Origin: Catenisphaera adipataccumulans
GTDB lineage: Bacteria > Bacillota_I > Bacilli_A > Erysipelotrichales > Erysipelotrichaceae
Length of the DNA: 64,000 bases
Assembly (NCBI RefSeq): GCF_014202755.1
Contig: NZ_JACHHK010000001.1
Location: 186,001-250,000 of the forward strand
Direction of reading: 5' to 3'
Each line of letters opens with the position of its first letter. Positions within the stretch are counted from its first letter, which is position 1. Of this stretch, positions 1 to 64,000 are shown piece by piece. Position numbers and translations under genes: made by a program. Below the pieces are notes generated by a model. The model ran no database searches. It saw only the letters and a list, made by a program, of their open reading frames with translations, and was not told the origin of the DNA.

Positions 1-1989
1 CCAAATGCCAAGACAGCGCAGTATGTCCTTGGCGATAAGAGCTCCGGCACGGTTTGGCAGTCAAGTGTGCTGACCTTTAACGGAGAGCTGAACCGTAGCT
101 GTGTGGCTGACCTCATCTGGGGAATGCACGCGGACTCCTACTGGTACGCAGGCGGCTTTGATGATTGGTTCCTCGACTGCGATTCTGATCTAACCGCCGA
201 TGACCTTGCAGAATATTTTCTGGAATCGCTCTCCGCAAACGGTGCAGATCTGACCGGTGATGTGGACGCTCTGACGACACCGGATGTCGTTACGCTTCGA
301 GCTACAGACTCTGTCTATCCGTCAAGCGGACAGCTCATTACTGCAGCAAGGGACTGTGGCGTGACTGGTAACGGCAGAGTTTCTGTTAAGGCAGATTACT
401 CTCCGGGAGAGACCTCTATCTCGCTTGTGGAAACAGCCACCTCAGATGACCTCTCCACTTGGACAGAGTGGCAGGCTGTCGGTGCAAACGGCGAGCTGGA
501 ATCTCCTGCAAAGAAATACATTAAATACCGCGTCACGCTCTCTACCACAAATACAGCAAGGACGCCTACGCTGACATCTATCAGTCTGTACGATAACCCA
601 AAGCCGCTCTATACCAAACTTGGCTATGCAAGACCGGTCATTCTGGACTCAGACGGGAATGTGGAAGCTGTGCTGGATAACGCCTATGACATCATTGTGA
701 CCAGCGAGATCAACGGCGTGGATGAGCTGGAATTTAAGCTGCCGTTTCAGGACAGCAAACGCGCCTATATCGATAACGAAAAGACCGTGCGTATTGTCAG
801 CGACACCTATCGCATCCGCACGATTACGGACGACAAGGAAGAAAGCGGCAAGGCCATCACCACGGTCTATGCGGAAGCGGCATTCTATGATCTTGCCTAC
901 TCCGTAAAAAAGGACGAGATTACCTTTAACGCAGACACGGCTGATGTGCCGATGGCTTATGCCCTGCAGGGTACCGACTGGGATGTGGGCACGGTTAATG
1001 TCTCCACAAAGCGTACTTGGACTTGCTCTGAGAAAAACGCGCTGGCAATTTTGCGTGCAGTACAGAACATTCACGGCGGCGACCTGATTTTTGATAACGC
1101 AAACAGGATCGTGAAGCTCCTAACCTTCTCCGGCGAGGATTCCGGCGTACTGTTCTGCTACAAGAAAAACATGAAATCCATCCAACGCGTCATTGATACG
1201 ACCAGCCTGATTACAAGACTTTATGCCTACGGCAAGGACGGCATGACCTTTGCTTCGATCAATGGCGGCAACGAGTATGTGCAGGACACGACCTATACTT
1301 CCGAAATACGAATTGCTACGCTGGATTGCTCGAACTTCACCAATCCGTATCAGATGCTGGAATATGCCAACATGCGACTTGCAGACTATGCCTCTCCGCG
1401 TATCTCCTATGTGCTAAAGGCGATGGATCTGTCAGTATTGACCGGCTATGAACATGAAACATGGGCGCTGGGCGATACGGTCATGGTGAAGGATGATGAC
1501 CTGAACCTGTCTGTAAAGACCAGAATCGTCCGCAGGGAATACAACCTGCAGGAGCCTTGGAATACGGTGCTGGAGCTTTCCACTACCCTCCGGGAACTGG
1601 GCGATTCCTCCTCACGCTGGGATAGCGCAGCCGATACGCTGGAGTCTACCGATCTGATAGACAGTCAGGAAATGAAGGATCTGGTGCCGTTTAATCACCT
1701 GCGTAATTCCAGAGCAGATTCCGGTCTTAGCTACTGGCAAAACTCCGGATTTACCGTGGATGCAGATAATGGCGTATCCGGCACGGCTTCCTTCAAATGC
1801 GAAGGTGCGCTGAATACCACAAAGAGTCTTTCACAGACCATAACGCCCGCCAACCGGCAGTGCTATACCTTTTCGGCGCAGATTGCCTCTGAGAATCTCT
1901 CAAAAGGTACGAATGGACAGGTGGGCATTGAGGTGACCTTTGAATACGAGGACGGAACAACGGAAACACGATTTATAGACCTGATCTGA
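1..1989 (+). CDS. Phage tail endopeptidase / minor structural protein (5' end outside window)
   Basis: The reading frame is open from base 1, so the gene begins upstream and the GTG at 67 is not its start. The visible 663 codons hold a beta-rich N-terminal part and then, from about 'GYARPVILDSDGNVEAVLD', a region resembling the prophage tail endopeptidase (Tal) family of siphovirus tail tips, with the usual 'VTSEINGVDELEF' and 'YGKDGMTF' stretches. Tal sits at the tail tip and helps cell-wall contact. The C-terminal 150 residues look like a carbohydrate-binding jelly roll. It is followed after 13 bases by small tail proteins and then a GH18 protein and lysis genes, as in Clostridia/Erysipelotrichia prophages. 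Family assignment is by pattern; the tail role is well supported by context. Confidence 0.8.
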   Translation, partial: PNAKTAQYVLGDKSSGTVWQSSVLTFNGELNRSCVADLIWGMHADSYWYAGGFDDWFLDCDSDLTADDLAEYFLESLSANGADLTGDVDALTTPDVVTLRATDSVYPSSGQLITAARDCGVTGNGRVSVKADYSPGETSISLVETATSDDLSTWTEWQAVGANGELESPAKKYIKYRVTLSTTNTARTPTLTSISLYDNPKPLYTKLGYARPVILDSDGNVEAVLDNAYDIIVTSEINGVDELEFKLPFQDSKRAYIDNEKTVRIVSDTYRIRTITDDKEESGKAITTVYAEAAFYDLAYSVKKDEITFNADTADVPMAYALQGTDWDVGTVNVSTKRTWTCSEKNALAILRAVQNIHGGDLIFDNANRIVKLLTFSGEDSGVLFCYKKNMKSIQRVIDTTSLITRLYAYGKDGMTFASINGGNEYVQDTTYTSEIRIATLDCSNFTNPYQMLEYANMRLADYASPRISYVLKAMDLSVLTGYEHETWALGDTVMVKDDDLNLSVKTRIVRREYNLQEPWNTVLELSTTLRELGDSSSRWDSAADTLESTDLIDSQEMKDLVPFNHLRNSRADSGLSYWQNSGFTVDADNGVSGTASFKCEGALNTTKSLSQTITPANRQCYTFSAQIASENLSKGTNGQVGIEVTFEYEDGTTETRFIDLI

Positions 1990-2002
1990 AGGAGGGATTT
2001 CT

Positions 2003-2194
2003 ATGGCTTCATTTACACACGTGGCACAGGATGTCTCTCCTCAGTATGGCCGCGTTACAAAGATCACCATCCGGGTATGCGTGACTGACTGCACCGGTAC
2101 AGTCTATATCACAGATATGCTCCTGCAGGGCGGCTCCATCGCCACTGGCTGGGTAGGTCATGTATCAGAAATTCAATGGACGGAGGATGGATAA
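2003..2194 (+). CDS. Small tail accessory protein, paralogue of the next gene's N-terminus
   Basis: A 63-residue protein with a good ribosome site (GGAGGGA) before the ATG. No domain is recognised. Its segment 'VTDCTGTVYITDMLLQGG' closely matches 'ITDCTGSVWFTDLMLQEGD' in the following gene, so the two are tandem paralogues or one is a domain-only copy. The stop codon TAA directly abuts the next ATG, implying translational coupling within the tail operon. It is probably a structural or baseplate-associated protein; function unknown. Confidence 0.6.
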   Translation: MASFTHVAQDVSPQYGRVTKITIRVCVTDCTGTVYITDMLLQGGSIATGWVGHVSEIQWTEDG

Positions 2195-2773
2195 ATGCCG
2201 GAGTTTACACGCTTTACAGAGACAATTACAAAAAAGCAGGCTAAGCGCGTCGTAAGCATTACGGTAAAGCCCACCATCACAGATTGCACCGGTTCGGTCT
2301 GGTTTACCGACCTGATGCTGCAGGAAGGCGATAAAGTCACAGGCTTTGTCATCAATACCGAAAAACTTCTGGAAAAATATGATGGCGATGATGCGAAAGC
2401 AGGCAAGAGATTTTATAACGGCATCGTCCGTTCTGCTGCGACCTGCATTATCTACAATCTCGGCTCCACTGCTGCCGGTCTTGACTACAAGGTCTATCCG
2501 ATTCAGGCGATGGCTGCCGGGAGTATATCGCTTGCGCTGGGTGAAGGTGCTCATAAGGCAACTTTCAAAGCGGCAGCGGCTGCCGGTGATGAATTTGACC
2601 TTTTCGCTTCTACGAGGGAGTGCCTGAAGAACGGCGCTGCAACAGCCAAGGACGGCTTTTTCCAATACTCTGCTGCCGGTGACAGCAAGCACCCAATCAC
2701 AGTCGAGGATAAAAAATCGGCTCGAATCTATGTAGAATTTCAGGAAATGCAGGACGGAGGTGATGCCCTGTGA
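2195..2773 (+). CDS. Phage tail-region structural protein, function unknown
   Basis: 192 residues. The first 50 repeat the 'TDCTGSVWFTDLMLQEGD' module of the preceding 63-residue protein. The rest is Ala/Gly-rich beta-like sequence ('GSTAAGLDYKVYPIQAMAAGSISLALGEG') that suggests a small beta-sandwich virion decoration domain. It starts on the base after the previous stop and ends in a GTGA overlap with the GH18 gene, so the cluster is co-transcribed and translationally coupled. I do not recognise a named family. Confidence 0.6.
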   Translation: MPEFTRFTETITKKQAKRVVSITVKPTITDCTGSVWFTDLMLQEGDKVTGFVINTEKLLEKYDGDDAKAGKRFYNGIVRSAATCIIYNLGSTAAGLDYKVYPIQAMAAGSISLALGEGAHKATFKAAAAAGDEFDLFASTRECLKNGAATAKDGFFQYSAAGDSKHPITVEDKKSARIYVEFQEMQDGGDAL

Positions 2774-5241
2774 GCTATGATTATTTGAAAGGCCGCAAGT
2801 GCATGGTCTGGACATTCATGGGCAATTCCAGAATGTATCAGGCACTTGCCGCATATGGAGGCCGCCTCTCGCAGGTCGGTCTCTTTTCTTTTAAGGTATC
2901 GCACACCGGTATCATCACGGAAAGCGGCGTGGCCATTTCCAATATGCTGACCTACATCAACCGATGGCCGCACATCAAATGGCTCCTGACGATATCCAAT
3001 GATGGCACGAACAGTATCTTTGCAGCTCTCCGGGATAACACCGACGGTGCTCAGGATACCTTCCTTTCGGAGATCGTCCGCATTATGGAAAAATACCCGT
3101 GGTGCGACGGCATCGACATTGACCTTGAGAAAGGCGACGGATATTCCACGCACGCTGCCTCTACGTCGATGTTTCGGAATATCTATAACACAGTAAAAGG
3201 TTATGACAGCAGCAAGCTCATGAATATCTGCCTGCCGGGTATGAATTCCATCAACGGCTCGGTCGGAGGTGAAAACTGGTGCGTTTACGGCGACCTCAAC
3301 GCTTACTGCGATACGGCAGCCATCATGAGCTATGGCATGGCGTGGGCAGGTTCTGCTCCCGGCGCTGTCTCTCCAAGGGACTGGCTGGAGAGCATTTACG
3401 ACTACGCGGTCACGGTCATGAATCCGGAGAAGATATTCTTCGGCCTTCCCGCATACGGCTGGAACTGGCAGATTTATGATCTTCCTGCAAACCTCGGTAA
3501 AACCTATCGCGGCACATCAAATACCTACTATGCGGCAAAGAACTGGATGACCGGGCAGTACAATTTTACAGATGATGCCCCACCGCAGCCCTTCATCCCG
3601 ATCCTCGCATACTGGGATGATTACGATATGGTACCTTGGGCGCTTCCGCAGGTCTACGACTTCATGGAAGGCAGAGACGCCACAAGCTATGAGTATCCTC
3701 TGATGAACGGAACCTATAACAGGCGGCATTATCTGACGGCTTACAGCAAAGAACAACACGCTGAGTTCGGCACCATCTATGTGGATGCGGATGGAACGAC
3801 AAGCTCCTACTCCGGCATTGTATCCTTTGAAAACGGCGTGGCCACTCTCGGTGATGCTGGCTCTGCCACATATACCTTTTCCGTTTCAAGCGCCGGAACC
3901 TACGACATTGCCATCCGGCTCTGCTATCCCTTCTGGGATAAAAACGGCATTTATGTTTCGATTGACGGCAACACGACGCATTTTACGGAAAGCAGGCTCT
4001 GGTGGCCATATTGGAGAAGCACCTTCTGGACGACGCTCGCCAGCAGCATTTCACTATCTGCCGGAACGCACACCATCGTGATATCCGTTGATGTAAAAGG
4101 CGTACAGTTTTACGGCTACCGTGTTTGCAGCAGCTTTTCGGAGGCTCCCTCTGCAGGCACTGCGACCTTTACGCTCTCTCCACGCCACTTTATCGACGTG
4201 GACGGCAACGAGTGTCAGCCGGACAGAGCTTTCAAGCTCACCTGCGAAATGCTGAGGCGAAAGCCAGACTCTGCCCTCATCTGGTATGAGGATTTCCGGG
4301 ACTACGGTGTGCTGCAAACAAACTACTGGACGACGCTTTCAGGCTCTTGGACTGTATGGCGCGAAGATGAATATTCCGAAAGCCGCGTTTACTCCCAGCT
4401 TGACGGCTCCGGAAAGCTCGCATGGCAATACGATGGTTTTTCCGATATTCACCTGCGGGCAAGGCTGGCCTTTCCTGCGACAGGAAGTGCCAAGGCCGGA
4501 GTATTCTGCGGGGATCTGTTCTGCTGCCTGAATTATGATTCTCAGGCTGTGGAGCTTTATAACGGCAGCACGCTCCTTGGCAGCTACAGCCAGACCATAG
4601 AGCGGACAGCAAACGCCGACCTTCGTACCAATCCATCCATGTACACAGTCGAGATGCGTATCCGTGGAAACAAGGTGCGTGTCTATTCCGGATCTTCCTA
4701 TACGCTTCGCTTCACTGCTACGGTCAGCGGCTTTTCCGGAGGCTATGCCGGATACCGATCAGATAACCGGACGGTCTGCGAGCTGCTCCGCCTTGGCGAT
4801 GCGTGGACTTACGAGCCATACGAACGCTTTGATGTTACCTTCCCGGACGGCACAGTTACGCAGTATGGCAGGATCAGCCGGTCGAACGCCACGTGGGATA
4901 CGGAATTTCAGGCGTTTACGTTGACCTCGGATATCGAGGAGGATGCGACTCGCAGCGAGAGTATTTCGCTGGATTATGAATTCTACCACTCCCATGAGCT
5001 TGCCCTGACCTGTGGGAACGATTATACGGTGACCATCACGCCAAAGGATATCGACATCTGGATAGCAAGGCTCTTTCTCGGAGACGCAGACGGCTTTTCC
5101 ATCCTCTACTATCAGGATGTGGACTCGCTCGTTTACTGGGCAAACGAAGCGGCCTACCGCTGGGGAGTGAGAGGCTTTGCCATGTGGTCGCTGGGGCAGG
5201 AAGATATGCGGCTCTGGGAAGCGCTGCCAAAACAGATATAA
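2770..5241 (+). CDS. GH18 glycosidase tail protein with inserted binding domains
   Basis: 823 residues, GTG start overlapping the previous stop, with GGAGGTGA upstream. Residues about 5-290 look like a GH18 (chitinase / spore-lysin YaaH type) barrel; the catalytic DxxDxDxE signature is visible as 'DGIDIDLEKGDG' near residue 113, with Glu as the expected acid. Residues about 340-460 resemble a CBM6/35-like sandwich and about 490-680 a LamG/concanavalin-like domain. The last 40 residues ('WGVRGFAMWSLGQEDMRLWE') look like the closing strand and helix of a GH18 barrel. The binding domains therefore seem inserted into the barrel. Its position beside the tail tip and lysis genes suggests a tail-borne or secreted glycan hydrolase acting on host cell-wall or surface polysaccharide. 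Confidence 0.75.
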   Translation: MSYDYLKGRKCMVWTFMGNSRMYQALAAYGGRLSQVGLFSFKVSHTGIITESGVAISNMLTYINRWPHIKWLLTISNDGTNSIFAALRDNTDGAQDTFLSEIVRIMEKYPWCDGIDIDLEKGDGYSTHAASTSMFRNIYNTVKGYDSSKLMNICLPGMNSINGSVGGENWCVYGDLNAYCDTAAIMSYGMAWAGSAPGAVSPRDWLESIYDYAVTVMNPEKIFFGLPAYGWNWQIYDLPANLGKTYRGTSNTYYAAKNWMTGQYNFTDDAPPQPFIPILAYWDDYDMVPWALPQVYDFMEGRDATSYEYPLMNGTYNRRHYLTAYSKEQHAEFGTIYVDADGTTSSYSGIVSFENGVATLGDAGSATYTFSVSSAGTYDIAIRLCYPFWDKNGIYVSIDGNTTHFTESRLWWPYWRSTFWTTLASSISLSAGTHTIVISVDVKGVQFYGYRVCSSFSEAPSAGTATFTLSPRHFIDVDGNECQPDRAFKLTCEMLRRKPDSALIWYEDFRDYGVLQTNYWTTLSGSWTVWREDEYSESRVYSQLDGSGKLAWQYDGFSDIHLRARLAFPATGSAKAGVFCGDLFCCLNYDSQAVELYNGSTLLGSYSQTIERTANADLRTNPSMYTVEMRIRGNKVRVYSGSSYTLRFTATVSGFSGGYAGYRSDNRTVCELLRLGDAWTYEPYERFDVTFPDGTVTQYGRISRSNATWDTEFQAFTLTSDIEEDATRSESISLDYEFYHSHELALTCGNDYTVTITPKDIDIWIARLFLGDADGFSILYYQDVDSLVYWANEAAYRWGVRGFAMWSLGQEDMRLWEALPKQI

Positions 5242-5267
5242 CTTTATACACGGATACAGTTCACGAG

Positions 5268-5299
5268 GCTGTCTGCAAAATGCAGGCGGCTTTTATTTT
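5268..5299 (+). terminator. Hairpin plus T-run between tail and lysis genes
   Basis: GCTGTCTGCA (5268-5277) pairs with TGCAGGCGGC (5281-5290) with G-U pairs, followed by TTTTATTTT. It looks like an intrinsic terminator, possibly leaky, just before the holin ribosome site. Confidence 0.5.
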
Positions 5300-5320
5300 G
5301 CACAAAGGAGGGATTTTCTC

Positions 5321-5734
5321 ATGAAAGAATTCTGGAACACGATCCAACTGGTATTTGCCGCTGTCGGAGGATGGCTTGGCTATTTCCTTGGCGGCTGTGA
5401 CGGACTCTTGATTGCTCTGGTGATCTTTGTGACCTGCGACTACCTTACCGGCATCATATGTGCCATCGTAGACAAAAAGCTCTCAAGCGAGGTCGGCTTT
5501 AAGGGAATCTGCCGCAAGGTGCTGATCTTCCTGCTGGTAGGCATCGGAAACGTCATTGATGTTCAGGTACTCGGCCATCCGGGAGTGCTCCGCACGGCGA
5601 TCATCTTCTTCTACCTGTCCAATGAAGGCCTGTCACTGACGGAGAACGCAGCACATCTCGGCCTGCCGGTACCGGAGAAATTAAAGGAGGTCTTGGAGCA
5701 GCTCCACGACCGTCACGATGAGGAGGAAAAATAA
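5321..5734 (+). CDS. Phage holin (holin-4 / TcdE-like family)
   Basis: 137 residues; the ATG at 5321 is chosen because AAAGGAGGG lies 8 bases upstream. Three hydrophobic segments are visible (about residues 8-40, 62-80, 86-102) with the family pattern '[28 protein letters not shown]', typical of the toxin-secretion/phage-lysis holin family. The C-terminus is charged and cytoplasmic ('[10 protein letters not shown]'). Holins permeabilise the membrane to release endolysin at the end of the lytic cycle. The stop codon ends two bases before the endolysin start, so the lysis pair is coupled. Confidence 0.88.
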
Positions 5735-5735
5735 T

Positions 5736-6707
5736 ATGACGAGAAAAGGAATAGACGTCAGTCATTGGCAGGGAACCATTGACTGGAATAAGGTCAAAAA
5801 GGCCGCTATCGAGTTTGCCATCATCAAAGCTGGCGGCTCCGATGCCGGTTTTTATACGGACAGCAAATGGGAAGCAAATTACAAAGGCGCGAAGGCTGCC
5901 GGTATCCCAATCGGTGCTTATTACTTTGTCGGAAAGGACTGCGTGACTGCTGCCGCCGGAAAAGCAGACGCTGAGCGCTTCCTGCAAATCCTGAAGGGCA
6001 AGCAGCTGGAATACCCGGTCTATATGGATAACGAGGCGCAGCCCGCTTCTGCCAAAGCCGGAATCACTGAGGCCACCATTGCTTTCTGTGAAACTATGGA
6101 AGATGCCGGTTACTTCGTCGGGATCTATGGCTCCGCTGTTTCCGGTTTCAAGGAGCGCATGGATGACACGAAACTCACGCCCTACGCTCACTGGGTAGCG
6201 CAGTATGCCAGCAAATGCTCCTATAAGGGCGACTACGGCATATGGCAGTATTCTTCCAAGGGTTCTGTTGACGGCATCAGTGGTAATGTGGATATGGACT
6301 ACGCCTATGTGGATTATCCTGCCATTATCCAGAACGGCGGCTTCAACGGCTTTACAAAGGCTGTGTCCGATGACAGCAAGCCTGCCACTCCTGCTCCGGT
6401 CACTCCGGCAAAGACCGTAGATGAGCTGGCGCAGGAGGTGCTGGACGGCAAATGGGGAAACGGAACTGACCGCAAAGAACGCCTCACCGCTGCCGGGTAT
6501 GATTATTCTGCCGTGCAGGCAAAGGTCAATGCTCTGGTGAAAAAGCAGGAATCTACTCCTGTTTATTACACTGTAAAAAGCGGAGATACCCTCTCTGGAA
6601 TTGCCAAGAAATACGGCACCACGGTTTCGGCGATCCAGAATCTCAACCCGACGCTCATAAAAAACGTCAACCTCATTCTGACCGGCTGGAAGATCAGAGT
6701 GAAATAA
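5736..6707 (+). CDS. Endolysin: GH25 muramidase with CW_7 and LysM domains
   Basis: 323 residues. The ATG at 5736 is preferred over the ATG at 5718 because AGGAGG at 5721-5726 is correctly spaced for it. Residues 1-200 are a GH25 lysozyme domain ('[14 protein letters not shown]' with catalytic Asp, 'VYMDNEAQ', '[21 protein letters not shown]'). About 228-268 is a CW_7-type wall-binding repeat ('[20 protein letters not shown]'), and about 275-323 a LysM domain ('[18 protein letters not shown]'). It hydrolyses the MurNAc-GlcNAc bond of peptidoglycan after holin pores open. No signal peptide, as expected for holin-dependent export. A strong terminator follows. Confidence 0.93.
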
Positions 6708-6727
6708 CTGAATATCCAATCTACTAT

Positions 6728-6768
6728 GCCTGCGAGTGTTCTTCGGAATACCCGCAGGCTTTTTTTTA
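6728..6768 (+). terminator. Intrinsic terminator after endolysin
   Basis: GCCTGCG (6728-6734) pairs with CGCAGGC (6753-6759) with extra internal pairing, followed by eight T. It closes the prophage late operon. Confidence 0.88.
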
Positions 6769-6825
6769 TTTTCCTCCGCTCAAAAAGGCAGTTCATCTCC
6801 AGTGGAAACTGGAGGTGGATATGTT

Positions 6826-7032
6826 ATGACAGACGAAATCACAAATGTTCAATCTGGATATTTCACGCAAGAGCGGATTCAGGGCGATCTGGACTACCGC
6901 AGAGCGCAGACAATCGCAAAGAAGATGCTCGATGACGGCCTCATTTCTGTGGCTGAATTCAACAAATTAACCGCCATCAATCGGGAAACTTTCTCCCCCT
7001 TGTTCGCGGAAATAATGCCGAAAATCCCTTGA
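6826..7032 (+). CDS. SHOCT-like small protein preceding the serine recombinases
   Basis: 68 residues, start at 6826 behind GGAGGTGG. The sequence 'DYRRAQTIAKKMLDDGLISVAEFNKL' has the short amphipathic pattern of SHOCT-type proteins, and 'ETFSPLFAEIMP' is the usual tail of the version found just upstream of recombinase sets in Firmicutes mobile elements. Function is not known; a regulatory or recombination-accessory role is inferred from the constant association. It lies 50 bases before the recombinase gene and is probably co-transcribed with it. Confidence 0.65.
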   Translation: MTDEITNVQSGYFTQERIQGDLDYRRAQTIAKKMLDDGLISVAEFNKLTAINRETFSPLFAEIMPKIP

Positions 7033-7084
7033 TATGTAGTCGCTTTAGAGTGATGTATAGACGTACGGAAAGGAGGGACTTCCC

Positions 7085-7483
7085 TTGAAAAAAGTCACGA
7101 AAATCGCGGAAACAGCGAGCTCGAAAGTTAAACTCAAGAAGATCAGGGTAGCCGCCTACTGCCGCGTCTCTACGGATTCTGATGCCCAGCTTGAGAGCCT
7201 TGATGCACAGAAAACCCACTACGGAAATTACATCACATCCCGTGATGACTGGGAGTTCGCTGGACTCTATTACGACGAAGGCATTACTGGCACCAAGAAG
7301 GACAAGCGCCCGGAGCTCCTACGACTCATTGACGACTGCAAGGCCGGTAAAGTGGATTTTGTTATCACAAAATCCATCAGCCGCTTCAGCCGGAACACAA
7401 CGGACTGCTTAGAACTGGTAAGAAAACTGCTCGCCCTGCACATTCCGATTTATTTCGAGAAGGAGTATATCAAGAACCGCTGA
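7085..7483 (+). pseudogene. Large serine recombinase, N-terminal fragment (split by the satellite)
   Basis: The first 132 codons encode the catalytic domain of a large serine recombinase: nucleophile Ser in 'YCRVSTD', 'GLYYDEGITGTKKDKRPE', and '[14 protein letters not shown]'. At 'YFEKE' the frame runs into the inserted 13.8-kb element and stops after 'YIKNR'. The remaining part resumes in frame at 21234 as 'SEKENINTGSMESELF'. Precise excision across the shared CGAGAAGGA would restore an open gene of about 530 codons, so this is an interrupted rather than decayed gene. The ribosome site GGAAAGGAGG and the ATG-equivalent TTG at 7085 are intact. The truncated product lacks the DNA-binding domains and is unlikely to work alone. 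Confidence 0.88.
7456..7464 (+). repeat. Left attachment core of the satellite
   Basis: CGAGAAGGA, identical to 21236-21244, lies exactly where the recombinase frame is broken. The element-side flank is GTATATCAAG; the chromosome-side flank is ATTTATTT. Joining the element's two ends would give 10-bp arms GATATACTCC and GGAGTATATC around GAGAA, a perfect inverted repeat expected of tyrosine-recombinase core sites. Confidence 0.85.
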
Positions 7484-7524
7484 AAGCCTATAAAATCAAG
7501 GACTTTCGGCGGTTCTTTCTTTGA

Positions 7525-7588
7525 TTTGTCGCTTATTTGTCGCTTAAATATAACAAAAGTCGCTTACCGATATTACACGATAAGCGAC
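7525..7588 (+). repeat. Left arm-type integrase sites (GTCGCTTA repeats)
   Basis: GTCGCTTA occurs at 7528-7535, 7539-7546 and 7559-7566, plus an inverted copy at 7581-7588. The three direct copies have the same 11- and 20-base spacing as those at the other end of the element (21090, 21101, 21121), making a 43-base direct repeat. They are probable arm-type binding sites for the integrase. Confidence 0.65.
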
Positions 7589-7594
7589 AATCAT

Positions 7595-8686
7595 TTATAT
7601 GTTACTTTTGCGGCGGTTACATTCCGCGCAGAGCATTTGACAGTTTTCCGGGGTAGTCTTGCCGCCTTTGCTCCACGGGGTTATATGGTCCGCCTGCATT
7701 TCTGTGATTTCAAAGTGCTGCCCGCATATAGGGCAGACACCTTTCTGCCGTTCATAAGCTGCCCGCGCCATGCTTTGAGTGAACGCGCGTATGCTTAAAT
7801 GCTTTTCAGCGCCGTCAAGCAGATATTCATAAATGCCGGATTTCTTTGTTACATCATCGTCCTGCATTAGTTCAACGATTCTGCTTTCAAGGGTTTTCGG
7901 GTCATAGTTGTTTTGACTGTACTTGTTATAGTAGACACCCCATTCAAGGCCCTTCATTTCCTTGCGGTACTTTGGAAAAATCACCTTCACCCAATTTATG
8001 ACGTTCTGAAAATACAGCCACAATTCATTACAATTCGGGTCATGCTGATGTTTCGCCATGTAATCTTCAATTTCTATACCGTCACGGGCGGAAATCCAAC
8101 TGATAGCCGTTTCAAGATAGTCCTGACGGATTGCAGCGCCTTTCAAATAGTCGCTTGCGATAGCATGAGCAGGGCAGCCGGTTTTACTAAAATATTTCTT
8201 TGCTTCTGTCAGCCATTCCCCGGTATAGATCGCGTTTCGTAGTTCCTGCGCGGTAAGCTGTTCGCCCGCAATATTGATAATCTTGAACCAATCAAGTTTT
8301 TCCTTGTCGGTTCCTTCACAAATATAGATCATCAATTTATAGTTCAGTATTTGTTCGCGTTCTGTGTCTGTCAGGTTGTCAAAACCCATGTGATTGACGG
8401 AAAAGTCCCCGTTCACATACTGCGCAATGCTGATTGTTCTTTGCTGTCCGTCAAGCAGTTCATAACCGCCGTCGTCACTTTTCACCCAATACATGACATT
8501 AAGCGGAAAGCCTTTCATAACCGTGTTTATGACTTCATCACGCTGCTTGTCTTTGTAAATGAATTCACGCTGAAAAGCAGGGCGGATATTCAGCTTGCCG
8601 CCATAACCTACAACGCCATTTTCTGCGCTGTCTACATATCCGTTCACAACGTCACGGACTGGAATTTCATGTAGCTTGATTTTCAT
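7595..8686 (-). CDS. DUF262-HNH nuclease (GmrSD/SspE-like restriction effector)
   Basis: 363 residues. The N-terminal 200 residues are a DUF262 (ParB/sulfiredoxin-like) domain: 'FQREFIYKDKQRDE' near 38 and the nucleotide-hydrolysis motif 'DGQQRT' at 79-84. The C-terminus is an HNH domain with zinc-type cysteines: 'CPICGQHF', 'ADHITPWSKGG', 'CQMLCAECN'. DUF262 plus a nuclease is the architecture of GmrSD type IV restriction enzymes and SspE, which use NTP hydrolysis to license DNA cleavage. Here it follows an adenine methyltransferase in a satellite, suggesting a restriction or modification-dependent defence pair. Its ribosome site AGGTG lies just upstream of the ATG at 8686 and overlaps the end of the alternative methyltransferase frame (stop 8693-8695). 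Length and motifs look intact. Confidence 0.82.
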   Translation of the reverse strand: MKIKLHEIPVRDVVNGYVDSAENGVVGYGGKLNIRPAFQREFIYKDKQRDEVINTVMKGFPLNVMYWVKSDDGGYELLDGQQRTISIAQYVNGDFSVNHMGFDNLTDTEREQILNYKLMIYICEGTDKEKLDWFKIINIAGEQLTAQELRNAIYTGEWLTEAKKYFSKTGCPAHAIASDYLKGAAIRQDYLETAISWISARDGIEIEDYMAKHQHDPNCNELWLYFQNVINWVKVIFPKYRKEMKGLEWGVYYNKYSQNNYDPKTLESRIVELMQDDDVTKKSGIYEYLLDGAEKHLSIRAFTQSMARAAYERQKGVCPICGQHFEITEMQADHITPWSKGGKTTPENCQMLCAECNRRKSNI

Positions 8687-8924
8687 TTCTGGTTACACCT
8701 GCTTTCTGCGAATTAAGATACGGGGGTATGTATTTTTTGGTTTTCCGTCCGGTTGGATAATTACCGGAGTAGCGTTAAGGTCACTGTAATTAGGATAATC
8801 TTCTTTGGTATACACTTTTGATTTCAAGGCCGGGTCGCCCGCACCACGTTTTGCCATTCCGATAATTTCAAACTGGTCAGGATTGTATTTATCAAGAAAA
8901 GTAATCGGTACGCCCATAATACCG

Positions 8925-10291
<1,367 letters not shown>

Positions 10292-10295
<4 letters not shown>

Positions 10296-10501
10296 ATACC
10301 TTCTTTTTCAATTCCAACAATATCGTCAAGCCCGCAATTCAACGCAGTGCATACTTTCGCAAGGCTTTCCATTGACACCGGTTCACACCGGCCCATTTTG
10401 GCAAGAACATTCGTGCTGATTCCTGCCTGCTTGCGCATTTCTGTTTTTGTCATGCCTTTATCAATTAACATTTTCCACAAACGGTTATAATTATATTTCA
10501 T
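10292..10501 (-). CDS. XRE-family HTH regulator of the methyltransferase operon
   Basis: 69 residues forming one Cro/CI-type helix-turn-helix ('MTKTEMRKQAGISTNVLAKMGRCEPVSMESLAKVCTALN' region, residues 17-55) with the usual 'LDDIVGI' end of small YozG-like regulators. It is first in the operon and overlaps the methyltransferase start. By analogy with controller proteins of restriction-modification systems, it may set the order or level of methylase and nuclease expression; that is inference from position. Confidence 0.75.
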
Positions 10502-10540
10502 GCGCTTGCCCCTTTGATTGATAAAAGAAATCCATTTAAC

Positions 10541-10593
10541 AGTATAGCATAATCAGGCGGCGAATTAAATAATTTATCACGCTTTCATGATAA
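10541..10593 (-). promoter_or_regulatory. Promoter and possible operator of the XRE-methyltransferase-nuclease operon
   Basis: On the minus strand: -10 TATACT (complement of 10541-10546), 17-base spacer, weak -35 TTTAAT (10564-10569). An inverted repeat TTATCA/TGATAA (10574-10593) lies just upstream and could bind the XRE protein. A promoter here means the cargo can be expressed apart from the satellite's structural genes. Confidence 0.5.
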
Positions 10594-10601
10594 CAGGGCG
10601 G

Positions 10602-10913
10602 TCATTTCTCCCGCTTGCAATACAGCGTTATATCTCCCTTGTAGCCTTCAAACACATCGACGCGCGTTATATCGTACAAAACGCCCTTGTACCTTATAAC
10701 GTGCGCCGTTGTTATATCGTCCCGGTATCCGATTTGAAACAGTACGTTTTCCGTCACGTTGACGCGCGCAGCGGCAAAGACTTCATCACCGGATAGCTGC
10801 CGGAAATAGGCCCACACCGTAGCAACGGGGACAAGCTGCTTCACATGGTTTCCGATTTTATCAACCGTGACTTTGTTTTCAAGGATTTCAATTTTCTTGT
10901 CTTTCAGCTTCAT
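10602..10913 (-). CDS. Phage head closure / head-tail adaptor protein
   Basis: 103 residues with the all-beta pattern of the SPP1 gp16-like head-tail joining family: 'VWAYFRQLSGDEVFAAARVNVTENVLFQIGYRDDITTAHVIRYKG..YDITRVD'. These close the portal and give the docking surface for a tail. In a satellite without tail genes it is the part expected to accept a helper's tails. AGGAAGG precedes the ATG. It is last in the structural operon. Confidence 0.75.
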   Translation of the reverse strand: MKLKDKKIEILENKVTVDKIGNHVKQLVPVATVWAYFRQLSGDEVFAAARVNVTENVLFQIGYRDDITTAHVIRYKGVLYDITRVDVFEGYKGDITLYCKREK

Positions 10914-10934
10914 TGCCGTTCCTTCCTGCGCGGG

Positions 10935-12581
10935 TCATTCAATCGCGCTTGTAAATTCGTTGTAATGCTCATAAAGCCCGACATAGCTATCAAGCAGCGC
11001 CGCGGTTCCGTCAATACGCTGTTTCGGGCTTTGGTTCTTGACCGGGACAATATTTCCGTTGCGGTCCGTCTGAACGCCGGTGTTCGTCAAGCACCATTTC
11101 AGAACAGGGTTATTGTTATAAATGACACGGTGCGCTTGCAGGTCCGCGCCTAACATTTGCATAGGCAGGGAAAGAGTCTTTGCGCCTTGAATACAGCGCA
11201 CCATGTTGAAACCTTCCATCTGCATTTCTTCCACAAAATAACGGGCGGAATAGCTGTCATAATAAACCCACGCCGGGAAAAGGCTGTATTCCTGAACAAG
11301 TTCCTTGAACCACGCTGTCACATCAGAATAATTGATTGTGTTTCCGCTGCAAAGACGCACAAGGCCCCGTTCAAACCATCTGTCATAAGGAATTTTGTCT
11401 TGCTTCACGCGCTCTTGCAGACGGTCCGCGGGCAACCAAAACATTTCAGTCACATATTTCCGATTGTCACCCGGTTTCATGAATAGCAGGCTTGCCGCTG
11501 TCAGGTCCGTTGTGATAGACAGATCAACCCCGCCGATACAGTACGCGCCGCGGAAATCATCAAGTGAAAAGACAGATTCATTGTTTATATCATCAAAGGA
11601 AAGCCACGCCGTTTTCACGGTTTCCCTGACGTTGAATTCCTTGCAGAGTACGCCCGGCAATTCATTCCGGTTGTGCTTTGCCCGTTCAACCTGCGCGTTC
11701 AGATCGTCGAATTTCTTGATTGTGTTCAAGGCCGGGTTTGCTTTCACCCATGCTGCCGGGTCCGTCCATTCCGCGCGGCTGTCAAGTTCGTAAAGAATCG
11801 GCAGGAAATGTTCATCAATGACATTCCCGTCTGCAACCTGCGCCGCGTATTCATACATTTCATCAAAAATACATTCCCTGACGGTTCCTGCCGTCGTTAT
11901 CATCACAAGCAGCGGGGACCGGCGCGCAGACATACTTTGTTTCATGACTTCATAAAGGTTTCTGTCTTTGACGCCGTGCAATTCATCCATAATGACAAAG
12001 GACGCGTTCAGGCCGTCAAGCGTGTCGGAATTCCGGGCAAGCGGCTGAAACTTTGACATTGTAGGTTCATAATACAAGTCGTTTTTCCGCTTTCTGAAAT
12101 GCTTTGACAGGACCGGCGATTGTTTAATCATGTTGTGCGCTTCATCGAATAACAGGCGGGCTTGTGCGTATTTTGTTGCGGTGCTGTAAACCTCTGCGCC
12201 GCCTTCACCGTCACTTGTCAGCATATACAGCGCAAGGCCCGCCAAAAGGGTTGATTTGCCGTTCTTGCGGCCCACAAGGAAGAATGATTCACGGTACTGC
12301 CTGCAACCCGTCTGCGGGTCAATAAAGCCAAACAGGGCCTGAATGAACGCTTTCTGAAACAGTTCAAGGCGGACAGGCTGACCGGCCCATTCCCCTTTAG
12401 AATGACGGCAGAAACGTTCAATGAATTCTATCGGACGGGTCGCGCGGCTTTCATCAAAGACATATTTCCCGCTGCGGTCATTGCAGGCAGCGGCAAGCCG
12501 GGAATAAACGGCTTTTATACGCCGTGACGCTGCAATCTTTCCGCTTTGAATCTGTTCATTGTAGGCTGCAATATAGTTCAT
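10935..12581 (-). CDS. terL: Terminase large subunit
   Basis: 548 residues. The N-terminal ATPase carries a Walker A 'VGRKNGKST' near 103-111 and Walker B 'FVIMDELHG' near 195; the C-terminal nuclease half has 'GVDLSITTDLTAASLLF' with metal-binding Asp and a conserved 'DYVGLYEHY'-like end. This is the Terminase_1 (HK97/phi-C31-like) family, the motor that packages DNA into procapsids and cuts it. Having its own large terminase separates this element from PICIs that borrow the helper's enzyme. It overlaps the preceding gene by four bases. Confidence 0.93.
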   Translation of the reverse strand: MNYIAAYNEQIQSGKIAASRRIKAVYSRLAAACNDRSGKYVFDESRATRPIEFIERFCRHSKGEWAGQPVRLELFQKAFIQALFGFIDPQTGCRQYRESFFLVGRKNGKSTLLAGLALYMLTSDGEGGAEVYSTATKYAQARLLFDEAHNMIKQSPVLSKHFRKRKNDLYYEPTMSKFQPLARNSDTLDGLNASFVIMDELHGVKDRNLYEVMKQSMSARRSPLLVMITTAGTVRECIFDEMYEYAAQVADGNVIDEHFLPILYELDSRAEWTDPAAWVKANPALNTIKKFDDLNAQVERAKHNRNELPGVLCKEFNVRETVKTAWLSFDDINNESVFSLDDFRGAYCIGGVDLSITTDLTAASLLFMKPGDNRKYVTEMFWLPADRLQERVKQDKIPYDRWFERGLVRLCSGNTINYSDVTAWFKELVQEYSLFPAWVYYDSYSARYFVEEMQMEGFNMVRCIQGAKTLSLPMQMLGADLQAHRVIYNNNPVLKWCLTNTGVQTDRNGNIVPVKNQSPKQRIDGTAALLDSYVGLYEHYNEFTSAIE

Positions 12582-12823
12582 TCTGTCACCTTGTTAAATG
12601 CTTCAAGTTCGTCCGCGTTTTCATCGTCGTTCAGGCGCTTTTCCTGTTCTGCGCAGAGTTTCAAATACTGTTTCTGCAAAGGCAGGAACACACGCATTAA
12701 ACGCGCATATTCCTCTGTGTCAAAGGCTTCACGCGCTGCCCTTAACTGATTTTCAGTGAATACAAGATCATCAAGCAGCGTGTTAATTTGCAGTTGTAAT
12801 TCCTCGTCATAACTTCCGTTCAT
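12578..12823 (-). CDS. Small helical protein, possible small terminase subunit
   Basis: 81 residues, strongly helical and charged ('LLDDLVFTENQLRAAREAF' and 'LQKQYLKLCAEQEKRL'), lying between HNH and large terminase genes with four-base overlaps on both sides. In HK97-type modules this place is normally held by the DNA-recognising small terminase. It is shorter than usual and no HTH is obvious, so the assignment rests on position and helical character. Confidence 0.5.
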   Translation of the reverse strand: MNGSYDEELQLQINTLLDDLVFTENQLRAAREAFDTEEYARLMRVFLPLQKQYLKLCAEQEKRLNDDENADELEAFNKVTE

Positions 12824-13137
12824 TTGTTGTTCCTCTCTTTCTGTATCAGATCGCCGTTTTCATCAAAGGTCAGGCCCGCCGCCGTTGCCCCGCCCGTTCC
12901 GAAATGCTCCCGGTTGTGACAGTCAAGGCAGAGCGCTTCAAGATTGTCCGGGTTCAGGGCAATGTTCGGGTCCGTCACGTTTTCGGCGGTCAGGTATATT
13001 TTGTGATGTGCGATTTCAGCGGGTGCGCCGCAGCGTTCACAGATATAGTTCTTTGAAAGCAGGAAAGCCCGTGAAAGGCGTTTCCATGCTTTAGAATGGT
13101 AGAACGCTGCCTGCCCCGTGAAACTGTCAGCTTTCAT
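12820..13137 (-). CDS. HNH endonuclease of the packaging module
   Basis: 105 residues with an HNH fold: 'CERCGAPAEIAHHKIYLTAEN', then 'NPDNLEALCLDCHNREH'. The zinc pairs CxxC ... CxxC and the His-His pair are present. In HK97-like phages and cf-PICIs an HNH protein adjacent to terminase is needed for cos cleavage and packaging. Overlaps on both sides place it firmly in the packaging operon. Confidence 0.85.
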   Translation of the reverse strand: MKADSFTGQAAFYHSKAWKRLSRAFLLSKNYICERCGAPAEIAHHKIYLTAENVTDPNIALNPDNLEALCLDCHNREHFGTGGATAAGLTFDENGDLIQKERNNK

Positions 13138-13408
13138 TCACGGCCCTTTCTGCGGGCAGGGCTTTCAAAAGGCAGTCAATGACGCGCTGAACCTTGTCAA
13201 CGTCGCTGTTTTCGCCGTAATACCATTGCCATAGAATGAAACGCCCGGCTGTCAGGGCAACGGGTGAAAAAACGCCGTCTTTCGCCTTGTAGCCGGTTGT
13301 TTCGGTCAGGTAGTCAGGAATAGCGGAAACAAGCGCCGTGATTTGTTCGTCATTGTCGCTGCCGTCCACGCGCAGAATATTCCGCGCCTGTTCGATTGTG
13401 TACATCAT
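13127..13408 (-). CDS. Head-tail connector protein (gp6-like)
   Basis: 93 residues, 'ARNILRVDGSDNDEQITALVSAIPDYLTETTGY' at the N-terminus, typical of the gp6/YqbG-like phage connector family that forms a ring below the portal. It lies directly after the capsid gene and overlaps the HNH start by 11 bases. The helical N-terminus and later 'RFILWQWYYGENSDVDKV' fit family members of about 90-110 residues. Confidence 0.8.
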   Translation of the reverse strand: MMYTIEQARNILRVDGSDNDEQITALVSAIPDYLTETTGYKAKDGVFSPVALTAGRFILWQWYYGENSDVDKVQRVIDCLLKALPAERAVNES

Positions 13409-13470
13409 GGTTGTTCCTTCTTTCGTTTAATAGCAGGGTGCCACGTTTTGTGGCACCCCCTTGAAGATCA

Positions 13471-14952
13471 TCAGGCGGCCTTGACTTCAACCTTTACGAA
13501 CGCGCCCGGAACAATCGGCTTCCCGTCTGCGATACATAAAGCGCGGTAATCAATCAGGCCGCTTGTGAATCCGCTTTCGCGGCTCATTTCGACCGCGATT
13601 CCCTGCGGAATGTTCACGCCGTAATAGTTGAAATTTCCAAACAGAACCGTTCCTGCCGGGATATTATCGTCAATGACGATTTCAAAACCGAACAGACGGC
13701 GCACACCGCCGTTTTCAGCGTCCGTGAAAATATAGTCGCCTTCGCTGTTTTTCAGCGGGTAGACGGTCCCGAACAGGGTTGACGTAGACATTGCGAACTT
13801 TGCCCCGGCAGCATAACCGGCAGGCATAAGCGCGATTGCAGCAAGCAGGGTGTCCCCGGTCAGGGCGGTTGTTGTGATTGTGTTCGTCTTGTCCCACTTA
13901 ATGCCGGTCAGAATTCCGGTAGGCTGTCCGCTGCCGGTTCCGTTCACGATTGCTGCGCCGATTGCGTCCGCAATGCAGCTTTTCAGTTCGTCGGTGATGT
14001 AGCTTTCAAATGCGGAAAGCGTCATGCGCTTGACTGCCGCGCTCATGGAAAGCATCTTGATAAGTTCAAGGCCGGTGAACGTCACCGCCGTTGTTTCTGC
14101 TTTCTGACGCTCCACGGCTGCGCCCTCTGTGTGCCATGCTGCCGCGTCATTCGGTGTTCCGACCGGGACAGAAAGGTTGCTGGGAACGGAAAACAGGCGG
14201 ACCACATCGAACAGGCCGTTGACGTTCCTTGACTGCTTCACAACCTCGTTCAGCGTTTCGGTAGGAACAACCGCTGCGCTGTTTGACAGGGTATTGAACG
14301 CGTCCGCGCGCTTTTCTGCCTGCGCTGCTTCAAACGCCCTTGTTTCCGCGTCGGTCAGGGGCTTGCCTAACATACGTTTGAAAAAGGCGCTGCGATATTC
14401 CGGAACCGCGTGTGTGTCGGTGACAATCTGCTTGTTTTCAAGGTTTGCTGTAATAGGGTTGAACATAGTGTTTTCTTCCTTTCCGGCGCTGTTTCGCGCC
14501 TGTACGTTGGTTTGTGTATAAGCTGCATAGTTTACGATTGAAATTTCATAAACCTTGCTTATCTGTGTGATGGTCCTTGTCTGTGTCTGTTCGTCAAAGG
14601 TGTAATTCCCGACGTCAAAGGCAAAGGACATTTGCGAAAGATCGCCGCGTTTCACGGCTTCATAGACGGAACGGGCGCTTTCTGTGTCAGGCAGTTCCGC
14701 GCGCATTTCAAGGCCGCGTTCTGTGACGGTCAGGGCAAGTGTTTTCGGGGACCTTGCAAGCGGAATTCCTGCGCCGTCATGGTTTACAAGCAGCGCGACG
14801 TCATTCAGGTCAACCCCGTCAAGGGCTTTCGGGTCAATGCGTTCCGTCACGCCGCCGATTGCTGCGGGCTGATTGAACACAACCGCTGTTCCTTCAAGAA
14901 TCAGCGGCTTTTCTGCTGCACGGATTTCACTGTTTCTTGTCTGTTTCTTCAT
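13471..14952 (-). CDS. Fused prohead protease and HK97-type major capsid protein
   Basis: 493 residues from the ATG at 14952, which follows GTGAGG; a GTG at 14967 is possible. Residues 1-150 are an HK97 gp4-type prohead protease ('LLVNHDGAGIPLARSPKTL' with His, 'GDLSQMSFAF' with Ser). Residues from about 163 are an HK97-fold capsid protein ('GTPNDAAAWHTEGAAVERQKAETTAV', 'LFGFEIVIDDNIPAG'). Fusion couples maturation protease and shell. An internal ATG at 14466, with AAGGAAG eight bases upstream, could make a 331-residue capsid-only product, giving capsid in excess of protease. It overlaps the portal gene by 26 bases. Confidence 0.87.
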   Translation of the reverse strand: MKKQTRNSEIRAAEKPLILEGTAVVFNQPAAIGGVTERIDPKALDGVDLNDVALLVNHDGAGIPLARSPKTLALTVTERGLEMRAELPDTESARSVYEAVKRGDLSQMSFAFDVGNYTFDEQTQTRTITQISKVYEISIVNYAAYTQTNVQARNSAGKEENTMFNPITANLENKQIVTDTHAVPEYRSAFFKRMLGKPLTDAETRAFEAAQAEKRADAFNTLSNSAAVVPTETLNEVVKQSRNVNGLFDVVRLFSVPSNLSVPVGTPNDAAAWHTEGAAVERQKAETTAVTFTGLELIKMLSMSAAVKRMTLSAFESYITDELKSCIADAIGAAIVNGTGSGQPTGILTGIKWDKTNTITTTALTGDTLLAAIALMPAGYAAGAKFAMSTSTLFGTVYPLKNSEGDYIFTDAENGGVRRLFGFEIVIDDNIPAGTVLFGNFNYYGVNIPQGIAVEMSRESGFTSGLIDYRALCIADGKPIVPGAFVKVEVKAA

Positions 14953-16069
14953 TGCTGTTTTCCTCACTTTCGTTTAATTGGTAGCTGTCCGCCTTTTCAG
15001 CGGAAACATAATTGAGTGACTGCAAGCGACGTTCCCCGCCGTCAATCGGCGGCAGCGCAAGCAGGTGACGCGCTTCATTGATGGTTATGACGCCCAACGG
15101 CGCGGCTTCATGCAGCAGCTTGATTTTTGTATCTGCCGTTGAAAATTCCATGCGTTCCGGTGTGAATACCACATCGGCAGCACATTTCAGGGCGAATTCC
15201 CCGGAAAGCTGCATTGCAAAAGGTTCAATCACGCTTTCATAGAACGCACTGAATTCATCTTCTGTATAGCTGCCGTTGATGATTGCAGCGTTCACGCCCA
15301 AATAGTCATAAATCTGCCCGTTCACGGCTTCTATCTGTTCCCGCGGGACGTTGTAGGCCGTCACATTTGTCGGGACAAAATCAAATCTTTGGTCCGTTGC
15401 TGCAATGCCGCCGCTGTTTTCCGGGTTGAAATAGTCGGCAACAAATTTGTCCTTTTCTGCCTTGACCTGCGCCGGATTCACAAGACTTGTGAATTTCAGA
15501 ACGCCGCGAATACTTGTTCCGTTCTTCACGCTTGCTGAAATGCCCTGTGTCAGGGTCTGCGCGGTGTCAAGCAGCGGGAAAAGCGGCGCGTTTGTTTCGC
15601 CGGACAGGTCATTTGAAAGGAAATGACGGCGCAGGTGAATGACGTCACTGTATGGGAACGTCACCTGCCTGCCGTCCGGGAACAGGCAGTCAAGGAAAAT
15701 TTCACCGTCTGTTCCGGGCTTGAATTCCACGGACGCCGGGATAATCGGATAAAGTGCTGTGACAAGGCCCTGTTCATCACGGACAAGCAGCAAAAACGCA
15801 TTGTTGTTTGTAAAATATGCCGCTGCCGTCTTGTAAAGCAGATCATAGGCGGACATATAGCTGTTCGGGGTCTTTTGCAGGACCGTTTCAAGGCGGCTGT
15901 CCTTGCAATGCGCTTGCAGCTTTGCCGCGTGTCTTGCGATAGCGTCAACCGCTGACCGGAAAGCCGCGTTTCCGTAGGCTGTCCCGGAAAATGCCGTGAA
16001 TTCATTGTCGATTTCAAGCACCGCGCGCGGCGGGGCCTTACGTCTGAACAGTTTTGAAAATATGCTCAT
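14927..16069 (-). CDS. Phage portal protein (HK97 family)
   Basis: 380 residues with the HK97 portal pattern: 'LLYKTAAAYFTNNNAFLLLVRD', 'DVIHLRRHFLSNDLSGETNAPL', 'YDYLGVNAAIINGSYTEDEFSAFYESVIEPF' and 'GVITINEARHLLALPPIDGGERRL'. The portal dodecamer is the DNA entry vertex of the capsid. First gene of the structural operon, about 280 bases downstream of the primase and beside the candidate origin. Confidence 0.92.
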   Translation of the reverse strand: MSIFSKLFRRKAPPRAVLEIDNEFTAFSGTAYGNAAFRSAVDAIARHAAKLQAHCKDSRLETVLQKTPNSYMSAYDLLYKTAAAYFTNNNAFLLLVRDEQGLVTALYPIIPASVEFKPGTDGEIFLDCLFPDGRQVTFPYSDVIHLRRHFLSNDLSGETNAPLFPLLDTAQTLTQGISASVKNGTSIRGVLKFTSLVNPAQVKAEKDKFVADYFNPENSGGIAATDQRFDFVPTNVTAYNVPREQIEAVNGQIYDYLGVNAAIINGSYTEDEFSAFYESVIEPFAMQLSGEFALKCAADVVFTPERMEFSTADTKIKLLHEAAPLGVITINEARHLLALPPIDGGERRLQSLNYVSAEKADSYQLNESEENSNEETDKKQ

Positions 16070-16183
16070 TTTGAAAATGCTCCTTCCTGAAATTGATTTT
16101 TTTCATGCAGAGGAAAAGAAAACTCCAGCGCCGGTGTCCAGCGGTCACGCCGTCACGCGCCTGCCGGGGGCCTTTTCTTCCGT

Positions 16184-16312
16184 CAAGGTTAGGGTGTTAG
16201 GGCAGGTTAGGGTGTTTTCCATAGATCACAGAAAAATATCTATTCTAATCACGTATTATTAGATTCATTTTTTTCTGCTCTATGGAATTTGCCCTAACCT
16301 AACCTAACCTTG
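16184..16312. other. Candidate replication origin: inverted GGTTAGG iterons around an AT-rich core
   Basis: GGTTAGG-type iterons run forward in 16187-16215 and inverted in 16291-16311, flanking about 75 bases of AT-rich sequence with a nested TCTAAT/ATTAGA pair. The arms also share CCATAGA and CAGAAAAA blocks, making a 129-base imperfect palindrome. It lies 38 bases past the end of the primase-helicase gene. Established comparison: SaPI origins have two iteron sets flanking an AT-rich region next to the primase/helicase genes. I infer this is the satellite's replication origin; a transcription terminator or packaging site are alternatives. Confidence 0.6.
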
Positions 16313-16349
16313 ATGAAATTCTGTTCGCTGCCGCGTCATGCTCTGACGA

Positions 16350-18449
16350 TTAAAGCGGACCTAACAACGGTTCTACATCGGCGCCCGTGCGCGGGAATTC
16401 TTCATAAGCAGAAAGCGGCGGCAATAGATATTGCTTGACGTTGTGAACGTTCTTGACCTGAATCCGCTTGTCCTGCGCGGCAAGTTTGGCAAGAACGCGG
16501 CCTGCCTGCATACTTGAAACCCCGCGTATTCCTGCATGGTTTAACAGGGCGCTGACCTTCACCCAATGCCATTTATCAAGCGGCGCGTCAAAGTCAAGGT
16601 TGTCCGTGATTTCAATTTCACCGGCAAGCGGCTTTGAATACTGTTCGTTTTCAAGCTGCAGGGTTTGCAGTTCTTCTTTCGTCAGTCGGAAACCCTGAAC
16701 GTCTTTCTTGTAAAGCGTTTCATAAACCTGCGCCCACATCTGTTTCACCCATTCCGCCGACAACCCTTTCACGCGTTCAACGTCAAGGGGTGACGGGTGA
16801 ATCACCCAAAAACGGCGGCTGCCGGTTTCATCATTCAGGAATTCTTTCGGGTTGACCGTTGCACAGAAACTTGTCCGGCGCGGTCTGCGCGTCTGCGCGT
16901 GTGCATACGGCAGGCGGTAGGTGTCTGTTCGTGACGTCAGGAACGCTTTCAAGGCGGACTGTTCTTTTTTCAGGGTGCTGTCAAGTTCTCCAAGTTCTGC
17001 AATCCAACAACCCGTTGATTGAATCACCGTGTCTTTCTTGCCTAGATCAATGCTGACACCCTCTGCAAACCAATCGGATTTCACCGCGATCGTTGCAAAG
17101 AAAAGTGTTTTGCCTGCGCCTTGATCGCCCTGAATGGTTAGAACGCCGTCTGCGCCATATGGTTCAACATCATCGTTCAGGGCAAGCGAAATAGTCTGAT
17201 GACACCACTTGTTCAGGTACAACGTTTCACGTTCGTTGTCTGCAATGCCTAAAATTTCCGCAAGGTCTTTCAGGTAGTCATGACCGTCCCACGTTGTAGA
17301 CTTCAACATTTCTTCAACCGGGTTGAATCTGTTTTCGTCCTCTATCAGCACAAGACAATCATCAAGCGTCGTTCGGCTGCATTTCATGTTGTGTTTCGTG
17401 AAATAGTCCATGAGAAGAACCGGCAGCGTGTTTGCCGCGTTTTCCTTTGAATAGGCTTTCGGCAGGCCGTTCACCTCTACCATGCCGGAAATCAGGTTCA
17501 GGCGGACCGTGATGTTCATTTCCGCAAGGACCTTTTTCACATCGTCGCTTGTAACCGGCTTTTTCTTCTTTCCGCCGCCGCTTGTGAAATCAGCAAGTTC
17601 ATAAGCGTCGGGCGGGATATAGTCAGGACTGCTTTCAATTTCTTTGTGAAAGAACCCCTGCGCGCTGTTCCATATTGTTTTCAGTTCGCTTTCTTCAAGC
17701 GGCTGTTCACAGCGGTCCGCTGCTTGCTGAAACAGTTCAAACGCCTTGTCCGTGTCACCGTTCCTTTTCAGGATTTTTGCAGCATACTTTGACAGGGTGT
17801 TGTTTCTTGTCCCGACCGGTATGACGTCCGGCAGCTTGTCAAGGTTTACAAGGAACGTGTCAACCGGGATATTGCCGGGATAATATTCAACCTGCGGATT
17901 TTCCACGCCGTAGAAAAAGTGCGCTCTGTCCATCGCGTCAGAATCGAACTGCGGAAAGTGTTCAAGGGCTTTTAATTTCAGCGCCGCGAAACGGTCAACG
18001 TCTGTGACGGTATTCATGATGAAATACACATGAAACCGCGGACGCGCCGGTTTTCCGTTCTTTTCCTTCATGTGATGGCGTGAATAAACCACATAAAACG
18101 GAACGCCGGGAAAGGCGGCTGCAACGTCGGCAGGCGTCACCCATTCTTCCGGGGGAATATCCGGTTTCAACGGGTCTTTCTGTTCGTTGTCTACTTCAAC
18201 CGGCAGGCAATTCGCCTGTTTATACGTTTTCACGCTGCGATAGCCTTTTATCAGCTTGCCGCGGTTATTTTTCCCGTCAGAATGTTGTGCGCCGATATTG
18301 TCAAACGCGGCAACCTTTTTCAGATCATCAATAGAATGAATGACCGCGGTGAACGGATAGCTTGTGTTATTCTTTTTCTGTGTGACGCCGCTGTATTGCA
18401 GCGTAAATTCCGTTAATGCCGGGGCTGTTTCATTCAAGGTTGCTGTCAT
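16350..18449 (-). CDS. Primase-helicase with VapE/VirE ATPase domain
   Basis: 699 residues from the ATG at 18449, which has AGGGGGTG upstream. The N-terminal 220 residues look like an archaeo-eukaryotic primase-polymerase ('PFYVVYSRHHMKEKNGKPAR', 'FHVYFIMNT'), followed by a PriCT-like helical part near 225-275. From about 375 is a VapE/VirE superfamily-3-type ATPase: Walker A 'GDQGAGKTLFF', 'CWIAELGELDST' as Walker B, and 'NDETGSRRFWVI'. It would melt and prime the satellite's origin. The long overlap with the AlpA-like gene shows co-transcription. The arrangement matches PICI pri/rep modules. Confidence 0.87.
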   Translation of the reverse strand: MTATLNETAPALTEFTLQYSGVTQKKNNTSYPFTAVIHSIDDLKKVAAFDNIGAQHSDGKNNRGKLIKGYRSVKTYKQANCLPVEVDNEQKDPLKPDIPPEEWVTPADVAAAFPGVPFYVVYSRHHMKEKNGKPARPRFHVYFIMNTVTDVDRFAALKLKALEHFPQFDSDAMDRAHFFYGVENPQVEYYPGNIPVDTFLVNLDKLPDVIPVGTRNNTLSKYAAKILKRNGDTDKAFELFQQAADRCEQPLEESELKTIWNSAQGFFHKEIESSPDYIPPDAYELADFTSGGGKKKKPVTSDDVKKVLAEMNITVRLNLISGMVEVNGLPKAYSKENAANTLPVLLMDYFTKHNMKCSRTTLDDCLVLIEDENRFNPVEEMLKSTTWDGHDYLKDLAEILGIADNERETLYLNKWCHQTISLALNDDVEPYGADGVLTIQGDQGAGKTLFFATIAVKSDWFAEGVSIDLGKKDTVIQSTGCWIAELGELDSTLKKEQSALKAFLTSRTDTYRLPYAHAQTRRPRRTSFCATVNPKEFLNDETGSRRFWVIHPSPLDVERVKGLSAEWVKQMWAQVYETLYKKDVQGFRLTKEELQTLQLENEQYSKPLAGEIEITDNLDFDAPLDKWHWVKVSALLNHAGIRGVSSMQAGRVLAKLAAQDKRIQVKNVHNVKQYLLPPLSAYEEFPRTGADVEPLLGPL

Positions 18450-18633
18450 ACTTTGCACCCCCTGATTTCAGGTAACTTTCAAAGATTTCCGGGTTGATAT
18501 AGCAGCGGTTCCCGACCTGAATGACGGGAAAAGCGCCGCGTTTCACAAGCGTTCTGATTGCGTATTCCGGGAATTGAAAGGCCCGCGCCGTCTGCTTTAT
18601 TGTTAATGCTGTTTTCTGTTCCAACGTCCGCAC
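18430..18633 (-). CDS. AlpA/excisionase-type HTH protein
   Basis: 67 residues with a MerR-like winged helix of the excisionase (HTH_17) family: 'LTIKQTARAFQFPEYAIRTLVKRGAFPVIQVGNRCYINPE'. In PICIs an AlpA-like activator switches on excision and replication genes. It heads the primase operon, overlapping the primase start by 20 bases. Whether it acts as excisionase or transcription activator cannot be told from sequence. Confidence 0.8.
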   Translation of the reverse strand: MRTLEQKTALTIKQTARAFQFPEYAIRTLVKRGAFPVIQVGNRCYINPEIFESYLKSGGAKYDSNLE

Positions 18634-18653
18634 CTTCCTTTCTTTAGGTACTG

Positions 18654-18707
18654 AAAAACCGCCTTGCAGGTCCTTGTTTCATTGCTTGTCCCTGTTTGGC
18701 GGTTTTT
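18654..18707 (-). terminator. Long hairpin between small ORF and AlpA-like gene
   Basis: AAAAACCGCC (18654-18663) pairs with GGCGGTTTTT (18698-18707) over a 34-base loop. On the minus strand the second arm ends in a T-run. It could terminate or attenuate transcription before the AlpA-primase operon. Confidence 0.5.
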
Positions 18708-18708
18708 G

Positions 18709-18864
18709 TCATTTAAGTTCAATTTCTGCTTTGCCGTGCGTCCGTATCTGTTCGACGGCATTGAAAACGGTCAGGTCCTTGTTTCCGTAGGCGTTCCGTT
18801 TCTCAATCTTTTCTTCATAATGCTTTCTGCGGCGGTTTGCCCGCTGCCTTGTCCGGCCCTTCAT
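18709..18864 (-). CDS. Small basic protein of the satellite early region
   Basis: 51 residues, ATG at 18864 behind GGGGTGA. The N-terminus is very basic ('KGRTRQRANRRRKHYEEKIEKR') and the C-terminus is 'NKDLTVFNAVEQIRTHGKAEIELK'. The basic stretch suggests nucleic-acid binding. I do not recognise a named family. It lies in the early operon, upstream of the AlpA-like gene. Confidence 0.6.
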   Translation of the reverse strand: MKGRTRQRANRRRKHYEEKIEKRNAYGNKDLTVFNAVEQIRTHGKAEIELK

Positions 18865-18977
18865 AATGCTTCACCCCCTGCGAATAGATAGTCTTTCCCC
18901 GTCTGTTCCGCCTGTTCAGGTGGTCCGGGAAACTTTCGACGTCCGGCAATTAAATTCGTTTTTATTGCTTTCATATA

Positions 18978-19070
18978 TTGACAGATACGTTTCCCCTGCC
19001 TATAATGACAGTATAGCAGAACGATTCTGCAAGTCAATATTTCTTGAATCCATTAGACAATGTTCAAGAA
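18978..19070 (+). promoter_or_regulatory. Consensus promoter and operators of the satellite regulator-integrase operon
   Basis: Perfect -35 TTGACA (18978-18983), 17-base spacer, perfect -10 TATAAT (19001-19006). Downstream are two inverted repeats: GCAGAA-cga-TTCTGC (19016-19030) and TTCTTGAA/TTCAAGAA (19041-19070). Their placement over the transcript start suggests autorepression by the XRE protein and control of the divergent AlpA-primase operon. Confidence 0.7.
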
Positions 19071-19095
19071 AACCGAAAGAAAGGAGAAAAAGGCA

Positions 19096-19632
19096 ATGCC
19101 AAAAACAAGAAAAGGTTCTGCAATAGACCTTTACAATTCCCACTTTGCCGCGACGCTGCGCGCGTTGATGGAAAAGAACGGAACAACACAAAAAGAGATT
19201 GCCACGGCGGTAGGTATTCGCCCGCAGACGCTTTCCCTTTACTGCACCGGGGAAACGCAACCAAACGTTGACAAGCTGCTGAAAATCGCGGAATTCTTCA
19301 ACGTAACAACCGATTATCTAATCACGGGGACAGTTCTTGAAGATATTCCGGCACGGGAAATGTTCGGACTTTCAGAACGGACGATTGAAAACATGAAACT
19401 TGTCAAGGACGGGTATTTTGAAGATTCGCCGTATATGCTGCCGCTGCTTGATCGCCTCCTAGGCGACAAGGATTTCTATGAAACGCTTGACCGGGCGGCA
19501 AAGAATAAAAGAATCGCGGCGCACAATGCAGAACAGGCGGATTTCTATGAATGGAAAGCAGCGCAGGGCCTTCAAACCTATCTGCTTGAATTCCTGTCAA
19601 AGAACATAGACGTCACAGAGCAGGAACAATGA
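19096..19632 (+). CDS. XRE-family master regulator (Stl/CI-like)
   Basis: 178 residues; the ATG at 19096 follows AAGGAG. The N-terminus is a clear Cro/CI HTH ('NGTTQKEIATAVGIRPQTLSLYCTGETQPNVDKLLKIAEFFNVTTDYLITG', about residues 26-75). The C-terminal 100 residues are helical without a recognisable peptidase, so SOS-type autocleavage is unlikely. Divergent from the AlpA-primase operon and upstream of the integrase, it occupies the place of the PICI master repressor (Stl), which in SaPIs is released by binding a helper phage protein. Induction mechanism here is unknown. Confidence 0.78.
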   Translation: MPKTRKGSAIDLYNSHFAATLRALMEKNGTTQKEIATAVGIRPQTLSLYCTGETQPNVDKLLKIAEFFNVTTDYLITGTVLEDIPAREMFGLSERTIENMKLVKDGYFEDSPYMLPLLDRLLGDKDFYETLDRAAKNKRIAAHNAEQADFYEWKAAQGLQTYLLEFLSKNIDVTEQEQ

Positions 19633-19645
19633 AAGGGGTGATTCT

Positions 19646-21061
19646 ATGGCAAGTATCAGAAAGCGCGGTGATTCCTTTACCATAACCGCATATATGGGTT
19701 ATGACGAAAAGGGAAAGCAGATCAAGAAAACAACGACGTATCACCCGCCGGAAAACGTCACGGCAGGCAAGGCGGAAAAACTTGCGCGGCAGTATGCTGA
19801 CGTATGGGAAAACAAAATCAAAGGCTATGTTGCACTTGATGAAAACAGAACGTTCCGTGAACTTGCTGACTGGTATTATGAAAGCGTCGCGCCTAACCGC
19901 CTGAAACCGCACACATTGATTCATTACAGAGAGGGCATAGAAAAACATATCATGCCGGTTCTGGGGCATGAGAAGTTGAAGAACATCACGCCGCCCATGC
20001 TTGACAAGCTGTTCACGGACCTGCAAAAGAACGGGAACCTTGAACATAGTTTCCAATTGAAAGACAGGGCAATTTTCGACGGTGTAAAGCGTGACGCTTT
20101 TGCAGAAAAAGCAGGGGTCAGCCGTTCAGAAATTTATCATGTTTTACGCGGTGATACTATCCGCCGCGAAAACGCGGAAAAGATTGCGGACGGCTTGAAC
20201 ATGAAGTTTTCCGACGTCTTTAACGATATGACAGAAAGCCCCGGCATGACAGGCGCGTCCGTGAACAAATTGAAACTGAACCTGTCCGCTATATTTACGG
20301 CAGCGGTAAAAAAAGAAATCATGCGCCGGAACCCTTGCAAGTTAGCCACACCGCCGCGCGTAGACACAGCGCCCGCAGAATATCTTGATGAAGAACAGGC
20401 GCGTGAACTGCTTCAATTAGTTCATGAATATGGTGATTTTCAATTTGAAGTCATTGTGAACGTACTGCTTGCAACGGGTATGCGCGCCGGGGAACTTTCC
20501 GCTTTGTACTGGGAAGATATAGACCTTGAAACGGGCCTGCTATATATCCGGCATACATTGATTTCTCTGAACGGTGAATATATCCGGGAAACAACGAAAA
20601 CAGAGGACAGCACCCGCCGGATAATGCTGCCGGACTATATCATTGAATTGCTGAAAACGCATAAAAAGAAACAGTTGGAAAAGCGGTTCAAAATGGGCGC
20701 GGGATGGATGAACCCGGACCTTGTGTTCACGAACCTGCACGGCAATTTCTACATCACCGGAAACATGAACAGAAAATTGAAACAGGTGATAAAAGGGTCA
20801 GATTTGCCGCAGGACCTTCACCTTCATTCCCTGCGTCACACTTTCGCTTCACTTCTTATCAATGGGAACGTTTCGGCGCGTGTAATTGCTGACAGGTTAG
20901 GACACAGCACAACGAAAACCACGCTTGACACATACAGCCACGTTTACAAGGAAAGTGAAGCGCGGGCAATGCAGGCCGTTGACATTGCACTGTTCAAAGA
21001 TAAGAAAGCCGCGCCGCAGAAACCGGAACAGGAACCGGACAGCAAACAGGCGCAGGCATGA
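19646..21061 (+). CDS. int: Tyrosine integrase of the satellite, with an inserted HTH domain
   Basis: 471 residues. The N-terminal arm-binding domain is 'IRKRGDSFTITAYMGYDEKG'; the core-binding domain starts near 72. The catalytic domain has Arg in 'ATGMRAGELSALYWEDID', 'HLHSLRHTFASLL' (HxxR), 'LGHSTTKTTLDTYSHVY' (His and nucleophile Tyr). Between residues about 138 and 200 an extra Cro/CI-like HTH ('AFAEKAGVSRSEIYHVLRGD') interrupts the core-binding domain, making the protein longer than the usual 380-400. It lies 180 bases from the right end and its core site sits within a serine recombinase gene. All catalytic residues are present. Confidence 0.93.
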   Translation: MASIRKRGDSFTITAYMGYDEKGKQIKKTTTYHPPENVTAGKAEKLARQYADVWENKIKGYVALDENRTFRELADWYYESVAPNRLKPHTLIHYREGIEKHIMPVLGHEKLKNITPPMLDKLFTDLQKNGNLEHSFQLKDRAIFDGVKRDAFAEKAGVSRSEIYHVLRGDTIRRENAEKIADGLNMKFSDVFNDMTESPGMTGASVNKLKLNLSAIFTAAVKKEIMRRNPCKLATPPRVDTAPAEYLDEEQARELLQLVHEYGDFQFEVIVNVLLATGMRAGELSALYWEDIDLETGLLYIRHTLISLNGEYIRETTKTEDSTRRIMLPDYIIELLKTHKKKQLEKRFKMGAGWMNPDLVFTNLHGNFYITGNMNRKLKQVIKGSDLPQDLHLHSLRHTFASLLINGNVSARVIADRLGHSTTKTTLDTYSHVYKESEARAMQAVDIALFKDKKAAPQKPEQEPDSKQAQA

Positions 21062-21063
21062 AA

Positions 21064-21084
21064 AAAGCCGCTCTGACGGCCTTT
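21064..21084 (+). terminator. Terminator after integrase
   Basis: GCCG (21067-21070) pairs with CGGC (21077-21080), with A-run before and CTTTT after. A short but typical intrinsic terminator. Confidence 0.55.
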
Positions 21085-21086
21085 TA

Positions 21087-21128
21087 TTTGTCGCTTATTT
21101 GTCGCTTAAACCTGCTAAAAGTCGCTTA
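21087..21128 (+). repeat. Right arm-type integrase sites (GTCGCTTA repeats)
   Basis: GTCGCTTA at 21090-21097, 21101-21108 and 21121-21128, repeating sequence and spacing of the left-end set at 7528, 7539 and 7559. Direct repeats at both ends inside the att cores fit the P and P' arms of an integrase attachment site. Confidence 0.65.
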
Positions 21129-21233
21129 AAAATATTCAACAATAGCAGAACGACACATTTCTAAAATCGCGGGAAACCGCATAAAATCAACATTTCTTCA
21201 TCGTTATTCAACGATACTAATTTCAAGATATAC

Positions 21234-22424
21234 TCCGAGAAGGAAAATATCAACACCGGCTCAATGGAGAGCGAGCTGTTTCTGGCAATTCTCTCCAGCA
21301 TGGCCGAAGGCGAGTCTGTTTCCATATCAGAAAACAGCAAGTGGTCAATCCAGAAACGCTTTGAGAGCGGCACCTATAAAGTCAGCTACCCACCCTACGG
21401 CTACGATTGGGATGGCGAGCAGATGGTAATTAATCCGGAGCAGGCGGCTGTGGTAAAAGAAATCTTCGCAGCGCTGCTCTCCGGCAAAGGCACCCACGCC
21501 ATCGCGGATGACCTGAACCGGCGCGGCATTCCTACCAAGCGAAACGGACGCTGGACAGCCACAACCATTCGTGGGATGCTCTCCAATGAGAAGTATGTCG
21601 GCGACTGCCTTTTCCAGAAAACGTACTCGGATTCACGCTTTGTCCGGCACAACAATCACGGCGAGCAGACACAGTACATGGTCAAGGATCATCACGAGGC
21701 AATCATCAGCCGGGAGGACTTTGAAGCTGCTCACGCTTTTATTCACCAGCGGGCAACGGAAAAAGGTGTCGTCAAAGGGAGCGACAAATACCAGAATCGC
21801 TACACCTTCTCCGGGAAGATCATCTGCGGCGAGTGCGGCGATACCTTTAAGCGCCGGATACACAGCTGCACCGGATACAAATACACCGCATGGTGCTGCA
21901 GTACCCACATCAAGGATAAAGATAAATGCCACATGCTTTTTGTAAAAGACGATGATCTGAAGCAGGCTTTCGTCACCATGATGAACAAGCTGGTCTACGC
22001 GCACAGGATCATCCTAAAACCATATGTGGACGCATTGAAAAACACTTCGTCTGATGACTCGCTTCGGCGCATTCAGGAAATACAGACCCTGTTGGCGCAA
22101 AACACAGAAAAGCGCGAGACGCTGACAAAGCTCATGACACAGGGCATCATCGACCCGATCCTTTTTAACAAGGAAACGAACGAGCTGCTTTCGCAGGCGG
22201 ACAGTTGCCGGGATGAGATTAACGCCTTGAAAAACGCCGTTTCCGGAGATGTAACAAAGGTTACTGCAGCCACAACGCTTCTGCACTTTACAGAAAAAGG
22301 TGGAATACTTCAGGAATTCGATGATGCCCTGTTTAAAGAATATGTGAACCGCATCATTGTGCGCTCCAGAAATGAAGTGTGCTTTGAATTGAAATGCGGT
22401 CTGACGCTTCGGGAAAGGATGTGA
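21234..22424 (+). pseudogene. Large serine recombinase, C-terminal portion (split by the satellite)
   Basis: Continues the recombinase begun at 7085, in frame from 'SEKENINTGSMESELFLAILSSMAEGESVSISENSKW'. It contains the recombinase domain ('PPYGYDWDGEQMVINPEQAAVVKEIF'), the zinc ribbon ('ICGECGDTFKRRIHS', then 'WCCSTHIKDKDKCH') and the coiled-coil C-terminus. It lacks the catalytic Ser domain now on the other side of the satellite. The first ATG (21264) has no good ribosome site, so it is probably silent until excision rejoins the two parts. Confidence 0.88.
21236..21244 (+). repeat. Right attachment core of the satellite
   Basis: CGAGAAGGA, the partner of 7456-7464. The element-side flank is GATATACTC (21227-21235); the chromosome-side flank AAAATATCAA continues the recombinase reading frame. 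Confidence 0.85.
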
Positions 22425-22428
22425 AAAC

Positions 22429-22845
22429 ATGGGACATACACCCTACGGCTACAGCATTGAAAACGGCCGCGCCACGATTAAAGAGGATGAAGCCAATAAA
22501 ATACGGAAGCTCTATAAGAATTACATCTCCGGGATGGCTCTGGCCAAGGCTGCTGCCGCTGCTGGCATTGAAACCTACCACGGCACAGCAAAGCGTCTGA
22601 TGGAAAACAGACACTACCTCGGAGACGATTTTTACCCGGCCATCATCGATCAGGAAACCTACGATAAAGCTGCTGCCATCCGTCTGGAACGCGCCGGGAA
22701 ACTTGGCAGGCTGAACAGGAAAAAGAACTCAAAGCCTGCAGCGTCTCCTACCGGCTTTCGCATGGCAGCGGCAGAGCAACACTATGAAGATCCGAGGCTA
22801 CAGGCAGAATACCTGTACAGCCTCATTGAGAGCGAGGCGATCTAA
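22429..22845 (+). CDS. Short recombinase-domain protein lacking the catalytic domain
   Basis: 138 residues: '[27 protein letters not shown]' and '[25 protein letters not shown]' correspond to the recombinase domain of large serine recombinases, without catalytic Ser or zinc ribbon. It lies between two full-size recombinase genes; its stop overlaps the next start (TAATG). Such a short middle member recurs in recombinase triplets of Firmicutes elements and may be a recombination accessory protein rather than a fragment. Confidence 0.75.
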
Positions 22846-24407
22846 TGGGAAATGTTATGGTCATCCCGGCCAAAAGGCAGGTCGGGAACACAGTAAAGCA
22901 ATCTGAACAGAAAAAGCTCCGTGTTGCAGCCTACTGCCGCGTCAGTACGGATTCTGAAGAACAGGAAACAAGCTACGAGGCGCAGGTCACGCACTACACG
23001 GAGTACATCCAGAAAAATCCTGACTGGGAGCTGGCAGGCATATTTGCGGACGATGGCATCTCCGGTACCAACACCAAAAAGCGTGATGAATTCAACCGCA
23101 TGATTGAAGAGTGTATGGCGGGCAATATTGATATGATTATCACAAAATCCATCAGCCGATTCGCTAGAAACACGTTGGACTGCCTTAAATACATCCGTCA
23201 ATTAAAGGATAAAAACGTTGCTGTGTTCTTCGAGAAAGAGAATATCAACACCATGGATTCCAAGGGGGAAATCTTGCTGACCATTATGGCATCCCTTGCC
23301 CAACAAGAAAGCCAATCCTTAAGCCAGAACGTTAAGCTAGGTATTCAGTATCGCTATCAACAAGGTGAAGTACAGGTCAACCACAAGCGTTTCCTTGGAT
23401 ACACCAAGGATGAAAATAAGCAGCTAGTGATTGAACCAAAGGGTGCTGAGGTTGTTAAACGGATTTACAGAGAGTCCCTTGAGGGAGCAAGCCTTTTACA
23501 GATAGCAAGAGGGCTGGAAACAGACGGTATTCTTACAGCGGCAGGCAAAGCCAAATGGAGACCAGAAACACTGAAAAAGATATTGCAGAATGAAAAGTAC
23601 ATCGGTGATGCCCTTCTACAAAAAACATATACGGTTGATTTCCTTTCTAAAAAACGAGTCAAGAATAACGGCATTGTTCCCCAGTATTATGTGGAAAACA
23701 GCCATGAGCCTATCATTCCACGTGAGCTTTTTATGCAGGTTCAAGAAGAGATGGTTCGGAGAGCGAATCTTCGTGGCGGGAAAGGCGGTAAAAAGAGAGT
23801 TTATAGCAGCAAGTATGCTTTATCGAGTATTGTTTATTGCGGTCATTGCGGCGATATTTACCGACGGGTACATTGGAATAACCGAGGCTATAAGTCTATT
23901 GTCTGGAGATGCGTTAGCCGATTGGAGGAAAAAGGGTCTGAATGCACTGCCCCTACCATAAACGAGGAAACATTACAGACAGCAGTGGTCAGGGCTATTA
24001 ACGAACTTTTGGCTAACAAAGAACCTTTCCTTTCAACATTACAGAAAAATATCGACACTATATTTAATGAAGAAAGTGATAATGATACGGATGAGCTTGA
24101 TAGCAAGTTGGAAGAATTGCAGATAGAGCTTCTTAAACAGGCAAAGTCAAAAAATGACTACGATAATGTTGCTGATGAGATATACCGCCTTCGGGAGATG
24201 AAGCAAAATTCACTTGTAGAAAATGCCGAGCGTGAAGGAAAAAGGCAACGAATCGCTGAAATGACTGCTTTCTTAAATGAACAGTCTCACGAGTTAGAGG
24301 AGTATGATGAGCAGTTGGTAAGGCGGCTTATTGAAAAAGTTACGATCCGCGATGACAGGATTGAGGTGGAGTTTAAGTCAGGTGTGAAGATTGAAGAAAT
24401 GATATAG
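22845..24407 (+). CDS. Large serine recombinase (apparently mosaic)
   Basis: 520 residues. Catalytic domain with Ser in '[12 protein letters not shown]', '[16 protein letters not shown]', then '[29 protein letters not shown]', a recombinase domain ('[17 protein letters not shown]'), zinc ribbon ('[14 protein letters not shown]') and a C-terminal coiled coil ('[23 protein letters not shown]'). It would integrate and excise the element. Base composition changes inside the gene: roughly the first 400 bases match the GC-richer prophage, the rest is AT-richer like the resistance island. It appears full length and functional. Confidence 0.88.
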
Positions 24408-24428
24408 ATTATTGAGTCAACCGCAATT

Positions 24429-24462
24429 AAGGAAACTATCGCCTTTGGCGGTATTTCCTTCC
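24429..24462 (+). terminator. Terminator after the third recombinase
   Basis: AAGGAAA..TA.CGCC pairs with GGCG.TA.TTTCCTT across a TTT loop, followed by a T-rich stretch. Separates the recombinase from the mef promoter. Confidence 0.65.
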
Positions 24463-24477
24463 TTTATATTTTTTGTG

Positions 24478-24506
24478 TTGAATATAGAACCTTATTGTGA
24501 TAAAAT
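24478..24506 (+). promoter_or_regulatory. Promoter of the mef-msr operon
   Basis: -35 TTGAAT (24478-24483), 17-base spacer, -10 TAAAAT (24501-24506). It drives the leader peptide at 24547 and the downstream macrolide-resistance genes. Confidence 0.75.
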
Positions 24507-24546
24507 ATACGCTGATACAAATAAGAATTCAGGAGGAACCGAAACT

Positions 24547-24573
24547 ATGACAGCCTCAATGCGTTTAAGATAA
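24547..24573 (+). CDS. Mef leader peptide MTASMRLR
   Basis: An eight-codon ORF with GGAGG upstream. The -RLR motif is a known macrolide-dependent ribosome stalling sequence in leader peptides of erm, msr and mef genes. Stalling in the presence of a macrolide prevents the downstream terminator from forming, letting transcription reach mef. Confidence 0.85.
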   Translation: MTASMRLR

Positions 24574-24582
24574 GCTGGCAAT

Positions 24583-24620
24583 AAAAAAGGCAGAATCTAT
24601 CCCCGATGATAGGCTTTTTT
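24583..24620 (+). terminator. Mef attenuator hairpin
   Basis: AAAAAAGG..CTAT pairs imperfectly with ATAGGCTTTTTT directly after the leader peptide. It is the expected macrolide-regulated attenuator. Confidence 0.7.
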
Positions 24621-24735
24621 GTTGTGCTTATTTATACGATATTGAGCATTCATTAGTTGCGGTCAGAATATAGGTTATTTAACTATACCTTTATTTAACT
24701 GTGTCTTTAATATGAATGTTTCCAAATTGTATGTA

Positions 24736-24779
24736 TGCAGACCAAAAGCCACATTGTGGATTTAGGCCTGCATTTTTTA
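24736..24779 (+). terminator. Second leader hairpin upstream of mef
   Basis: TGCAG (24736-24740) pairs with CTGCA (24768-24772), with inner CCAC/GTGG, followed by TTTTTTAT. A second intrinsic-terminator-like structure in the 270-base mef leader. Confidence 0.6.
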
Positions 24780-24841
24780 TTGCCTAGAATGCTATTCAAA
24801 ATAGAAATTCAAGCAAAATAATTATGCAGGAGAAAATATAA

Positions 24842-26059
24842 ATGGAAAAATACAACAATTGGAAACTTAAGTTTATTACAATATGGGCAGGGCAGGCAGT
24901 TTCTTTAATCACTAGTGCTATCCTGCAAATGGCGATTATTTTTTACCTTACAGAAAAAACAGGATCTGCGATGGTCTTGTCTATGGCTTCACTAGTAGGT
25001 TTTTTACCCTATGCGGTCTTTGGACCTGCCATAGGTGTATTAGTGGATCGTCATGATAGGAAGAAGATAATGATTGGTGCTGATTTAATTATCGCAGCAG
25101 CTGGGGCAGTGCTGGCTATTGTTGCTTTGTATATGGAGTTACCTGTCTGGATGGTTATGGTAGTATTGTTTATCCGCAGCGTTGGAACAGCTTTTCATAC
25201 CCCAGCACTCAATGCAGTTACGCCACTTTTAGTACCAGAAGAGCAGCTTACGAAATGCGCAGGCTATAGTCAGTCTTTGCAGTCTATAAGCTATATTGTT
25301 AGTCCGGCGGTTGCAGCATTGTTATATTCTGTTTGGGAATTAAATGCTATTATTGCCATCGATGTATTAGGTGCTGTGATTGCGTCTATTACGGTGGCAA
25401 TTGTACGGATTCCTAAGCTGGGCGATCAAGTGCAAAGCTTGAAACCAAATTTCATAAGAGAAATGAAAGAAGGAATTGTCGTACTGAGACAAAACAAAGG
25501 ATTATTTGCCTTATTACTCTTAGGAACAATATATACTTTTGTTTATATGCCAATTAATGCACTATTTCCTTTAATAAGCATGGAATACTTTAATGGAACA
25601 CCTGTGCATATTTCTATTACCGAAATCGCTTTTGCATCTGGAATGCTAGTAGGAGGCTTACTATTGGGGAGATTAGGAAGTTTCAAAAAGCGTGTACTAC
25701 TAATAACAGGTTCGTTTTTTATAATGGGGGCCAGTTTAGCCGTTTCAGGAATACTTCCTCCAAGTGGATTTGTTATATTTGTAGTTTGCTGTGCAATAAT
25801 GGGGCTTTCGGTGCCGTTTTATAGCGGTGTGCAAACAGCTCTTTTTCAGGAGAAAATTAAGCCTGAATATTTAGGACGTGTATTTTCTTTGACCGGAAGT
25901 ATCATGTCACTTGCAATGCCAATTGGGTTAATTCTTTCTGGGTTCTTTGCTGATAGGATCGGTGTAAATCATTGGTTTTTACTATCAGGTATTTTAATTA
26001 TTGGCATTGCTATAGTTTGCCCCATGATAACTGAGGTTAGAAAATTAGATTTAAAATAA
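24842..26059 (+). CDS. mef: Macrolide efflux MFS transporter, Mef(A) type
   Basis: 405 residues, the standard Mef(A) length. The N-terminus 'MEKYNNWKLKFITIWAGQAV' and the motif 'GVLVDRHDRKKIMIGADLI' are those of Mef(A)/Mef(E); 12 membrane spans are visible. It exports 14- and 15-membered macrolides using the proton gradient, in partnership with Msr(D). Several positions differ from the classic streptococcal proteins as I recall them, so it may be a variant allele. GGAGAAAAT precedes the ATG. AT-rich codon use unlike the flanking chromosome points to horizontal transfer. Confidence 0.93.
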   Translation: MEKYNNWKLKFITIWAGQAVSLITSAILQMAIIFYLTEKTGSAMVLSMASLVGFLPYAVFGPAIGVLVDRHDRKKIMIGADLIIAAAGAVLAIVALYMELPVWMVMVVLFIRSVGTAFHTPALNAVTPLLVPEEQLTKCAGYSQSLQSISYIVSPAVAALLYSVWELNAIIAIDVLGAVIASITVAIVRIPKLGDQVQSLKPNFIREMKEGIVVLRQNKGLFALLLLGTIYTFVYMPINALFPLISMEYFNGTPVHISITEIAFASGMLVGGLLLGRLGSFKKRVLLITGSFFIMGASLAVSGILPPSGFVIFVVCCAIMGLSVPFYSGVQTALFQEKIKPEYLGRVFSLTGSIMSLAMPIGLILSGFFADRIGVNHWFLLSGILIIGIAIVCPMITEVRKLDLK

Positions 26060-26079
26060 ACAATATTGGAGGGATATTT

Positions 26080-26100
26080 ATGTATCTTATTTTCATGTAA
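26080..26100 (+). CDS. msr(D) leader peptide MYLIFM
   Basis: A six-codon ORF directly after mef with GGAGGG upstream. This peptide is known to stall the ribosome in response to macrolides and so control msr(D) by transcription attenuation; Msr(D) itself rescues the stalled ribosome, giving feedback. Confidence 0.88.
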
Positions 26101-26116
26101 TTCTTCCTGCTTAAAT

Positions 26117-26134
26117 CGCAGGGTTTTCCCTGCG
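26117..26134 (+). terminator. msr(D) attenuator hairpin
   Basis: CGCAGGG (26117-26123) and CCCTGCG (26128-26134) form a perfect stem with a TTTT loop between the leader peptide and msr(D). Confidence 0.75.
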
Positions 26135-26179
26135 TACAAGCAAATGAAAACATGCGATTATAGACAGGAGGATAATGTT

Positions 26180-27643
26180 ATGGAATTGATATTAAAAGCA
26201 AAAGACATTCGTGTGGAATTCAAAGGACGCGATGTTTTAGATATAGATGAATTAGAAGTATATGATTATGACCGTATTGGTTTAGTGGGAGCAAATGGTG
26301 CAGGGAAAAGCACTCTACTCAAGGTACTTTTAGGAGAATTAACTCCCCCAGGATGTAAATTAAATCGTCTGGGTGAACTTGCCTATATCCCTCAGTTGGA
26401 CGAAGTAACTTTGCAGAAAGAAAAAGATTTTGCACTTGTAGGAAAGCTTGGTGTTGAACAATTAGATATACAGACCATGAGCGGTGGTGAAGAAACAAGG
26501 CTTAAAATAGCACAGGCTTTATCAGCACAGGTTCATGGTATTTTAGCGGATGAACCTACGAGTCATTTAGACCGTGAAGGAATTGATTTTCTAATTGGAC
26601 AGTTAAAATATTTTACAGGTGCACTGTTAGTTATTAGCCATGACCGTTATTTTCTTGATGAGGTAGTAGATAAAATATGGGAACTGAAAGATGGCAAAAT
26701 CACTGAGTATTGGGGAAACTATTCTGATTATCTTCGCCAGAAAGAAGAAGAACGCAAGAGCCAAGCTGCAGAATACGAACAATTTGTTGCGGAACGTGCC
26801 CGATTGGAAAGGGCTGCAGAGGAAAAGCGAAAACAGGCTCGTAAAATAGGACAGAAGGCAAAAGGTGCTTCAAAGAAAAAAAGTACTGAAGGCGGAGGGC
26901 GTTTAGCTCATCAAAAATCAATAGGAAGTAAGGAAAAAAAGATGCATAATGCCGCTAAATCCCTAGAACATAGGATTGCGGCCTTAGGAAGTGTAGAAGC
27001 TCCAGAAGATATTCGTAGGATTCGTTTCAGGCAAAGTAAAGCATTGGAGCTCCACAATCCATATCCTATTGTCGGTAAGGAAATTAATAAAATATTTGGA
27101 GATAAAGTATTGTTTGAAAATGTATCTTTTCAAATTCCGCTTGGCGCAAAAGTGGCATTAACTGGTGGTAATGGAACAGGAAAAACAACTTTAATCAAAA
27201 TGATCTTAAACCATGAAGATGGAATTTCTATTTCACCTAAGGCAAAAATAGGCTACTTTGCACAAAATGGTTACAAGTACGACAGTAATAAGAAAGTATT
27301 GGAGTTTATGCAGGAAGATAGTGATTACAATGTTTCAGAAATTCGTTCAGTGCTAGCATCGATGGGGTTTAAACAAAACGATATTGGGAAAAGTTTATCT
27401 GTTTTAAGCGGCGGAGAAATTATAAAATTGTTGCTAGCTAAAATGCTTATGGGCAGATATAACATCCTACTAATGGATGAACCAAGCAACTTCCTTGACA
27501 TACCAAGCTTAGAGGCTTTGGAAATTTTAATGAAGGAGTATGCTGGAACTATAGTGTTTATCACCCATGACAAACGGTTGCTTGATAATGTGGCTGATGT
27601 GATTTATGAAATTAGTGATAAGAAAATAAATCTGAAACATTAA
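26180..27643 (+). CDS. msr(D): ABC-F ribosomal protection protein Msr(D)
   Basis: 487 residues, the known Msr(D) length; the ATG at 26180 follows ACAGGAGG. Two ABC domains: Walker A 'GANGAGKST' and 'GGNGTGKTT', signature '[15 protein letters not shown]' and '[15 protein letters not shown]', Walker B '[12 protein letters not shown]' and '[12 protein letters not shown]', joined by a charged antibiotic-resistance linker ('[15 protein letters not shown]'). ABC-F proteins bind the ribosomal E site and dislodge macrolides, ketolides and streptogramin B. No membrane domain. It is regulated by the leader peptide and attenuator just upstream. Confidence 0.94.
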
Positions 27644-27778
27644 ACTTAAGGTAGTCGCTGGTCAGAATAGTCTTCTCTGGCTGGCGGCTTCGTTGTTAAA
27701 GTAAAAAGACTTTTTTTCTTTGGCAAACATTACATTAATGAATATTAAAATAATTTAAATAAGGGAGGTTGGTTATAG

Positions 27779-28225
27779 GTGGTTGATAATAACACAGTCA
27801 TGAAATCTGGGAGATGTATAGAATGTGGAGCTAAAGAGACCGATGGTTTTTCATGCCATGAGCTATTCGGGTTCCCTCTTGTATGGGAGCATAATGATCC
27901 AAAGCTATATGAGTTACATTTTTGGCTTGTTTCGTGCTATATGATCCAGCATCCTTCGAATTTTACTGAAGAAGGATATACAAATTTAGTAAATCTTTTT
28001 ATTAACGCTTTTGATAATGATTGGGATACACCATATATTCTTAAGAAAAATCGAGAAATAGTAAAGTCATTAAGCAAAATAACAAACCCTTTACCAAGCA
28101 ACGCAAGAAAGCGTGAACTAAGACTTTGGCCTATGACAATTGAAGATATATATTTAGGTCGGGAGCAAAATGCAATCGTTAATATTAATAAATGGAAAGA
28201 GCAAATAAGAAACGAATTAAGGTAA
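27779..28225 (+). CDS. DUF5946 family protein
   Basis: 148 residues, GTG start with AGGGAGG upstream. The pattern 'CIECGAKETDGFSCHELFGFPLVWEHND', 'HFWLVSCYMIQHPS' matches the DUF5946 family. The CxxC...C and His residues suggest metal binding. The family's function is unknown; it is occasionally found beside resistance genes. The codon use matches mef and vat around it. Confidence 0.7.
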   Translation: MVDNNTVMKSGRCIECGAKETDGFSCHELFGFPLVWEHNDPKLYELHFWLVSCYMIQHPSNFTEEGYTNLVNLFINAFDNDWDTPYILKKNREIVKSLSKITNPLPSNARKRELRLWPMTIEDIYLGREQNAIVNINKWKEQIRNELR

Positions 28226-28259
28226 TGAAGTAATTAAAGATTAAAGGAGCTAATATTTT

Positions 28260-28898
28260 ATGATAGGACCAGATAAGAAAAAACTTTATCCAAATGAAAA
28301 TATAAAGACGGTTTGTTTTATAAGCAATCTACCTAAAAGACCCAATGTGGAGATTGGGGAATATACCTATTATAGCGATAATAAAAAAACACCGGAGAAA
28401 TTTTATGATAATATAGAGCACCATTACGAATTTCTAGGGGATAAACTTATAATAGGAAAGTTCTGTGCAATTGCAGAGGGTGTTAAGTTTATTATGAATG
28501 GTGCAAATCATAGAATGGATGGAATTACAACCTATCCCTTTAATATCTTTGGCCATGGATGGGAAAAGGTGACTCCTACAATTGAACAACTTCCTTTTAA
28601 GGGAGATACAGTGATTGGCAATGATGTATGGATAGGTCAAAATGTTACCATTATGCCGGGTATTAAAATTGGTGATGGTGCGATTATTGCCGCTAATTCA
28701 ACAGTAGTGAAAAGTGTTGAGCCATATACAATATATGGTGGGAATCCAGCTAAGTTTATCAAAAAACGCTTTAGTGACGAAAAGATTGAATTCTTGCTAA
28801 AGCTACAATGGTGGAACTGGAGCGAAGAGGAAATATTTAATAATCTTGAAATGTTAACATCCAAAGCAGGGTTAGAGCAATTCATGAAAAATTCCTAG
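28260..28898 (+). CDS. vat: Vat-family streptogramin A O-acetyltransferase
   Basis: 212 residues of left-handed beta-helix (hexapeptide repeat) sequence: 'IIGNDVWIGQNVTIMPGIKIGDGAIIAANSTVVK' region. The Vat signature 'IMNGANHRMDG' carries the catalytic His, and 'YPFNIFGHGWEKVTP' lines the acceptor site. It acetylates the free hydroxyl of streptogramin A using acetyl-CoA. Length and motifs are complete. It is a Vat-type enzyme, but I cannot say which named allele, and it may be a new one. AAAGGAG lies ten bases before the ATG. Confidence 0.88.
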   Translation: MIGPDKKKLYPNENIKTVCFISNLPKRPNVEIGEYTYYSDNKKTPEKFYDNIEHHYEFLGDKLIIGKFCAIAEGVKFIMNGANHRMDGITTYPFNIFGHGWEKVTPTIEQLPFKGDTVIGNDVWIGQNVTIMPGIKIGDGAIIAANSTVVKSVEPYTIYGGNPAKFIKKRFSDEKIEFLLKLQWWNWSEEEIFNNLEMLTSKAGLEQFMKNS

Positions 28899-28961
28899 AC
28901 TTGGGGCCTTTCTACCACGGCACAAAAGGGAACTTAAATCTAGGGGGTGCTGGAATCTCGA

Positions 28962-29009
28962 TTTAGCTCTAATTATTGCGAGCTAAAGAAGGCAAGCTTC
29001 ATCTTTAGC
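28962..29009 (+). promoter_or_regulatory. Mutually exclusive hairpins upstream of the lincosamide resistance gene
   Basis: TTTAGCTC (28962-28969) can pair with GAGCTAAA (28980-28987), while GCTAAAGA (28982-28989) can pair with TCTTTAGC (29002-29009); both use GCTAAA, so only one can form. The layout resembles an antibiotic-responsive leader, but I see no clear leader peptide or T-run. Confidence 0.4.
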
Positions 29010-29096
29010 TTTGATTGGAACAATAGACATTATATTATTAGGAGAAATAGCTTTGAGATTTATCACTTATAGATTTAATTTGAACGGAGGGATTAC

Positions 29097-29591
29097 ATGG
29101 TAAGTAAAACTGATGCCATTGAGATAATAACATATGCTGAAGAAAATGATATTAACATTTGGATAGATGGTGGTTGGGGAGTAGATGCTCTATTAGAAGA
29201 AGAAACAAGAGTACACAACGATATTGATTTATTTGTGGAAGAAAGTAATGGTAAAAAGTTTATTGAAATATTAAAAGAATATGGCTTTGCTGAAGTTATC
29301 GAAGCATATACCACCACATCTCATACGGTTTATAAGGATAGTAAAGGTAGGATAATTGATCTTCATATATTTAAATTCAACGAACAAGGATACATTGTTT
29401 TTGAGGGAGAAGCATATCCTCCAGAAGTCTTTAGCGGCATTGGGAAAATAGGCGATAAAACGGTAAGATGTATCGATGCTGAAAATCAAGTGTTATTTCA
29501 TCTGGGCTATGAGCATGATGAAAATGATATGCATGATGTAAAACTATTGTGCGAGAGATTTAATATTCCTGTACCGAGTGAATACAAGTAA
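29097..29591 (+). CDS. lnu: Lincosamide nucleotidyltransferase, Lnu(C)/Lnu(D) type
   Basis: 164 residues. The nucleotidyltransferase signature 'IWIDGGWGVDALLEEETRVHNDIDLFVE' contains GG and the catalytic DxD, and 'HLGYEHDENDMHDVKLLCERF' is the conserved end of the small Lnu proteins. It adenylylates lincomycin and clindamycin. The length equals that of Lnu(C)/(D) as known; the precise allele is uncertain. GGAGGGA precedes the ATG and a terminator follows. Together with mef, msr(D) and vat it completes resistance across macrolides, lincosamides and streptogramins. Confidence 0.85.
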   Translation: MVSKTDAIEIITYAEENDINIWIDGGWGVDALLEEETRVHNDIDLFVEESNGKKFIEILKEYGFAEVIEAYTTTSHTVYKDSKGRIIDLHIFKFNEQGYIVFEGEAYPPEVFSGIGKIGDKTVRCIDAENQVLFHLGYEHDENDMHDVKLLCERFNIPVPSEYK

Positions 29592-29618
29592 CTGACAAAT
29601 TCCGATTCTTAATATATG

Positions 29619-29650
29619 AGTAGAGGCTTTCATAGTCTCTGCTCTTTCTT
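29619..29650 (+). terminator. Terminator after lnu
   Basis: AGTAGAG (29619-29625) pairs with CTCTGCT (29637-29643), one G-T pair, followed by CTTTCTTT. Confidence 0.6.
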
Positions 29651-29654
29651 TATG

Positions 29655-29850
29655 ATGAAGGTGATTGGTCTGACGTAATTTCCGATTGGGACACCACGCC
29701 CGAAGTTAAATGTGTCAGCCCGCCTTCATCGTTCTACATTCGATTCAGCAAGTTGGGAAAGAATGCTTCTCCCGTTTAACGAAAGAATATGAGTGAACCT
29801 TGAAGAGCTGGATCCAATCATAAACCACTTACGAAAGGAGCGTCTTTCTC
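29655..29850 (+). ncRNA. Candidate IS110 bridge-RNA region
   Basis: About 195 untranslated bases directly upstream of an IS110 transposase. IS110-group elements encode a structured bridge RNA of about 170-200 nt in the left non-coding end, with loops that specify target and donor. Local complementarity such as GATGAAGG (29653-29660) with CCTTCATC (29721-29729 region) suggests a folded RNA. Loops and element boundary were not resolved, so this is inference from family knowledge plus position. Confidence 0.45.
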
Positions 29851-31044
29851 ATGATTGCTGTTGGTATTGATGTATCAAAATCCAAGAGTACAGTCGCCAT
29901 TCTCAATGGGGATGGCAGCATCCGTGCCAAACCTTTTGATGTCCACCATGTCGCTGATGAGCTGCAGGCATTAGTAGATTACATCAAGAGGACTTCCGAA
30001 CCTCCAACCATTCTTATGGAGCCTACCAGCCACTATCATTATCCACTTCTGAAAGCCTTTCAGGAAGCGGAACTCCCAGTCTGTCTGATCAATCCATACC
30101 AGATGAAGAAGTATGGCGATACCGAACTCAGAAAGGCGAAAACGGACAAACGTGATTCTCTGCGAATCGCTCAGTATGCCCTTGAGAAGTCCTATTCGCT
30201 GATTCCTTACACTCCTCAGGACCAGAAGTATGAAGATCTCCGTTTTCTGTCCAGGCAATACAGTCAGAGGATATCAACCCTAACTGTTGCCAAAGTTCAG
30301 CTGCTCAGCCTTCTGGATGAAACAATGCCCGGCATTACGACCATTCTCCCTCTTAAAAGCAGGGATCCCGACAACTGTGTGCTTCTGCGTTTCATTAAGC
30401 GTTTCAAGTCTTTCGATGTAATCCGTAAGATGGGCAAGGCACGTTTCCTGGACAGCTATCAGGTCCTCGTCAAGAAGACAAAGGATCGTTTTGCCGGTTC
30501 TAAGGGACTTGCTATCTATGAGTTGGTCCTTAACAGTGTTACCACCCGTGGAGAAAATCCCTTATCCGCAATGACTCAGGATCAATGTGTTGATCTCGTA
30601 TCCACATCTCAGAAAGCTGCCGATGAGATCAATCTTCAAATGCGGATCATAGCAGAGACCATGCCGGAGTACAAAGTGCTTCGTTCTATGGCCGGCGTGG
30701 GGGGCCGACTGGGACCGATCATTCTTGGAGAAATCGGTGACATTCGCCGTTTTCACAGTGGCAAAGCACTCAATGCTTATGTCGGCAATGATGCTCCGCC
30801 ATATCAGTCCGGACAATTCGAGAGCCGGAATCGTCACATCTCCAAACGTGGCAACCCGGCTCTAAGAAAAGCTTGTTTTGAGGTAATGCAGGCTCTCAAA
30901 CTGACAAAACCTCAGGACGATCCTGTTTACCTTTTTCTGCTCAAAAAGGAACAGGAAGGGAAACCATACAACGTAGCCAAAATGGCTGCCGTCAATAAGT
31001 TTCTGCGGATCTACTACGCTCGTGTAATGGAGTTGTACAAGTAA
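29851..31044 (+). CDS. IS110-family transposase
   Basis: 397 residues. The N-terminal RuvC-like DEDD domain shows 'AVGIDVSKSKSTVAIL' (Asp), 'ILMEPTSHYHYPL' (Glu) and 'RKAKTDKRDSLRIAQYAL' (Asp-Asp). The C-terminal Tnp20 domain shows 'LRSMAGVGGRLGPIILGEIGDIRRF' and 'YVGNDAPPYQSGQFESR', with the Ser of PYQSG as likely nucleophile, then 'RGNPALRKACFEV'. It works with a bridge RNA to recombine donor and target DNA. It is full length and looks active. Confidence 0.93.
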   Translation: MIAVGIDVSKSKSTVAILNGDGSIRAKPFDVHHVADELQALVDYIKRTSEPPTILMEPTSHYHYPLLKAFQEAELPVCLINPYQMKKYGDTELRKAKTDKRDSLRIAQYALEKSYSLIPYTPQDQKYEDLRFLSRQYSQRISTLTVAKVQLLSLLDETMPGITTILPLKSRDPDNCVLLRFIKRFKSFDVIRKMGKARFLDSYQVLVKKTKDRFAGSKGLAIYELVLNSVTTRGENPLSAMTQDQCVDLVSTSQKAADEINLQMRIIAETMPEYKVLRSMAGVGGRLGPIILGEIGDIRRFHSGKALNAYVGNDAPPYQSGQFESRNRHISKRGNPALRKACFEVMQALKLTKPQDDPVYLFLLKKEQEGKPYNVAKMAAVNKFLRIYYARVMELYK

Positions 31045-31200
31045 ATCCGTCCGCTTTCATTATAGCCGTTAACTGCCGGCCTGCAACAGCAGGTCTTATT
31101 AAGGTTACTCTCTTTTTTGTTCTCAAGGTTCTCGAAATCTTCAAAAATCTGCTTGACAAACATTAGCAAGATTTAATTAGAATTTAGAGGAGGAAAAGAT

Positions 31201-31395
31201 ACGGCACGTTCTATTAAAGATTCCCTTTCTGGATTTGGAAGTGAACTGTTGGAACGAATAAGAGAAGATAGCAATGCAAGGCTAGATGAAGCTGACTTTG
31301 AAGAAAGAGTCATTGGGATTTATGCCTTAGCGAAGCAAAGGAATTTTTGCAGCAAGAAAGATACACTGAAGAAAAGTAAAGGATTCCTGTTGTAA
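31201..31395 (+). pseudogene. Small ORF fragment with ACG in place of a start codon
   Basis: 64 codons reading 'TARSIKDSLSGFGSELLERI' and 'EADFEERVIGIYALAKQRNF'. AGGAGG (31190-31194 region) is well placed, but the expected start is ACG (31201-31203), which suggests an ATG-to-ACG change. I do not recognise the family. It may be a relic of the element that brought in the resistance genes, or a gene weakly translated from ACG. Confidence 0.4.
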
Positions 31396-31446
31396 ACATC
31401 CCAAAGATAAATTTAGTTTAACGATACTAATTACATGTAAGGGAAT

Positions 31447-31471
31447 CGACAATACTGTGCACAGATTGTCG
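31447..31471. promoter_or_regulatory. 25-bp near-perfect palindrome upstream of AraC/GyrI gene
   Basis: CGACAAT (31447-31453) mirrors ATTGTCG (31465-31471) around CTGTGCACAG, itself a palindrome. It lies about 50 bases before the regulator start and could be its operator or the loop of an RNA leader. Confidence 0.5.
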
Positions 31472-31522
31472 GATGGATAAATGCATCCTCTGATAATATT
31501 GATGATGAAAGGAGGTTGTTTG

Positions 31523-32401
31523 ATGGATTCTTTAAGAAGTATGAATAATGCATTGGAGTATATTGAAGAGCACTTAACAGAGGAAATTGATTATATTGAA
31601 GTATCTAAAATCGCATATTGTTCAGAGTATCATTTCAAGCGGATGTTTTCTTTTTTAGCAGGCATAAGTTTATCAGAATATATTCGGAGAAGAAGACTGA
31701 CGTTGGCTGCACTTGATTTGAAAGATAGGGATTTGAGAATAATTGATGTAGCCGTCAAATATGGCTATAATTCGGCTGATTCATTTTCCCGTGCTTTTCA
31801 TTCTCTGCATGGCATTCTCCCTTCTGAGGCAAGGAGTGAGAATACACAATTAAAAGCTTATCCTCGAATGACCTTTCAATTATCAATTAAAGGAGGATGC
31901 GAAATGAACTATCGTATTGTTGAGAAAGGACCTTTTAAGTTAGTAGGATTTAAGAAGAGAGTTCCAATTATTTTTGAAGGTGTCAATCCAGAGATTGCAA
32001 AAATGACTGAACTTTTAACCATGGATGTTATTAATCAATTAAAAGCAATTTCAAATGTAGAACCTACAGGTATTATTAGTGCTTCCACTAATTTTTCAGA
32101 AGGTAGAATGGAAGAGAAAGGAGAATTAGATCATTACATCGGGGTAGCAACATCAAGTAATGAAACTGCAGATTTTGATGTATTAAAAATTGATGCTAGT
32201 ACCTGGGCTGTATTTGAATCGATTGGACCATTTCCGGAAACACTTCAAAATGTGTGGGGTAGGATATACTCAGAGTGGTTTCCATCTTCAGGATACGAGG
32301 CGGTTGAAGGTCCTGAAATTTTATGGAATGAGAGTCCAGACACTGGAAATCCAAAGTATCGAAGCGAAATCTGGATTCCAGTAAAGAAAAAAGACTATTG
32401 A
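31523..32401 (+). CDS. AraC-family regulator with GyrI-like effector domain
   Basis: 292 residues from the ATG at 31523, which follows AGGAGG. Residues 1-105 hold the two AraC HTH motifs ('[41 protein letters not shown]' and '[25 protein letters not shown]'). Residues about 125-292 form a GyrI-like small-molecule domain ('[18 protein letters not shown]' to '[16 protein letters not shown]'). Rob/BmrR-type relatives sense drugs and induce efflux. The target genes are not clear here; the neighbouring palindrome suggests autoregulation. It is AT-rich like the resistance genes. Confidence 0.87.
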
Positions 32402-32422
32402 TTACATTAATGTTTATTATTG

Positions 32423-32450
32423 AGGGCGCTCCTAGTAAGAGTGCCCTTTT
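32423..32450 (+). terminator. Terminator after AraC/GyrI gene
   Basis: GGGCGCTC (32424-32431) pairs with GAGTGCCC (32439-32446), followed by TTTT. Confidence 0.75.
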
Positions 32451-32531
32451 CGTAAACGGTACGATTGGTGGATATGTTCCCGTCTACCGATAGTGCCAAA
32501 AACGCAGTGGATATGTTTCCGAGAACGGACA

Positions 32532-32930
32532 CACTTATATGACATTCATTCTGTCCTCTCGAGCCAGCAGAACATCGCCAAGGCTGTGGTCAACGCTGAC
32601 ACCCTCTCACCGGACGGCATTCAGAGCAGGCTCTTGGAACTGCAAAAGGAGCTCATCAAGAAGGCAAACAATAAACAGGACTACGATGCCATCGCTGATG
32701 AGATTTTCCGGCTCCGTGACCAGAAAGAACAATCAGAGCTTGACAGCCACCACCGGGAAGAAGCCATGAACCGGATCAAGGAGCTGCAGGACTTCATCTC
32801 CGAGCAGGAAACCGACATAACAGAGTTTGATGAGGCTCTGGTCAAAAAACTCATCGAGAAGATTACCGTCTTCAACGACCACTTCACCGTGGAATTCAAG
32901 TCAGGGATTGCAATCGAAATCGAAGCATAA
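32532..32930 (+). pseudogene. C-terminal fragment of a large serine recombinase
   Basis: The frame ending at 32930 encodes 'SSQQNIAKAVVNADTLSPDG', 'NKQDYDAIADEIFRLRDQKE' and 'KLIEKITVFNDHFTVEFKSG', matching the C-terminal coiled-coil end of the recombinase at 22845-24407 ('[19 protein letters not shown]', '[20 protein letters not shown]'). The catalytic, recombinase and zinc domains are missing and there is no start site. GC-richer codons match the prophage rather than the resistance island. I read it as the displaced original end of the third recombinase. Confidence 0.85.
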
Positions 32931-32932
32931 AA

Positions 32933-32976
32933 AGGCTCCTCGCCACTGAACCCAATCAGTAGTGAGGAGCCTTATC
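32933..32976. terminator. Strong bidirectional terminator
   Basis: GGCTCCTC..CCACTG pairs with CAGTAGTGAGGAGCC over an 8-base loop, flanked by A-run and T-rich sequence. It ends both the recombinase remnant (+) and the ars operon (-). Confidence 0.85.
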
Positions 32977-32985
32977 CTTTTTTGC

Positions 32986-33213
32986 TTACAATAGTTTCTC
33001 TACATCCTTTGCCTTCAGCACTTTTCCTGCAGAAACAATTTTGTCATCAATCATAAGAGCGGGCATGCTCATCACCCCATATCCCATGATTTTTTCCATA
33101 TCGGTGATGTACTCGATTTCAGCATGAATCCCCTTGTTTGCTACCGCCTCTTTTACTGACTTCAAAAGTGCCTCACAACTTTTGCAGCCACCGCCTAAAA
33201 CCTTAATATTCAT
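32986..33213 (-). CDS. Small thioredoxin-fold protein of the ars operon
   Basis: 75 residues: 'MNIKVLGGGCKSCEALLKSV' has the redox CxxC, and 'GVMSMPALMIDDKIVSAGKV' the conserved cis-Pro region. This is the redox-active disulfide protein 2 (MTH895-like) family. It is last in the ars operon, 57 bases after arsC, and probably recycles the arsenate reductase or handles arsenic thiols. Confidence 0.85.
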   Translation of the reverse strand: MNIKVLGGGCKSCEALLKSVKEAVANKGIHAEIEYITDMEKIMGYGVMSMPALMIDDKIVSAGKVLKAKDVEKLL

Positions 33214-33270
33214 TTTACTTATCCTCCTGTTCGAAAAAGTTATAAAAACTCTTTTAATTATAACCGTAAA

Positions 33271-33669
33271 TCACTGTGCTATATACTCTTTCAGCTCTAC
33301 AATTTTCGTATGGATCTTCCGAATCGTTTCGATAAAAACTTCATCACTTGCTCCCGTTGGATCATCCAAGCCCCAATCAAATCTCTCCCTGCAAGGGAGA
33401 AATGGGCATTTAACATTGCATCCCATCGTAATAACAAAATCTACGGGTGGGATATCTGACAGAACCTTGCTGTGCTGCGTTTTTTCCATGTCAATGCCAT
33501 AGATTTGCTTCATCAGGCGTACTGCATCCTGATTGATCTGAGGTTTTGTTTCTGTTCCGGCAGAGTAGCTCTCAAATACATCAGACGCAAGATATTTTCC
33601 TAATGCTTCGGCTATCTGGCTGCGACACGAGTTATGAACACAGATAAATGCTACTTTCGGTTTGTTCAT
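33271..33669 (-). CDS. arsC: Arsenate reductase, thioredoxin-coupled (LMW phosphatase fold)
   Basis: 132 residues. The phosphatase-like loop 'CVHNSCRSQIAEAL' carries the nucleophilic Cys, and the second and third redox Cys are seen in 'TMGCNVKCPFLPC'. 'DWGLDDPTGASDE' is the conserved acid loop. It reduces arsenate to arsenite for export by the Acr3 protein encoded upstream. The length is standard for the B. subtilis/S. aureus ArsC type. Confidence 0.93.
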   Translation of the reverse strand: MNKPKVAFICVHNSCRSQIAEALGKYLASDVFESYSAGTETKPQINQDAVRLMKQIYGIDMEKTQHSKVLSDIPPVDFVITMGCNVKCPFLPCRERFDWGLDDPTGASDEVFIETIRKIHTKIVELKEYIAQ

Positions 33670-33683
33670 TGAATTTTTCCCCT

Positions 33684-34682
33684 CTACACCAATAAGTACG
33701 CTATGGCATTGAAGCCGTATCCGACGATGATGATACCGGCCGTACAGATGGCAATAAACGTTCCAAGCAATTTTGGTTTAATCGCTTTCTTAAGCATGAT
33801 AAGAGACGGAAGGCTGAGCGTGGTAACCGCCATCATAAAGCTGAGAATCGTACCGAGCAATGCTCCCTTTGCCAAAAGTGCCTCGGCAATCGGAATCGTG
33901 CCGAAAATGTCTGCGTACATGGGTATGCCGACAAGCGTGGCGAGTATCACACCGAACGGATTATTGTCGCCGAGAACGGTTTCCACCCAGCCTTCGGGAA
34001 TCCAGTTATGGATCACCGCGCCGATAGCCACGCCGATAAGGATATAAGGGAACACTTTCTTAAAGGTGGATGCAACCTGATCTCTGGAATAAATCAGCCG
34101 GTCTTTGACAGTGAGATTCGGAGACTCGATATCTACCTTGCTGTTGTTATTGCGGATAAAATCAGCAATCTGATCTTCCATGTGAAGGTTTTCTATTAGT
34201 GTCCCGCCAAGAACCGCAATGACAAGACCCAGCACCACATAGGTCACGGCAATCTTCACGCCAAAGATACTGGTGAGAAGCACAAGACTCCCCAAATCCA
34301 CCATTGGCGATGAAATGAGAAATGAAAATGTCACCCCAAGCGGAAGCCCTGCGCTCGTAAAGCCCATGAAGATTGGAATGGATGAACAGGAACAGAACGG
34401 TGTAACCGTTCCAAGCAGTGCGCCTATTATATTTGCTCCTATTCCATGAAATCTTCCCATGATCTTCCTGCTCCGCTCCGGAGGAAAGAAACTCTGAATG
34501 TAAGAAATCAGAAAGATCAACACACAGAGCAATACCGTGATTTTCATTGTGTCATAAATGAAGAACTGTATACTGCCGCCAATCCGACTATCTACATTAA
34601 GTCCGACCATCAGCAGCAACTGCTCAATCAGGGCATTCAGCCACTTCATCCCAAGGATCTGATCCTGAATAAAAGTCCACAT
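33684..34682 (-). CDS. ArsP-like permease (DUF318 family)
   Basis: 332 residues with about eight membrane spans. The motif 'GTVTPFCSCSSIPIFMG' is the DUF318/ArsP signature with the paired cysteines implicated in binding trivalent organoarsenicals, and 'FLISSPMVDLGSLVLL' follows. In ars operons these proteins export methyl- or aromatic arsenicals. It begins right at the end of acr3 (one base overlap). Confidence 0.85.
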   Translation of the reverse strand: MWTFIQDQILGMKWLNALIEQLLLMVGLNVDSRIGGSIQFFIYDTMKITVLLCVLIFLISYIQSFFPPERSRKIMGRFHGIGANIIGALLGTVTPFCSCSSIPIFMGFTSAGLPLGVTFSFLISSPMVDLGSLVLLTSIFGVKIAVTYVVLGLVIAVLGGTLIENLHMEDQIADFIRNNNSKVDIESPNLTVKDRLIYSRDQVASTFKKVFPYILIGVAIGAVIHNWIPEGWVETVLGDNNPFGVILATLVGIPMYADIFGTIPIAEALLAKGALLGTILSFMMAVTTLSLPSLIMLKKAIKPKLLGTFIAICTAGIIIVGYGFNAIAYLLV

Positions 34683-35722
34683 TATGCAAACCTCGCTTTC
34701 GTTTTATTTGCTATCCGCACAAGCATCAGCATGACCGGAACCTCCGTCAGAACGCCTACTGTAGTGGCGAGAGCCGCGGGACTTGTCGTGCCAAAGAGTG
34801 CAATCGCCACAGCCACCGCAAGTTCAAAGAAGTTCGATGCACCGACCATCCCGGCAGGAGCCGCAATATCATGCGGTAATTTCAGCAGCTTGCTTGCCCC
34901 ATAAGCGATAAAGAAGATCAAAAATGTCTGAATGGTCAGCGGCACCGCGATCAGCACAATATGAAGCGGATTAGACAGAATCACCTCAGCCTGTGAACTG
35001 AAAATAATAACCAGCGTCAGCAGCAGACCTATTGTTGTGGCATTGTCGAACTTGTGGACAAACGTGGTCTCAAAGTAATCCGCGCCTCTTTGCTTCGTGA
35101 CTGTTATCCTCGTGAGGATGCCGCCCACAAGCGGAATCACTACAAACAGAAAGATGCTGACGAACAGGGTGCTATAGGGAACAGCCACATTGGAAACGCC
35201 TAAAAGGAATTTTACAATCGGAACAAATGCCACCAGAATAATAAGGTCATTGGTGGCCACCTGCACAACCGTATAAGCAGGGTTCCCTTTTGTAAGTGTA
35301 CTCCACACAAACACCATCGCTGTACATGGAGCAGCTCCTAAAAGCACAGCTCCGGCGAGGTATTCTGTTGCCAGTCCCGGTGATATGAAGGTTTTGAATA
35401 TGACAAACAAAAACAGGTAAGCAATTCCATACATAGTGAAAGGCTTGATCAGCCAGTTCGTCACCCATGTGACCAGAAGTCCCTTTGGATTCTTTCCAAT
35501 CTGTTTTACGCTCTGAAAATCTACTTTCATCATCATAGGGTAGATCATGACCCAGATGAGAACAGCGATAGGAATCGAAATGCCGGAAATCTGAAATTTG
35601 CCGAGTGTGGCAGGAATAGCCGGGATAAAATGCCCAATCAGTACTCCAATGGCCATGCAGAGCAGTACCCACACAGAAAGATAACGCTGAAATGTATTTA
35701 TGCCTTTGCTTTGATTGCTCAT
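34682..35722 (-). CDS. acr3: Arsenite efflux carrier, ACR3 family
   Basis: 346 residues, ten membrane spans. Family signatures: 'GLATEYLAGAVLLGAAPCTAMVFVWS' with the essential Cys, 'NDLIILVAFVPI', and 'GASNFFELAVAVAIALFG'. It exports arsenite using the proton gradient. Second gene of the operon after arsR, about 100 bases downstream of it. Confidence 0.94.
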   Translation of the reverse strand: MSNQSKGINTFQRYLSVWVLLCMAIGVLIGHFIPAIPATLGKFQISGISIPIAVLIWVMIYPMMMKVDFQSVKQIGKNPKGLLVTWVTNWLIKPFTMYGIAYLFLFVIFKTFISPGLATEYLAGAVLLGAAPCTAMVFVWSTLTKGNPAYTVVQVATNDLIILVAFVPIVKFLLGVSNVAVPYSTLFVSIFLFVVIPLVGGILTRITVTKQRGADYFETTFVHKFDNATTIGLLLTLVIIFSSQAEVILSNPLHIVLIAVPLTIQTFLIFFIAYGASKLLKLPHDIAAPAGMVGASNFFELAVAVAIALFGTTSPAALATTVGVLTEVPVMLMLVRIANKTKARFA

Positions 35723-35822
35723 GACTTCGCCTCCATTAGTTTTATATATTGAAATGCATCTATGTTTATGGCCTTTATATAGGCAATCCCAAGGGACTGC
35801 CTATGTTAATGAAAGATATTGA

Positions 35823-36143
35823 TTATTCCTTTTTCTTGCATCCGCAGGATACGCTCTCGTCCGTTTCGCAGTCACATCTTGCGTAGGAACCGATCATGTC
35901 CCGGAACTCCCTGACCCCGTCTGCGGAGATGGAGTAATGCATCCATTTTCCCTCTTTGTAGTAATCTACAAGTCCGCTGCCCGCAAGGATCTTCATGTGA
36001 TGCGAAAGAGTCGGCTGTGTGATATTCAGTTCCTCCAGCAGATCACATCCGCACTTCTCCCCATGCTGGAGAGCAAGCATGATCGCAAGGCGGTTCTCAT
36101 CTGTGAGTGCCTTTATTTTTTTGACGTCTTCTCTGAATCCCAT
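35823..36143 (-). CDS. arsR: ArsR-family repressor
   Basis: 106 residues from the ATG at 36143, preferred because GGAGGT lies seven bases upstream; a GTG at 36152 overlaps that site. A winged helix ('LTDENRLAIMLALQHGEKCGCDLLEELNITQPTLSHHMKILAGSGLV') carries the CxC metalloid-binding site in 'KCGC', and more cysteines sit at the C-terminus ('ARCDCETDESVSCGCKKKE'). It represses the operon until arsenite or antimonite binds. Confidence 0.92.
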   Translation of the reverse strand: MGFREDVKKIKALTDENRLAIMLALQHGEKCGCDLLEELNITQPTLSHHMKILAGSGLVDYYKEGKWMHYSISADGVREFRDMIGSYARCDCETDESVSCGCKKKE

Positions 36144-36169
36144 GATTTTCACCTCCGAGAGATATACAT

Positions 36170-36198
36170 ATTATATCACACACATTTACAGTTGTCAA
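36170..36198 (-). promoter_or_regulatory. ars promoter with overlapping imperfect palindrome
   Basis: On the minus strand: consensus -35 TTGACA (36193-36198), 17-base spacer, consensus -10 TATAAT (36170-36175). The spacer and -35 lie inside an imperfect palindrome ACATT.ACA..TGT.AATGT (about 36182-36201), a likely ArsR operator. Confidence 0.8.
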
Positions 36199-36457
36199 TG
36201 TATGAATATAATATTATTTCAAAAAACTCCCCGACTCTGATGGCAGTGTGGGAGCCTTTTTCCGACATCTATCTCACAGCCACAACTACCCAACATCTAA
36301 CTCGGCAACTCAACATAGTGACATCTATCGTGGCAACTCAACTCTAACACTTTTTGACCCAGATTGCCCTTCGATAAGTTACCGAGAAGCGTTTTGGCTG
36401 CCCAATGCCAAATTTGCCCGAGTGTCCGAAAACCGCAGTATTAGCGGGCTTTCGCGG
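36199..36457. repeat. Gap with a triple 23-bp repeat of 28-bp period
   Basis: No gene is seen. Three related copies of GACATCTATC..GGCAACTCAAC start at 36264, 36292 and 36320, exactly 28 bases apart. Several close-spaced repeats like this are typical of IS21-family ends, so this may be an IS relic, or iterons of another element. A weak hairpin CCGC/GCGG (36433-36447) with T-run on the minus strand may terminate rlmD. The right boundary of the whole mobile region probably lies here or at the rlmD stop. Confidence 0.55.
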
Positions 36458-37765
36458 CTATTTGCCGTCGACCCTTGACATCAATACTACCGTCTCCACG
36501 TGCAGCGTCATCGGGAACATATCCACCGGCTGGATCACTTTGCATTCATAGCCTTCCTGCTCATAAAGCTTGATATCCCGAGCCAATGTCTGCGGATTGC
36601 AGGAAATATAGACGATCTGCTCCGGCTGTAAGGTCACGATATCCCGAATGCCCTGCGCGGTCATGCCCTTGCGCGGCGGATCAACAAAGACGGCATCGAC
36701 TCGTTTCTTCTTGGCGGCCATGCGCTTGGCAAATACCGATGCATCCTCGCAAACATAGGTACAATTCTCAATATGATTCAATGAACAGTTCTGCCGGGCA
36801 TTCTCCACTGCTTCCGGAACAATCTCCACACCGGTCACATGATGCACATGGCTGGAAACCGCCATACCGATGGTACCGGTGCCCGCATACAGTTCCGCCA
36901 CATCCATCGTTGGTTCCAGCTTCGCCATCCGGATCGCTGTCTGATACAAAACATCCATCTGTTCCGGATTGACTTGGTAGAACGATTTAAAATGCAGCTT
37001 CACCTGATTGCCGAGGCATTGATCTATTACGGAATCGGAGCCATACAAGACCTCATACTCACTGCCTAGGATCACATTATCCCTGCGTGTATTCCGATTG
37101 AAAACAATGCTTTGAATGGCAGGAAAACGCCGGATCAAAGTGCGGATCAGCGGTTTCCAATGATTCTTGTGTTCCCCGATGAATACGATCTGTGCCTGAT
37201 GGGTCCGCGTGGTCCGGATCAGAATATGACGCAGACCTTCTGCCATCTCCGGCGTCAGCCGTTCCTGCAGGACTTGAAAAATCGCATTGATTTCTTCGGA
37301 CTGGATCATACACTGATCACACGGGACAATATCGTTGGAATGCGAACGATAAAAACCCATGATGACCTGCCGGTTGCGGATCTGGACCGGGAACTGTGCC
37401 TTGTTCCGGTAATACGAAAAGGACGGTGCCGCCAGGATCGGCTGGACATTCTGCTCCGGAAACAGTGCTTCAATATGACGTTGTTTCCAAGCCAGCTGCG
37501 CCGGATAACGTAAGTGCTGCAGCTGACAGCCGCCGCATGTTTTCGCATAGGCACAAAGCGGCTCGATCCGATCCGGACTTGCCTGGATCAAATGTTCGAT
37601 ACGCCCGAAAGCGTATTTCTTCAGCACCTTGACAATGCGGATCTCGGCCTTCTCCCCCGGCAGCAGCTTCGGCACAAAAACCGCCCGGCCTTCGACCTTG
37701 ACCACACCGGCCGCCAAGTTGGTATCATCGATACATGTCACTTCATACAATTCGTTCTTCTTCAT
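36458..37765 (-). CDS. rlmD: 23S rRNA (uracil-C5)-methyltransferase RlmD/RlmCD (RumA)
   Basis: 435 residues: N-terminal TRAM domain; iron-sulfur cysteines 'CAYAKTCGGCQL' and 'CDQCM'; SAM motif 'VAELYAGTGTIGMAV'; 'DAVFVDPPRKG'; catalytic Cys in 'ISCNPQTLARD'. It methylates U1939 and/or U747 of 23S rRNA. The C-terminus 'HVETVVLMSRVDGK' ends at the edge of the mobile region; the 3' end of this gene is a known hotspot for ICEs and serine-recombinase elements, which fits the prophage genes to its left. Confidence 0.92.
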   Translation of the reverse strand: MKKNELYEVTCIDDTNLAAGVVKVEGRAVFVPKLLPGEKAEIRIVKVLKKYAFGRIEHLIQASPDRIEPLCAYAKTCGGCQLQHLRYPAQLAWKQRHIEALFPEQNVQPILAAPSFSYYRNKAQFPVQIRNRQVIMGFYRSHSNDIVPCDQCMIQSEEINAIFQVLQERLTPEMAEGLRHILIRTTRTHQAQIVFIGEHKNHWKPLIRTLIRRFPAIQSIVFNRNTRRDNVILGSEYEVLYGSDSVIDQCLGNQVKLHFKSFYQVNPEQMDVLYQTAIRMAKLEPTMDVAELYAGTGTIGMAVSSHVHHVTGVEIVPEAVENARQNCSLNHIENCTYVCEDASVFAKRMAAKKKRVDAVFVDPPRKGMTAQGIRDIVTLQPEQIVYISCNPQTLARDIKLYEQEGYECKVIQPVDMFPMTLHVETVVLMSRVDGK

Positions 37766-37787
37766 TCTGCAGACCTTCCTGTTTGAA

Positions 37788-37814
37788 AAAAGCCCGGCGC
37801 AGTGCAGGCGCCGG
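37788..37814 (-). terminator. Terminator after flavodoxin gene
   Basis: CCGGCGC (37794-37800) pairs with GCGCCGG (37808-37814); on the minus strand the stem is followed by a T-run. Confidence 0.8.
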
Positions 37815-37821
37815 ACTTGTC

Positions 37822-38271
37822 TTATAAAATATCTTCCGTGACCGGACCGGACAGACGTTTACCGCCGACAAAATGCAGTTCCGGATACGTTTTCTTCATA
37901 TGATCCAGTGCATAGCCGATCGGACTGCCGCCGGACGTTGCGAAGATCATGATGTCCTTTCCAGCTAAGTCATTCATTTCCATATACGTATTCACGACAC
38001 GCGGTGCTACGCCCCACCAAATGGGAAAACCAATATAAATCGTATCGTACGCCGACAGATCCCGCTTTTGATTCAAGATCTCCGGACGTGAAGACTCATT
38101 CGTCATTTCCAAAGAACTGCGGCTCTGTTTATTCCGCCAGTCCAAGTCTTCCGGTGTGTACGATACAGCCGGTTTGATTTCCTCCAGATCTGCATGCACA
38201 GCAGCCGCTAATTCCTCTGCCCGCTGACGGGTTATACCGCTCGCGGAAAAATACACAACCAATTTTTTCAT
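37822..38271 (-). CDS. Flavodoxin-like protein
   Basis: 149 residues. The FMN phosphate loop is 'YFSASGITRQRAEELA' and the later isoalloxazine loops are 'IGFPIWWGVAPRVVNTYM' and 'FATSGGSPIGYALDHM'. This is the flavodoxin_4 group common in Firmicutes, used as an electron carrier or small quinone/azo reductase. It is followed by a terminator and preceded closely by the small Cys-containing protein gene. Confidence 0.88.
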   Translation of the reverse strand: MKKLVVYFSASGITRQRAEELAAAVHADLEEIKPAVSYTPEDLDWRNKQSRSSLEMTNESSRPEILNQKRDLSAYDTIYIGFPIWWGVAPRVVNTYMEMNDLAGKDIMIFATSGGSPIGYALDHMKKTYPELHFVGGKRLSGPVTEDIL

Positions 38272-38290
38272 GATGCCTCTCCTTTATGTT

Positions 38291-38485
38291 TTATTTTGAC
38301 AAACGCGATTCATCAAATGTGCGATTGATCTCGCTCAGTTCTTTTTTGCCTTCAATGTACTCATCATACATCTTTATGATACCGCAGGCACAGCTGTCAC
38401 ACAATCCATCTATATTGCCCAGTGACCGTCGGACAATTTCTTCCCTTTCGGCTCGTGTGGTATCTTTGATCCGTACGCTTTTCAT
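38291..38485 (-). CDS. Small conserved protein with CxxC-like motif
   Basis: 64 residues: 'DTTRAEREEIVRRSLGNIDGLCDSCACGIIKMYDEYIEGKKELSEIN'. Clostridia have a similar small protein, sometimes mislabelled PurH; nothing here supports purine synthesis. The three cysteines suggest metal or redox binding. It lies between mntP and flavodoxin genes on the same strand. Confidence 0.65.
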   Translation of the reverse strand: MKSVRIKDTTRAEREEIVRRSLGNIDGLCDSCACGIIKMYDEYIEGKKELSEINRTFDESRLSK

Positions 38486-38500
38486 ACTTCCATTCTACAC

Positions 38501-39082
38501 CTAAAGCAGCCCGGTGATAAATATTTCCAAACCGATGCCGATCAGGATCAGACCGCCTACCAGATTGGCACGTCCCGCCAGCATCGTTCCAAACTTCCTG
38601 CCGATCCGGATCCCGATCAAAGAAATGATCCATGTCACGATGCCGATCAACAGAGAGGAAAGCAAAGCCGCCGGAAAGGAATACTCCGCCAGCGTAAAGC
38701 CTACAGATAACGCATCGATCGAAGTTGCGATGCCCTGCATGATCAGCTCCCGCACGCCCAGCTTTGATTGTTCTTCGGTTTCTTCCGTTTTTTTGAAACT
38801 TTCCACCAACATCGATCCCCCGATATAACACAACAAGATCAGTGCAATCCACGGGATCATCTGCCGGAACAGATCAAAATATTCAGCGATCGTCAGCACA
38901 CAGATCCAGCCGATCATCGGCATCAGAAACTGAAAGCCTGCATAGGTTCCGGCAATGGCCATCATGCGTCCTTTTGACATCTTGGGCTCATGCAGACCAT
39001 TGGTCATCGACACACAGAATGCATCCATTGCCAATCCGATGCCCAACATGATACTGTTAAAAATAAATAAAACCGGATTCAT
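38501..39082 (-). CDS. mntP: Manganese efflux pump MntP
   Basis: 193 residues with six membrane spans and the two acidic signatures of the family: 'GLAMDAFCVSMTNG' and 'ATSIDALSVGFTLA', whose Asp residues bind the metal. It exports Mn(II). The gene is preceded by a manganese-sensing yybP-ykoY riboswitch with its own terminator and promoter, which fits the function. Confidence 0.93.
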   Translation of the reverse strand: MNPVLFIFNSIMLGIGLAMDAFCVSMTNGLHEPKMSKGRMMAIAGTYAGFQFLMPMIGWICVLTIAEYFDLFRQMIPWIALILLCYIGGSMLVESFKKTEETEEQSKLGVRELIMQGIATSIDALSVGFTLAEYSFPAALLSSLLIGIVTWIISLIGIRIGRKFGTMLAGRANLVGGLILIGIGLEIFITGLL

Positions 39083-39103
39083 CGTGTTTCACCTCTCCGC
39101 ATA

Positions 39104-39130
39104 AAAAATACCTGCGGCAGATGCCGCAGG
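39104..39130 (-). terminator. Riboswitch expression-platform terminator
   Basis: CCTGCGGCA (39111-39119) pairs with TGCCGCAGG (39122-39130); on the minus strand it is followed by TATTTTTT. It sits between the riboswitch aptamer and mntP. Confidence 0.8.
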
Positions 39131-39187
39131 GCTGATGCATACATACAGGCTCCATGCAGGCAATGCGTCAAGACGCTATCTGCCGTA

Positions 39188-39276
39188 CATGAGTCTCGCA
39201 ATTTCAGAACAAGCCAGATCCCTCGATCAGTGTGTTGACTTGCCGCTCACTTGAGCCTGCTACTCCCTCATGAGAC
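39188..39276 (-). ncRNA. yybP-ykoY manganese riboswitch
   Basis: On the minus strand the aptamer opens with CTCATGAGGGAGTAGC and closes with CGAGACTCATG, forming P1. The conserved GGGAGTA and GTCAACACACTG segments of the yybP-ykoY motif are both present. Mn(II) binding favours antitermination of the downstream exporter gene mntP. Confidence 0.85.
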
Positions 39277-39282
39277 GAAAAC

Positions 39283-39311
39283 AGTATACCTTAAAAGACC
39301 ATTGCCGTCAA
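39283..39311 (-). promoter_or_regulatory. Promoter of the riboswitch-mntP transcript
   Basis: Minus strand -35 TTGACG (39306-39311), 17-base spacer, -10 TATACT (39283-39288), seven bases before the riboswitch P1. The -35 abuts the end of the SMR gene. Confidence 0.78.
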
Positions 39312-39626
39312 TCACGCGAACAATTTCAATCCAACGATCCCGGCCCCGATCATCACGATGCAGAAAATCTGCACCGGGCTCAAAGTTTCCTGAAACAGGA
39401 CCCATCCAAGAATGCTGGTGCCGATCATACCGAATCCGGTCCACATCGCATAGGTCGTATTCAACGGCAGTTTTTTCAGCGCCAGCGATAAAAATACTGC
39501 ACTGGCTATATAACCGACCGCTGTCAATATCGAGGGCAGCAACTTAGAAAACCCGCAGGACATTTTCATTGTCGTCGCCCATGTCACTTCCAGCACGCCT
39601 GCACAAATCAGATAAAACCATTCCAT
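39312..39626 (-). CDS. SMR-family exporter (SugE/Gdx or QacC type)
   Basis: 104 residues, four membrane spans, with the SMR signatures 'LICAGVLEVTWATTMKMS' (essential Glu in the first helix) and 'LPLNTTYAMWTGFGMIGT'. The 'AMWTG' motif fits the guanidinium exporter (Gdx/SugE) branch better than the promiscuous Qac branch; that is inference. It is preceded by a leader with a strong terminator-like hairpin just before AAGGAGG, so expression seems controlled by attenuation. Confidence 0.88.
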   Translation of the reverse strand: MEWFYLICAGVLEVTWATTMKMSCGFSKLLPSILTAVGYIASAVFLSLALKKLPLNTTYAMWTGFGMIGTSILGWVLFQETLSPVQIFCIVMIGAGIVGLKLFA

Positions 39627-39643
39627 CGTTCTGCCTCCTTAAC

Positions 39644-39706
39644 AAAAAAACGATATTCGTTTTCTGTATCTTCTAAGGCCTGACGACACAGAAACAAATA
39701 TCGTTC
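39644..39706 (-). promoter_or_regulatory. Attenuator-like hairpin in the SMR leader
   Basis: ACGATATTCGTTTTCTGT (39650-39667) pairs almost fully with ACAGAAACAAATATCGT (39688-39704), and on the minus strand the stem runs into seven T, four bases before the Shine-Dalgarno. A GC-rich hairpin GGCTGCC/GGCAGCC (39731-39748) lies upstream in the same leader. This looks like a ligand- or translation-controlled terminator; I could not match it to a known guanidine riboswitch class. Confidence 0.6.
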
Positions 39707-39763
39707 AATGAATTGCTTCATTTGACCGATGGCTGCCCGGCGGCAGCCGATTCGATTATCCAT

Positions 39764-39864
39764 ATTCTACCCAATATAAAAATATTTTTCAAGAACATGT
39801 ATTTTGGTTGACATTTGTGCGGTTCTGTCTTAATATATAGCAGGCTATATAGTTAGCTATGTAT
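39764..39864. promoter_or_regulatory. Divergent promoters of SMR and marR-ABC operons, with MarR operator
   Basis: Minus strand: -35 TTGAAA (39787-39792), 17-base spacer, -10 TAGAAT (39764-39769). Plus strand: -35 TTGACA (39808-39813), 17-base spacer, -10 TAATAT (39831-39836). Immediately downstream an AT-rich palindromic stretch ATAGC...GCTAT (39837-39860) is a probable MarR autoregulatory operator. Confidence 0.7.
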
Positions 39865-39882
39865 TTTGAACGGAGGGATTCC

Positions 39883-40323
39883 ATGGAACATGAATTTGGC
39901 TACGGCTACTATATCAAACGGATCCAGCTGGCTTTGCAGAAGAATGCCGACGATGCGCTGCGCAAATATGAACTGACACGCAGCCAAGTCGAGATCCTGC
40001 ACTTTCTCAAAACCAATCAAGATCGAAACATCTCGCAAAAAGATGTTCAGGATTTCCTGCACATCTCGAATCCAAGTGTGACTGGATTGGTCAATCGTCT
40101 GGAAGCGAAAGGATTCATTTATCGCAGCACCGACGAACGGGACCGGCGCGTGCGTTACCTACATCTGGATCAAAAAGCCAAACAAATGAACCGGGACTTG
40201 ATCCGAAGTTTTCATAACTATGAAGCCAAATTGGTAGAAAACATGACCGAAGAAGAGCAGGAAACGCTCTATCGGCTGTTAAAATTAATGCTTCATAATA
40301 TCGAAAAGGAGGAATCCGAATGA
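39883..40323 (+). CDS. MarR-family regulator of the ABC exporter
   Basis: 146 residues from the ATG at 39883, which follows GGAGGG. Winged helix: 'LTRSQVEILHFLKTNQDRNISQKDVQDFLHISNPSVTGLVNRLEAKGFIYRSTDERDRRVRYLHL'. It overlaps the ABC gene by four bases (ATGA), and its promoter carries a palindrome, so it most likely represses itself and the exporter until a drug binds. Confidence 0.9.
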   Translation: MEHEFGYGYYIKRIQLALQKNADDALRKYELTRSQVEILHFLKTNQDRNISQKDVQDFLHISNPSVTGLVNRLEAKGFIYRSTDERDRRVRYLHLDQKAKQMNRDLIRSFHNYEAKLVENMTEEEQETLYRLLKLMLHNIEKEESE

Positions 40324-42062
40324 TACGAACCATACTCAATCAGGTCAAAGAATATAAAAAAGCTTCCTGGCTGGCACCAGCCTGGGTCGCCCTGGAAGTC
40401 ATCTTGGAAGTATTTATTCCGTATATGCTTTCGATCATGATCGATCAAGGCATCAACCAAGGCAACGTCAACGTCGTGATCCGCTGTGCCGTGATCATGT
40501 TGATCGCATCGTTTATTTCCTTGTTTGCCGGCTTCCAAAGCGGTAAATACGCCGCCATCGCTTCCAGCGGTCTGGCGAAGAATCTGCGGAAAGCCGAATA
40601 CAAAAACATTCAGAACTTTTCCTTCAAGGAAATCGATTCCTATTCGAACAGTTCTCTGATCACCCGTATGACGACGGATATCACCAATGTCCAGAATGCC
40701 TACATGATGGTCATCCGTACTTGTGTCCGGGCGCCATTGATGTTGGTGGCATCGTTGTTCATGACCTTCCGCATCAGTCCGGCGATCGGCCGATGGTTCT
40801 TATGGGCCGTGATCTTTCTGGGCATCGTGCTGTTTTCGGTCACCATCATCGTTCATCCGATCTTCAATCGTTTATTCCGTGAATATGACCAGTTAAACAA
40901 AAGCATCCAGGAAAACGTCAACGGCATCCGGGTCGTGAAAGCTTATGTACGGGAACCGTATGAAAACGAACGCTTTGCCCGCGAAAGCTCGATCATTTTC
41001 AAGATCCAGCGCCGCGCCGAGCGCATCCTGACCATCAACTCCCCGGCCATGCAGCTGACGGCCTACTTCCTGATCATTGCGATCTCCTGGTTCGGTGCGC
41101 ATATGATCGTTTCGAACACGTTTACCACCGGCGGTCTGGTTACCTTATTTACCTATATCATGAACATCCTGATGTCCTTGATGATGCTTTCGATGGTCAT
41201 GGTCATGATCGTCATGTCGATTGCTTCCGGCGAGCGTATTGCGGAAATCATCAATCAGAAAAGCTCACTGGTTTCTCCGGAAAACGGTTTGACCGAAGTA
41301 GCGGACGGTTCGATCGACTTTCAGAATGTTTATTTCAATTACGGCAAGAACGACCAAGCCGATGAATATGTGCTGTCCAATATCAATCTGCACATTCCAT
41401 CGGGCAGCACCATCGGTATATTAGGCCCGACCGGCAGTTCCAAATCCAGCCTGGTCCAGTTGATCCCAAGACTGTACGATGTCACAGCCGGTGAAGTAAA
41501 AGTGGCCGGACGCAACGTCAAAGAATACGATCTGGATACTCTGCGCAACAACGTTGCGATGGTCCTGCAGAAAAACGTTCTGTTTTCCGGAACGATCAAA
41601 GAAAATATGCGCTGGGGCAACGCCCAGGCAACCGATGAGCAAATCGAAGCCGCCTGCAAGCTGGCCCAGGCCGATGAATTCATTCAGAAAATGCCGGATA
41701 AATACGACACCTATATTGAACGAGGCGGCGCCAACGTTTCCGGCGGACAGCGCCAGCGCCTCTGCATCGCACGCGCCCTGCTGAAAGAACCGAAGATCCT
41801 GATCCTCGATGATTCCACATCCGCGGTCGATACGAAGACCGATGCCCTGATCCGGCAGGCTTTCCGCGATCAGATCCCGAATACGACCAAGCTCATCATC
41901 GCGCAGCGGATCAGCTCCGTGCAGGATGCGGATCAAATCGTGATGCTGGATAACGGAAAGATCCAGGCTGTCGGTACACACGATGAATTGATGCAGACCA
42001 ACGCAACCTACCGTGAAATTTATGAAACTCAGCAGAAAGGCGGTGACTTTGATGAAAACTAA
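40320..42062 (+). CDS. Heterodimeric ABC multidrug exporter, subunit with degenerate site
   Basis: 580 residues: a six-span type IV exporter domain and one ATPase domain. Walker A 'GPTGSSKSS', Q-loop 'MVLQKNVLFSGTI', signature 'VSGGQRQRLCIARAL', Walker B 'ILILDDSTSAVDT'. The base after the Walker B Asp is Asp instead of the catalytic Glu, the hallmark of the degenerate half of heterodimeric exporters (as in TM287/288, LmrCD). It pairs with the next gene's product to export drugs or lipids. Confidence 0.92.
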   Translation: MIRTILNQVKEYKKASWLAPAWVALEVILEVFIPYMLSIMIDQGINQGNVNVVIRCAVIMLIASFISLFAGFQSGKYAAIASSGLAKNLRKAEYKNIQNFSFKEIDSYSNSSLITRMTTDITNVQNAYMMVIRTCVRAPLMLVASLFMTFRISPAIGRWFLWAVIFLGIVLFSVTIIVHPIFNRLFREYDQLNKSIQENVNGIRVVKAYVREPYENERFARESSIIFKIQRRAERILTINSPAMQLTAYFLIIAISWFGAHMIVSNTFTTGGLVTLFTYIMNILMSLMMLSMVMVMIVMSIASGERIAEIINQKSSLVSPENGLTEVADGSIDFQNVYFNYGKNDQADEYVLSNINLHIPSGSTIGILGPTGSSKSSLVQLIPRLYDVTAGEVKVAGRNVKEYDLDTLRNNVAMVLQKNVLFSGTIKENMRWGNAQATDEQIEAACKLAQADEFIQKMPDKYDTYIERGGANVSGGQRQRLCIARALLKEPKILILDDSTSAVDTKTDALIRQAFRDQIPNTTKLIIAQRISSVQDADQIVMLDNGKIQAVGTHDELMQTNATYREIYETQQKGGDFDEN

Positions 42063-43899
42063 CAGCTTGAAACGACTGCTGAAAGACACCTTCAGCAATA
42101 ACAAAGCCCGCTGTCTGGCCGTGCTGGCCTTGATCATCGTTTCTGCCTATGCCAATGTGCGCGGCAGCATGTTCATGCAGAACCTGGTCGACGACTACAT
42201 CACACCGATGCTGCAAAGCAATCATCCGGACTTTGGTCCTTTGACCGCAGCAATCCTGAAAATGGTAGCTATCTACGCCGTCGGCGTGCTGGCCACCTGG
42301 CTGTACAACTGGATCAGCGTATCCATTTCCATGCGTACCTTAAAGGGTGTGCGTGATGATTTGTTCCAGCACATGGAAGCCCTGCCGATTTCGTATTTCG
42401 ACACCCACGCGCACGGCGACATCATGTCTGTCTATACGAATGATACGGATACATTGCGGCAGATCCTTTCTCAAAGTATCCCAATGGCTGTCAACTCCCT
42501 GGTGACGATCATTTCCGTGACCATCACGATGTTGATCTTAAATGTGCCGATGGCCTGCTTTACGCTGGGCATGGGCGTGATCATGATCATCGCCTCCCGA
42601 AATGTCTCCAGAAAGTCCTCCCACTATTTCCGCGGTCAGCAGAAAAGCCTGGGCAAAGTGGATGGATTTATCGAAGAGATGATGGAAGGCAGCAAGGTCA
42701 TCAAAGTCTTTACGCATGAGCAGCAAAGCATCGAAGACTTCAATAAGATCAATGACCAGCTCTTTGAAGATGCATCCAATGCCAATAAATACGCCAACGT
42801 GTTGATGCCGATCTTAGGCAACCTGGGCTATATTTCCCTGGTCATCAACGCCTTAGGCGGTTCGCTGCTGGCCATCCATGGCATGGCCGGACTGACATTA
42901 GGAACGATCGCTGCCTTTGTACAGCTGAACCGTTCTTTCAACGGCCCGATCGGACAGATCTCTACACAGCTGAACGCGATTGTCATGGCCGGTGCCGGTG
43001 CAGAACGGATCTATGAGTTATTGGATGCGCCGGTGGAAGTCGATGAAGGCCGGGTCACATTGGTCAACGGCAAAAAGGTCAACGGCCAGTGGGTCGAATG
43101 CAACGAACATACGAATCATTGGTTCTGGCGGCATCCGCATGACAACGGCATTGAATATGTCGAACTGAAAGGTGATGTCCGTTTCCATGATGTCTACTTC
43201 AGCTACACGCCGGATAAAGAGATCCTCCACGATATCAATCTGTTTGCCAAACCAGGCCAGAAGATTGCCTTCGTCGGCGCGACCGGTGCCGGCAAGACGA
43301 CCATCACCAATTTGATCAACCGCTTCTATGACATCCAGAAAGGCTCGATCACCTACGACGGTATCGATGTCAAACTGATCAAAAAGGCTGATTTACGCCG
43401 CAGCTTAGGCATCGTCCTGCAGGATGTGAACCTGTTCAGCGGCACGATCATGGACAACATCCGCTACGGCAACCTGAATGCGACCGATGACGAATGCATC
43501 GCAGCGGCCAAACTGGCCAATGCCCATGATTTCATCAAGCATCTGGAACATGGCTATCAGACACAGATCGACGGCACGGGTGAAAATCTGTCGCAAGGAC
43601 AGCGGCAGCTGATTTCCATTGCCCGAGCGGCAGTAGCCGATCCGCCGGTCTTGATCCTCGATGAAGCGACCAGTTCCATCGATACTCATACGGAAAAAAT
43701 CGTACAGGACGGCATGGATAAACTGATGGCCGGACGGACCGTCTTTGTGATCGCGCATCGTCTGTCGACGATCCAGAACTCCAATGCGATCATGGTCCTG
43801 GACAACGGACGCATCATTGAACGCGGCGATCACGATGATCTGCTTCGTCAAAAAGGCGTCTACTACCAGCTGTATACCGGCAAGAAAGCCAACGCATAA
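42052..43899 (+). CDS. Heterodimeric ABC multidrug exporter, catalytic subunit
   Basis: 615 residues from the ATG at 42052, overlapping the first subunit by 11 bases. The ATPase has canonical Walker A 'GATGAGKTT', signature 'LSQGQRQLISIARA' and Walker B 'VLILDEATSSIDT' with catalytic Glu, complementing its partner. An extra linker between membrane and ATPase domains ('VNGKKVNGQWVECNEHTNHWFWRHP') is typical of the larger partner in this family. A bidirectional terminator follows. Confidence 0.92.
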   Translation: MKTNSLKRLLKDTFSNNKARCLAVLALIIVSAYANVRGSMFMQNLVDDYITPMLQSNHPDFGPLTAAILKMVAIYAVGVLATWLYNWISVSISMRTLKGVRDDLFQHMEALPISYFDTHAHGDIMSVYTNDTDTLRQILSQSIPMAVNSLVTIISVTITMLILNVPMACFTLGMGVIMIIASRNVSRKSSHYFRGQQKSLGKVDGFIEEMMEGSKVIKVFTHEQQSIEDFNKINDQLFEDASNANKYANVLMPILGNLGYISLVINALGGSLLAIHGMAGLTLGTIAAFVQLNRSFNGPIGQISTQLNAIVMAGAGAERIYELLDAPVEVDEGRVTLVNGKKVNGQWVECNEHTNHWFWRHPHDNGIEYVELKGDVRFHDVYFSYTPDKEILHDINLFAKPGQKIAFVGATGAGKTTITNLINRFYDIQKGSITYDGIDVKLIKKADLRRSLGIVLQDVNLFSGTIMDNIRYGNLNATDDECIAAAKLANAHDFIKHLEHGYQTQIDGTGENLSQGQRQLISIARAAVADPPVLILDEATSSIDTHTEKIVQDGMDKLMAGRTVFVIAHRLSTIQNSNAIMVLDNGRIIERGDHDDLLRQKGVYYQLYTGKKANA

Positions 43900-43903
43900 A
43901 AAA

Positions 43904-43933
43904 GATCCCTCCGATCAAAGGATCGGAGGGATC
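43904..43933. terminator. Bidirectional terminator between ABC exporter and DeoR gene
   Basis: GATCCCTCCGATC (43904-43916) and GATCGGAGGGATC (43921-43933) form a perfect 13-bp stem, with A-run before and TTGTTTT after. Confidence 0.92.
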
Positions 43934-43939
43934 ATTGTT

Positions 43940-44701
43940 TTATTCAGGATAGATCAGTTGTACATGTTCCGCTTCCAGGATATCGACCCATTCATCCGAC
44001 GGCCGGCAGTCGGTCACCAGATAATCGATCTGCGCAAAGCTGCTCAGCTTGATAAAAGCCGTCTGATCAAACTTTGTATGATCCGCCATCAGCATCACAC
44101 GGTCAGCGTGCTTCAGCATTTCTTTCTTGATTTCGGTTTCTCCCTCATACGAATCCAGAACTCCTTGGCTACGGATCAGGCCTTTGCATCCGATCACGGC
44201 CAATTTCGCATTGAAATTACGGATCGCATTCTTGGTTACTTCCCCTTGAAAGGACATCGAATTGTTATTGAAGATCCCGCCGGTCGAGATCACATGCATC
44301 TTGATATTCGCCGGATCAAGAAACAGCTCCGCTGAATTCGTCACCACGATCATATCCGGATCATCCTGTATCAGCCGCATCGCTTCCAGCACCGTACTGC
44401 TCGCATCCGCAAAGAGGATCGTATACGGCCGGATCACTTCCGCCGCAGATACTGCCAGCTTGCGCTTGGCTTCCAGATTCCGTTTCTGCCGATGATAAAA
44501 GTACACGCCTTCAAAACGGATGGACTCGTTCCAAATGGCTCCGCCATGGACCCGTGTGACCATACCGACAGCTTCCAGTTTATCCAGATCGCGGCGCACT
44601 GTTTCCTGCGTGATGTTCCACTTCTGACTCAATTCCGATACAGTAACTTTCCCTTGGTCATGAATGTATTGCTGCATTTCGTCAATTCGATGATTTGCCA
44701 T
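43940..44701 (-). CDS. DeoR-family regulator (YdjF-like)
   Basis: 253 residues: N-terminal HTH 'IHDQGKVTVSELSQKWNITQETVRRDLDKLEAVGMVTRVHGGAIW', the DeoR signature, then a sugar-phosphate isomerase-like sensor domain ('TILFADASSTVLEAMRLI', 'IGCKGLIRSQGVLDSYEGE'). It is the last gene of the sugar operon, in the place of E. coli ydjF. A phosphorylated sugar from the pathway is the likely inducer. Confidence 0.88.
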   Translation of the reverse strand: MANHRIDEMQQYIHDQGKVTVSELSQKWNITQETVRRDLDKLEAVGMVTRVHGGAIWNESIRFEGVYFYHRQKRNLEAKRKLAVSAAEVIRPYTILFADASSTVLEAMRLIQDDPDMIVVTNSAELFLDPANIKMHVISTGGIFNNNSMSFQGEVTKNAIRNFNAKLAVIGCKGLIRSQGVLDSYEGETEIKKEMLKHADRVMLMADHTKFDQTAFIKLSSFAQIDYLVTDCRPSDEWVDILEAEHVQLIYPE

Positions 44702-44754
44702 TTTCTAACCTCTTGGGATTATTGTACCGCTTTCCTGTATTTCCTGTCAAAAAC

Positions 44755-46110
44755 CTATTTACTTGGCTCTTTATAGTAAATTTCTTTGTTTAATACACCT
44801 TCTTTGACACAAACGATCACATTGGTTGCCGCATCGCCGATCACATTCAGCGTAATAACAGCCATGCCCGGTAAATAATTCATCGCCAAGACCAGTGAAT
44901 AGCCGATCATGCACAATTCCGAGTTCAAACCTAAGCCCATCATGATAATATACACCATCGTCGTACCGGCAACCGGAATGGCCGGTGTACCCATGGCTGT
45001 ACAAATCGACAGGAACGCAGCTGTCACCAACATTGACGGCGTCACATCAATTCCCGCCGCGGTCGCAATAAACGTGATCGCGATCATGTGCATCGCTGTG
45101 GTACCGTTCATATTGACAGTCATACCGGTCGGCAGGATAAAGCTGGAAATTTCTTCCGAACAGCCTAATTCATCCACACAAGTCTTTGTATTTAATGGCA
45201 GCGTTGCAGCCGATGAATTGGTAGCCGCTGCGAACATACCCACTTTGAATACCTTCTTCATGAATGGAATCGGGTTTAATCGGGTGGTTAAGAAGATACC
45301 AATTGGGTAGATCGTGCTCACCAGGATCAGACTGACGACGATCGTCGTTGCCATCCATACAAATGTCGGTCCGATGTATTCCGTACCATAAACGGCCAAA
45401 GCGCGCGTGATCATGCAGAAGATCGCATACGGTCCGATGCGATTGATCAAAAAATTCAGATACATCTGGATCACATCATTTAAATTCTGGATCACGTTCT
45501 TCAGCGGATCACATTTCTCGCCCATGTGCGACATGCACAATCCTAAGATCAAGGCGACGACCACCACCGCTAAGATCGAGCTATTGGATGTAAAAGCTTC
45601 AAAAATATTGCTCGGGACGGCATTGATCAAAGTCACCAGCGGATTGTAGCTGTCCATCGTGGAAATTTCCGTTGCCTGGTTTGCCGGCAGATCCACAGAA
45701 AACCAGCCCATTGTCTTGACAAAATAGGCGGCCGTTCCTGCCAGTGCGGCAGCAACGACATAGAAACAAATGTAGGTTAAGAAAGTCTTTCCGGCAATGC
45801 GGCTCAGCTTTTTTGGATCGCCCAATGAGCAGATCGCCAACGACAGCGAAGTCAGCACCAACGGTACGATCGCCATCTGCAGTCCGCGCATAAACAGCTG
45901 ACTGACAATATAGAACAGGCCGATGCCTTCAAATCCTTTGGTTTCGGAAATGTCCTGGAACAAAACGGCATCCAGGACGCGCCATACGGAACTGGACGAG
46001 CCGCCCAGGGCATTGCGCAAGGCGATCATTAAAAATCCGCATACAAAACCCAGGCCGACTGCCCACATCATACGCCGTACGATTGAGGTCTTTTTTCGTT
46101 TCTCTTTCAT
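44755..46110 (-). CDS. Dicarboxylate/amino-acid:cation symporter (DAACS family)
   Basis: 451 residues with about eight spans plus re-entrant loops. Signatures: 'NSSAATLPLNTKTCVDELG' (serine-rich loop), 'SSFILPTGMTVNMNGTTAMHM', 'ITFIATAAGIDV' and 'GTPAIPVAGTTMVYIIMMGLGL'. It imports C4-dicarboxylates, glutamate or related acids with Na+ or H+. It lies between the aldo/keto reductase and DeoR genes of the ydj-like operon, where E. coli has none, so it may bring in an acidic substrate for the same pathway. Confidence 0.88.
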   Translation of the reverse strand: MKEKRKKTSIVRRMMWAVGLGFVCGFLMIALRNALGGSSSSVWRVLDAVLFQDISETKGFEGIGLFYIVSQLFMRGLQMAIVPLVLTSLSLAICSLGDPKKLSRIAGKTFLTYICFYVVAAALAGTAAYFVKTMGWFSVDLPANQATEISTMDSYNPLVTLINAVPSNIFEAFTSNSSILAVVVVALILGLCMSHMGEKCDPLKNVIQNLNDVIQMYLNFLINRIGPYAIFCMITRALAVYGTEYIGPTFVWMATTIVVSLILVSTIYPIGIFLTTRLNPIPFMKKVFKVGMFAAATNSSAATLPLNTKTCVDELGCSEEISSFILPTGMTVNMNGTTAMHMIAITFIATAAGIDVTPSMLVTAAFLSICTAMGTPAIPVAGTTMVYIIMMGLGLNSELCMIGYSLVLAMNYLPGMAVITLNVIGDAATNVIVCVKEGVLNKEIYYKEPSK

Positions 46111-46149
46111 TTACTGCTCCTTTTTCGCACGACATCCTTCCTTTTTATT

Positions 46150-47136
46150 CTATCGATCCAATGCTTCCGCCATTGCGCGCATCTTCTTGTTGTCTTCTTC
46201 CGACAATACGATGTCTGCCGCTACGGCGTTCATCTTTACCTCATCCGGTGTCGTAGCTCCGGTCAGTAGGTTGATGGAGGATCCTTGGTTCATGATCCAA
46301 GCCAGGCATAATGCCGGAATCGATGCGTTGTATTTTTCTGCCAGCGGCTTCCATGCATCCAACATATCGATGACTCGTTCCATGTTGCCCGGCTGCCACC
46401 ATTTCTTATTGGCACGCGCATTACCTGGTTCCGGACGATAATCTTTTGAAATGGTTCCAGTCAGCAGACCTTGTTCCAGTGGGGAATACGCCTGCATCGT
46501 GATCTTGTTTTCCACGCATAACGGAATCAATTCTTTTTCAACTGCACGATCCAATACACTGTATTTGCCTTGTACCAGATCCAGCTCACAGTATTTCAGA
46601 TATTCCTTGATCTGATCAATGCTGACGTTCGCTGCACCGATGGCACGGATCTTGCCTTCTTTTTTCAGCTCGTTCAAGGTTTCGACCGTATCTTTGATCG
46701 GTGTTTCGAACGGCGGCACGGACGGCCAGTGTGTCATATACAAATCGATGTGGTCTGTCTGCAGACGTTCCAATGACTCCTCTACTTCCAGACGGATCGA
46801 TTCCGGTGTCAGCAGTTTATACAGCTGACGGTCGCCGACTTTGTTCCAAGGCGTTCCCTTCCGGGTCCAGACGACCCCGCATTTGGTGACCAATACGACC
46901 TTGTCACGATCAACCTTTTTCAATGCTTTCCCGACGATGCGTTCACTGTTGCCGAAATTGTATCCCGGTGCCGTATCGATCAAGTTGATGCCCTGATTGA
47001 CCGCTTCTACGATCGTATCAATGCAGCGCTGTTCATCTAAGTCGCCGCTCCATGCCGGTCCGCCGCCGATGGCCCACGTACCTAATCCCATCTTGGACAC
47101 TTGAATGCCCGAACTTCCTAACTCTTCGTATCTCAT
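46150..47136 (-). CDS. Aldo/keto reductase (YdjG-like)
   Basis: 328 residues of AKR barrel: 'NLIDTAPGYNFGNSERIVGKAL' (catalytic Asp and Tyr), 'LVTKCGVVWTRKG' (Lys), 'DLYMTHWPSVPPFETPI' (His) and 'AYSPLEQGLLTG'. In E. coli the same position (ydjG) is held by an NADH-dependent reductase of small aldehydes such as methylglyoxal. Here it would reduce an aldehyde released by the aldolase; the exact substrate is unknown. It lies 15 bases after the kinase gene. Confidence 0.9.
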   Translation of the reverse strand: MRYEELGSSGIQVSKMGLGTWAIGGGPAWSGDLDEQRCIDTIVEAVNQGINLIDTAPGYNFGNSERIVGKALKKVDRDKVVLVTKCGVVWTRKGTPWNKVGDRQLYKLLTPESIRLEVEESLERLQTDHIDLYMTHWPSVPPFETPIKDTVETLNELKKEGKIRAIGAANVSIDQIKEYLKYCELDLVQGKYSVLDRAVEKELIPLCVENKITMQAYSPLEQGLLTGTISKDYRPEPGNARANKKWWQPGNMERVIDMLDAWKPLAEKYNASIPALCLAWIMNQGSSINLLTGATTPDEVKMNAVAADIVLSEEDNKKMRAMAEALDR

Positions 47137-47151
47137 CTTGATTCCTTCCTT

Positions 47152-48120
47152 CTATTTCGTAATGTTGTACTGACGGCGATATTCTGCCAGACGTTCGTCA
47201 AACATGGCACGGTTTTTCAAACCGGCCGTTGCCCCGATGCTTTGAATAGCGATCGAAGCTGCAACATTGCCGTACTGGCCGCATTCTTCTACGCTCTTTC
47301 CCTCCAACAAGCCGGTAATAAAACCGGATGCGAAGTTGTCTCCGGCACCGATGGTGTCCAGTGCAGTGATGCCTTTGACAGCCGGCACGATCAGATTGGT
47401 GCCGTCACTGCCGTAAATAAAGACACCGCGTTTGCCAATTTTAATGACGGCATGTTTTACACCGTAGGAAATGATCTTTTTGGCCACTTTTTCTAAATCG
47501 GTTTCACCGGTCATCAGCTGTGCTTCATCCACATTTGGGAAGAAGTAATCTACATAACTCAGCGCTTCCTTGAAACCATCAAAGGTTTCCTGCAGCCGCG
47601 GTTTGATCATATCTGCGACAATGATCATGCCGGCTTCTTTTGCCTTACGGAAGATCTTGACCAAAGCATCGTTATCCAGCAGCGGATTGTTGAAAAAGCT
47701 TGCCAAGGAAAGGATCTTTGCCTGCGGGATCAGATCGAGATCAACATCATCGATATTCATCTTCCACAAACTGCCGTTTAAATTCGTGATGAACGTCCGT
47801 TCACCGTTGGCTGTGACCAAGCCAATATTGATGGATGTGTCCACGCCGGGACGCAGCACGACCCCTGTATGATCGATGCCTTCTTTTTCACAATGTTCCA
47901 CGATGTATTTACCGACCGCATCATCACCGGCCATACTGATGAGGCCGACCTTATGACCGAGCCGGGAAATGATCGTGCTTTCGTTGATGGCATCGCCGCC
48001 GATGGTCATCGAGATCTGCTCCAGCGGATACGACTCAATATCGAAGACATTCTTACTGACGGGTGTCAGCGGAATGTCTACAATTGCCGCACCGACACAA
48101 ATGACGTCGAGCGATTTCAT
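47152..48120 (-). CDS. PfkB-family sugar kinase (YdjH-like)
   Basis: 322 residues from the ATG at 48120, one base after the aldolase stop; a longer upstream frame is only the aldolase gene read out of frame. PfkB signatures: 'GGDAINESTIISRLGHKVGLISMAGDD' at the N-terminus and 'DTIGAGDNFASGFITGLLEG' (catalytic Asp) at the C-terminus. The opening 'LDVICVGAAIVDIPL' is strongly like E. coli YdjH as I remember it. It phosphorylates a ketose or keto-sugar acid before aldol cleavage. Confidence 0.9.
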   Translation of the reverse strand: MKSLDVICVGAAIVDIPLTPVSKNVFDIESYPLEQISMTIGGDAINESTIISRLGHKVGLISMAGDDAVGKYIVEHCEKEGIDHTGVVLRPGVDTSINIGLVTANGERTFITNLNGSLWKMNIDDVDLDLIPQAKILSLASFFNNPLLDNDALVKIFRKAKEAGMIIVADMIKPRLQETFDGFKEALSYVDYFFPNVDEAQLMTGETDLEKVAKKIISYGVKHAVIKIGKRGVFIYGSDGTNLIVPAVKGITALDTIGAGDNFASGFITGLLEGKSVEECGQYGNVAASIAIQSIGATAGLKNRAMFDERLAEYRRQYNITK

Positions 48121-48121
48121 A

Positions 48122-48958
48122 TTAGTTTGCCTTGCCGTCGTCTCCAAATAAGCGAATCTTATACAGAGCGCGCTCTTTAATGGCAGCCCGTACCGCACGT
48201 TCCAGTTCCAGGAATGGCTTGTCGGTATTTTTATTGATGGCTTCCATCGCTGCCTGGCACAATTCTGTATGAATATTGATCTTGGCGATTCCCAATGAAA
48301 TGCACTTTCGGATATCTTCATCTCCGATACCGCTGGCACCGTGCAGGACCAACGGCACGTCGACTGCATCGCGGCAGGCCTTGACGACATCGAAGTTCAG
48401 TTTCGGTTCTGAACTATAGACACCGTGCACATTGCCGATCGCAACAGCCAAAGAATCACAGCCCGTACGTTCAACAAATTCTGCCGCCTGGCTCGGGTCT
48501 GTGTACTTATAACCGCTCAATGCTTCTTCATAAACTGTTTCATTGCCGACATGGCCCAGTTCTGCTTCTACCGGGATACCCAGCGGATGGAAATAATCCA
48601 CAGCTGTTTTGATTTCTTTGATGTTTTCTTCAAACGGCAGGGCCGAAGCATCCCGCATCACGGAGTTCATGCCGTGATTATAGGCATTCTGGATGATTTC
48701 CATGCTGCGGCCATGATCCCAGTGACAAATCACCGGTACGCTGGCTGCTTTGGCCATCGATACCATCATGTTGGAGAAATCCTCAAACGATGTGTTGCCG
48801 ACAAAACCGGTTCCGAATGAAATGATGATCGGTGCTTTTGCTTCTTCCGCTGCATCGATTACGCCCATCAGCATTTCTGCATTCCATACATTAAAATGCG
48901 GAATGGCATATTTACCTTCTTTTGCTTTGTTTTCCCAATAACGAATATCCGCTAACAT
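48122..48958 (-). CDS. Class II aldolase (YdjI-like)
   Basis: 278 residues. Zinc ligands and catalytic residues: 'HWDHGRS' near 80, 'EAELGHVGNE' near 132, 'NVHGVYSSEPKL', 'LHGASGIGDEDIRKC' and 'IAKINIHTEL'. The opening 'MLADIRYWENKAKEGKYAIP' and 'HFNVWNAEMLMGVIDAAEEAK' correspond closely to E. coli YdjI, better than to FbaA or GatY. It should cleave a ketose-1-phosphate into DHAP and an aldehyde; YdjI's physiological substrate is unsettled. Confidence 0.92.
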   Translation of the reverse strand: MLADIRYWENKAKEGKYAIPHFNVWNAEMLMGVIDAAEEAKAPIIISFGTGFVGNTSFEDFSNMMVSMAKAASVPVICHWDHGRSMEIIQNAYNHGMNSVMRDASALPFEENIKEIKTAVDYFHPLGIPVEAELGHVGNETVYEEALSGYKYTDPSQAAEFVERTGCDSLAVAIGNVHGVYSSEPKLNFDVVKACRDAVDVPLVLHGASGIGDEDIRKCISLGIAKINIHTELCQAAMEAINKNTDKPFLELERAVRAAIKERALYKIRLFGDDGKAN

Positions 48959-48976
48959 ATCTATGTTCCACCCTTT

Positions 48977-50032
48977 CTATTCATCGCCGGCGATCTTGAT
49001 GACCCCTTTGACCATATTTGCTTTCTTTTCCGGATCGATGGCTTCGCTGAATGCTTTCTGTACATCTTCAAACGGATAGACATTCGTCACCATGTCCTTG
49101 ACATTGAATTTACCCGTTGCGATGGCTTCGATCGTCTGCGGGTAGTTGTTGCAGTAACGGAACGAAGTCTGGATCGTGACTTCACGGTTGATCTTCAGGA
49201 AATCGATCGGTACCGGTTTGGACTGCGTGCCGACCATCATGATCTTGCCGCCGCGGGCAACCACCTGAACGGCCTGATTGGCTGTAAAGGCAGAACCAGC
49301 ACATTCAAAGACCAGATCTACACCGTGATCTCCAAAGTTTTCTTCACTGCGTAAAACTTCCACCGCATTTTCATCCTTGCCGTTGATGACTGCTTTCGCA
49401 CCAAGTTTCAATGCCAGATCCAGGCGTTTCTGCAGAACATCGACAACGGTAATATCCGTCGCGCCCAACGAACGGCAGGCCTGCAAAGTCATCAGACCGA
49501 TCGTTCCGCCGCCGAAGATCACGATGTGGCTGCCTAATGTTGCACCGCCTAAGATGGCCGCATGCATACCGACGGAAGCTGGTTCCACCAAAGCGCCTTC
49601 CATCAGGCTCATGCCTTCCGGCAGCGGGTAGCACCATTCTTCCGGATGTGTCATATATTCTGTCAGCGCACCGCGGTAATTCGGCTGCGTGGCCATGAAA
49701 TCAACATCCGGGCAGATATTATAGCGTCCGGTCCGGCAGTATTCACACGTATCATCCGGTACACCCGGTTCAACGATGACCTGATCACCGACTTTGAATT
49801 TCTTGACATCTTTGCCGACTTTGACAACGGTGCCGGCCAGTTCATGGCCCAGACCAATTTCCTGGTTCGGATCTTTCGGAGGAATAAAAGGACCGAACTC
49901 AAAGCCGTGAATGTCGCTGCCGCACATACCGACGTAAGCGACTTTAATTAATACTTCATGGTCATTTGGTTCCGGGATCGGAGCTTCTTTGATGACCATT
50001 TTTTTAGGATGTTCTAAGATTGCTTTTTTCAT
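48977..50032 (-). CDS. Zinc-dependent medium-chain dehydrogenase (YdjJ-like)
   Basis: 351 residues: catalytic zinc region 'CGSDIHGFE' and 'GLGHELAGTVVKVG', structural zinc 'EPGVPDDTCEYCRTGRYNICP', Rossmann 'VIFGGGTIGLMTLQACRSLGA'. This is the sorbitol/threonine dehydrogenase group. It would oxidise a polyol or sugar hydroxyl to a ketone with NAD+. The gene keeps the ydjJ position next to the aldolase (18-base gap). Confidence 0.9.
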   Translation of the reverse strand: MKKAILEHPKKMVIKEAPIPEPNDHEVLIKVAYVGMCGSDIHGFEFGPFIPPKDPNQEIGLGHELAGTVVKVGKDVKKFKVGDQVIVEPGVPDDTCEYCRTGRYNICPDVDFMATQPNYRGALTEYMTHPEEWCYPLPEGMSLMEGALVEPASVGMHAAILGGATLGSHIVIFGGGTIGLMTLQACRSLGATDITVVDVLQKRLDLALKLGAKAVINGKDENAVEVLRSEENFGDHGVDLVFECAGSAFTANQAVQVVARGGKIMMVGTQSKPVPIDFLKINREVTIQTSFRYCNNYPQTIEAIATGKFNVKDMVTNVYPFEDVQKAFSEAIDPEKKANMVKGVIKIAGDE

Positions 50033-50060
50033 ATTATTTTCTTCTTTCTATCTATGAAAA

Positions 50061-50131
50061 CCATCGGATACAGGCGGTAAATACATGGATTCTAAATACT
50101 GGAAAGGAATTGAACTTGCCTGTATCGATGG
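50061..50131. promoter_or_regulatory. Long hairpin between MFS and dehydrogenase genes
   Basis: CCATCGGATACAGGC (50061-50075) pairs with GCCTGTATCGATGG (50118-50131), one bulge, loop of 42 bases, no T-run. Probably an mRNA processing or stability element that sets relative expression within the operon. Confidence 0.5.
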
Positions 50132-50142
50132 ATTTCGGTTTA

Positions 50143-51528
50143 TTAATCGACGTTTCCGATATCTTCAACGGATTCACCGCGGGTCTCGACGCCTAAGAAT
50201 GCAACACCGATCGCGATGATCGCAGCGACGATGGCCAGCAGAACGAAGACATAACTGGAACTCTGGGCTGCCAGCGCTGTTACTAAGAATGGGAAGAAAA
50301 CGTTGCTGACACGTCCCATCGCATTACAGAAACCTGAACCGGACATCTTTGCCGAGGTCGGCCACATTTCCGGTACATATACAGCACTCGCGTAGCAGAC
50401 ATACATATAGATGATCGTGTTCATCAGGAACATCAAGACGATCAATCCGGTCATTCCGACCCAGCCGTTCATGGTCGCCATACCGATGATGATACCGAAG
50501 CCGGCCATGCCGATCAGTAAGAGGATTCCCATTTTCTTCCGCGGTACTTTATCCATGATCAAGGAAGCGATAAAGATGCCGAACGGTGCACCGAATAAGC
50601 CGAATACTGTCATGAACTGCGACTGTGAAGTATCATAGCCAAGTCCGGAAAGCAGCGACGGCATCCAGTTCATCAAGGTATACTGAATAGTGTTCATACC
50701 GATCAGAACCAACGAACCGACAATGGTGCGGCGCAGCAGTTTGCCATGGAACAAAGCACGATACGGCAGACGTTTTACCGGTGCCGGTTCGGCTTCGATC
50801 GGCGGCAGCGGCTTGCCAGTTTCGGCTTCGATTTCTTTTTCAACTGCTGTAACGATCGCATCGGCTTCTTCCACACGACCCTGGCTTTCCAGCCAACGCG
50901 GACTTTCTGGGAATTTTTTCCAGATCAGGATCGTTGCGATGATCGATAAGATCGACGGGATCATAAATTCCACACGCCAGTTCAAATCATAATCCATGCC
51001 GGACATGATCAGCAGCAGTGCGATCAAGTTGCAGATTGGATGCGCCCAGTTGCCGATAAAGGAGGTACGGCTTGACCAAGTTCCGCGGTTGCGGCCCGGA
51101 ACATATTCCGTAAATCCGGCAAACAAGACAACCAACAATGCACCCAGCGCAAATCCTTGCAGCAGACGGAATACGTATAATACGTAGACATTCGGTGACA
51201 AGGCAGCACCGATCATCACGATGATGTGCATGATCTCATAGACGATGATCGAACGTTTCCGGCCGATCTTATCGCCGATCGGACCGCCGATCAGTGCGCC
51301 GAACAATTGGCCCACCGTATAGGTCGTTCCCCATAAAGCCAGCAGCGTCGTGCCTGGTTTCAGCCAGTGCAGTTCATTCAGCAGAATATTTTGTACGGCT
51401 CCGCCGATACCGTTTGACCAGCATACCAACAAGGCAAATGCGGTTACCAGCCACATTTTTGTATGCCAGCGTGAATTCGGCAGGCGGTCCAGCCGCGCGC
51501 CGATATTCGCTCCCTTTGTTTCGTTCAT
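50143..51528 (-). CDS. MFS sugar transporter (YdjK/YdjE-like)
   Basis: 461 residues, 12 spans. MFS loop motifs: 'GGPIGDKIGRKRSIIVYEI' after helix 2 and 'PESPRWLESQGRVEEADAI' at the central loop, as in sugar-porter relatives. The C-terminal 'GVETRGESVEDIG' fits the same group. It probably imports the pathway's sugar, polyol or sugar acid with a proton. Same operon position as ydjK. Confidence 0.9.
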   Translation of the reverse strand: MNETKGANIGARLDRLPNSRWHTKMWLVTAFALLVCWSNGIGGAVQNILLNELHWLKPGTTLLALWGTTYTVGQLFGALIGGPIGDKIGRKRSIIVYEIMHIIVMIGAALSPNVYVLYVFRLLQGFALGALLVVLFAGFTEYVPGRNRGTWSSRTSFIGNWAHPICNLIALLLIMSGMDYDLNWRVEFMIPSILSIIATILIWKKFPESPRWLESQGRVEEADAIVTAVEKEIEAETGKPLPPIEAEPAPVKRLPYRALFHGKLLRRTIVGSLVLIGMNTIQYTLMNWMPSLLSGLGYDTSQSQFMTVFGLFGAPFGIFIASLIMDKVPRKKMGILLLIGMAGFGIIIGMATMNGWVGMTGLIVLMFLMNTIIYMYVCYASAVYVPEMWPTSAKMSGSGFCNAMGRVSNVFFPFLVTALAAQSSSYVFVLLAIVAAIIAIGVAFLGVETRGESVEDIGNVD

Positions 51529-51546
51529 TCTGTAAATTCTCCTTCT

Positions 51547-52233
51547 TTAATGATTTAATGCTTGATCCACTTCGTGCTCCATGATGTCCCAGGCCTTTTC
51601 AATATCCGGATCTTTATTCCATAATGCCGGCGGACCTAAAACAACAACGTCGGCACCCGCTTCATATAGCGGCCGATAGATATCTTTATTCATGGAACCG
51701 TCCGCTTCGATCAGGAAATCCAGTCCCTGTTCTTTGCGCCAGCGTGCCAACGTGCGGATCTTGTCATACATTGGTTCGATGACCTTCTGACCGGCATAGC
51801 CGGCATCCACGATCATGATGGTCACTTTTGACAACAGCGGCAGATAATAACGGATGGCATCCAGGGAAGAAGCCGGGTTCAGTGCAACACCGGCTTTGCA
51901 TCCCAGGCTGCGGATCTTATTGAAGGTGACAAATGCATCGCTTTCAATGCAGTCGGTATGCGGCGTGATGTAAGCCGCACCGGCTTTGGCGCATTCTTCA
52001 AGGATCCACTGCGGATGTTTGACCATCAGATGCGCATCCATCGGTGTGGATACATGTGGTTTTAATGCCTGCATGAAATCCGGACCGATGCTGTAGGTTT
52101 TTACATAATTGCCGTCTTTGATGTCAATGTGCAGAAAGTCCGCCCGCTGATCGATGTATTCGACTTGATGCGCAAAATCAAACAAGTCGCAGCATCCCAT
52201 CGACGGGGCTAACAGTAGTTTCTTTTCCGCCAT
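51547..52233 (-). CDS. Ribulose-/allulose-phosphate 3-epimerase family protein
   Basis: 228 residues of the RPE barrel: 'LAPSMGCCDLFDF', metal-binding 'FLHIDIKDGNYV', 'PMDAHLMVKHP', 'IMIVDAGYAGQ' and 'DFLIEADGSMN', the phosphate-binding loop near 'VVLGPPALWN'. It looks nearer to allulose-6-phosphate epimerase (AlsE) than to housekeeping Rpe. This step is not in the E. coli ydj cluster and implies inversion at C3 of a phosphorylated ketose here. Confidence 0.85.
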   Translation of the reverse strand: MAEKKLLLAPSMGCCDLFDFAHQVEYIDQRADFLHIDIKDGNYVKTYSIGPDFMQALKPHVSTPMDAHLMVKHPQWILEECAKAGAAYITPHTDCIESDAFVTFNKIRSLGCKAGVALNPASSLDAIRYYLPLLSKVTIMIVDAGYAGQKVIEPMYDKIRTLARWRKEQGLDFLIEADGSMNKDIYRPLYEAGADVVVLGPPALWNKDPDIEKAWDIMEHEVDQALNH

Positions 52234-52235
52234 GA

Positions 52236-53396
52236 TCAGAATTCGTAATCGTTCGGTGTTGCTTCTTCACCGTATTCTGCAACGTCTTTATCGTCTTCGT
52301 CATAATGGAAGATGACCTTGACAGCAGATTTGTCAGCCATGGCTTTGAAGCCTTCTTTCCATTGCGACAGACCCAAACGATGTGTGATCATCGGCTGTAC
52401 CTGGACAGCGCCGCTCTTCAGCAGACGGATGCATTCACGCCATGAAGTAGAATCATATGCCTGATGGCCGATGATGCTTTTATTCATTTCCGTAATATTA
52501 TTGATCGAGAATTCCAACGGTTTGAAGCCCATGCCGACACGGACCACTTCGCCGTTCGGGCGTAACATTTCCAGTGCCTGCTTCATCGCAATATTGGCAC
52601 CGGAACATTCAATGACCAGGCCTAAGTTATCGCGTCCGCAGATCTCCAGGCAGCGTTTCACAACATCTTCTTTGGAGCCATTGACACAATGAGTTGCACC
52701 GACCTGACGGGCAATCGGGAAACGCGTTTCCACATCTTCCTGCAAACCGACCATCACGATGTTGACGGCACCCATGATGCGGGCAATCTGAACGGAGAAT
52801 AATCCCAGCGGACCGGTACCGAAGACAACAACATCCTGACCTGGCAGCAGGCTGGACTGCTGAGCAACTGCTTTATAAGCATTGGCAATCGGATCCAATA
52901 CAGCTGCTTCTTCGTATTTCACACCTTCCGGAATTTCCCAGATCGCATGCGGATGCAGTTTCAAGATACCGCCCGGGATCTTTGCATATTTTGTGAATCC
53001 GCCGGAACCGCCGAATACTTTGTAATTATGATCCAGTCCCAGTCCGCTGCGATGTTCACATAACATGAAGTCGCCGCGTTCGCAGGCCGGACATTTGCCG
53101 CACGCCTGACCGCTGTTATCCGAAACAACACGCTGACCGACTTTCCAGTCTTTGACGTTTTCACCGACTTTGACGATGACGCCGGAGAATTCATGGCCGC
53201 GGATCGAATCCAATTCTTGAGAATGATTTTCATTGTTCAGATCTGCGTACCAGTGTTTCATATCAGCACCGCAGATCGCGGCTGCCTTTAATTTGATAAT
53301 GATGTCATCCGGACCGCATACCGGAGCTTCCAGATCAATGTAATGGTATCCACCAAATTCACCTTGATCACTGCAATAACGAGTTAATGCTTTCAT
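52236..53396 (-). CDS. Zinc-dependent medium-chain dehydrogenase (YdjL-like)
   Basis: 386 residues: 'CGADMKHWY' and 'IRGHEFSGVIVKVGENV' (catalytic zinc), 'DNSGQACGKCPACERGDFMLC' contains the structural-zinc cysteines, Rossmann 'VVFGTGPLGLFSVQIARIMGA'. First gene of the operon, with ydjL as positional counterpart. GAGGAAATC precedes the ATG. It probably performs the first oxidation of the imported polyol. Confidence 0.9.
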   Translation of the reverse strand: MKALTRYCSDQGEFGGYHYIDLEAPVCGPDDIIIKLKAAAICGADMKHWYADLNNENHSQELDSIRGHEFSGVIVKVGENVKDWKVGQRVVSDNSGQACGKCPACERGDFMLCEHRSGLGLDHNYKVFGGSGGFTKYAKIPGGILKLHPHAIWEIPEGVKYEEAAVLDPIANAYKAVAQQSSLLPGQDVVVFGTGPLGLFSVQIARIMGAVNIVMVGLQEDVETRFPIARQVGATHCVNGSKEDVVKRCLEICGRDNLGLVIECSGANIAMKQALEMLRPNGEVVRVGMGFKPLEFSINNITEMNKSIIGHQAYDSTSWRECIRLLKSGAVQVQPMITHRLGLSQWKEGFKAMADKSAVKVIFHYDEDDKDVAEYGEEATPNDYEF

Positions 53397-53473
53397 GATT
53401 TCCTCCTTTTTGGTTCTGTCTTTGATTCAGAAACCGTTTTCATTCTTTGCAATTTCATAGTACACCACAATTC

Positions 53474-53507
53474 CTTTGAAATCAACATTTATTTATTTAT
53501 TTCAAAG
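53474..53507. promoter_or_regulatory. Inverted repeat upstream of the ydj-like operon (DeoR operator candidate)
   Basis: CTTTGAAAT (53474-53482) and ATTTCAAAG (53499-53507) are perfect inverses 16 bases apart, in an AT-rich leader that also has further TTTGCAAT and TTTCAAA copies (53446-53456, 53560-53568, 53583-53589). TTTCAAA/TTTGAAA-type repeats are common DeoR-family sites. Confidence 0.55.
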
Positions 53508-53596
53508 ATTTATTACAAATTATTTTTCTATATCGCTTACTTTATATGTAATATTCTTTGCAATCAAACATTGTTTTTGCCCGTTTCAAACATTAA

Positions 53597-53662
53597 AAAG
53601 CGGATATTCCTTTTGAATATCCGCTTTATTTCAAAAAAAACAGCCTGCCGCATCGCGGCAGG
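53597..53662. terminator. Two hairpins separating the ydj-like operon from the camS cluster
   Basis: AAGCGGATATTC/GAATATCCGCTT (53598-53626) is a near-perfect bidirectional stem. CCTGCCGC/GCGGCAGG (53644-53662) is followed on the minus strand by eight T and ends the 53676-54248 gene. Confidence 0.88.
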
Positions 53663-53675
53663 ACTGTCCTGCTTG

Positions 53676-54248
53676 TTATCGTTGGATTTCGTTCACCAGT
53701 TCTTCATCTTTGGCGGTGGTCATGTTGTCGGTCTGTTTCTTACCGGCACCGGTCTTAGTAATTTCAATAAAGATCTGTCCATCCGATGTGTGTGTATCAT
53801 CCACAAGATAATTAAAGCAATTGATTTCCAGATCATACATCTTGCCGTCATCGGAATTGGTAAAATACGTATTGATCGGACAGATGTCATCGACTTTATT
53901 GTATGCCTCATCAGCAGCACTTTTAATGGTTGCTTCATCCGCGTCATCGCTCATGTTCATATTGATTCGCAGCGTCGCACTTTTCAAATTCACCGTGACC
54001 GAATCAACATTGTCGATCGATGAGACCGCATCCTTGATCTGGGAAATTTGATCATCGGAAATTTCCGGATTCAGGTCATTCGAACCGAAACGGCTGCCGA
54101 CGACCGGCGTGCTCTGTGTCAGCACGCTGCCTTGAATAACGAAGAAGATCAGCAAAAACGGAACCGCTATCAGGATCAACGTGATCCAGACCAGCTTATG
54201 CCCTTGTTTCGGTGCCGATCCTTTATTTTTCCTATTATTTCTGGCCAT
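53676..54248 (-). CDS. Membrane-anchored extracellular protein, unknown
   Basis: 190 residues: basic N-terminus ('ARNNRKNKGSAPKQGHK'), one membrane span (about 20-42), then a 145-residue acidic extracellular domain with 'ISQIKDAVSSIDNVDSVTVNLKSATLRINM', a BON-like or ferredoxin-like alpha/beta pattern. No family recognised. It lies 43 bases after camS and ends at a terminator, so it probably shares the camS transcript. Confidence 0.6.
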   Translation of the reverse strand: MARNNRKNKGSAPKQGHKLVWITLILIAVPFLLIFFVIQGSVLTQSTPVVGSRFGSNDLNPEISDDQISQIKDAVSSIDNVDSVTVNLKSATLRINMNMSDDADEATIKSAADEAYNKVDDICPINTYFTNSDDGKMYDLEINCFNYLVDDTHTSDGQIFIEITKTGAGKKQTDNMTTAKDEELVNEIQR

Positions 54249-54291
54249 AAAATGCCTCCTGCTTCACATTATAGCATATGTTAAAAACTTT

Positions 54292-57355
<3,064 letters not shown>

Positions 57356-57370
57356 CTATTATAACACGTA

Positions 57371-59512
57371 TTACGAAGAGACTTTCTTTAACGACGGATG
57401 AAAGGCATTTAATTTTTTGATACCGACGGTATGATCGAAAGCAACGGTTGCGACCCCGCCTTCCAACCGGATCACGACTCCCTGACCATAGACTGTATGT
57501 TCCACTAAATCGCCCTTATGAAACGGAACCCGGCGATGGCCGGCGGCACGCAGCAACATCTGCGGCTGCGGTTTCGGTTTTTCCTGCGGCGCATTGGTCC
57601 ATTTTTTCGGGATCTCAAGCAAGAACCGGCTCGGTGTCTTGTTTTGTTCCAGCATATAACTGTAGCCGCCGTTCCATGAAATACACAGCGACTCTTTTGC
57701 CCGGGTCATGGCGACATAACACAGGCGCCGTTCTTCTTCCAACGCCGCATTGCCGCCTTCCTGGACCGAACGGGCGCTTGGGAAAATGCCTTCGTTAAAA
57801 TTCACCAGATAGACCGAATGAAATTCGAGCCCTTTGGCGGCATGCACCGTCATTAAATTCACGCACTCCCCGGCCTGATCGTCTTCCCGGTCGGTAAACA
57901 ACGCAATATCCTGCAGATAGGTCTCCAGCGTCATATCCGGATCTTCCCGTAAATTCTGGGCAATATCCTGCTGCAGTTCTTTGATATTGTCGATGCGGTC
58001 TTCTTCATTGTTTTCCTTTAACATCCGATAATAACCGGACTCATCCATGATATAGTCCAGATAATCTTCCAAAGAATAATCCGCACGATGCGCACGCAGC
58101 TCCTCGATCAATTCCACGAATCCGCGGCATTTGTTCACGACCGCATTGCCCAGTCCCTGCGGATCTTTCATGACTTCATATAAGTTGATATGACGCTTTG
58201 CAGCTTGATCCTGCAGCTTTTCGATCGTCTTGGCCCCGATCGCGCGGCGCGGCTGATTGATGACGCGCAAAACGGCCAGATCCAAAGAAAATTGATCCGG
58301 ATCGGCTTCATCTTTATGCGCACACAGCCGCAGATAGCACAGCGCATCTTTGATTTCCTGACGGTCGTAGAAACGAAGCCCGCCGTAGATCCGGTACGGA
58401 ATGCCCGTCTTGCGCAGGATGCGTTCAAATGCCCGGGAACTGAAATTCGAACGGTAAAGGATCGCTATATCGTGATACGGCAGGCCGGCGGCATGGGCAT
58501 CATGGATCTTGCGGGCGATGGTCAATGGTTCTTCGTTATCATCGGCGCACTCCTGCAGATCGATCTTCCGGTCGCCGGGCAGCTCGGTGAACAACTCTTT
58601 CTCAATGCGGTCTTTATTGTGGCGGATCACGGCATTGCTGGCATTGAGGATCGGCTGCGTGCTGCGGTAATTCTGATTCAGGACAATGGTCTTACAGTCC
58701 GGGAAATCTTTATCAAAACGCAGGATGATTTCCACACTGGCGCCCCGCCATGTATAAATAGTCTGATCCGGATCGCCGACGACGCATAATTTAGCATCCG
58801 GTCCGGTCAGCAGCCGTACAATATGATACTGCACCGGATCCACGTCTTGGAATTCATCGACATGAATATAATCCAGGCGCTTCTGCCATTTTTCCCGTAC
58901 ATCTTTTTCCTTTTCCAACAGACGACGAGCTTCCAGAAGCAAATCATCAAAGTCCATTGCTTTCATTTCTTTGCGCTTGGCTTCGTATTCCCGATAAAAT
59001 TTCGCAAACAGCTCCTGCGTCGGTCCCATGGCCAGTTTCATGGCTTCATCCGGATCGACACCGGCAGTCTTGCAGTCGGAAATATAGCCGATCGCACGGG
59101 CATACGGATACATTTTCCGGTCAATATTCCATTCTTTATAAAAAGGCCGCAGGATCTGACGCTGGTCATCATTATCCATGATCACAAAGGCTTTCGGGTA
59201 ACCCAAACGGTCCCCATCTTCACGCAGGATCCGTACACAGAGCGAATGGATCGTCGAGATCCGCACGATCCGCGCATCATCGCCGATCAAGTCGGTCAGA
59301 CGATTCTTCATTTCGTTGGTTGCTTTATTGGTAAAAGTAATGGCAAGGATCCGGCTGGGATAGATGCCGATTTCTTCAATTAAATAAGCAATGCGCGCCA
59401 TCAAAACACGGGTCTTGCCGCTGCCGGCACCGGCAATGATACGGACATGCCGGTCAATCGTGGTCGCTGCTTCCCGCTGCGGCGCATTCAAAGTTGCTAA
59501 TACACTGTTCAT
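57371..59512 (-). CDS. pcrA: ATP-dependent DNA helicase PcrA (UvrD family)
   Basis: 713 residues from the ATG at 59512 (GCGGTGAG upstream). UvrD-type helicase motifs: 'IIAGAGSGKTRVL' (Walker A), 'FTNKATNEMKNRL', 'YIHVDEFQDVDPVQY' (II), 'GDPDQTIYTWRGA' (III), 'LNQNYRST' (IV), 'MTVHAAKGLEF' (V) and 'VAMTRAKESL' (VI). The C-terminal Tudor-like end 'KGDLVEHTVYGQGVVIRL' binds RNA polymerase in PcrA. It works in repair and transcription-coupled processes; pcrA-ligA order is the usual one. Confidence 0.96.
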   Translation of the reverse strand: MNSVLATLNAPQREAATTIDRHVRIIAGAGSGKTRVLMARIAYLIEEIGIYPSRILAITFTNKATNEMKNRLTDLIGDDARIVRISTIHSLCVRILREDGDRLGYPKAFVIMDNDDQRQILRPFYKEWNIDRKMYPYARAIGYISDCKTAGVDPDEAMKLAMGPTQELFAKFYREYEAKRKEMKAMDFDDLLLEARRLLEKEKDVREKWQKRLDYIHVDEFQDVDPVQYHIVRLLTGPDAKLCVVGDPDQTIYTWRGASVEIILRFDKDFPDCKTIVLNQNYRSTQPILNASNAVIRHNKDRIEKELFTELPGDRKIDLQECADDNEEPLTIARKIHDAHAAGLPYHDIAILYRSNFSSRAFERILRKTGIPYRIYGGLRFYDRQEIKDALCYLRLCAHKDEADPDQFSLDLAVLRVINQPRRAIGAKTIEKLQDQAAKRHINLYEVMKDPQGLGNAVVNKCRGFVELIEELRAHRADYSLEDYLDYIMDESGYYRMLKENNEEDRIDNIKELQQDIAQNLREDPDMTLETYLQDIALFTDREDDQAGECVNLMTVHAAKGLEFHSVYLVNFNEGIFPSARSVQEGGNAALEEERRLCYVAMTRAKESLCISWNGGYSYMLEQNKTPSRFLLEIPKKWTNAPQEKPKPQPQMLLRAAGHRRVPFHKGDLVEHTVYGQGVVIRLEGGVATVAFDHTVGIKKLNAFHPSLKKVSS

Positions 59513-59538
59513 ATTCTCACCGCAAACAATCATAACAT

Positions 59539-59560
59539 AAAAAAGAGCCTAGAGCTCTTT
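59539..59560 (-). terminator. Terminator ahead of pcrA
   Basis: AAAGAGC (59542-59548) pairs with GCTCTTT (59554-59560), giving a T-run on the minus strand. It overlaps the stop region of the preceding gene. Confidence 0.65.
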
Positions 59561-60721
59561 CTGAAATTCACTTTCTTTGACACATTGCTTTAAGTACGGA
59601 AGTTTCGAGGCATCGGATGCCACATCATGAAAATACAGGACACGGTCTCCCTGACGCAGGATCGCTTCCAGATGCGTGATGCCGTCTTCTTTCCAGTCGT
59701 ACATTTGAATGGTCTTATCGTGATATTGAATGGGTTCTTGTTTCTGCACCTCGTTCAGCTTGGTACAGATGACAGACTGTTTGCCGGCCTGGATCAGCCA
59801 GTTCCATTCACCCAGGTCCGTATACGGCCCCATCAAGCAGATCGACTGCGTGACTGGGTCATAATTGCGTTCGCAGGCGCCGTCTGCTACGATGCGGGCA
59901 TCTTCAAATAAATGGTACACATCCTTGCGGCGATATTGGCTGACATCCCGTTCCGCTGAAATACCGGTGATTTTTGGTTTTCTTCCCAGCTGCTGGCACA
60001 ATTCATTGTATTCCGGCACCGGCAGCGGCAGCCGGTCATCCATCTTATGCGCAATTTCCAAGTAATCGCAGATCGTATCGGCATACTTGCGGGTATGATC
60101 GTTCATCATCGTATACGGTCCGACGCCTTCTTTGGCCAATAAAACCAACGCGGCATTTTTATAGAACTGCGCATCCTTATCCCATGTATTCCAGACATAG
60201 AACGAATCCAGCAGCTCTTCATCCGTCATCTGGCGGAATTCATCGATATCGAATGCCCGCGCCGCCGTATAGATCCGATCCTCCCTTTCAATGGGCAGAA
60301 AATATGTTTCATCATACATATAGTTCTGCTTTCGGAATTCTGGATTTTTGAGCAGCAGATCTTTGATATAAGCAATCTCATCTTCATAAATACGGTGCAG
60401 ACGATGGAAGTTTTCATCCTGATCAAAATCCAGATCGTCGATCAGTTCATATTCACCAGGCAATTCCGTCTGGACATCTTTACAGAATTCCACCGCAAAC
60501 GCATGGAAGCCCGGGCCGGCATGGCGCGTATTGGCTGTGATCCAGATGGAATCGTCTTCCTCCCGGATATGAATCGTTCCCTGCGGGCAGGCATAAATGA
60601 CGACTTCATCCGCTTTTTCCTCGATCTGCATCTTTTCCCGGTTGGCCAGTGCCCCAAAGACCTGATACAGTTCATTTTTTTCTTTTTCATTGCGATTTTT
60701 ACAGATACATTGTACGAACAT
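59549..60721 (-). CDS. Unrecognised cytoplasmic protein
   Basis: 390 residues, no signal peptide or membrane span. It opens 'MFVQCICKNRNEKEKNELYQVFGALANREKMQIEEKADEVVIY', then 'GPGFHAFAVEFCKDVQTEL' and a helical centre ('FDIDEFRQMTDEELLDSFYVWNTWDKDAQFYKNAALVLLAKEG'), ending in a beta-rich part. Many acidic and aromatic residues; no catalytic motif I can name. It lies 12 bases after the AEC carrier gene and is probably co-transcribed with it. It could be a lineage-specific housekeeping-region gene. Confidence 0.6.
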   Translation of the reverse strand: MFVQCICKNRNEKEKNELYQVFGALANREKMQIEEKADEVVIYACPQGTIHIREEDDSIWITANTRHAGPGFHAFAVEFCKDVQTELPGEYELIDDLDFDQDENFHRLHRIYEDEIAYIKDLLLKNPEFRKQNYMYDETYFLPIEREDRIYTAARAFDIDEFRQMTDEELLDSFYVWNTWDKDAQFYKNAALVLLAKEGVGPYTMMNDHTRKYADTICDYLEIAHKMDDRLPLPVPEYNELCQQLGRKPKITGISAERDVSQYRRKDVYHLFEDARIVADGACERNYDPVTQSICLMGPYTDLGEWNWLIQAGKQSVICTKLNEVQKQEPIQYHDKTIQMYDWKEDGITHLEAILRQGDRVLYFHDVASDASKLPYLKQCVKESEFQKEL

Positions 60722-60733
60722 ATGGAATTCCCC

Positions 60734-61681
60734 CTATACGAAATCAGACATTTTCAAGATCCACAGCCAGAACGTAAACGAGAACGCAGAGAACATCGTC
60801 GTCAACATCACGACGGTGCTTGTCAGCGTACCTTCATGGTTCATATTCTTGGCCATGACATAACCGGCGACGGTCGTTGCGCTGCCTAACATCACCAGGA
60901 TCGCGACCAGTTCACTGTTCCGGAACCCGAGCGCGATCGCTGCAGGCAGAAACAGCGACGTAAAACCAAAGAGTTTAATGATTGTAGCACAGATGGCTGG
61001 TTTCATCACTTTGGACGCACTCTGCCATTCAAACATGCCGCCCATGGCCATCAAACCAAGCGGTGAAGCCAGCCGGCCAATATAGTCGGTCGTCTTTTCA
61101 ACGATCGGAACCATCGGGATATGCAAAAGTGAATAGAGACAGCCTGCTGCGATGCCGAGAATGATCGGATTGGTCACGATGCCGACCAATGTTTTCCGCA
61201 TCGTTTGAGCGGTCACTTTTTCCGTGCCCGGCGCGGTCAAAGTCAGGACCAATACCGCAAAAATATTATAAAGCGGCACCGAACCGATGATCATCAGTCC
61301 GGCCATGGCACTGTCGCCATAGATGTTCGAAATAAAGGCACTGCCGACCAAGGCGGCACTGCTGCGATAGGCGGCCTGAATGAATTCACCGCGCTGCGCC
61401 CGGCCCTTGACCACGAACCGGCTGATCACGGCCGCTAACAGAATGGAAAGCAAGGTCGCTATAAAGCAGAACAGTACGAACCGACCGTTCCAAAGTTTGA
61501 CAAAATCCTTTGCGGCCAGATCCGCAAACAACGATACCGGCAGTGCTATTTTAAAGACAAATCGATTGATTTCTGATAAGGTCTTTTCGCTGAATATACC
61601 GACTTTCTTAAAGAAATAACCGAACACCATCATCAGAAAGACAGGCACGGTCGCATTCAGACTGAACATCAAATTTTCCAT
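60734..61681 (-). CDS. AEC-family transporter
   Basis: 315 residues, ten spans, with auxin-efflux-carrier family features: 'NATVPVFLMMVFGYFFKKVGIFSEKTLSEINRFVFKIALPVSLF' and 'GSATTVAGYVMAKNM' near the end. Bacterial members export or exchange malate, lactate or other anions. No regulatory site is evident. Divergent from the small membrane protein gene at 61774. Confidence 0.87.
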   Translation of the reverse strand: MENLMFSLNATVPVFLMMVFGYFFKKVGIFSEKTLSEINRFVFKIALPVSLFADLAAKDFVKLWNGRFVLFCFIATLLSILLAAVISRFVVKGRAQRGEFIQAAYRSSAALVGSAFISNIYGDSAMAGLMIIGSVPLYNIFAVLVLTLTAPGTEKVTAQTMRKTLVGIVTNPIILGIAAGCLYSLLHIPMVPIVEKTTDYIGRLASPLGLMAMGGMFEWQSASKVMKPAICATIIKLFGFTSLFLPAAIALGFRNSELVAILVMLGSATTVAGYVMAKNMNHEGTLTSTVVMLTTMFSAFSFTFWLWILKMSDFV

Positions 61682-61773
61682 AACGCTATCATACCACTTT
61701 TCTGACCGGTTCTTCCACTTCCTTGGACGGAATCTGAAATGGTGCTACTGTTGAGTTGAAAAGAGGGATCCAT

Positions 61774-61923
61774 ATGGAGAAAGAAGTGAAAATGGCCGAT
61801 AAGGCGACCATAAAAAAACAAATTGAGGAAGAAAAAGAAGTCGGCTACCAATGGCTGACGTTAGCCGGCGGCACAGCCATCTTATCGTTGGGTGTTTATT
61901 TTATCATGAGATTCCTCATCTAA
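61774..61923 (+). CDS. Small single-span membrane protein
   Basis: 49 residues, ATG at 61774 behind GAGGG. A charged cytoplasmic N-terminus ('KADKATIKKQIEEEKEVG'-like) is followed by one hydrophobic span ('LAGGTAILSLGVYFIMRFLI'). No family recognised. A clear terminator right after its stop supports it being a real transcription unit. Confidence 0.6.
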   Translation: MEKEVKMADKATIKKQIEEEKEVGYQWLTLAGGTAILSLGVYFIMRFLI

Positions 61924-61950
61924 ACGGTCAAGCAATTGACCGTTTTTTTA
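61924..61950 (+). terminator. Terminator after the small membrane protein gene
   Basis: ACGGTCAA (61924-61931) pairs with TTGACCGT (61936-61943), followed by seven T. Confidence 0.85.
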
Positions 61951-61970
61951 TAAGCCCTTATAATAAGGTC

Positions 61971-62840
61971 ATGAATCAAACTGCGAATGAATGGAAAGAC
62001 TATGAGATCCTGGATACCGGCCATAAAGAAAAACTCGAACGCTGGAATCACATCATCCTGCGCCGGCCGGATCCAGTGTGTATCTGGCCGATCGAAAATG
62101 AAAAATTATGGGATCGCGCCGATGCGGTTTACCATCGCTCTAAATCCGGCGGAGGTCACTGGGAAACCCGGCACCCGATCAAAGAATTCTGGACCATCAA
62201 TTACAAAGATCTGAAATTTAAGATCAGTCCGACCGGCTTTAAACACACCGGTCTGTTCCCGGAACAGGCATCGAATTGGGATTTTATGATGGATGCCATC
62301 CGCTCTTCCGGACGCGATGATATAAAAATATTGAACTTGTTTGCGTATACCGGCGGGGCAACCATGGCCTGTGCCAAGGCCGGTGCCGCCGAAGTCGTGC
62401 ACGTCGATGCCGCCAAAGGCATGATCCAATGGGCCAAAGACAACATGAAACTGAATCATCTGGAAGACCATAAGATTCGGTTTCTGGTGGATGACTGTCT
62501 GAAGTTCGTTCGGCGGGAACAGCGCCGCGGCAGAAAGTACGACGGGATCATCATGGATCCGCCCAGCTACGGACGCGGCCCGAAACAGGAACTTTGGAAA
62601 TTGGAAGACTCGTTGTATGAACTGGCCGATGAGTGCCAGAAACTGCTGAGCGACGACGCTTTATTTATGATCATCAATTGTTATACGACCGGCTTTTCCT
62701 GCCGGACATTAGCAGAAACGATGAACCGTGCCGTGCAGAAAAACCATGGCGGAACCATCGAAACTGGTGAAAACCTGCTGCCGGTCACTTCCGGCGGTGT
62801 GCTGCCCTGCGGTATTTTCGGACGATGGACAAGAGATTAA
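61971..62840 (+). CDS. Class I SAM methyltransferase (RlmK/RlmI-like)
   Basis: 289 residues from the ATG at 61971. SAM motif 'ILNLFAYTGGATMACAKAGAAEVVHVDAAKG', then 'DGIIMDPPSYGRGP' (catalytic loop DPPSY). This is the C-terminal methyltransferase half of the RlmK/RlmI group without an N-terminal PUA domain, so a 23S rRNA cytosine or guanine target is likely but unproven. The first 100 residues ('YEILDTGHKEKLERWN', 'LRRPDPVCIWP') are the family's own N-terminal domain. Confidence 0.87.
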   Translation: MNQTANEWKDYEILDTGHKEKLERWNHIILRRPDPVCIWPIENEKLWDRADAVYHRSKSGGGHWETRHPIKEFWTINYKDLKFKISPTGFKHTGLFPEQASNWDFMMDAIRSSGRDDIKILNLFAYTGGATMACAKAGAAEVVHVDAAKGMIQWAKDNMKLNHLEDHKIRFLVDDCLKFVRREQRRGRKYDGIIMDPPSYGRGPKQELWKLEDSLYELADECQKLLSDDALFMIINCYTTGFSCRTLAETMNRAVQKNHGGTIETGENLLPVTSGGVLPCGIFGRWTRD

Positions 62841-62864
62841 ACCCGCATCTGCGGGTTTTTTATT
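62841..62864 (+). terminator. Terminator after the methyltransferase gene
   Basis: ACCCGCA-tc-TGCGGGT (62841-62856) directly abuts the stop codon and is followed by TTTTTT. Confidence 0.87.
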
Positions 62865-62881
62865 TATTTATTTCACAAAAA

Positions 62882-62905
62882 GAAGCAGGTCATTTTACCT
62901 GCTTC
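62882..62905 (-). terminator. Terminator overlapping the ferredoxin 3' end
   Basis: GAAGCAGGT and ACCTGCTTC form a 9-bp stem; on the minus strand a TTTTT run follows. It overlaps the last five ferredoxin codons. Confidence 0.75.
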
Positions 62906-63078
62906 TTGATATGGATCGCATGCATCGGGCAGCTGAGCACAGCTTCTTGGGCCCGCGGCAAATCGGTATCGATGTCCTTGGCTTCGGCTTTGCCTTTCGG
63001 ACTGAGCACGAAGATCTCCGGACAGATCCCGGCACACATGCCGCACATCACACATGCATCACTTACTTCATATTTCAT
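62890..63078 (-). CDS. Single-cluster ferredoxin
   Basis: 62 residues with 'DACVMCGMCAGICPEIF' and 'AVLSCPMHAI', giving the Cys set of a [4Fe-4S] (possibly [3Fe-4S]-convertible) Thermotoga-type ferredoxin; there is an extra Cys in the first loop. It carries electrons in the cytoplasm. Its start overlaps the stop of the MetQ-like gene, an unexpected pairing that suggests co-translation. Confidence 0.88.
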   Translation of the reverse strand: MKYEVSDACVMCGMCAGICPEIFVLSPKGKAEAKDIDTDLPRAQEAVLSCPMHAIHIKKQVK

Positions 63079-63917
63079 TCTTCAACCGGCAAGACCGCTC
63101 CTTTAAAATGCTTCTTGATCCATTTCTGGGTCTTTTCCGATTTCAAGATCTTGACCAGATCTTGCACGGCCTGACTGTCTTTATCTTTTTCCTGCACCGC
63201 AATGACATTGCCGTAGGTCTGTGCCACTTCACCGTCTGTCGATTCGGAAGCCAGCAGCTTATCCGTCACATCGGCATCCAATGCATAATTACCGTTGACG
63301 ACCCCATAATCAACATCATTCAGCTTTGATGCGATCTGCGCACCATCCATTTCTACCAAGTCCAGATCATGTGGATTTTTCTTTACTTGTTTCAGCGTCA
63401 CGCTTGTCGATGTTACTTTGACTTTCTTATCTAAGGTGATCAGTCCTTCATCCTGCAGCAGCAACAATGCCCTGGCTTCGTTGGAGGCATCGTTGGGAAT
63501 GGCGATCTGTGCGCCGTCAGAAATATTTTTCAGATCATCGCTTTTGCCGGCATAGATACCCATTGGTTCAAAGTGGATCTTTCCGGCAGAAACCAAATAG
63601 CCGTCATCTCCCTTTTTTAAGCCTTCATCTTTATTATAAGCAGTCAAATACGGCTGATGCTGAAAATAGTTGGCATCCAGACTGCCGTCGGATGTCGACG
63701 GATCAATTTCCGGATAATCCGAAAATTCTTTGATGACCAGCTTATACCCTTTGGCTTCATACTCTTTCTTCACATGTTTCAAAATGATCGCGTGCGGCGA
63801 TGTCGTTGCACCGATCGTCAATGTTTTTGTTTCTTTGGCATCAACAGTAGCTGGTACGGCCAGACTGACGGCAACCAGCGCGCTCAATGCCGCTTTTAAA
63901 ATTCTTGTTCTCTTCAT
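63075..63917 (-). CDS. MetQ/NlpA-family substrate-binding protein without lipobox
   Basis: 280 residues from the ATG at 63917 (GAGAGGTAAC upstream). A signal peptide ends near 'LAVPATVDA' and lacks a lipobox Cys. The mature part is typical MetQ: 'TIGATTSPHAIILKHVKKEYEAKG', 'EFSDYPEIDPSTSDGSLDANYFQHQPYL', 'IAIPNDASNEARALLLLQ', 'LVEMDGAQIASKLNDVDYGVVNGNYAL'. It binds D/L-methionine for a MetNI transporter; the permease genes would lie upstream outside the window, if present. Confidence 0.88.
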   Translation of the reverse strand: MKRTRILKAALSALVAVSLAVPATVDAKETKTLTIGATTSPHAIILKHVKKEYEAKGYKLVIKEFSDYPEIDPSTSDGSLDANYFQHQPYLTAYNKDEGLKKGDDGYLVSAGKIHFEPMGIYAGKSDDLKNISDGAQIAIPNDASNEARALLLLQDEGLITLDKKVKVTSTSVTLKQVKKNPHDLDLVEMDGAQIASKLNDVDYGVVNGNYALDADVTDKLLASESTDGEVAQTYGNVIAVQEKDKDSQAVQDLVKILKSEKTQKWIKKHFKGAVLPVEE

Positions 63918-64000
63918 ACTGTTACCTCTCTGTTTCTGTGCATTCATCATACTGAATCATCCGTTGGAACGGAATGATAAATCTTTGATAATCGTTATAA

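Follow-up and report, generated by a model that had tools for sequence, protein, structure and literature searches.

Which compound the ydj operon of E. coli degrades in nature is still unsettled. The window (the whole stretch of 64,000 nucleotides from Catenisphaera adipataccumulans that was analysed) holds a related operon in which an epimerase and a symporter stand among the ydj-like genes. The question raised by this locus is what such an operon is used for, and the layout with the epimerase offers a clue to the substrate of the E. coli operon as well.

Operon organization and orthology with ydjFGHIJKL

A total of nine genes were found on the minus strand from position 53396 to 43940, and every one of them is an intact open reading frame. 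Families were assigned with NCBIfam and Pfam, and orthology was assigned by BLASTP against the E. coli K-12 ydj proteins, to which the identities below refer.

53597..53662, minus: two hairpins resembling terminators, belonging to the upstream gene; the operon begins after them
52236..53396, minus: ydjL orthologue, first gene; zinc-dependent dehydrogenase (Pfam ADH_N/ADH_zinc_N), 386 aa, 70% identity
51547..52233, minus: epimerase of 228 aa; AlsE/Rpe sister that has G200-P201-P202 where the phosphate loop would be
50143..51528, minus: ydjK orthologue; MFS transporter (NCBIfam and Pfam), 461 aa, 50% identity to YdjK and 39% to YdjE
48977..50032, minus: ydjJ orthologue; zinc-dependent dehydrogenase, 351 aa, 63% identity
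48122..48958, minus: ydjI orthologue; class II (DHAP) aldolase, 278 aa, 81% identity; 6ofu, E=1.3e-150
47152..48120, minus: ydjH orthologue; PfkB kinase, 322 aa, 62% identity; 3h49, E=2e-124
46150..47136, minus: ydjG orthologue; aldo/keto reductase, 328 aa, 65% identity; curated YdjG model NF049922, 552 bits (cut-off 550)
44755..46110, minus: DAACS (SDF) symporter with altered ligand pocket, 451 aa; PF00375, E=2.3e-80
43940..44701, minus: ydjF orthologue; DeoR-type regulator (Pfam), 253 aa, 42% identity
43904..43933, minus: terminator-like hairpin at the operon end, 13 pairs and a T run

A promoter-like site lies ahead of ydjF at 44750-44721. The start of ydjH is probably at 48120, directly past the aldolase gene, rather than at the longer mechanical start of this reading frame at 48390.

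The matches to the seven E. coli proteins are nearly full length, and the expected ydj protein was observed to be the best match within the E. coli cluster for each gene. Orthology together with gene order thus identifies the operon as one of the ydj type, as the earlier note had proposed from the order ydjF-G-H-I-J-K-L, and its placing of the epimerase between K and L and of the symporter between F and G agrees with our annotation. The same note held the kinase and the aldolase to be closest to their E. coli counterparts; this was found to be correct for the aldolase, which ranks highest, but not for the kinase, which comes after the YdjL and YdjG orthologues. Against PDB sequences, the aldolase scores 503 bits to solved YdjI (6ofu) and 195 to the next sequence, and the kinase scores 418 bits to solved YdjH (3h49) and 110 to the next. 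The nearest solved sequence to the YdjJ orthologue is 5vm2, an 'alcohol dehydrogenase'.

Membership in a tagatose or sorbose pathway had been named as the outcome that would overturn the ydj assignment, and the scores of the aldolase, kinase and aldo/keto reductase speak against it. Use of tagatose, galactitol or sorbose is ruled out by the aldolase and kinase scores, and the aldolase is not closest to GatY/KbaY. The sulfo-EMP2 pathway is likewise ruled out as the aldolase is not closest to SqiA, with 170 and 166 bits to 8q57 and 8q58, which we take to be SqiA structures.

The epimerase

The product of the second gene contains a Ribul_P_3_epim domain (Pfam E=2.5e-45), and its predicted structure is a TIM barrel with AlsE (D-allulose-6-phosphate 3-epimerase, PDB 3ct7) as the nearest fold (TM-score 0.88 by query length). 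The best NCBIfam model is PRK09722 (AlsE) with 251.9 bits, which is under the curated cut-off of 271 (NF007266). Residues H35, D37, H68 and D178, presumably the catalytic His/Asp set that is shared with AlsE and Rpe, were observed to be invariant in all of the 22 epimerases aligned for this purpose. By sequence, this protein is a conserved sister of AlsE.

A difference from AlsE and Rpe lies in the loop where AlsE has GTS (VGTSGLF) and an Rpe-like paralogue (L007) has AGS. We take this G-[ST] or GTS loop to be the phosphate loop of AlsE and ribulose-phosphate 3-epimerase. In the present family GPP was found at this place in 35 of 36 copies and GSP in the other one (36 of 38 epimerases with coverage >85%, after L017 and the contig-end copy L054 were dropped). 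The loop does vary, with SGG in a second Rpe-like paralogue (L008). The epimerase therefore seems to have lost the usual phosphate grip, and an ordinary ketose-6-phosphate would be an unlikely substrate. The description 'AlsE-like' thus holds for sequence and fold but not for the phosphate loop.

In a set of 397 genomes, this epimerase is seen only together with ydj. YdjI was found in 8 of them and the epimerase (at least 65% identity) in 6, each of which is one of the 8 and has the two genes about 3.3 kb apart, and a chance neighbourhood was rejected on these counts. Use of allose or allulose is ruled out by the missed AlsE cut-off, the GPP loop and the context of a true AlsE in genome G491, which adjoins ROK-kinase and sugar-ABC genes.

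The symporter

The SDF domain of the symporter retains the HP1 SSAA motif and the TM8 Asn and Asp of DAACS transporters for glutamate, aspartate and C4-dicarboxylates. Unlike them, the symporters of this kind were observed to have no arginine at the R397 position (45/45), asparagine at the D312 position (45/45) and glycine at the D394 position (44/45, with glutamate in the remaining one). The R397-position arginine is presumably the ligand of the side-chain carboxylate and the TM8 aspartate at the D394 position that of the amine. With these residue roles, the symporter appears to lack the charged side chains by which amino acids are recognised.

Distribution and origin

Comparison of the neighbourhoods of YdjI homologues, as the earlier note had suggested, placed the epimerase in 37 of 80 named relatives, the 80 being the best of 105 loci that were confirmed, while the pathway without it was found in enterobacteria, Pasteurellaceae and locus L120. 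The layout is therefore not unique to this genome, and the operon with epimerase and DAACS symporter is a recurrent Firmicute/Actinobacterial variant of the known ydj pathway. The two genes are 'extra', as had been claimed, relative to E. coli but not as a peculiarity of this genome, since the layout is common outside enterobacteria. No mention of ydj with an epimerase, or of ydj in Firmicutes, was found in the titles and abstracts listed from the open PMC library.

The operon was probably acquired horizontally. Of the 195 genomes in the family, only 1 has YdjI (E<=1e-120), a relative has no operon at the corresponding site, and the tree nests the window in an Atopobiaceae-rich clade with support of 100. 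Five loci repeating others (L112, L116, L117, L118 and L121) were left out of this tree, and the L017 epimerase (a 188-aa open frame) was scored as absent in it. A possible alternative is loss in the relatives rather than gain in the window; genome G012 is only 68% complete. The tree shows only 5 switches between presence and absence of the epimerase. Independent-pairs tests on 81 of 87 loci, namely those with L, J and I all in view and with the L017 epimerase counted by identity alone, gave no significant link between the epimerase and the type of transporter.

Relatives without YdjK were observed to have Liv- or LplB-type ABC importers, and four such loci add a second kinase/aldolase/isomerase module. 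DAACS and Liv importers belong to families known mainly for acids and amino acids. The Liv and LplB importers in relatives do not prove an acid substrate.

Proposed pathway and alternative readings

The reading that we favour, at about an even chance, is a horizontally acquired ydj operon for an acid-ended sugar or polyol, in which the epimerase acts on a ketose without a phosphate at its far end; we infer both the substrate and the order of the reactions. The compound taken up by YdjK and/or the altered DAACS symporter would be a polyol or sugar with an acid end, namely an aldonate or uronate and perhaps one with a long chain, and YdjL and/or YdjJ would oxidize it to a 2-ketose with a carboxylate, not a phosphate, at the far end. 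The epimerase would invert C3, beside the ketone, and a second C3 epimer would thereby also reach the form accepted by YdjI; its substrate would be unphosphorylated at the end whose phosphate is bound by Rpe and AlsE. YdjH would phosphorylate C1, and YdjI would cleave the product, giving DHAP together with an aldehyde acid that YdjG might reduce. A C3-epimeric ketose, and perhaps an acid, had been suggested before as the substrate, and this is supported only indirectly. NCBI names the E. coli YdjH and YdjI as L-glycero-L-galacto-octuluronate kinase and -1-phosphate aldolase.

It is possible, though unlikely, that the same operon serves a neutral polyol or ketose, with the epimerase acting on the ketose, either free or as its 1-phosphate, and the in vitro carboxylate preference of E. 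coli YdjH and YdjI being incidental. All that the GPP loop says is that there is no phosphate at the far end, and YdjJ resembles ketose reductase and sorbitol dehydrogenase while YdjL resembles xylitol and threonine dehydrogenases. Against this stand the DAACS and Liv importers of the relatives and the reported preference of the E. coli enzymes in vitro for carboxylate-ended substrates with the phosphate on C1 (PMC9602453, PMC11194214). A six-carbon 5-ketoaldonate (ketohexuronate), which YdjI would split into DHAP and tartronate semialdehyde for reduction to glycerate by YdjG, is distinctly improbable. Glycerate kinase and TIM-barrel isomerase genes lie just upstream of ydjL in L024, but in only 1 of the 16 loci without YdjK; the kinase-aldolase-isomerase module of four loci suits a longer product better, and the E. 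coli enzymes are named for an eight-carbon substrate.

If the epimerase were an ordinary AlsE or Rpe, placed in the operon for convenience and serving allulose or pentose phosphate metabolism, the top NCBIfam model and the nearest fold would be explained. We consider this very unlikely given the near-uniform GPP, a subfamily found in 397 genomes only with YdjI, three further Rpe-like genes in the genome and the true AlsE of G491, which keeps GTS. Least probable of all is a conjugate of a sugar or polyol with a glutamate- or pyroglutamate-like acid. Genes for aminotransferase, RraA, pxpABC, and hydroxyacid or glutamate dehydrogenase are found beside 12 of the 16 loci without YdjK and beside none of the 65 with it (the queries came from loci without K, and L024, L030, L070 and L071 are among the loci that stop at contig ends), and pxpB follows ydjH by 45 bp in L085. 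However, the island aminotransferase occurs in 14 of 397 genomes, only one of which has YdjI; the same queries had no matches in 20 kb around the window operon, and no conjugate-splitting enzyme was seen. If this reading were true, the far-carboxylate chain preferred in vitro would mimic the conjugate, whose one carboxylate would be recognised by the altered DAACS symporter and the Liv importers. In some lineages, the ydj-adjacent genes for 5-oxoprolinase, aminotransferase and an RraA-like aldolase would serve to use the acid half.

Comparison with known systems

The ydj pathway itself is already known; the new clues are the GPP loop of the epimerase, the altered DAACS pocket, and the importers and second module of the relatives. 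The added enzyme has a narrow chemistry (ketose C3 epimerisation), and its missing phosphate loop limits the possible position of a phosphate. Together with the epimerase, the second kinase/aldolase/isomerase and the different importers of other lineages constrain the substrate and supply proteins to assay. In E. coli passing through the mouse gut, the ydj promoter is reported to have been induced consistently (PMC6561318).

The operon shares seven orthologues in the same order and on the same strand with the E. coli K-12 cluster, but it has two additional genes, for the epimerase (between L and K) and for the DAACS symporter (between G and F), and no counterpart of YdjE, the second MFS transporter that follows ydjF in E. 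coli. It also resembles the SqiK/SqiA pair of sulfo-EMP2, in which a kinase and a class II aldolase work on a ketose 1-phosphate whose far end is acidic (PMC12890257), although SqiA belongs to another aldolase clade.

Identity and composition of the ydj cluster

Nine genes were found to run head to tail on the minus strand of the window from 53396 to 43940, in the following order.

Genes of the cluster, minus strand, 53396 to 43940
Dehydrogenase (ydjL, L)
Epimerase (P)
MFS transporter (ydjK, K)
Dehydrogenase (ydjJ, J)
Class II aldolase (ydjI, I)
PfkB kinase (ydjH, H)
Aldo/keto reductase (ydjG, G)
DAACS symporter (D)
DeoR regulator (ydjF, F)

E. coli K-12 carries ydjL-K-J-I-H-G-F-E in the same direction. 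The earlier note had proposed a ydjF-G-H-I-J-K-L order with an added epimerase and DAACS symporter, which is borne out by the gene order and by identities to the E. coli orthologues of 70% (L), 50% (K), 63% (J), 81% (I), 62% (H), 65% (G) and 42% (F). The closest solved sequences are, by wide margins, E. coli YdjI for the aldolase and YdjH for the kinase, and the aldo/keto reductase passes NCBI's YdjG cut-off; together with the identities, these make the ydj assignment secure. The note's interpretation is partly supported: its ydj assignment stands, and its reading of a C3-epimeric ketose and perhaps an acid is supported indirectly. The tagatose and sulfoquinovose pathways were excluded for the window's enzymes, as the aldolase and kinase are by far nearest to YdjI and YdjH.

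Nested inverted repeats with arms of 11 and 9 nt were observed at 50056-50136, within the 110-bp ydjK-ydjJ gap, and could possibly form an RNA hairpin. Elsewhere in the window, a low-GC stretch at 19646-32401 (37-39% at 24-32 kb) has genes for a phage-type integrase, a serine recombinase and an IS110 transposase along with mef(A)-type, Msr-type ABC-F and Vat-family genes that score above curated cut-offs; it is a mobile element carrying resistance genes for macrolides and streptogramins.

Epimerase

The epimerase is nearest to AlsE in both sequence and the fold of its predicted model (pLDDT 86, pTM 0.87), and H35, D37, H68 and D178 are invariant in all 22 epimerase sequences. The loop at the GTS position, which we take to be the site that holds the far phosphate in AlsE/Rpe-type epimerases, is GPP in all but one of the 36 copies aligned, the exception having GSP, whereas it is GTS in AlsE and AGS in L007, an Rpe-like paralogue in the window's genome. 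A second such paralogue (L008) has SGG, and therefore the loop does vary. The two prolines of GPP would take away backbone and side-chain donors. According to NCBI's naming of the E. coli enzymes and a passage of PMC9602453, the ydj pathway places its phosphate on C1 (octuluronate-1-phosphate), and therefore one would not expect a site for a far phosphate; the loop change and the C1 placement are consistent with each other.

In a sample of 397 genomes from the family of the genome that carries locus L010, YdjI was found in 8 genomes and the epimerase query matched in 7. Six of these matches have at least 65% identity, and each of them shares a contig with YdjI at a distance of about 3.3 kb; the seventh (46%) is an AlsE adjoining ROK-kinase and sugar-ABC genes. 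In six of nine genomes searched the ydj cluster lacks an epimerase, and no copy was found elsewhere in any of the six (best 39% identity). The epimerase is also cleanly absent between L and K in L120 and present in its close relative L119. The enzyme is thus dedicated to the pathway, which can nevertheless do without it. At L017:6680-7243 the epimerase frame is just 188 aa long, possibly a damaged copy.

Distribution and probable acquisition of the operon

Three layouts were observed among the best 80 of 105 confirmed loci: L-P-K-J-I-H-G plus F and D (Lachnospiraceae, Oscillospiraceae, Atopobiaceae and others), L-K-J-I-H-G-F-E without P (enterobacteria), and loci without K. P is present in 37 of these 80. 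Two loci from Pasteurellaceae, L066 and L088, combine K with D and lack P. Where L, J and I are all in view (81 loci), P occurs in 40, alongside K in 40, D in 37 and E in none. The association of P with transporter type is strong in these counts, but few independent events lie behind them, five changes of P being required on the tree.

At E <= 1e-120, YdjI was found in only one of 195 genomes of the window's family, namely the window's own. In G012, a relative whose genome is 68% complete, the end of the ABC gene (contig position 2183) is followed by a homologue of the 190-aa gene (2303-2857) and then by the CamS gene. In the window, the ydj operon lies between the ABC gene, which ends at 43899, and the 190-aa gene (53676-54248), which ends at 53676. 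The L+J+I tree groups the window with L026 and L056 (Atopobiaceae), L032, L119, L120, L027, L028 and L031 (9 rows, support 100), and the G-D-F order is shared with L026, L032, L056, L119 and L120. Gain by transfer is the simplest reading; the relatives may instead have lost the operon.

Transporters, neighbouring genes and substrate

The DAACS product can be aligned to solved aspartate/glutamate transporters. Of 45 relatives, 44 have Gly and one has Glu at the Asp394 position, and none has Arg at the Arg397 position, which is Val in 43, Ile in 1 and Leu in 1. NMDGT is replaced by NMNGT or HMNGT, and SSAA and the TM8 Asn are kept. Given the ligand roles that we assume for these positions, the pocket would suit a single carboxylate without an amine, and other ligands equally.

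Loci without K
Liv-type ABC importer: L029, L036, L046, L053, L070, L071, L082-L085
LplB/YtcP-type importer: L040, L042, L067
Amino-acid/5-oxoprolinase neighbours: L024, L029, L040, L042, L046, L067, L071, L080, L082-L085

Both K and Liv are present in L035 and L063. The neighbours are genes for an aminotransferase, RraA-like aldolase, 5-oxoprolinase (pxpABC), 2-hydroxyacid dehydrogenase or glutamate dehydrogenase; such genes adjoin 12 of the 16 loci that lack K, against none of the 65 that have it, and in L085 pxpB lies 45 bp after ydjH. The island aminotransferase also occurs without ydj, as it was found in 14 of the 397 genomes with YdjI in just one of them (G576). Seven regions from such genomes were fetched: in three, the aminotransferase gene adjoins a gene for a DAACS protein with 57-58% identity to that of the window, and a fourth has a partial DAACS match. 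These neighbours weakly support a sugar-acid conjugate as the ydj substrate. A passage of PMC13274462 describes 5-oxoproline uptake in Corynebacterium by a transporter of another family. In L152, L153 and L154, DAACS genes akin to the window's adjoin an aminotransferase gene inside 5-oxoprolinase islands without ydj.

Directly behind the Liv-type importer beside ydj, L029, L036, L046 and L053 have a rhamnulokinase-like FGGY kinase, a FucA-like aldolase and a xylose-isomerase-like TIM barrel. This set of isomerase, ketose-1-kinase and DHAP aldolase could process an aldose-like YdjI product; the substrate would then be a long one, like the eight-carbon acid of the in vitro work. The FGGY kinase of L029 may stand in for YdjH instead, because neither ydjH nor ydjG was found at that locus. 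In L024, ydjL is preceded by genes for a glycerate kinase and another TIM barrel, an arrangement that would be in keeping with a shorter substrate.

The cluster thus represents a variant form of the known ydj pathway. What it adds is an epimerase that is tied to ydj and has a changed phosphate loop, a DAACS symporter with an altered pocket and, in its relatives, alternative modules.
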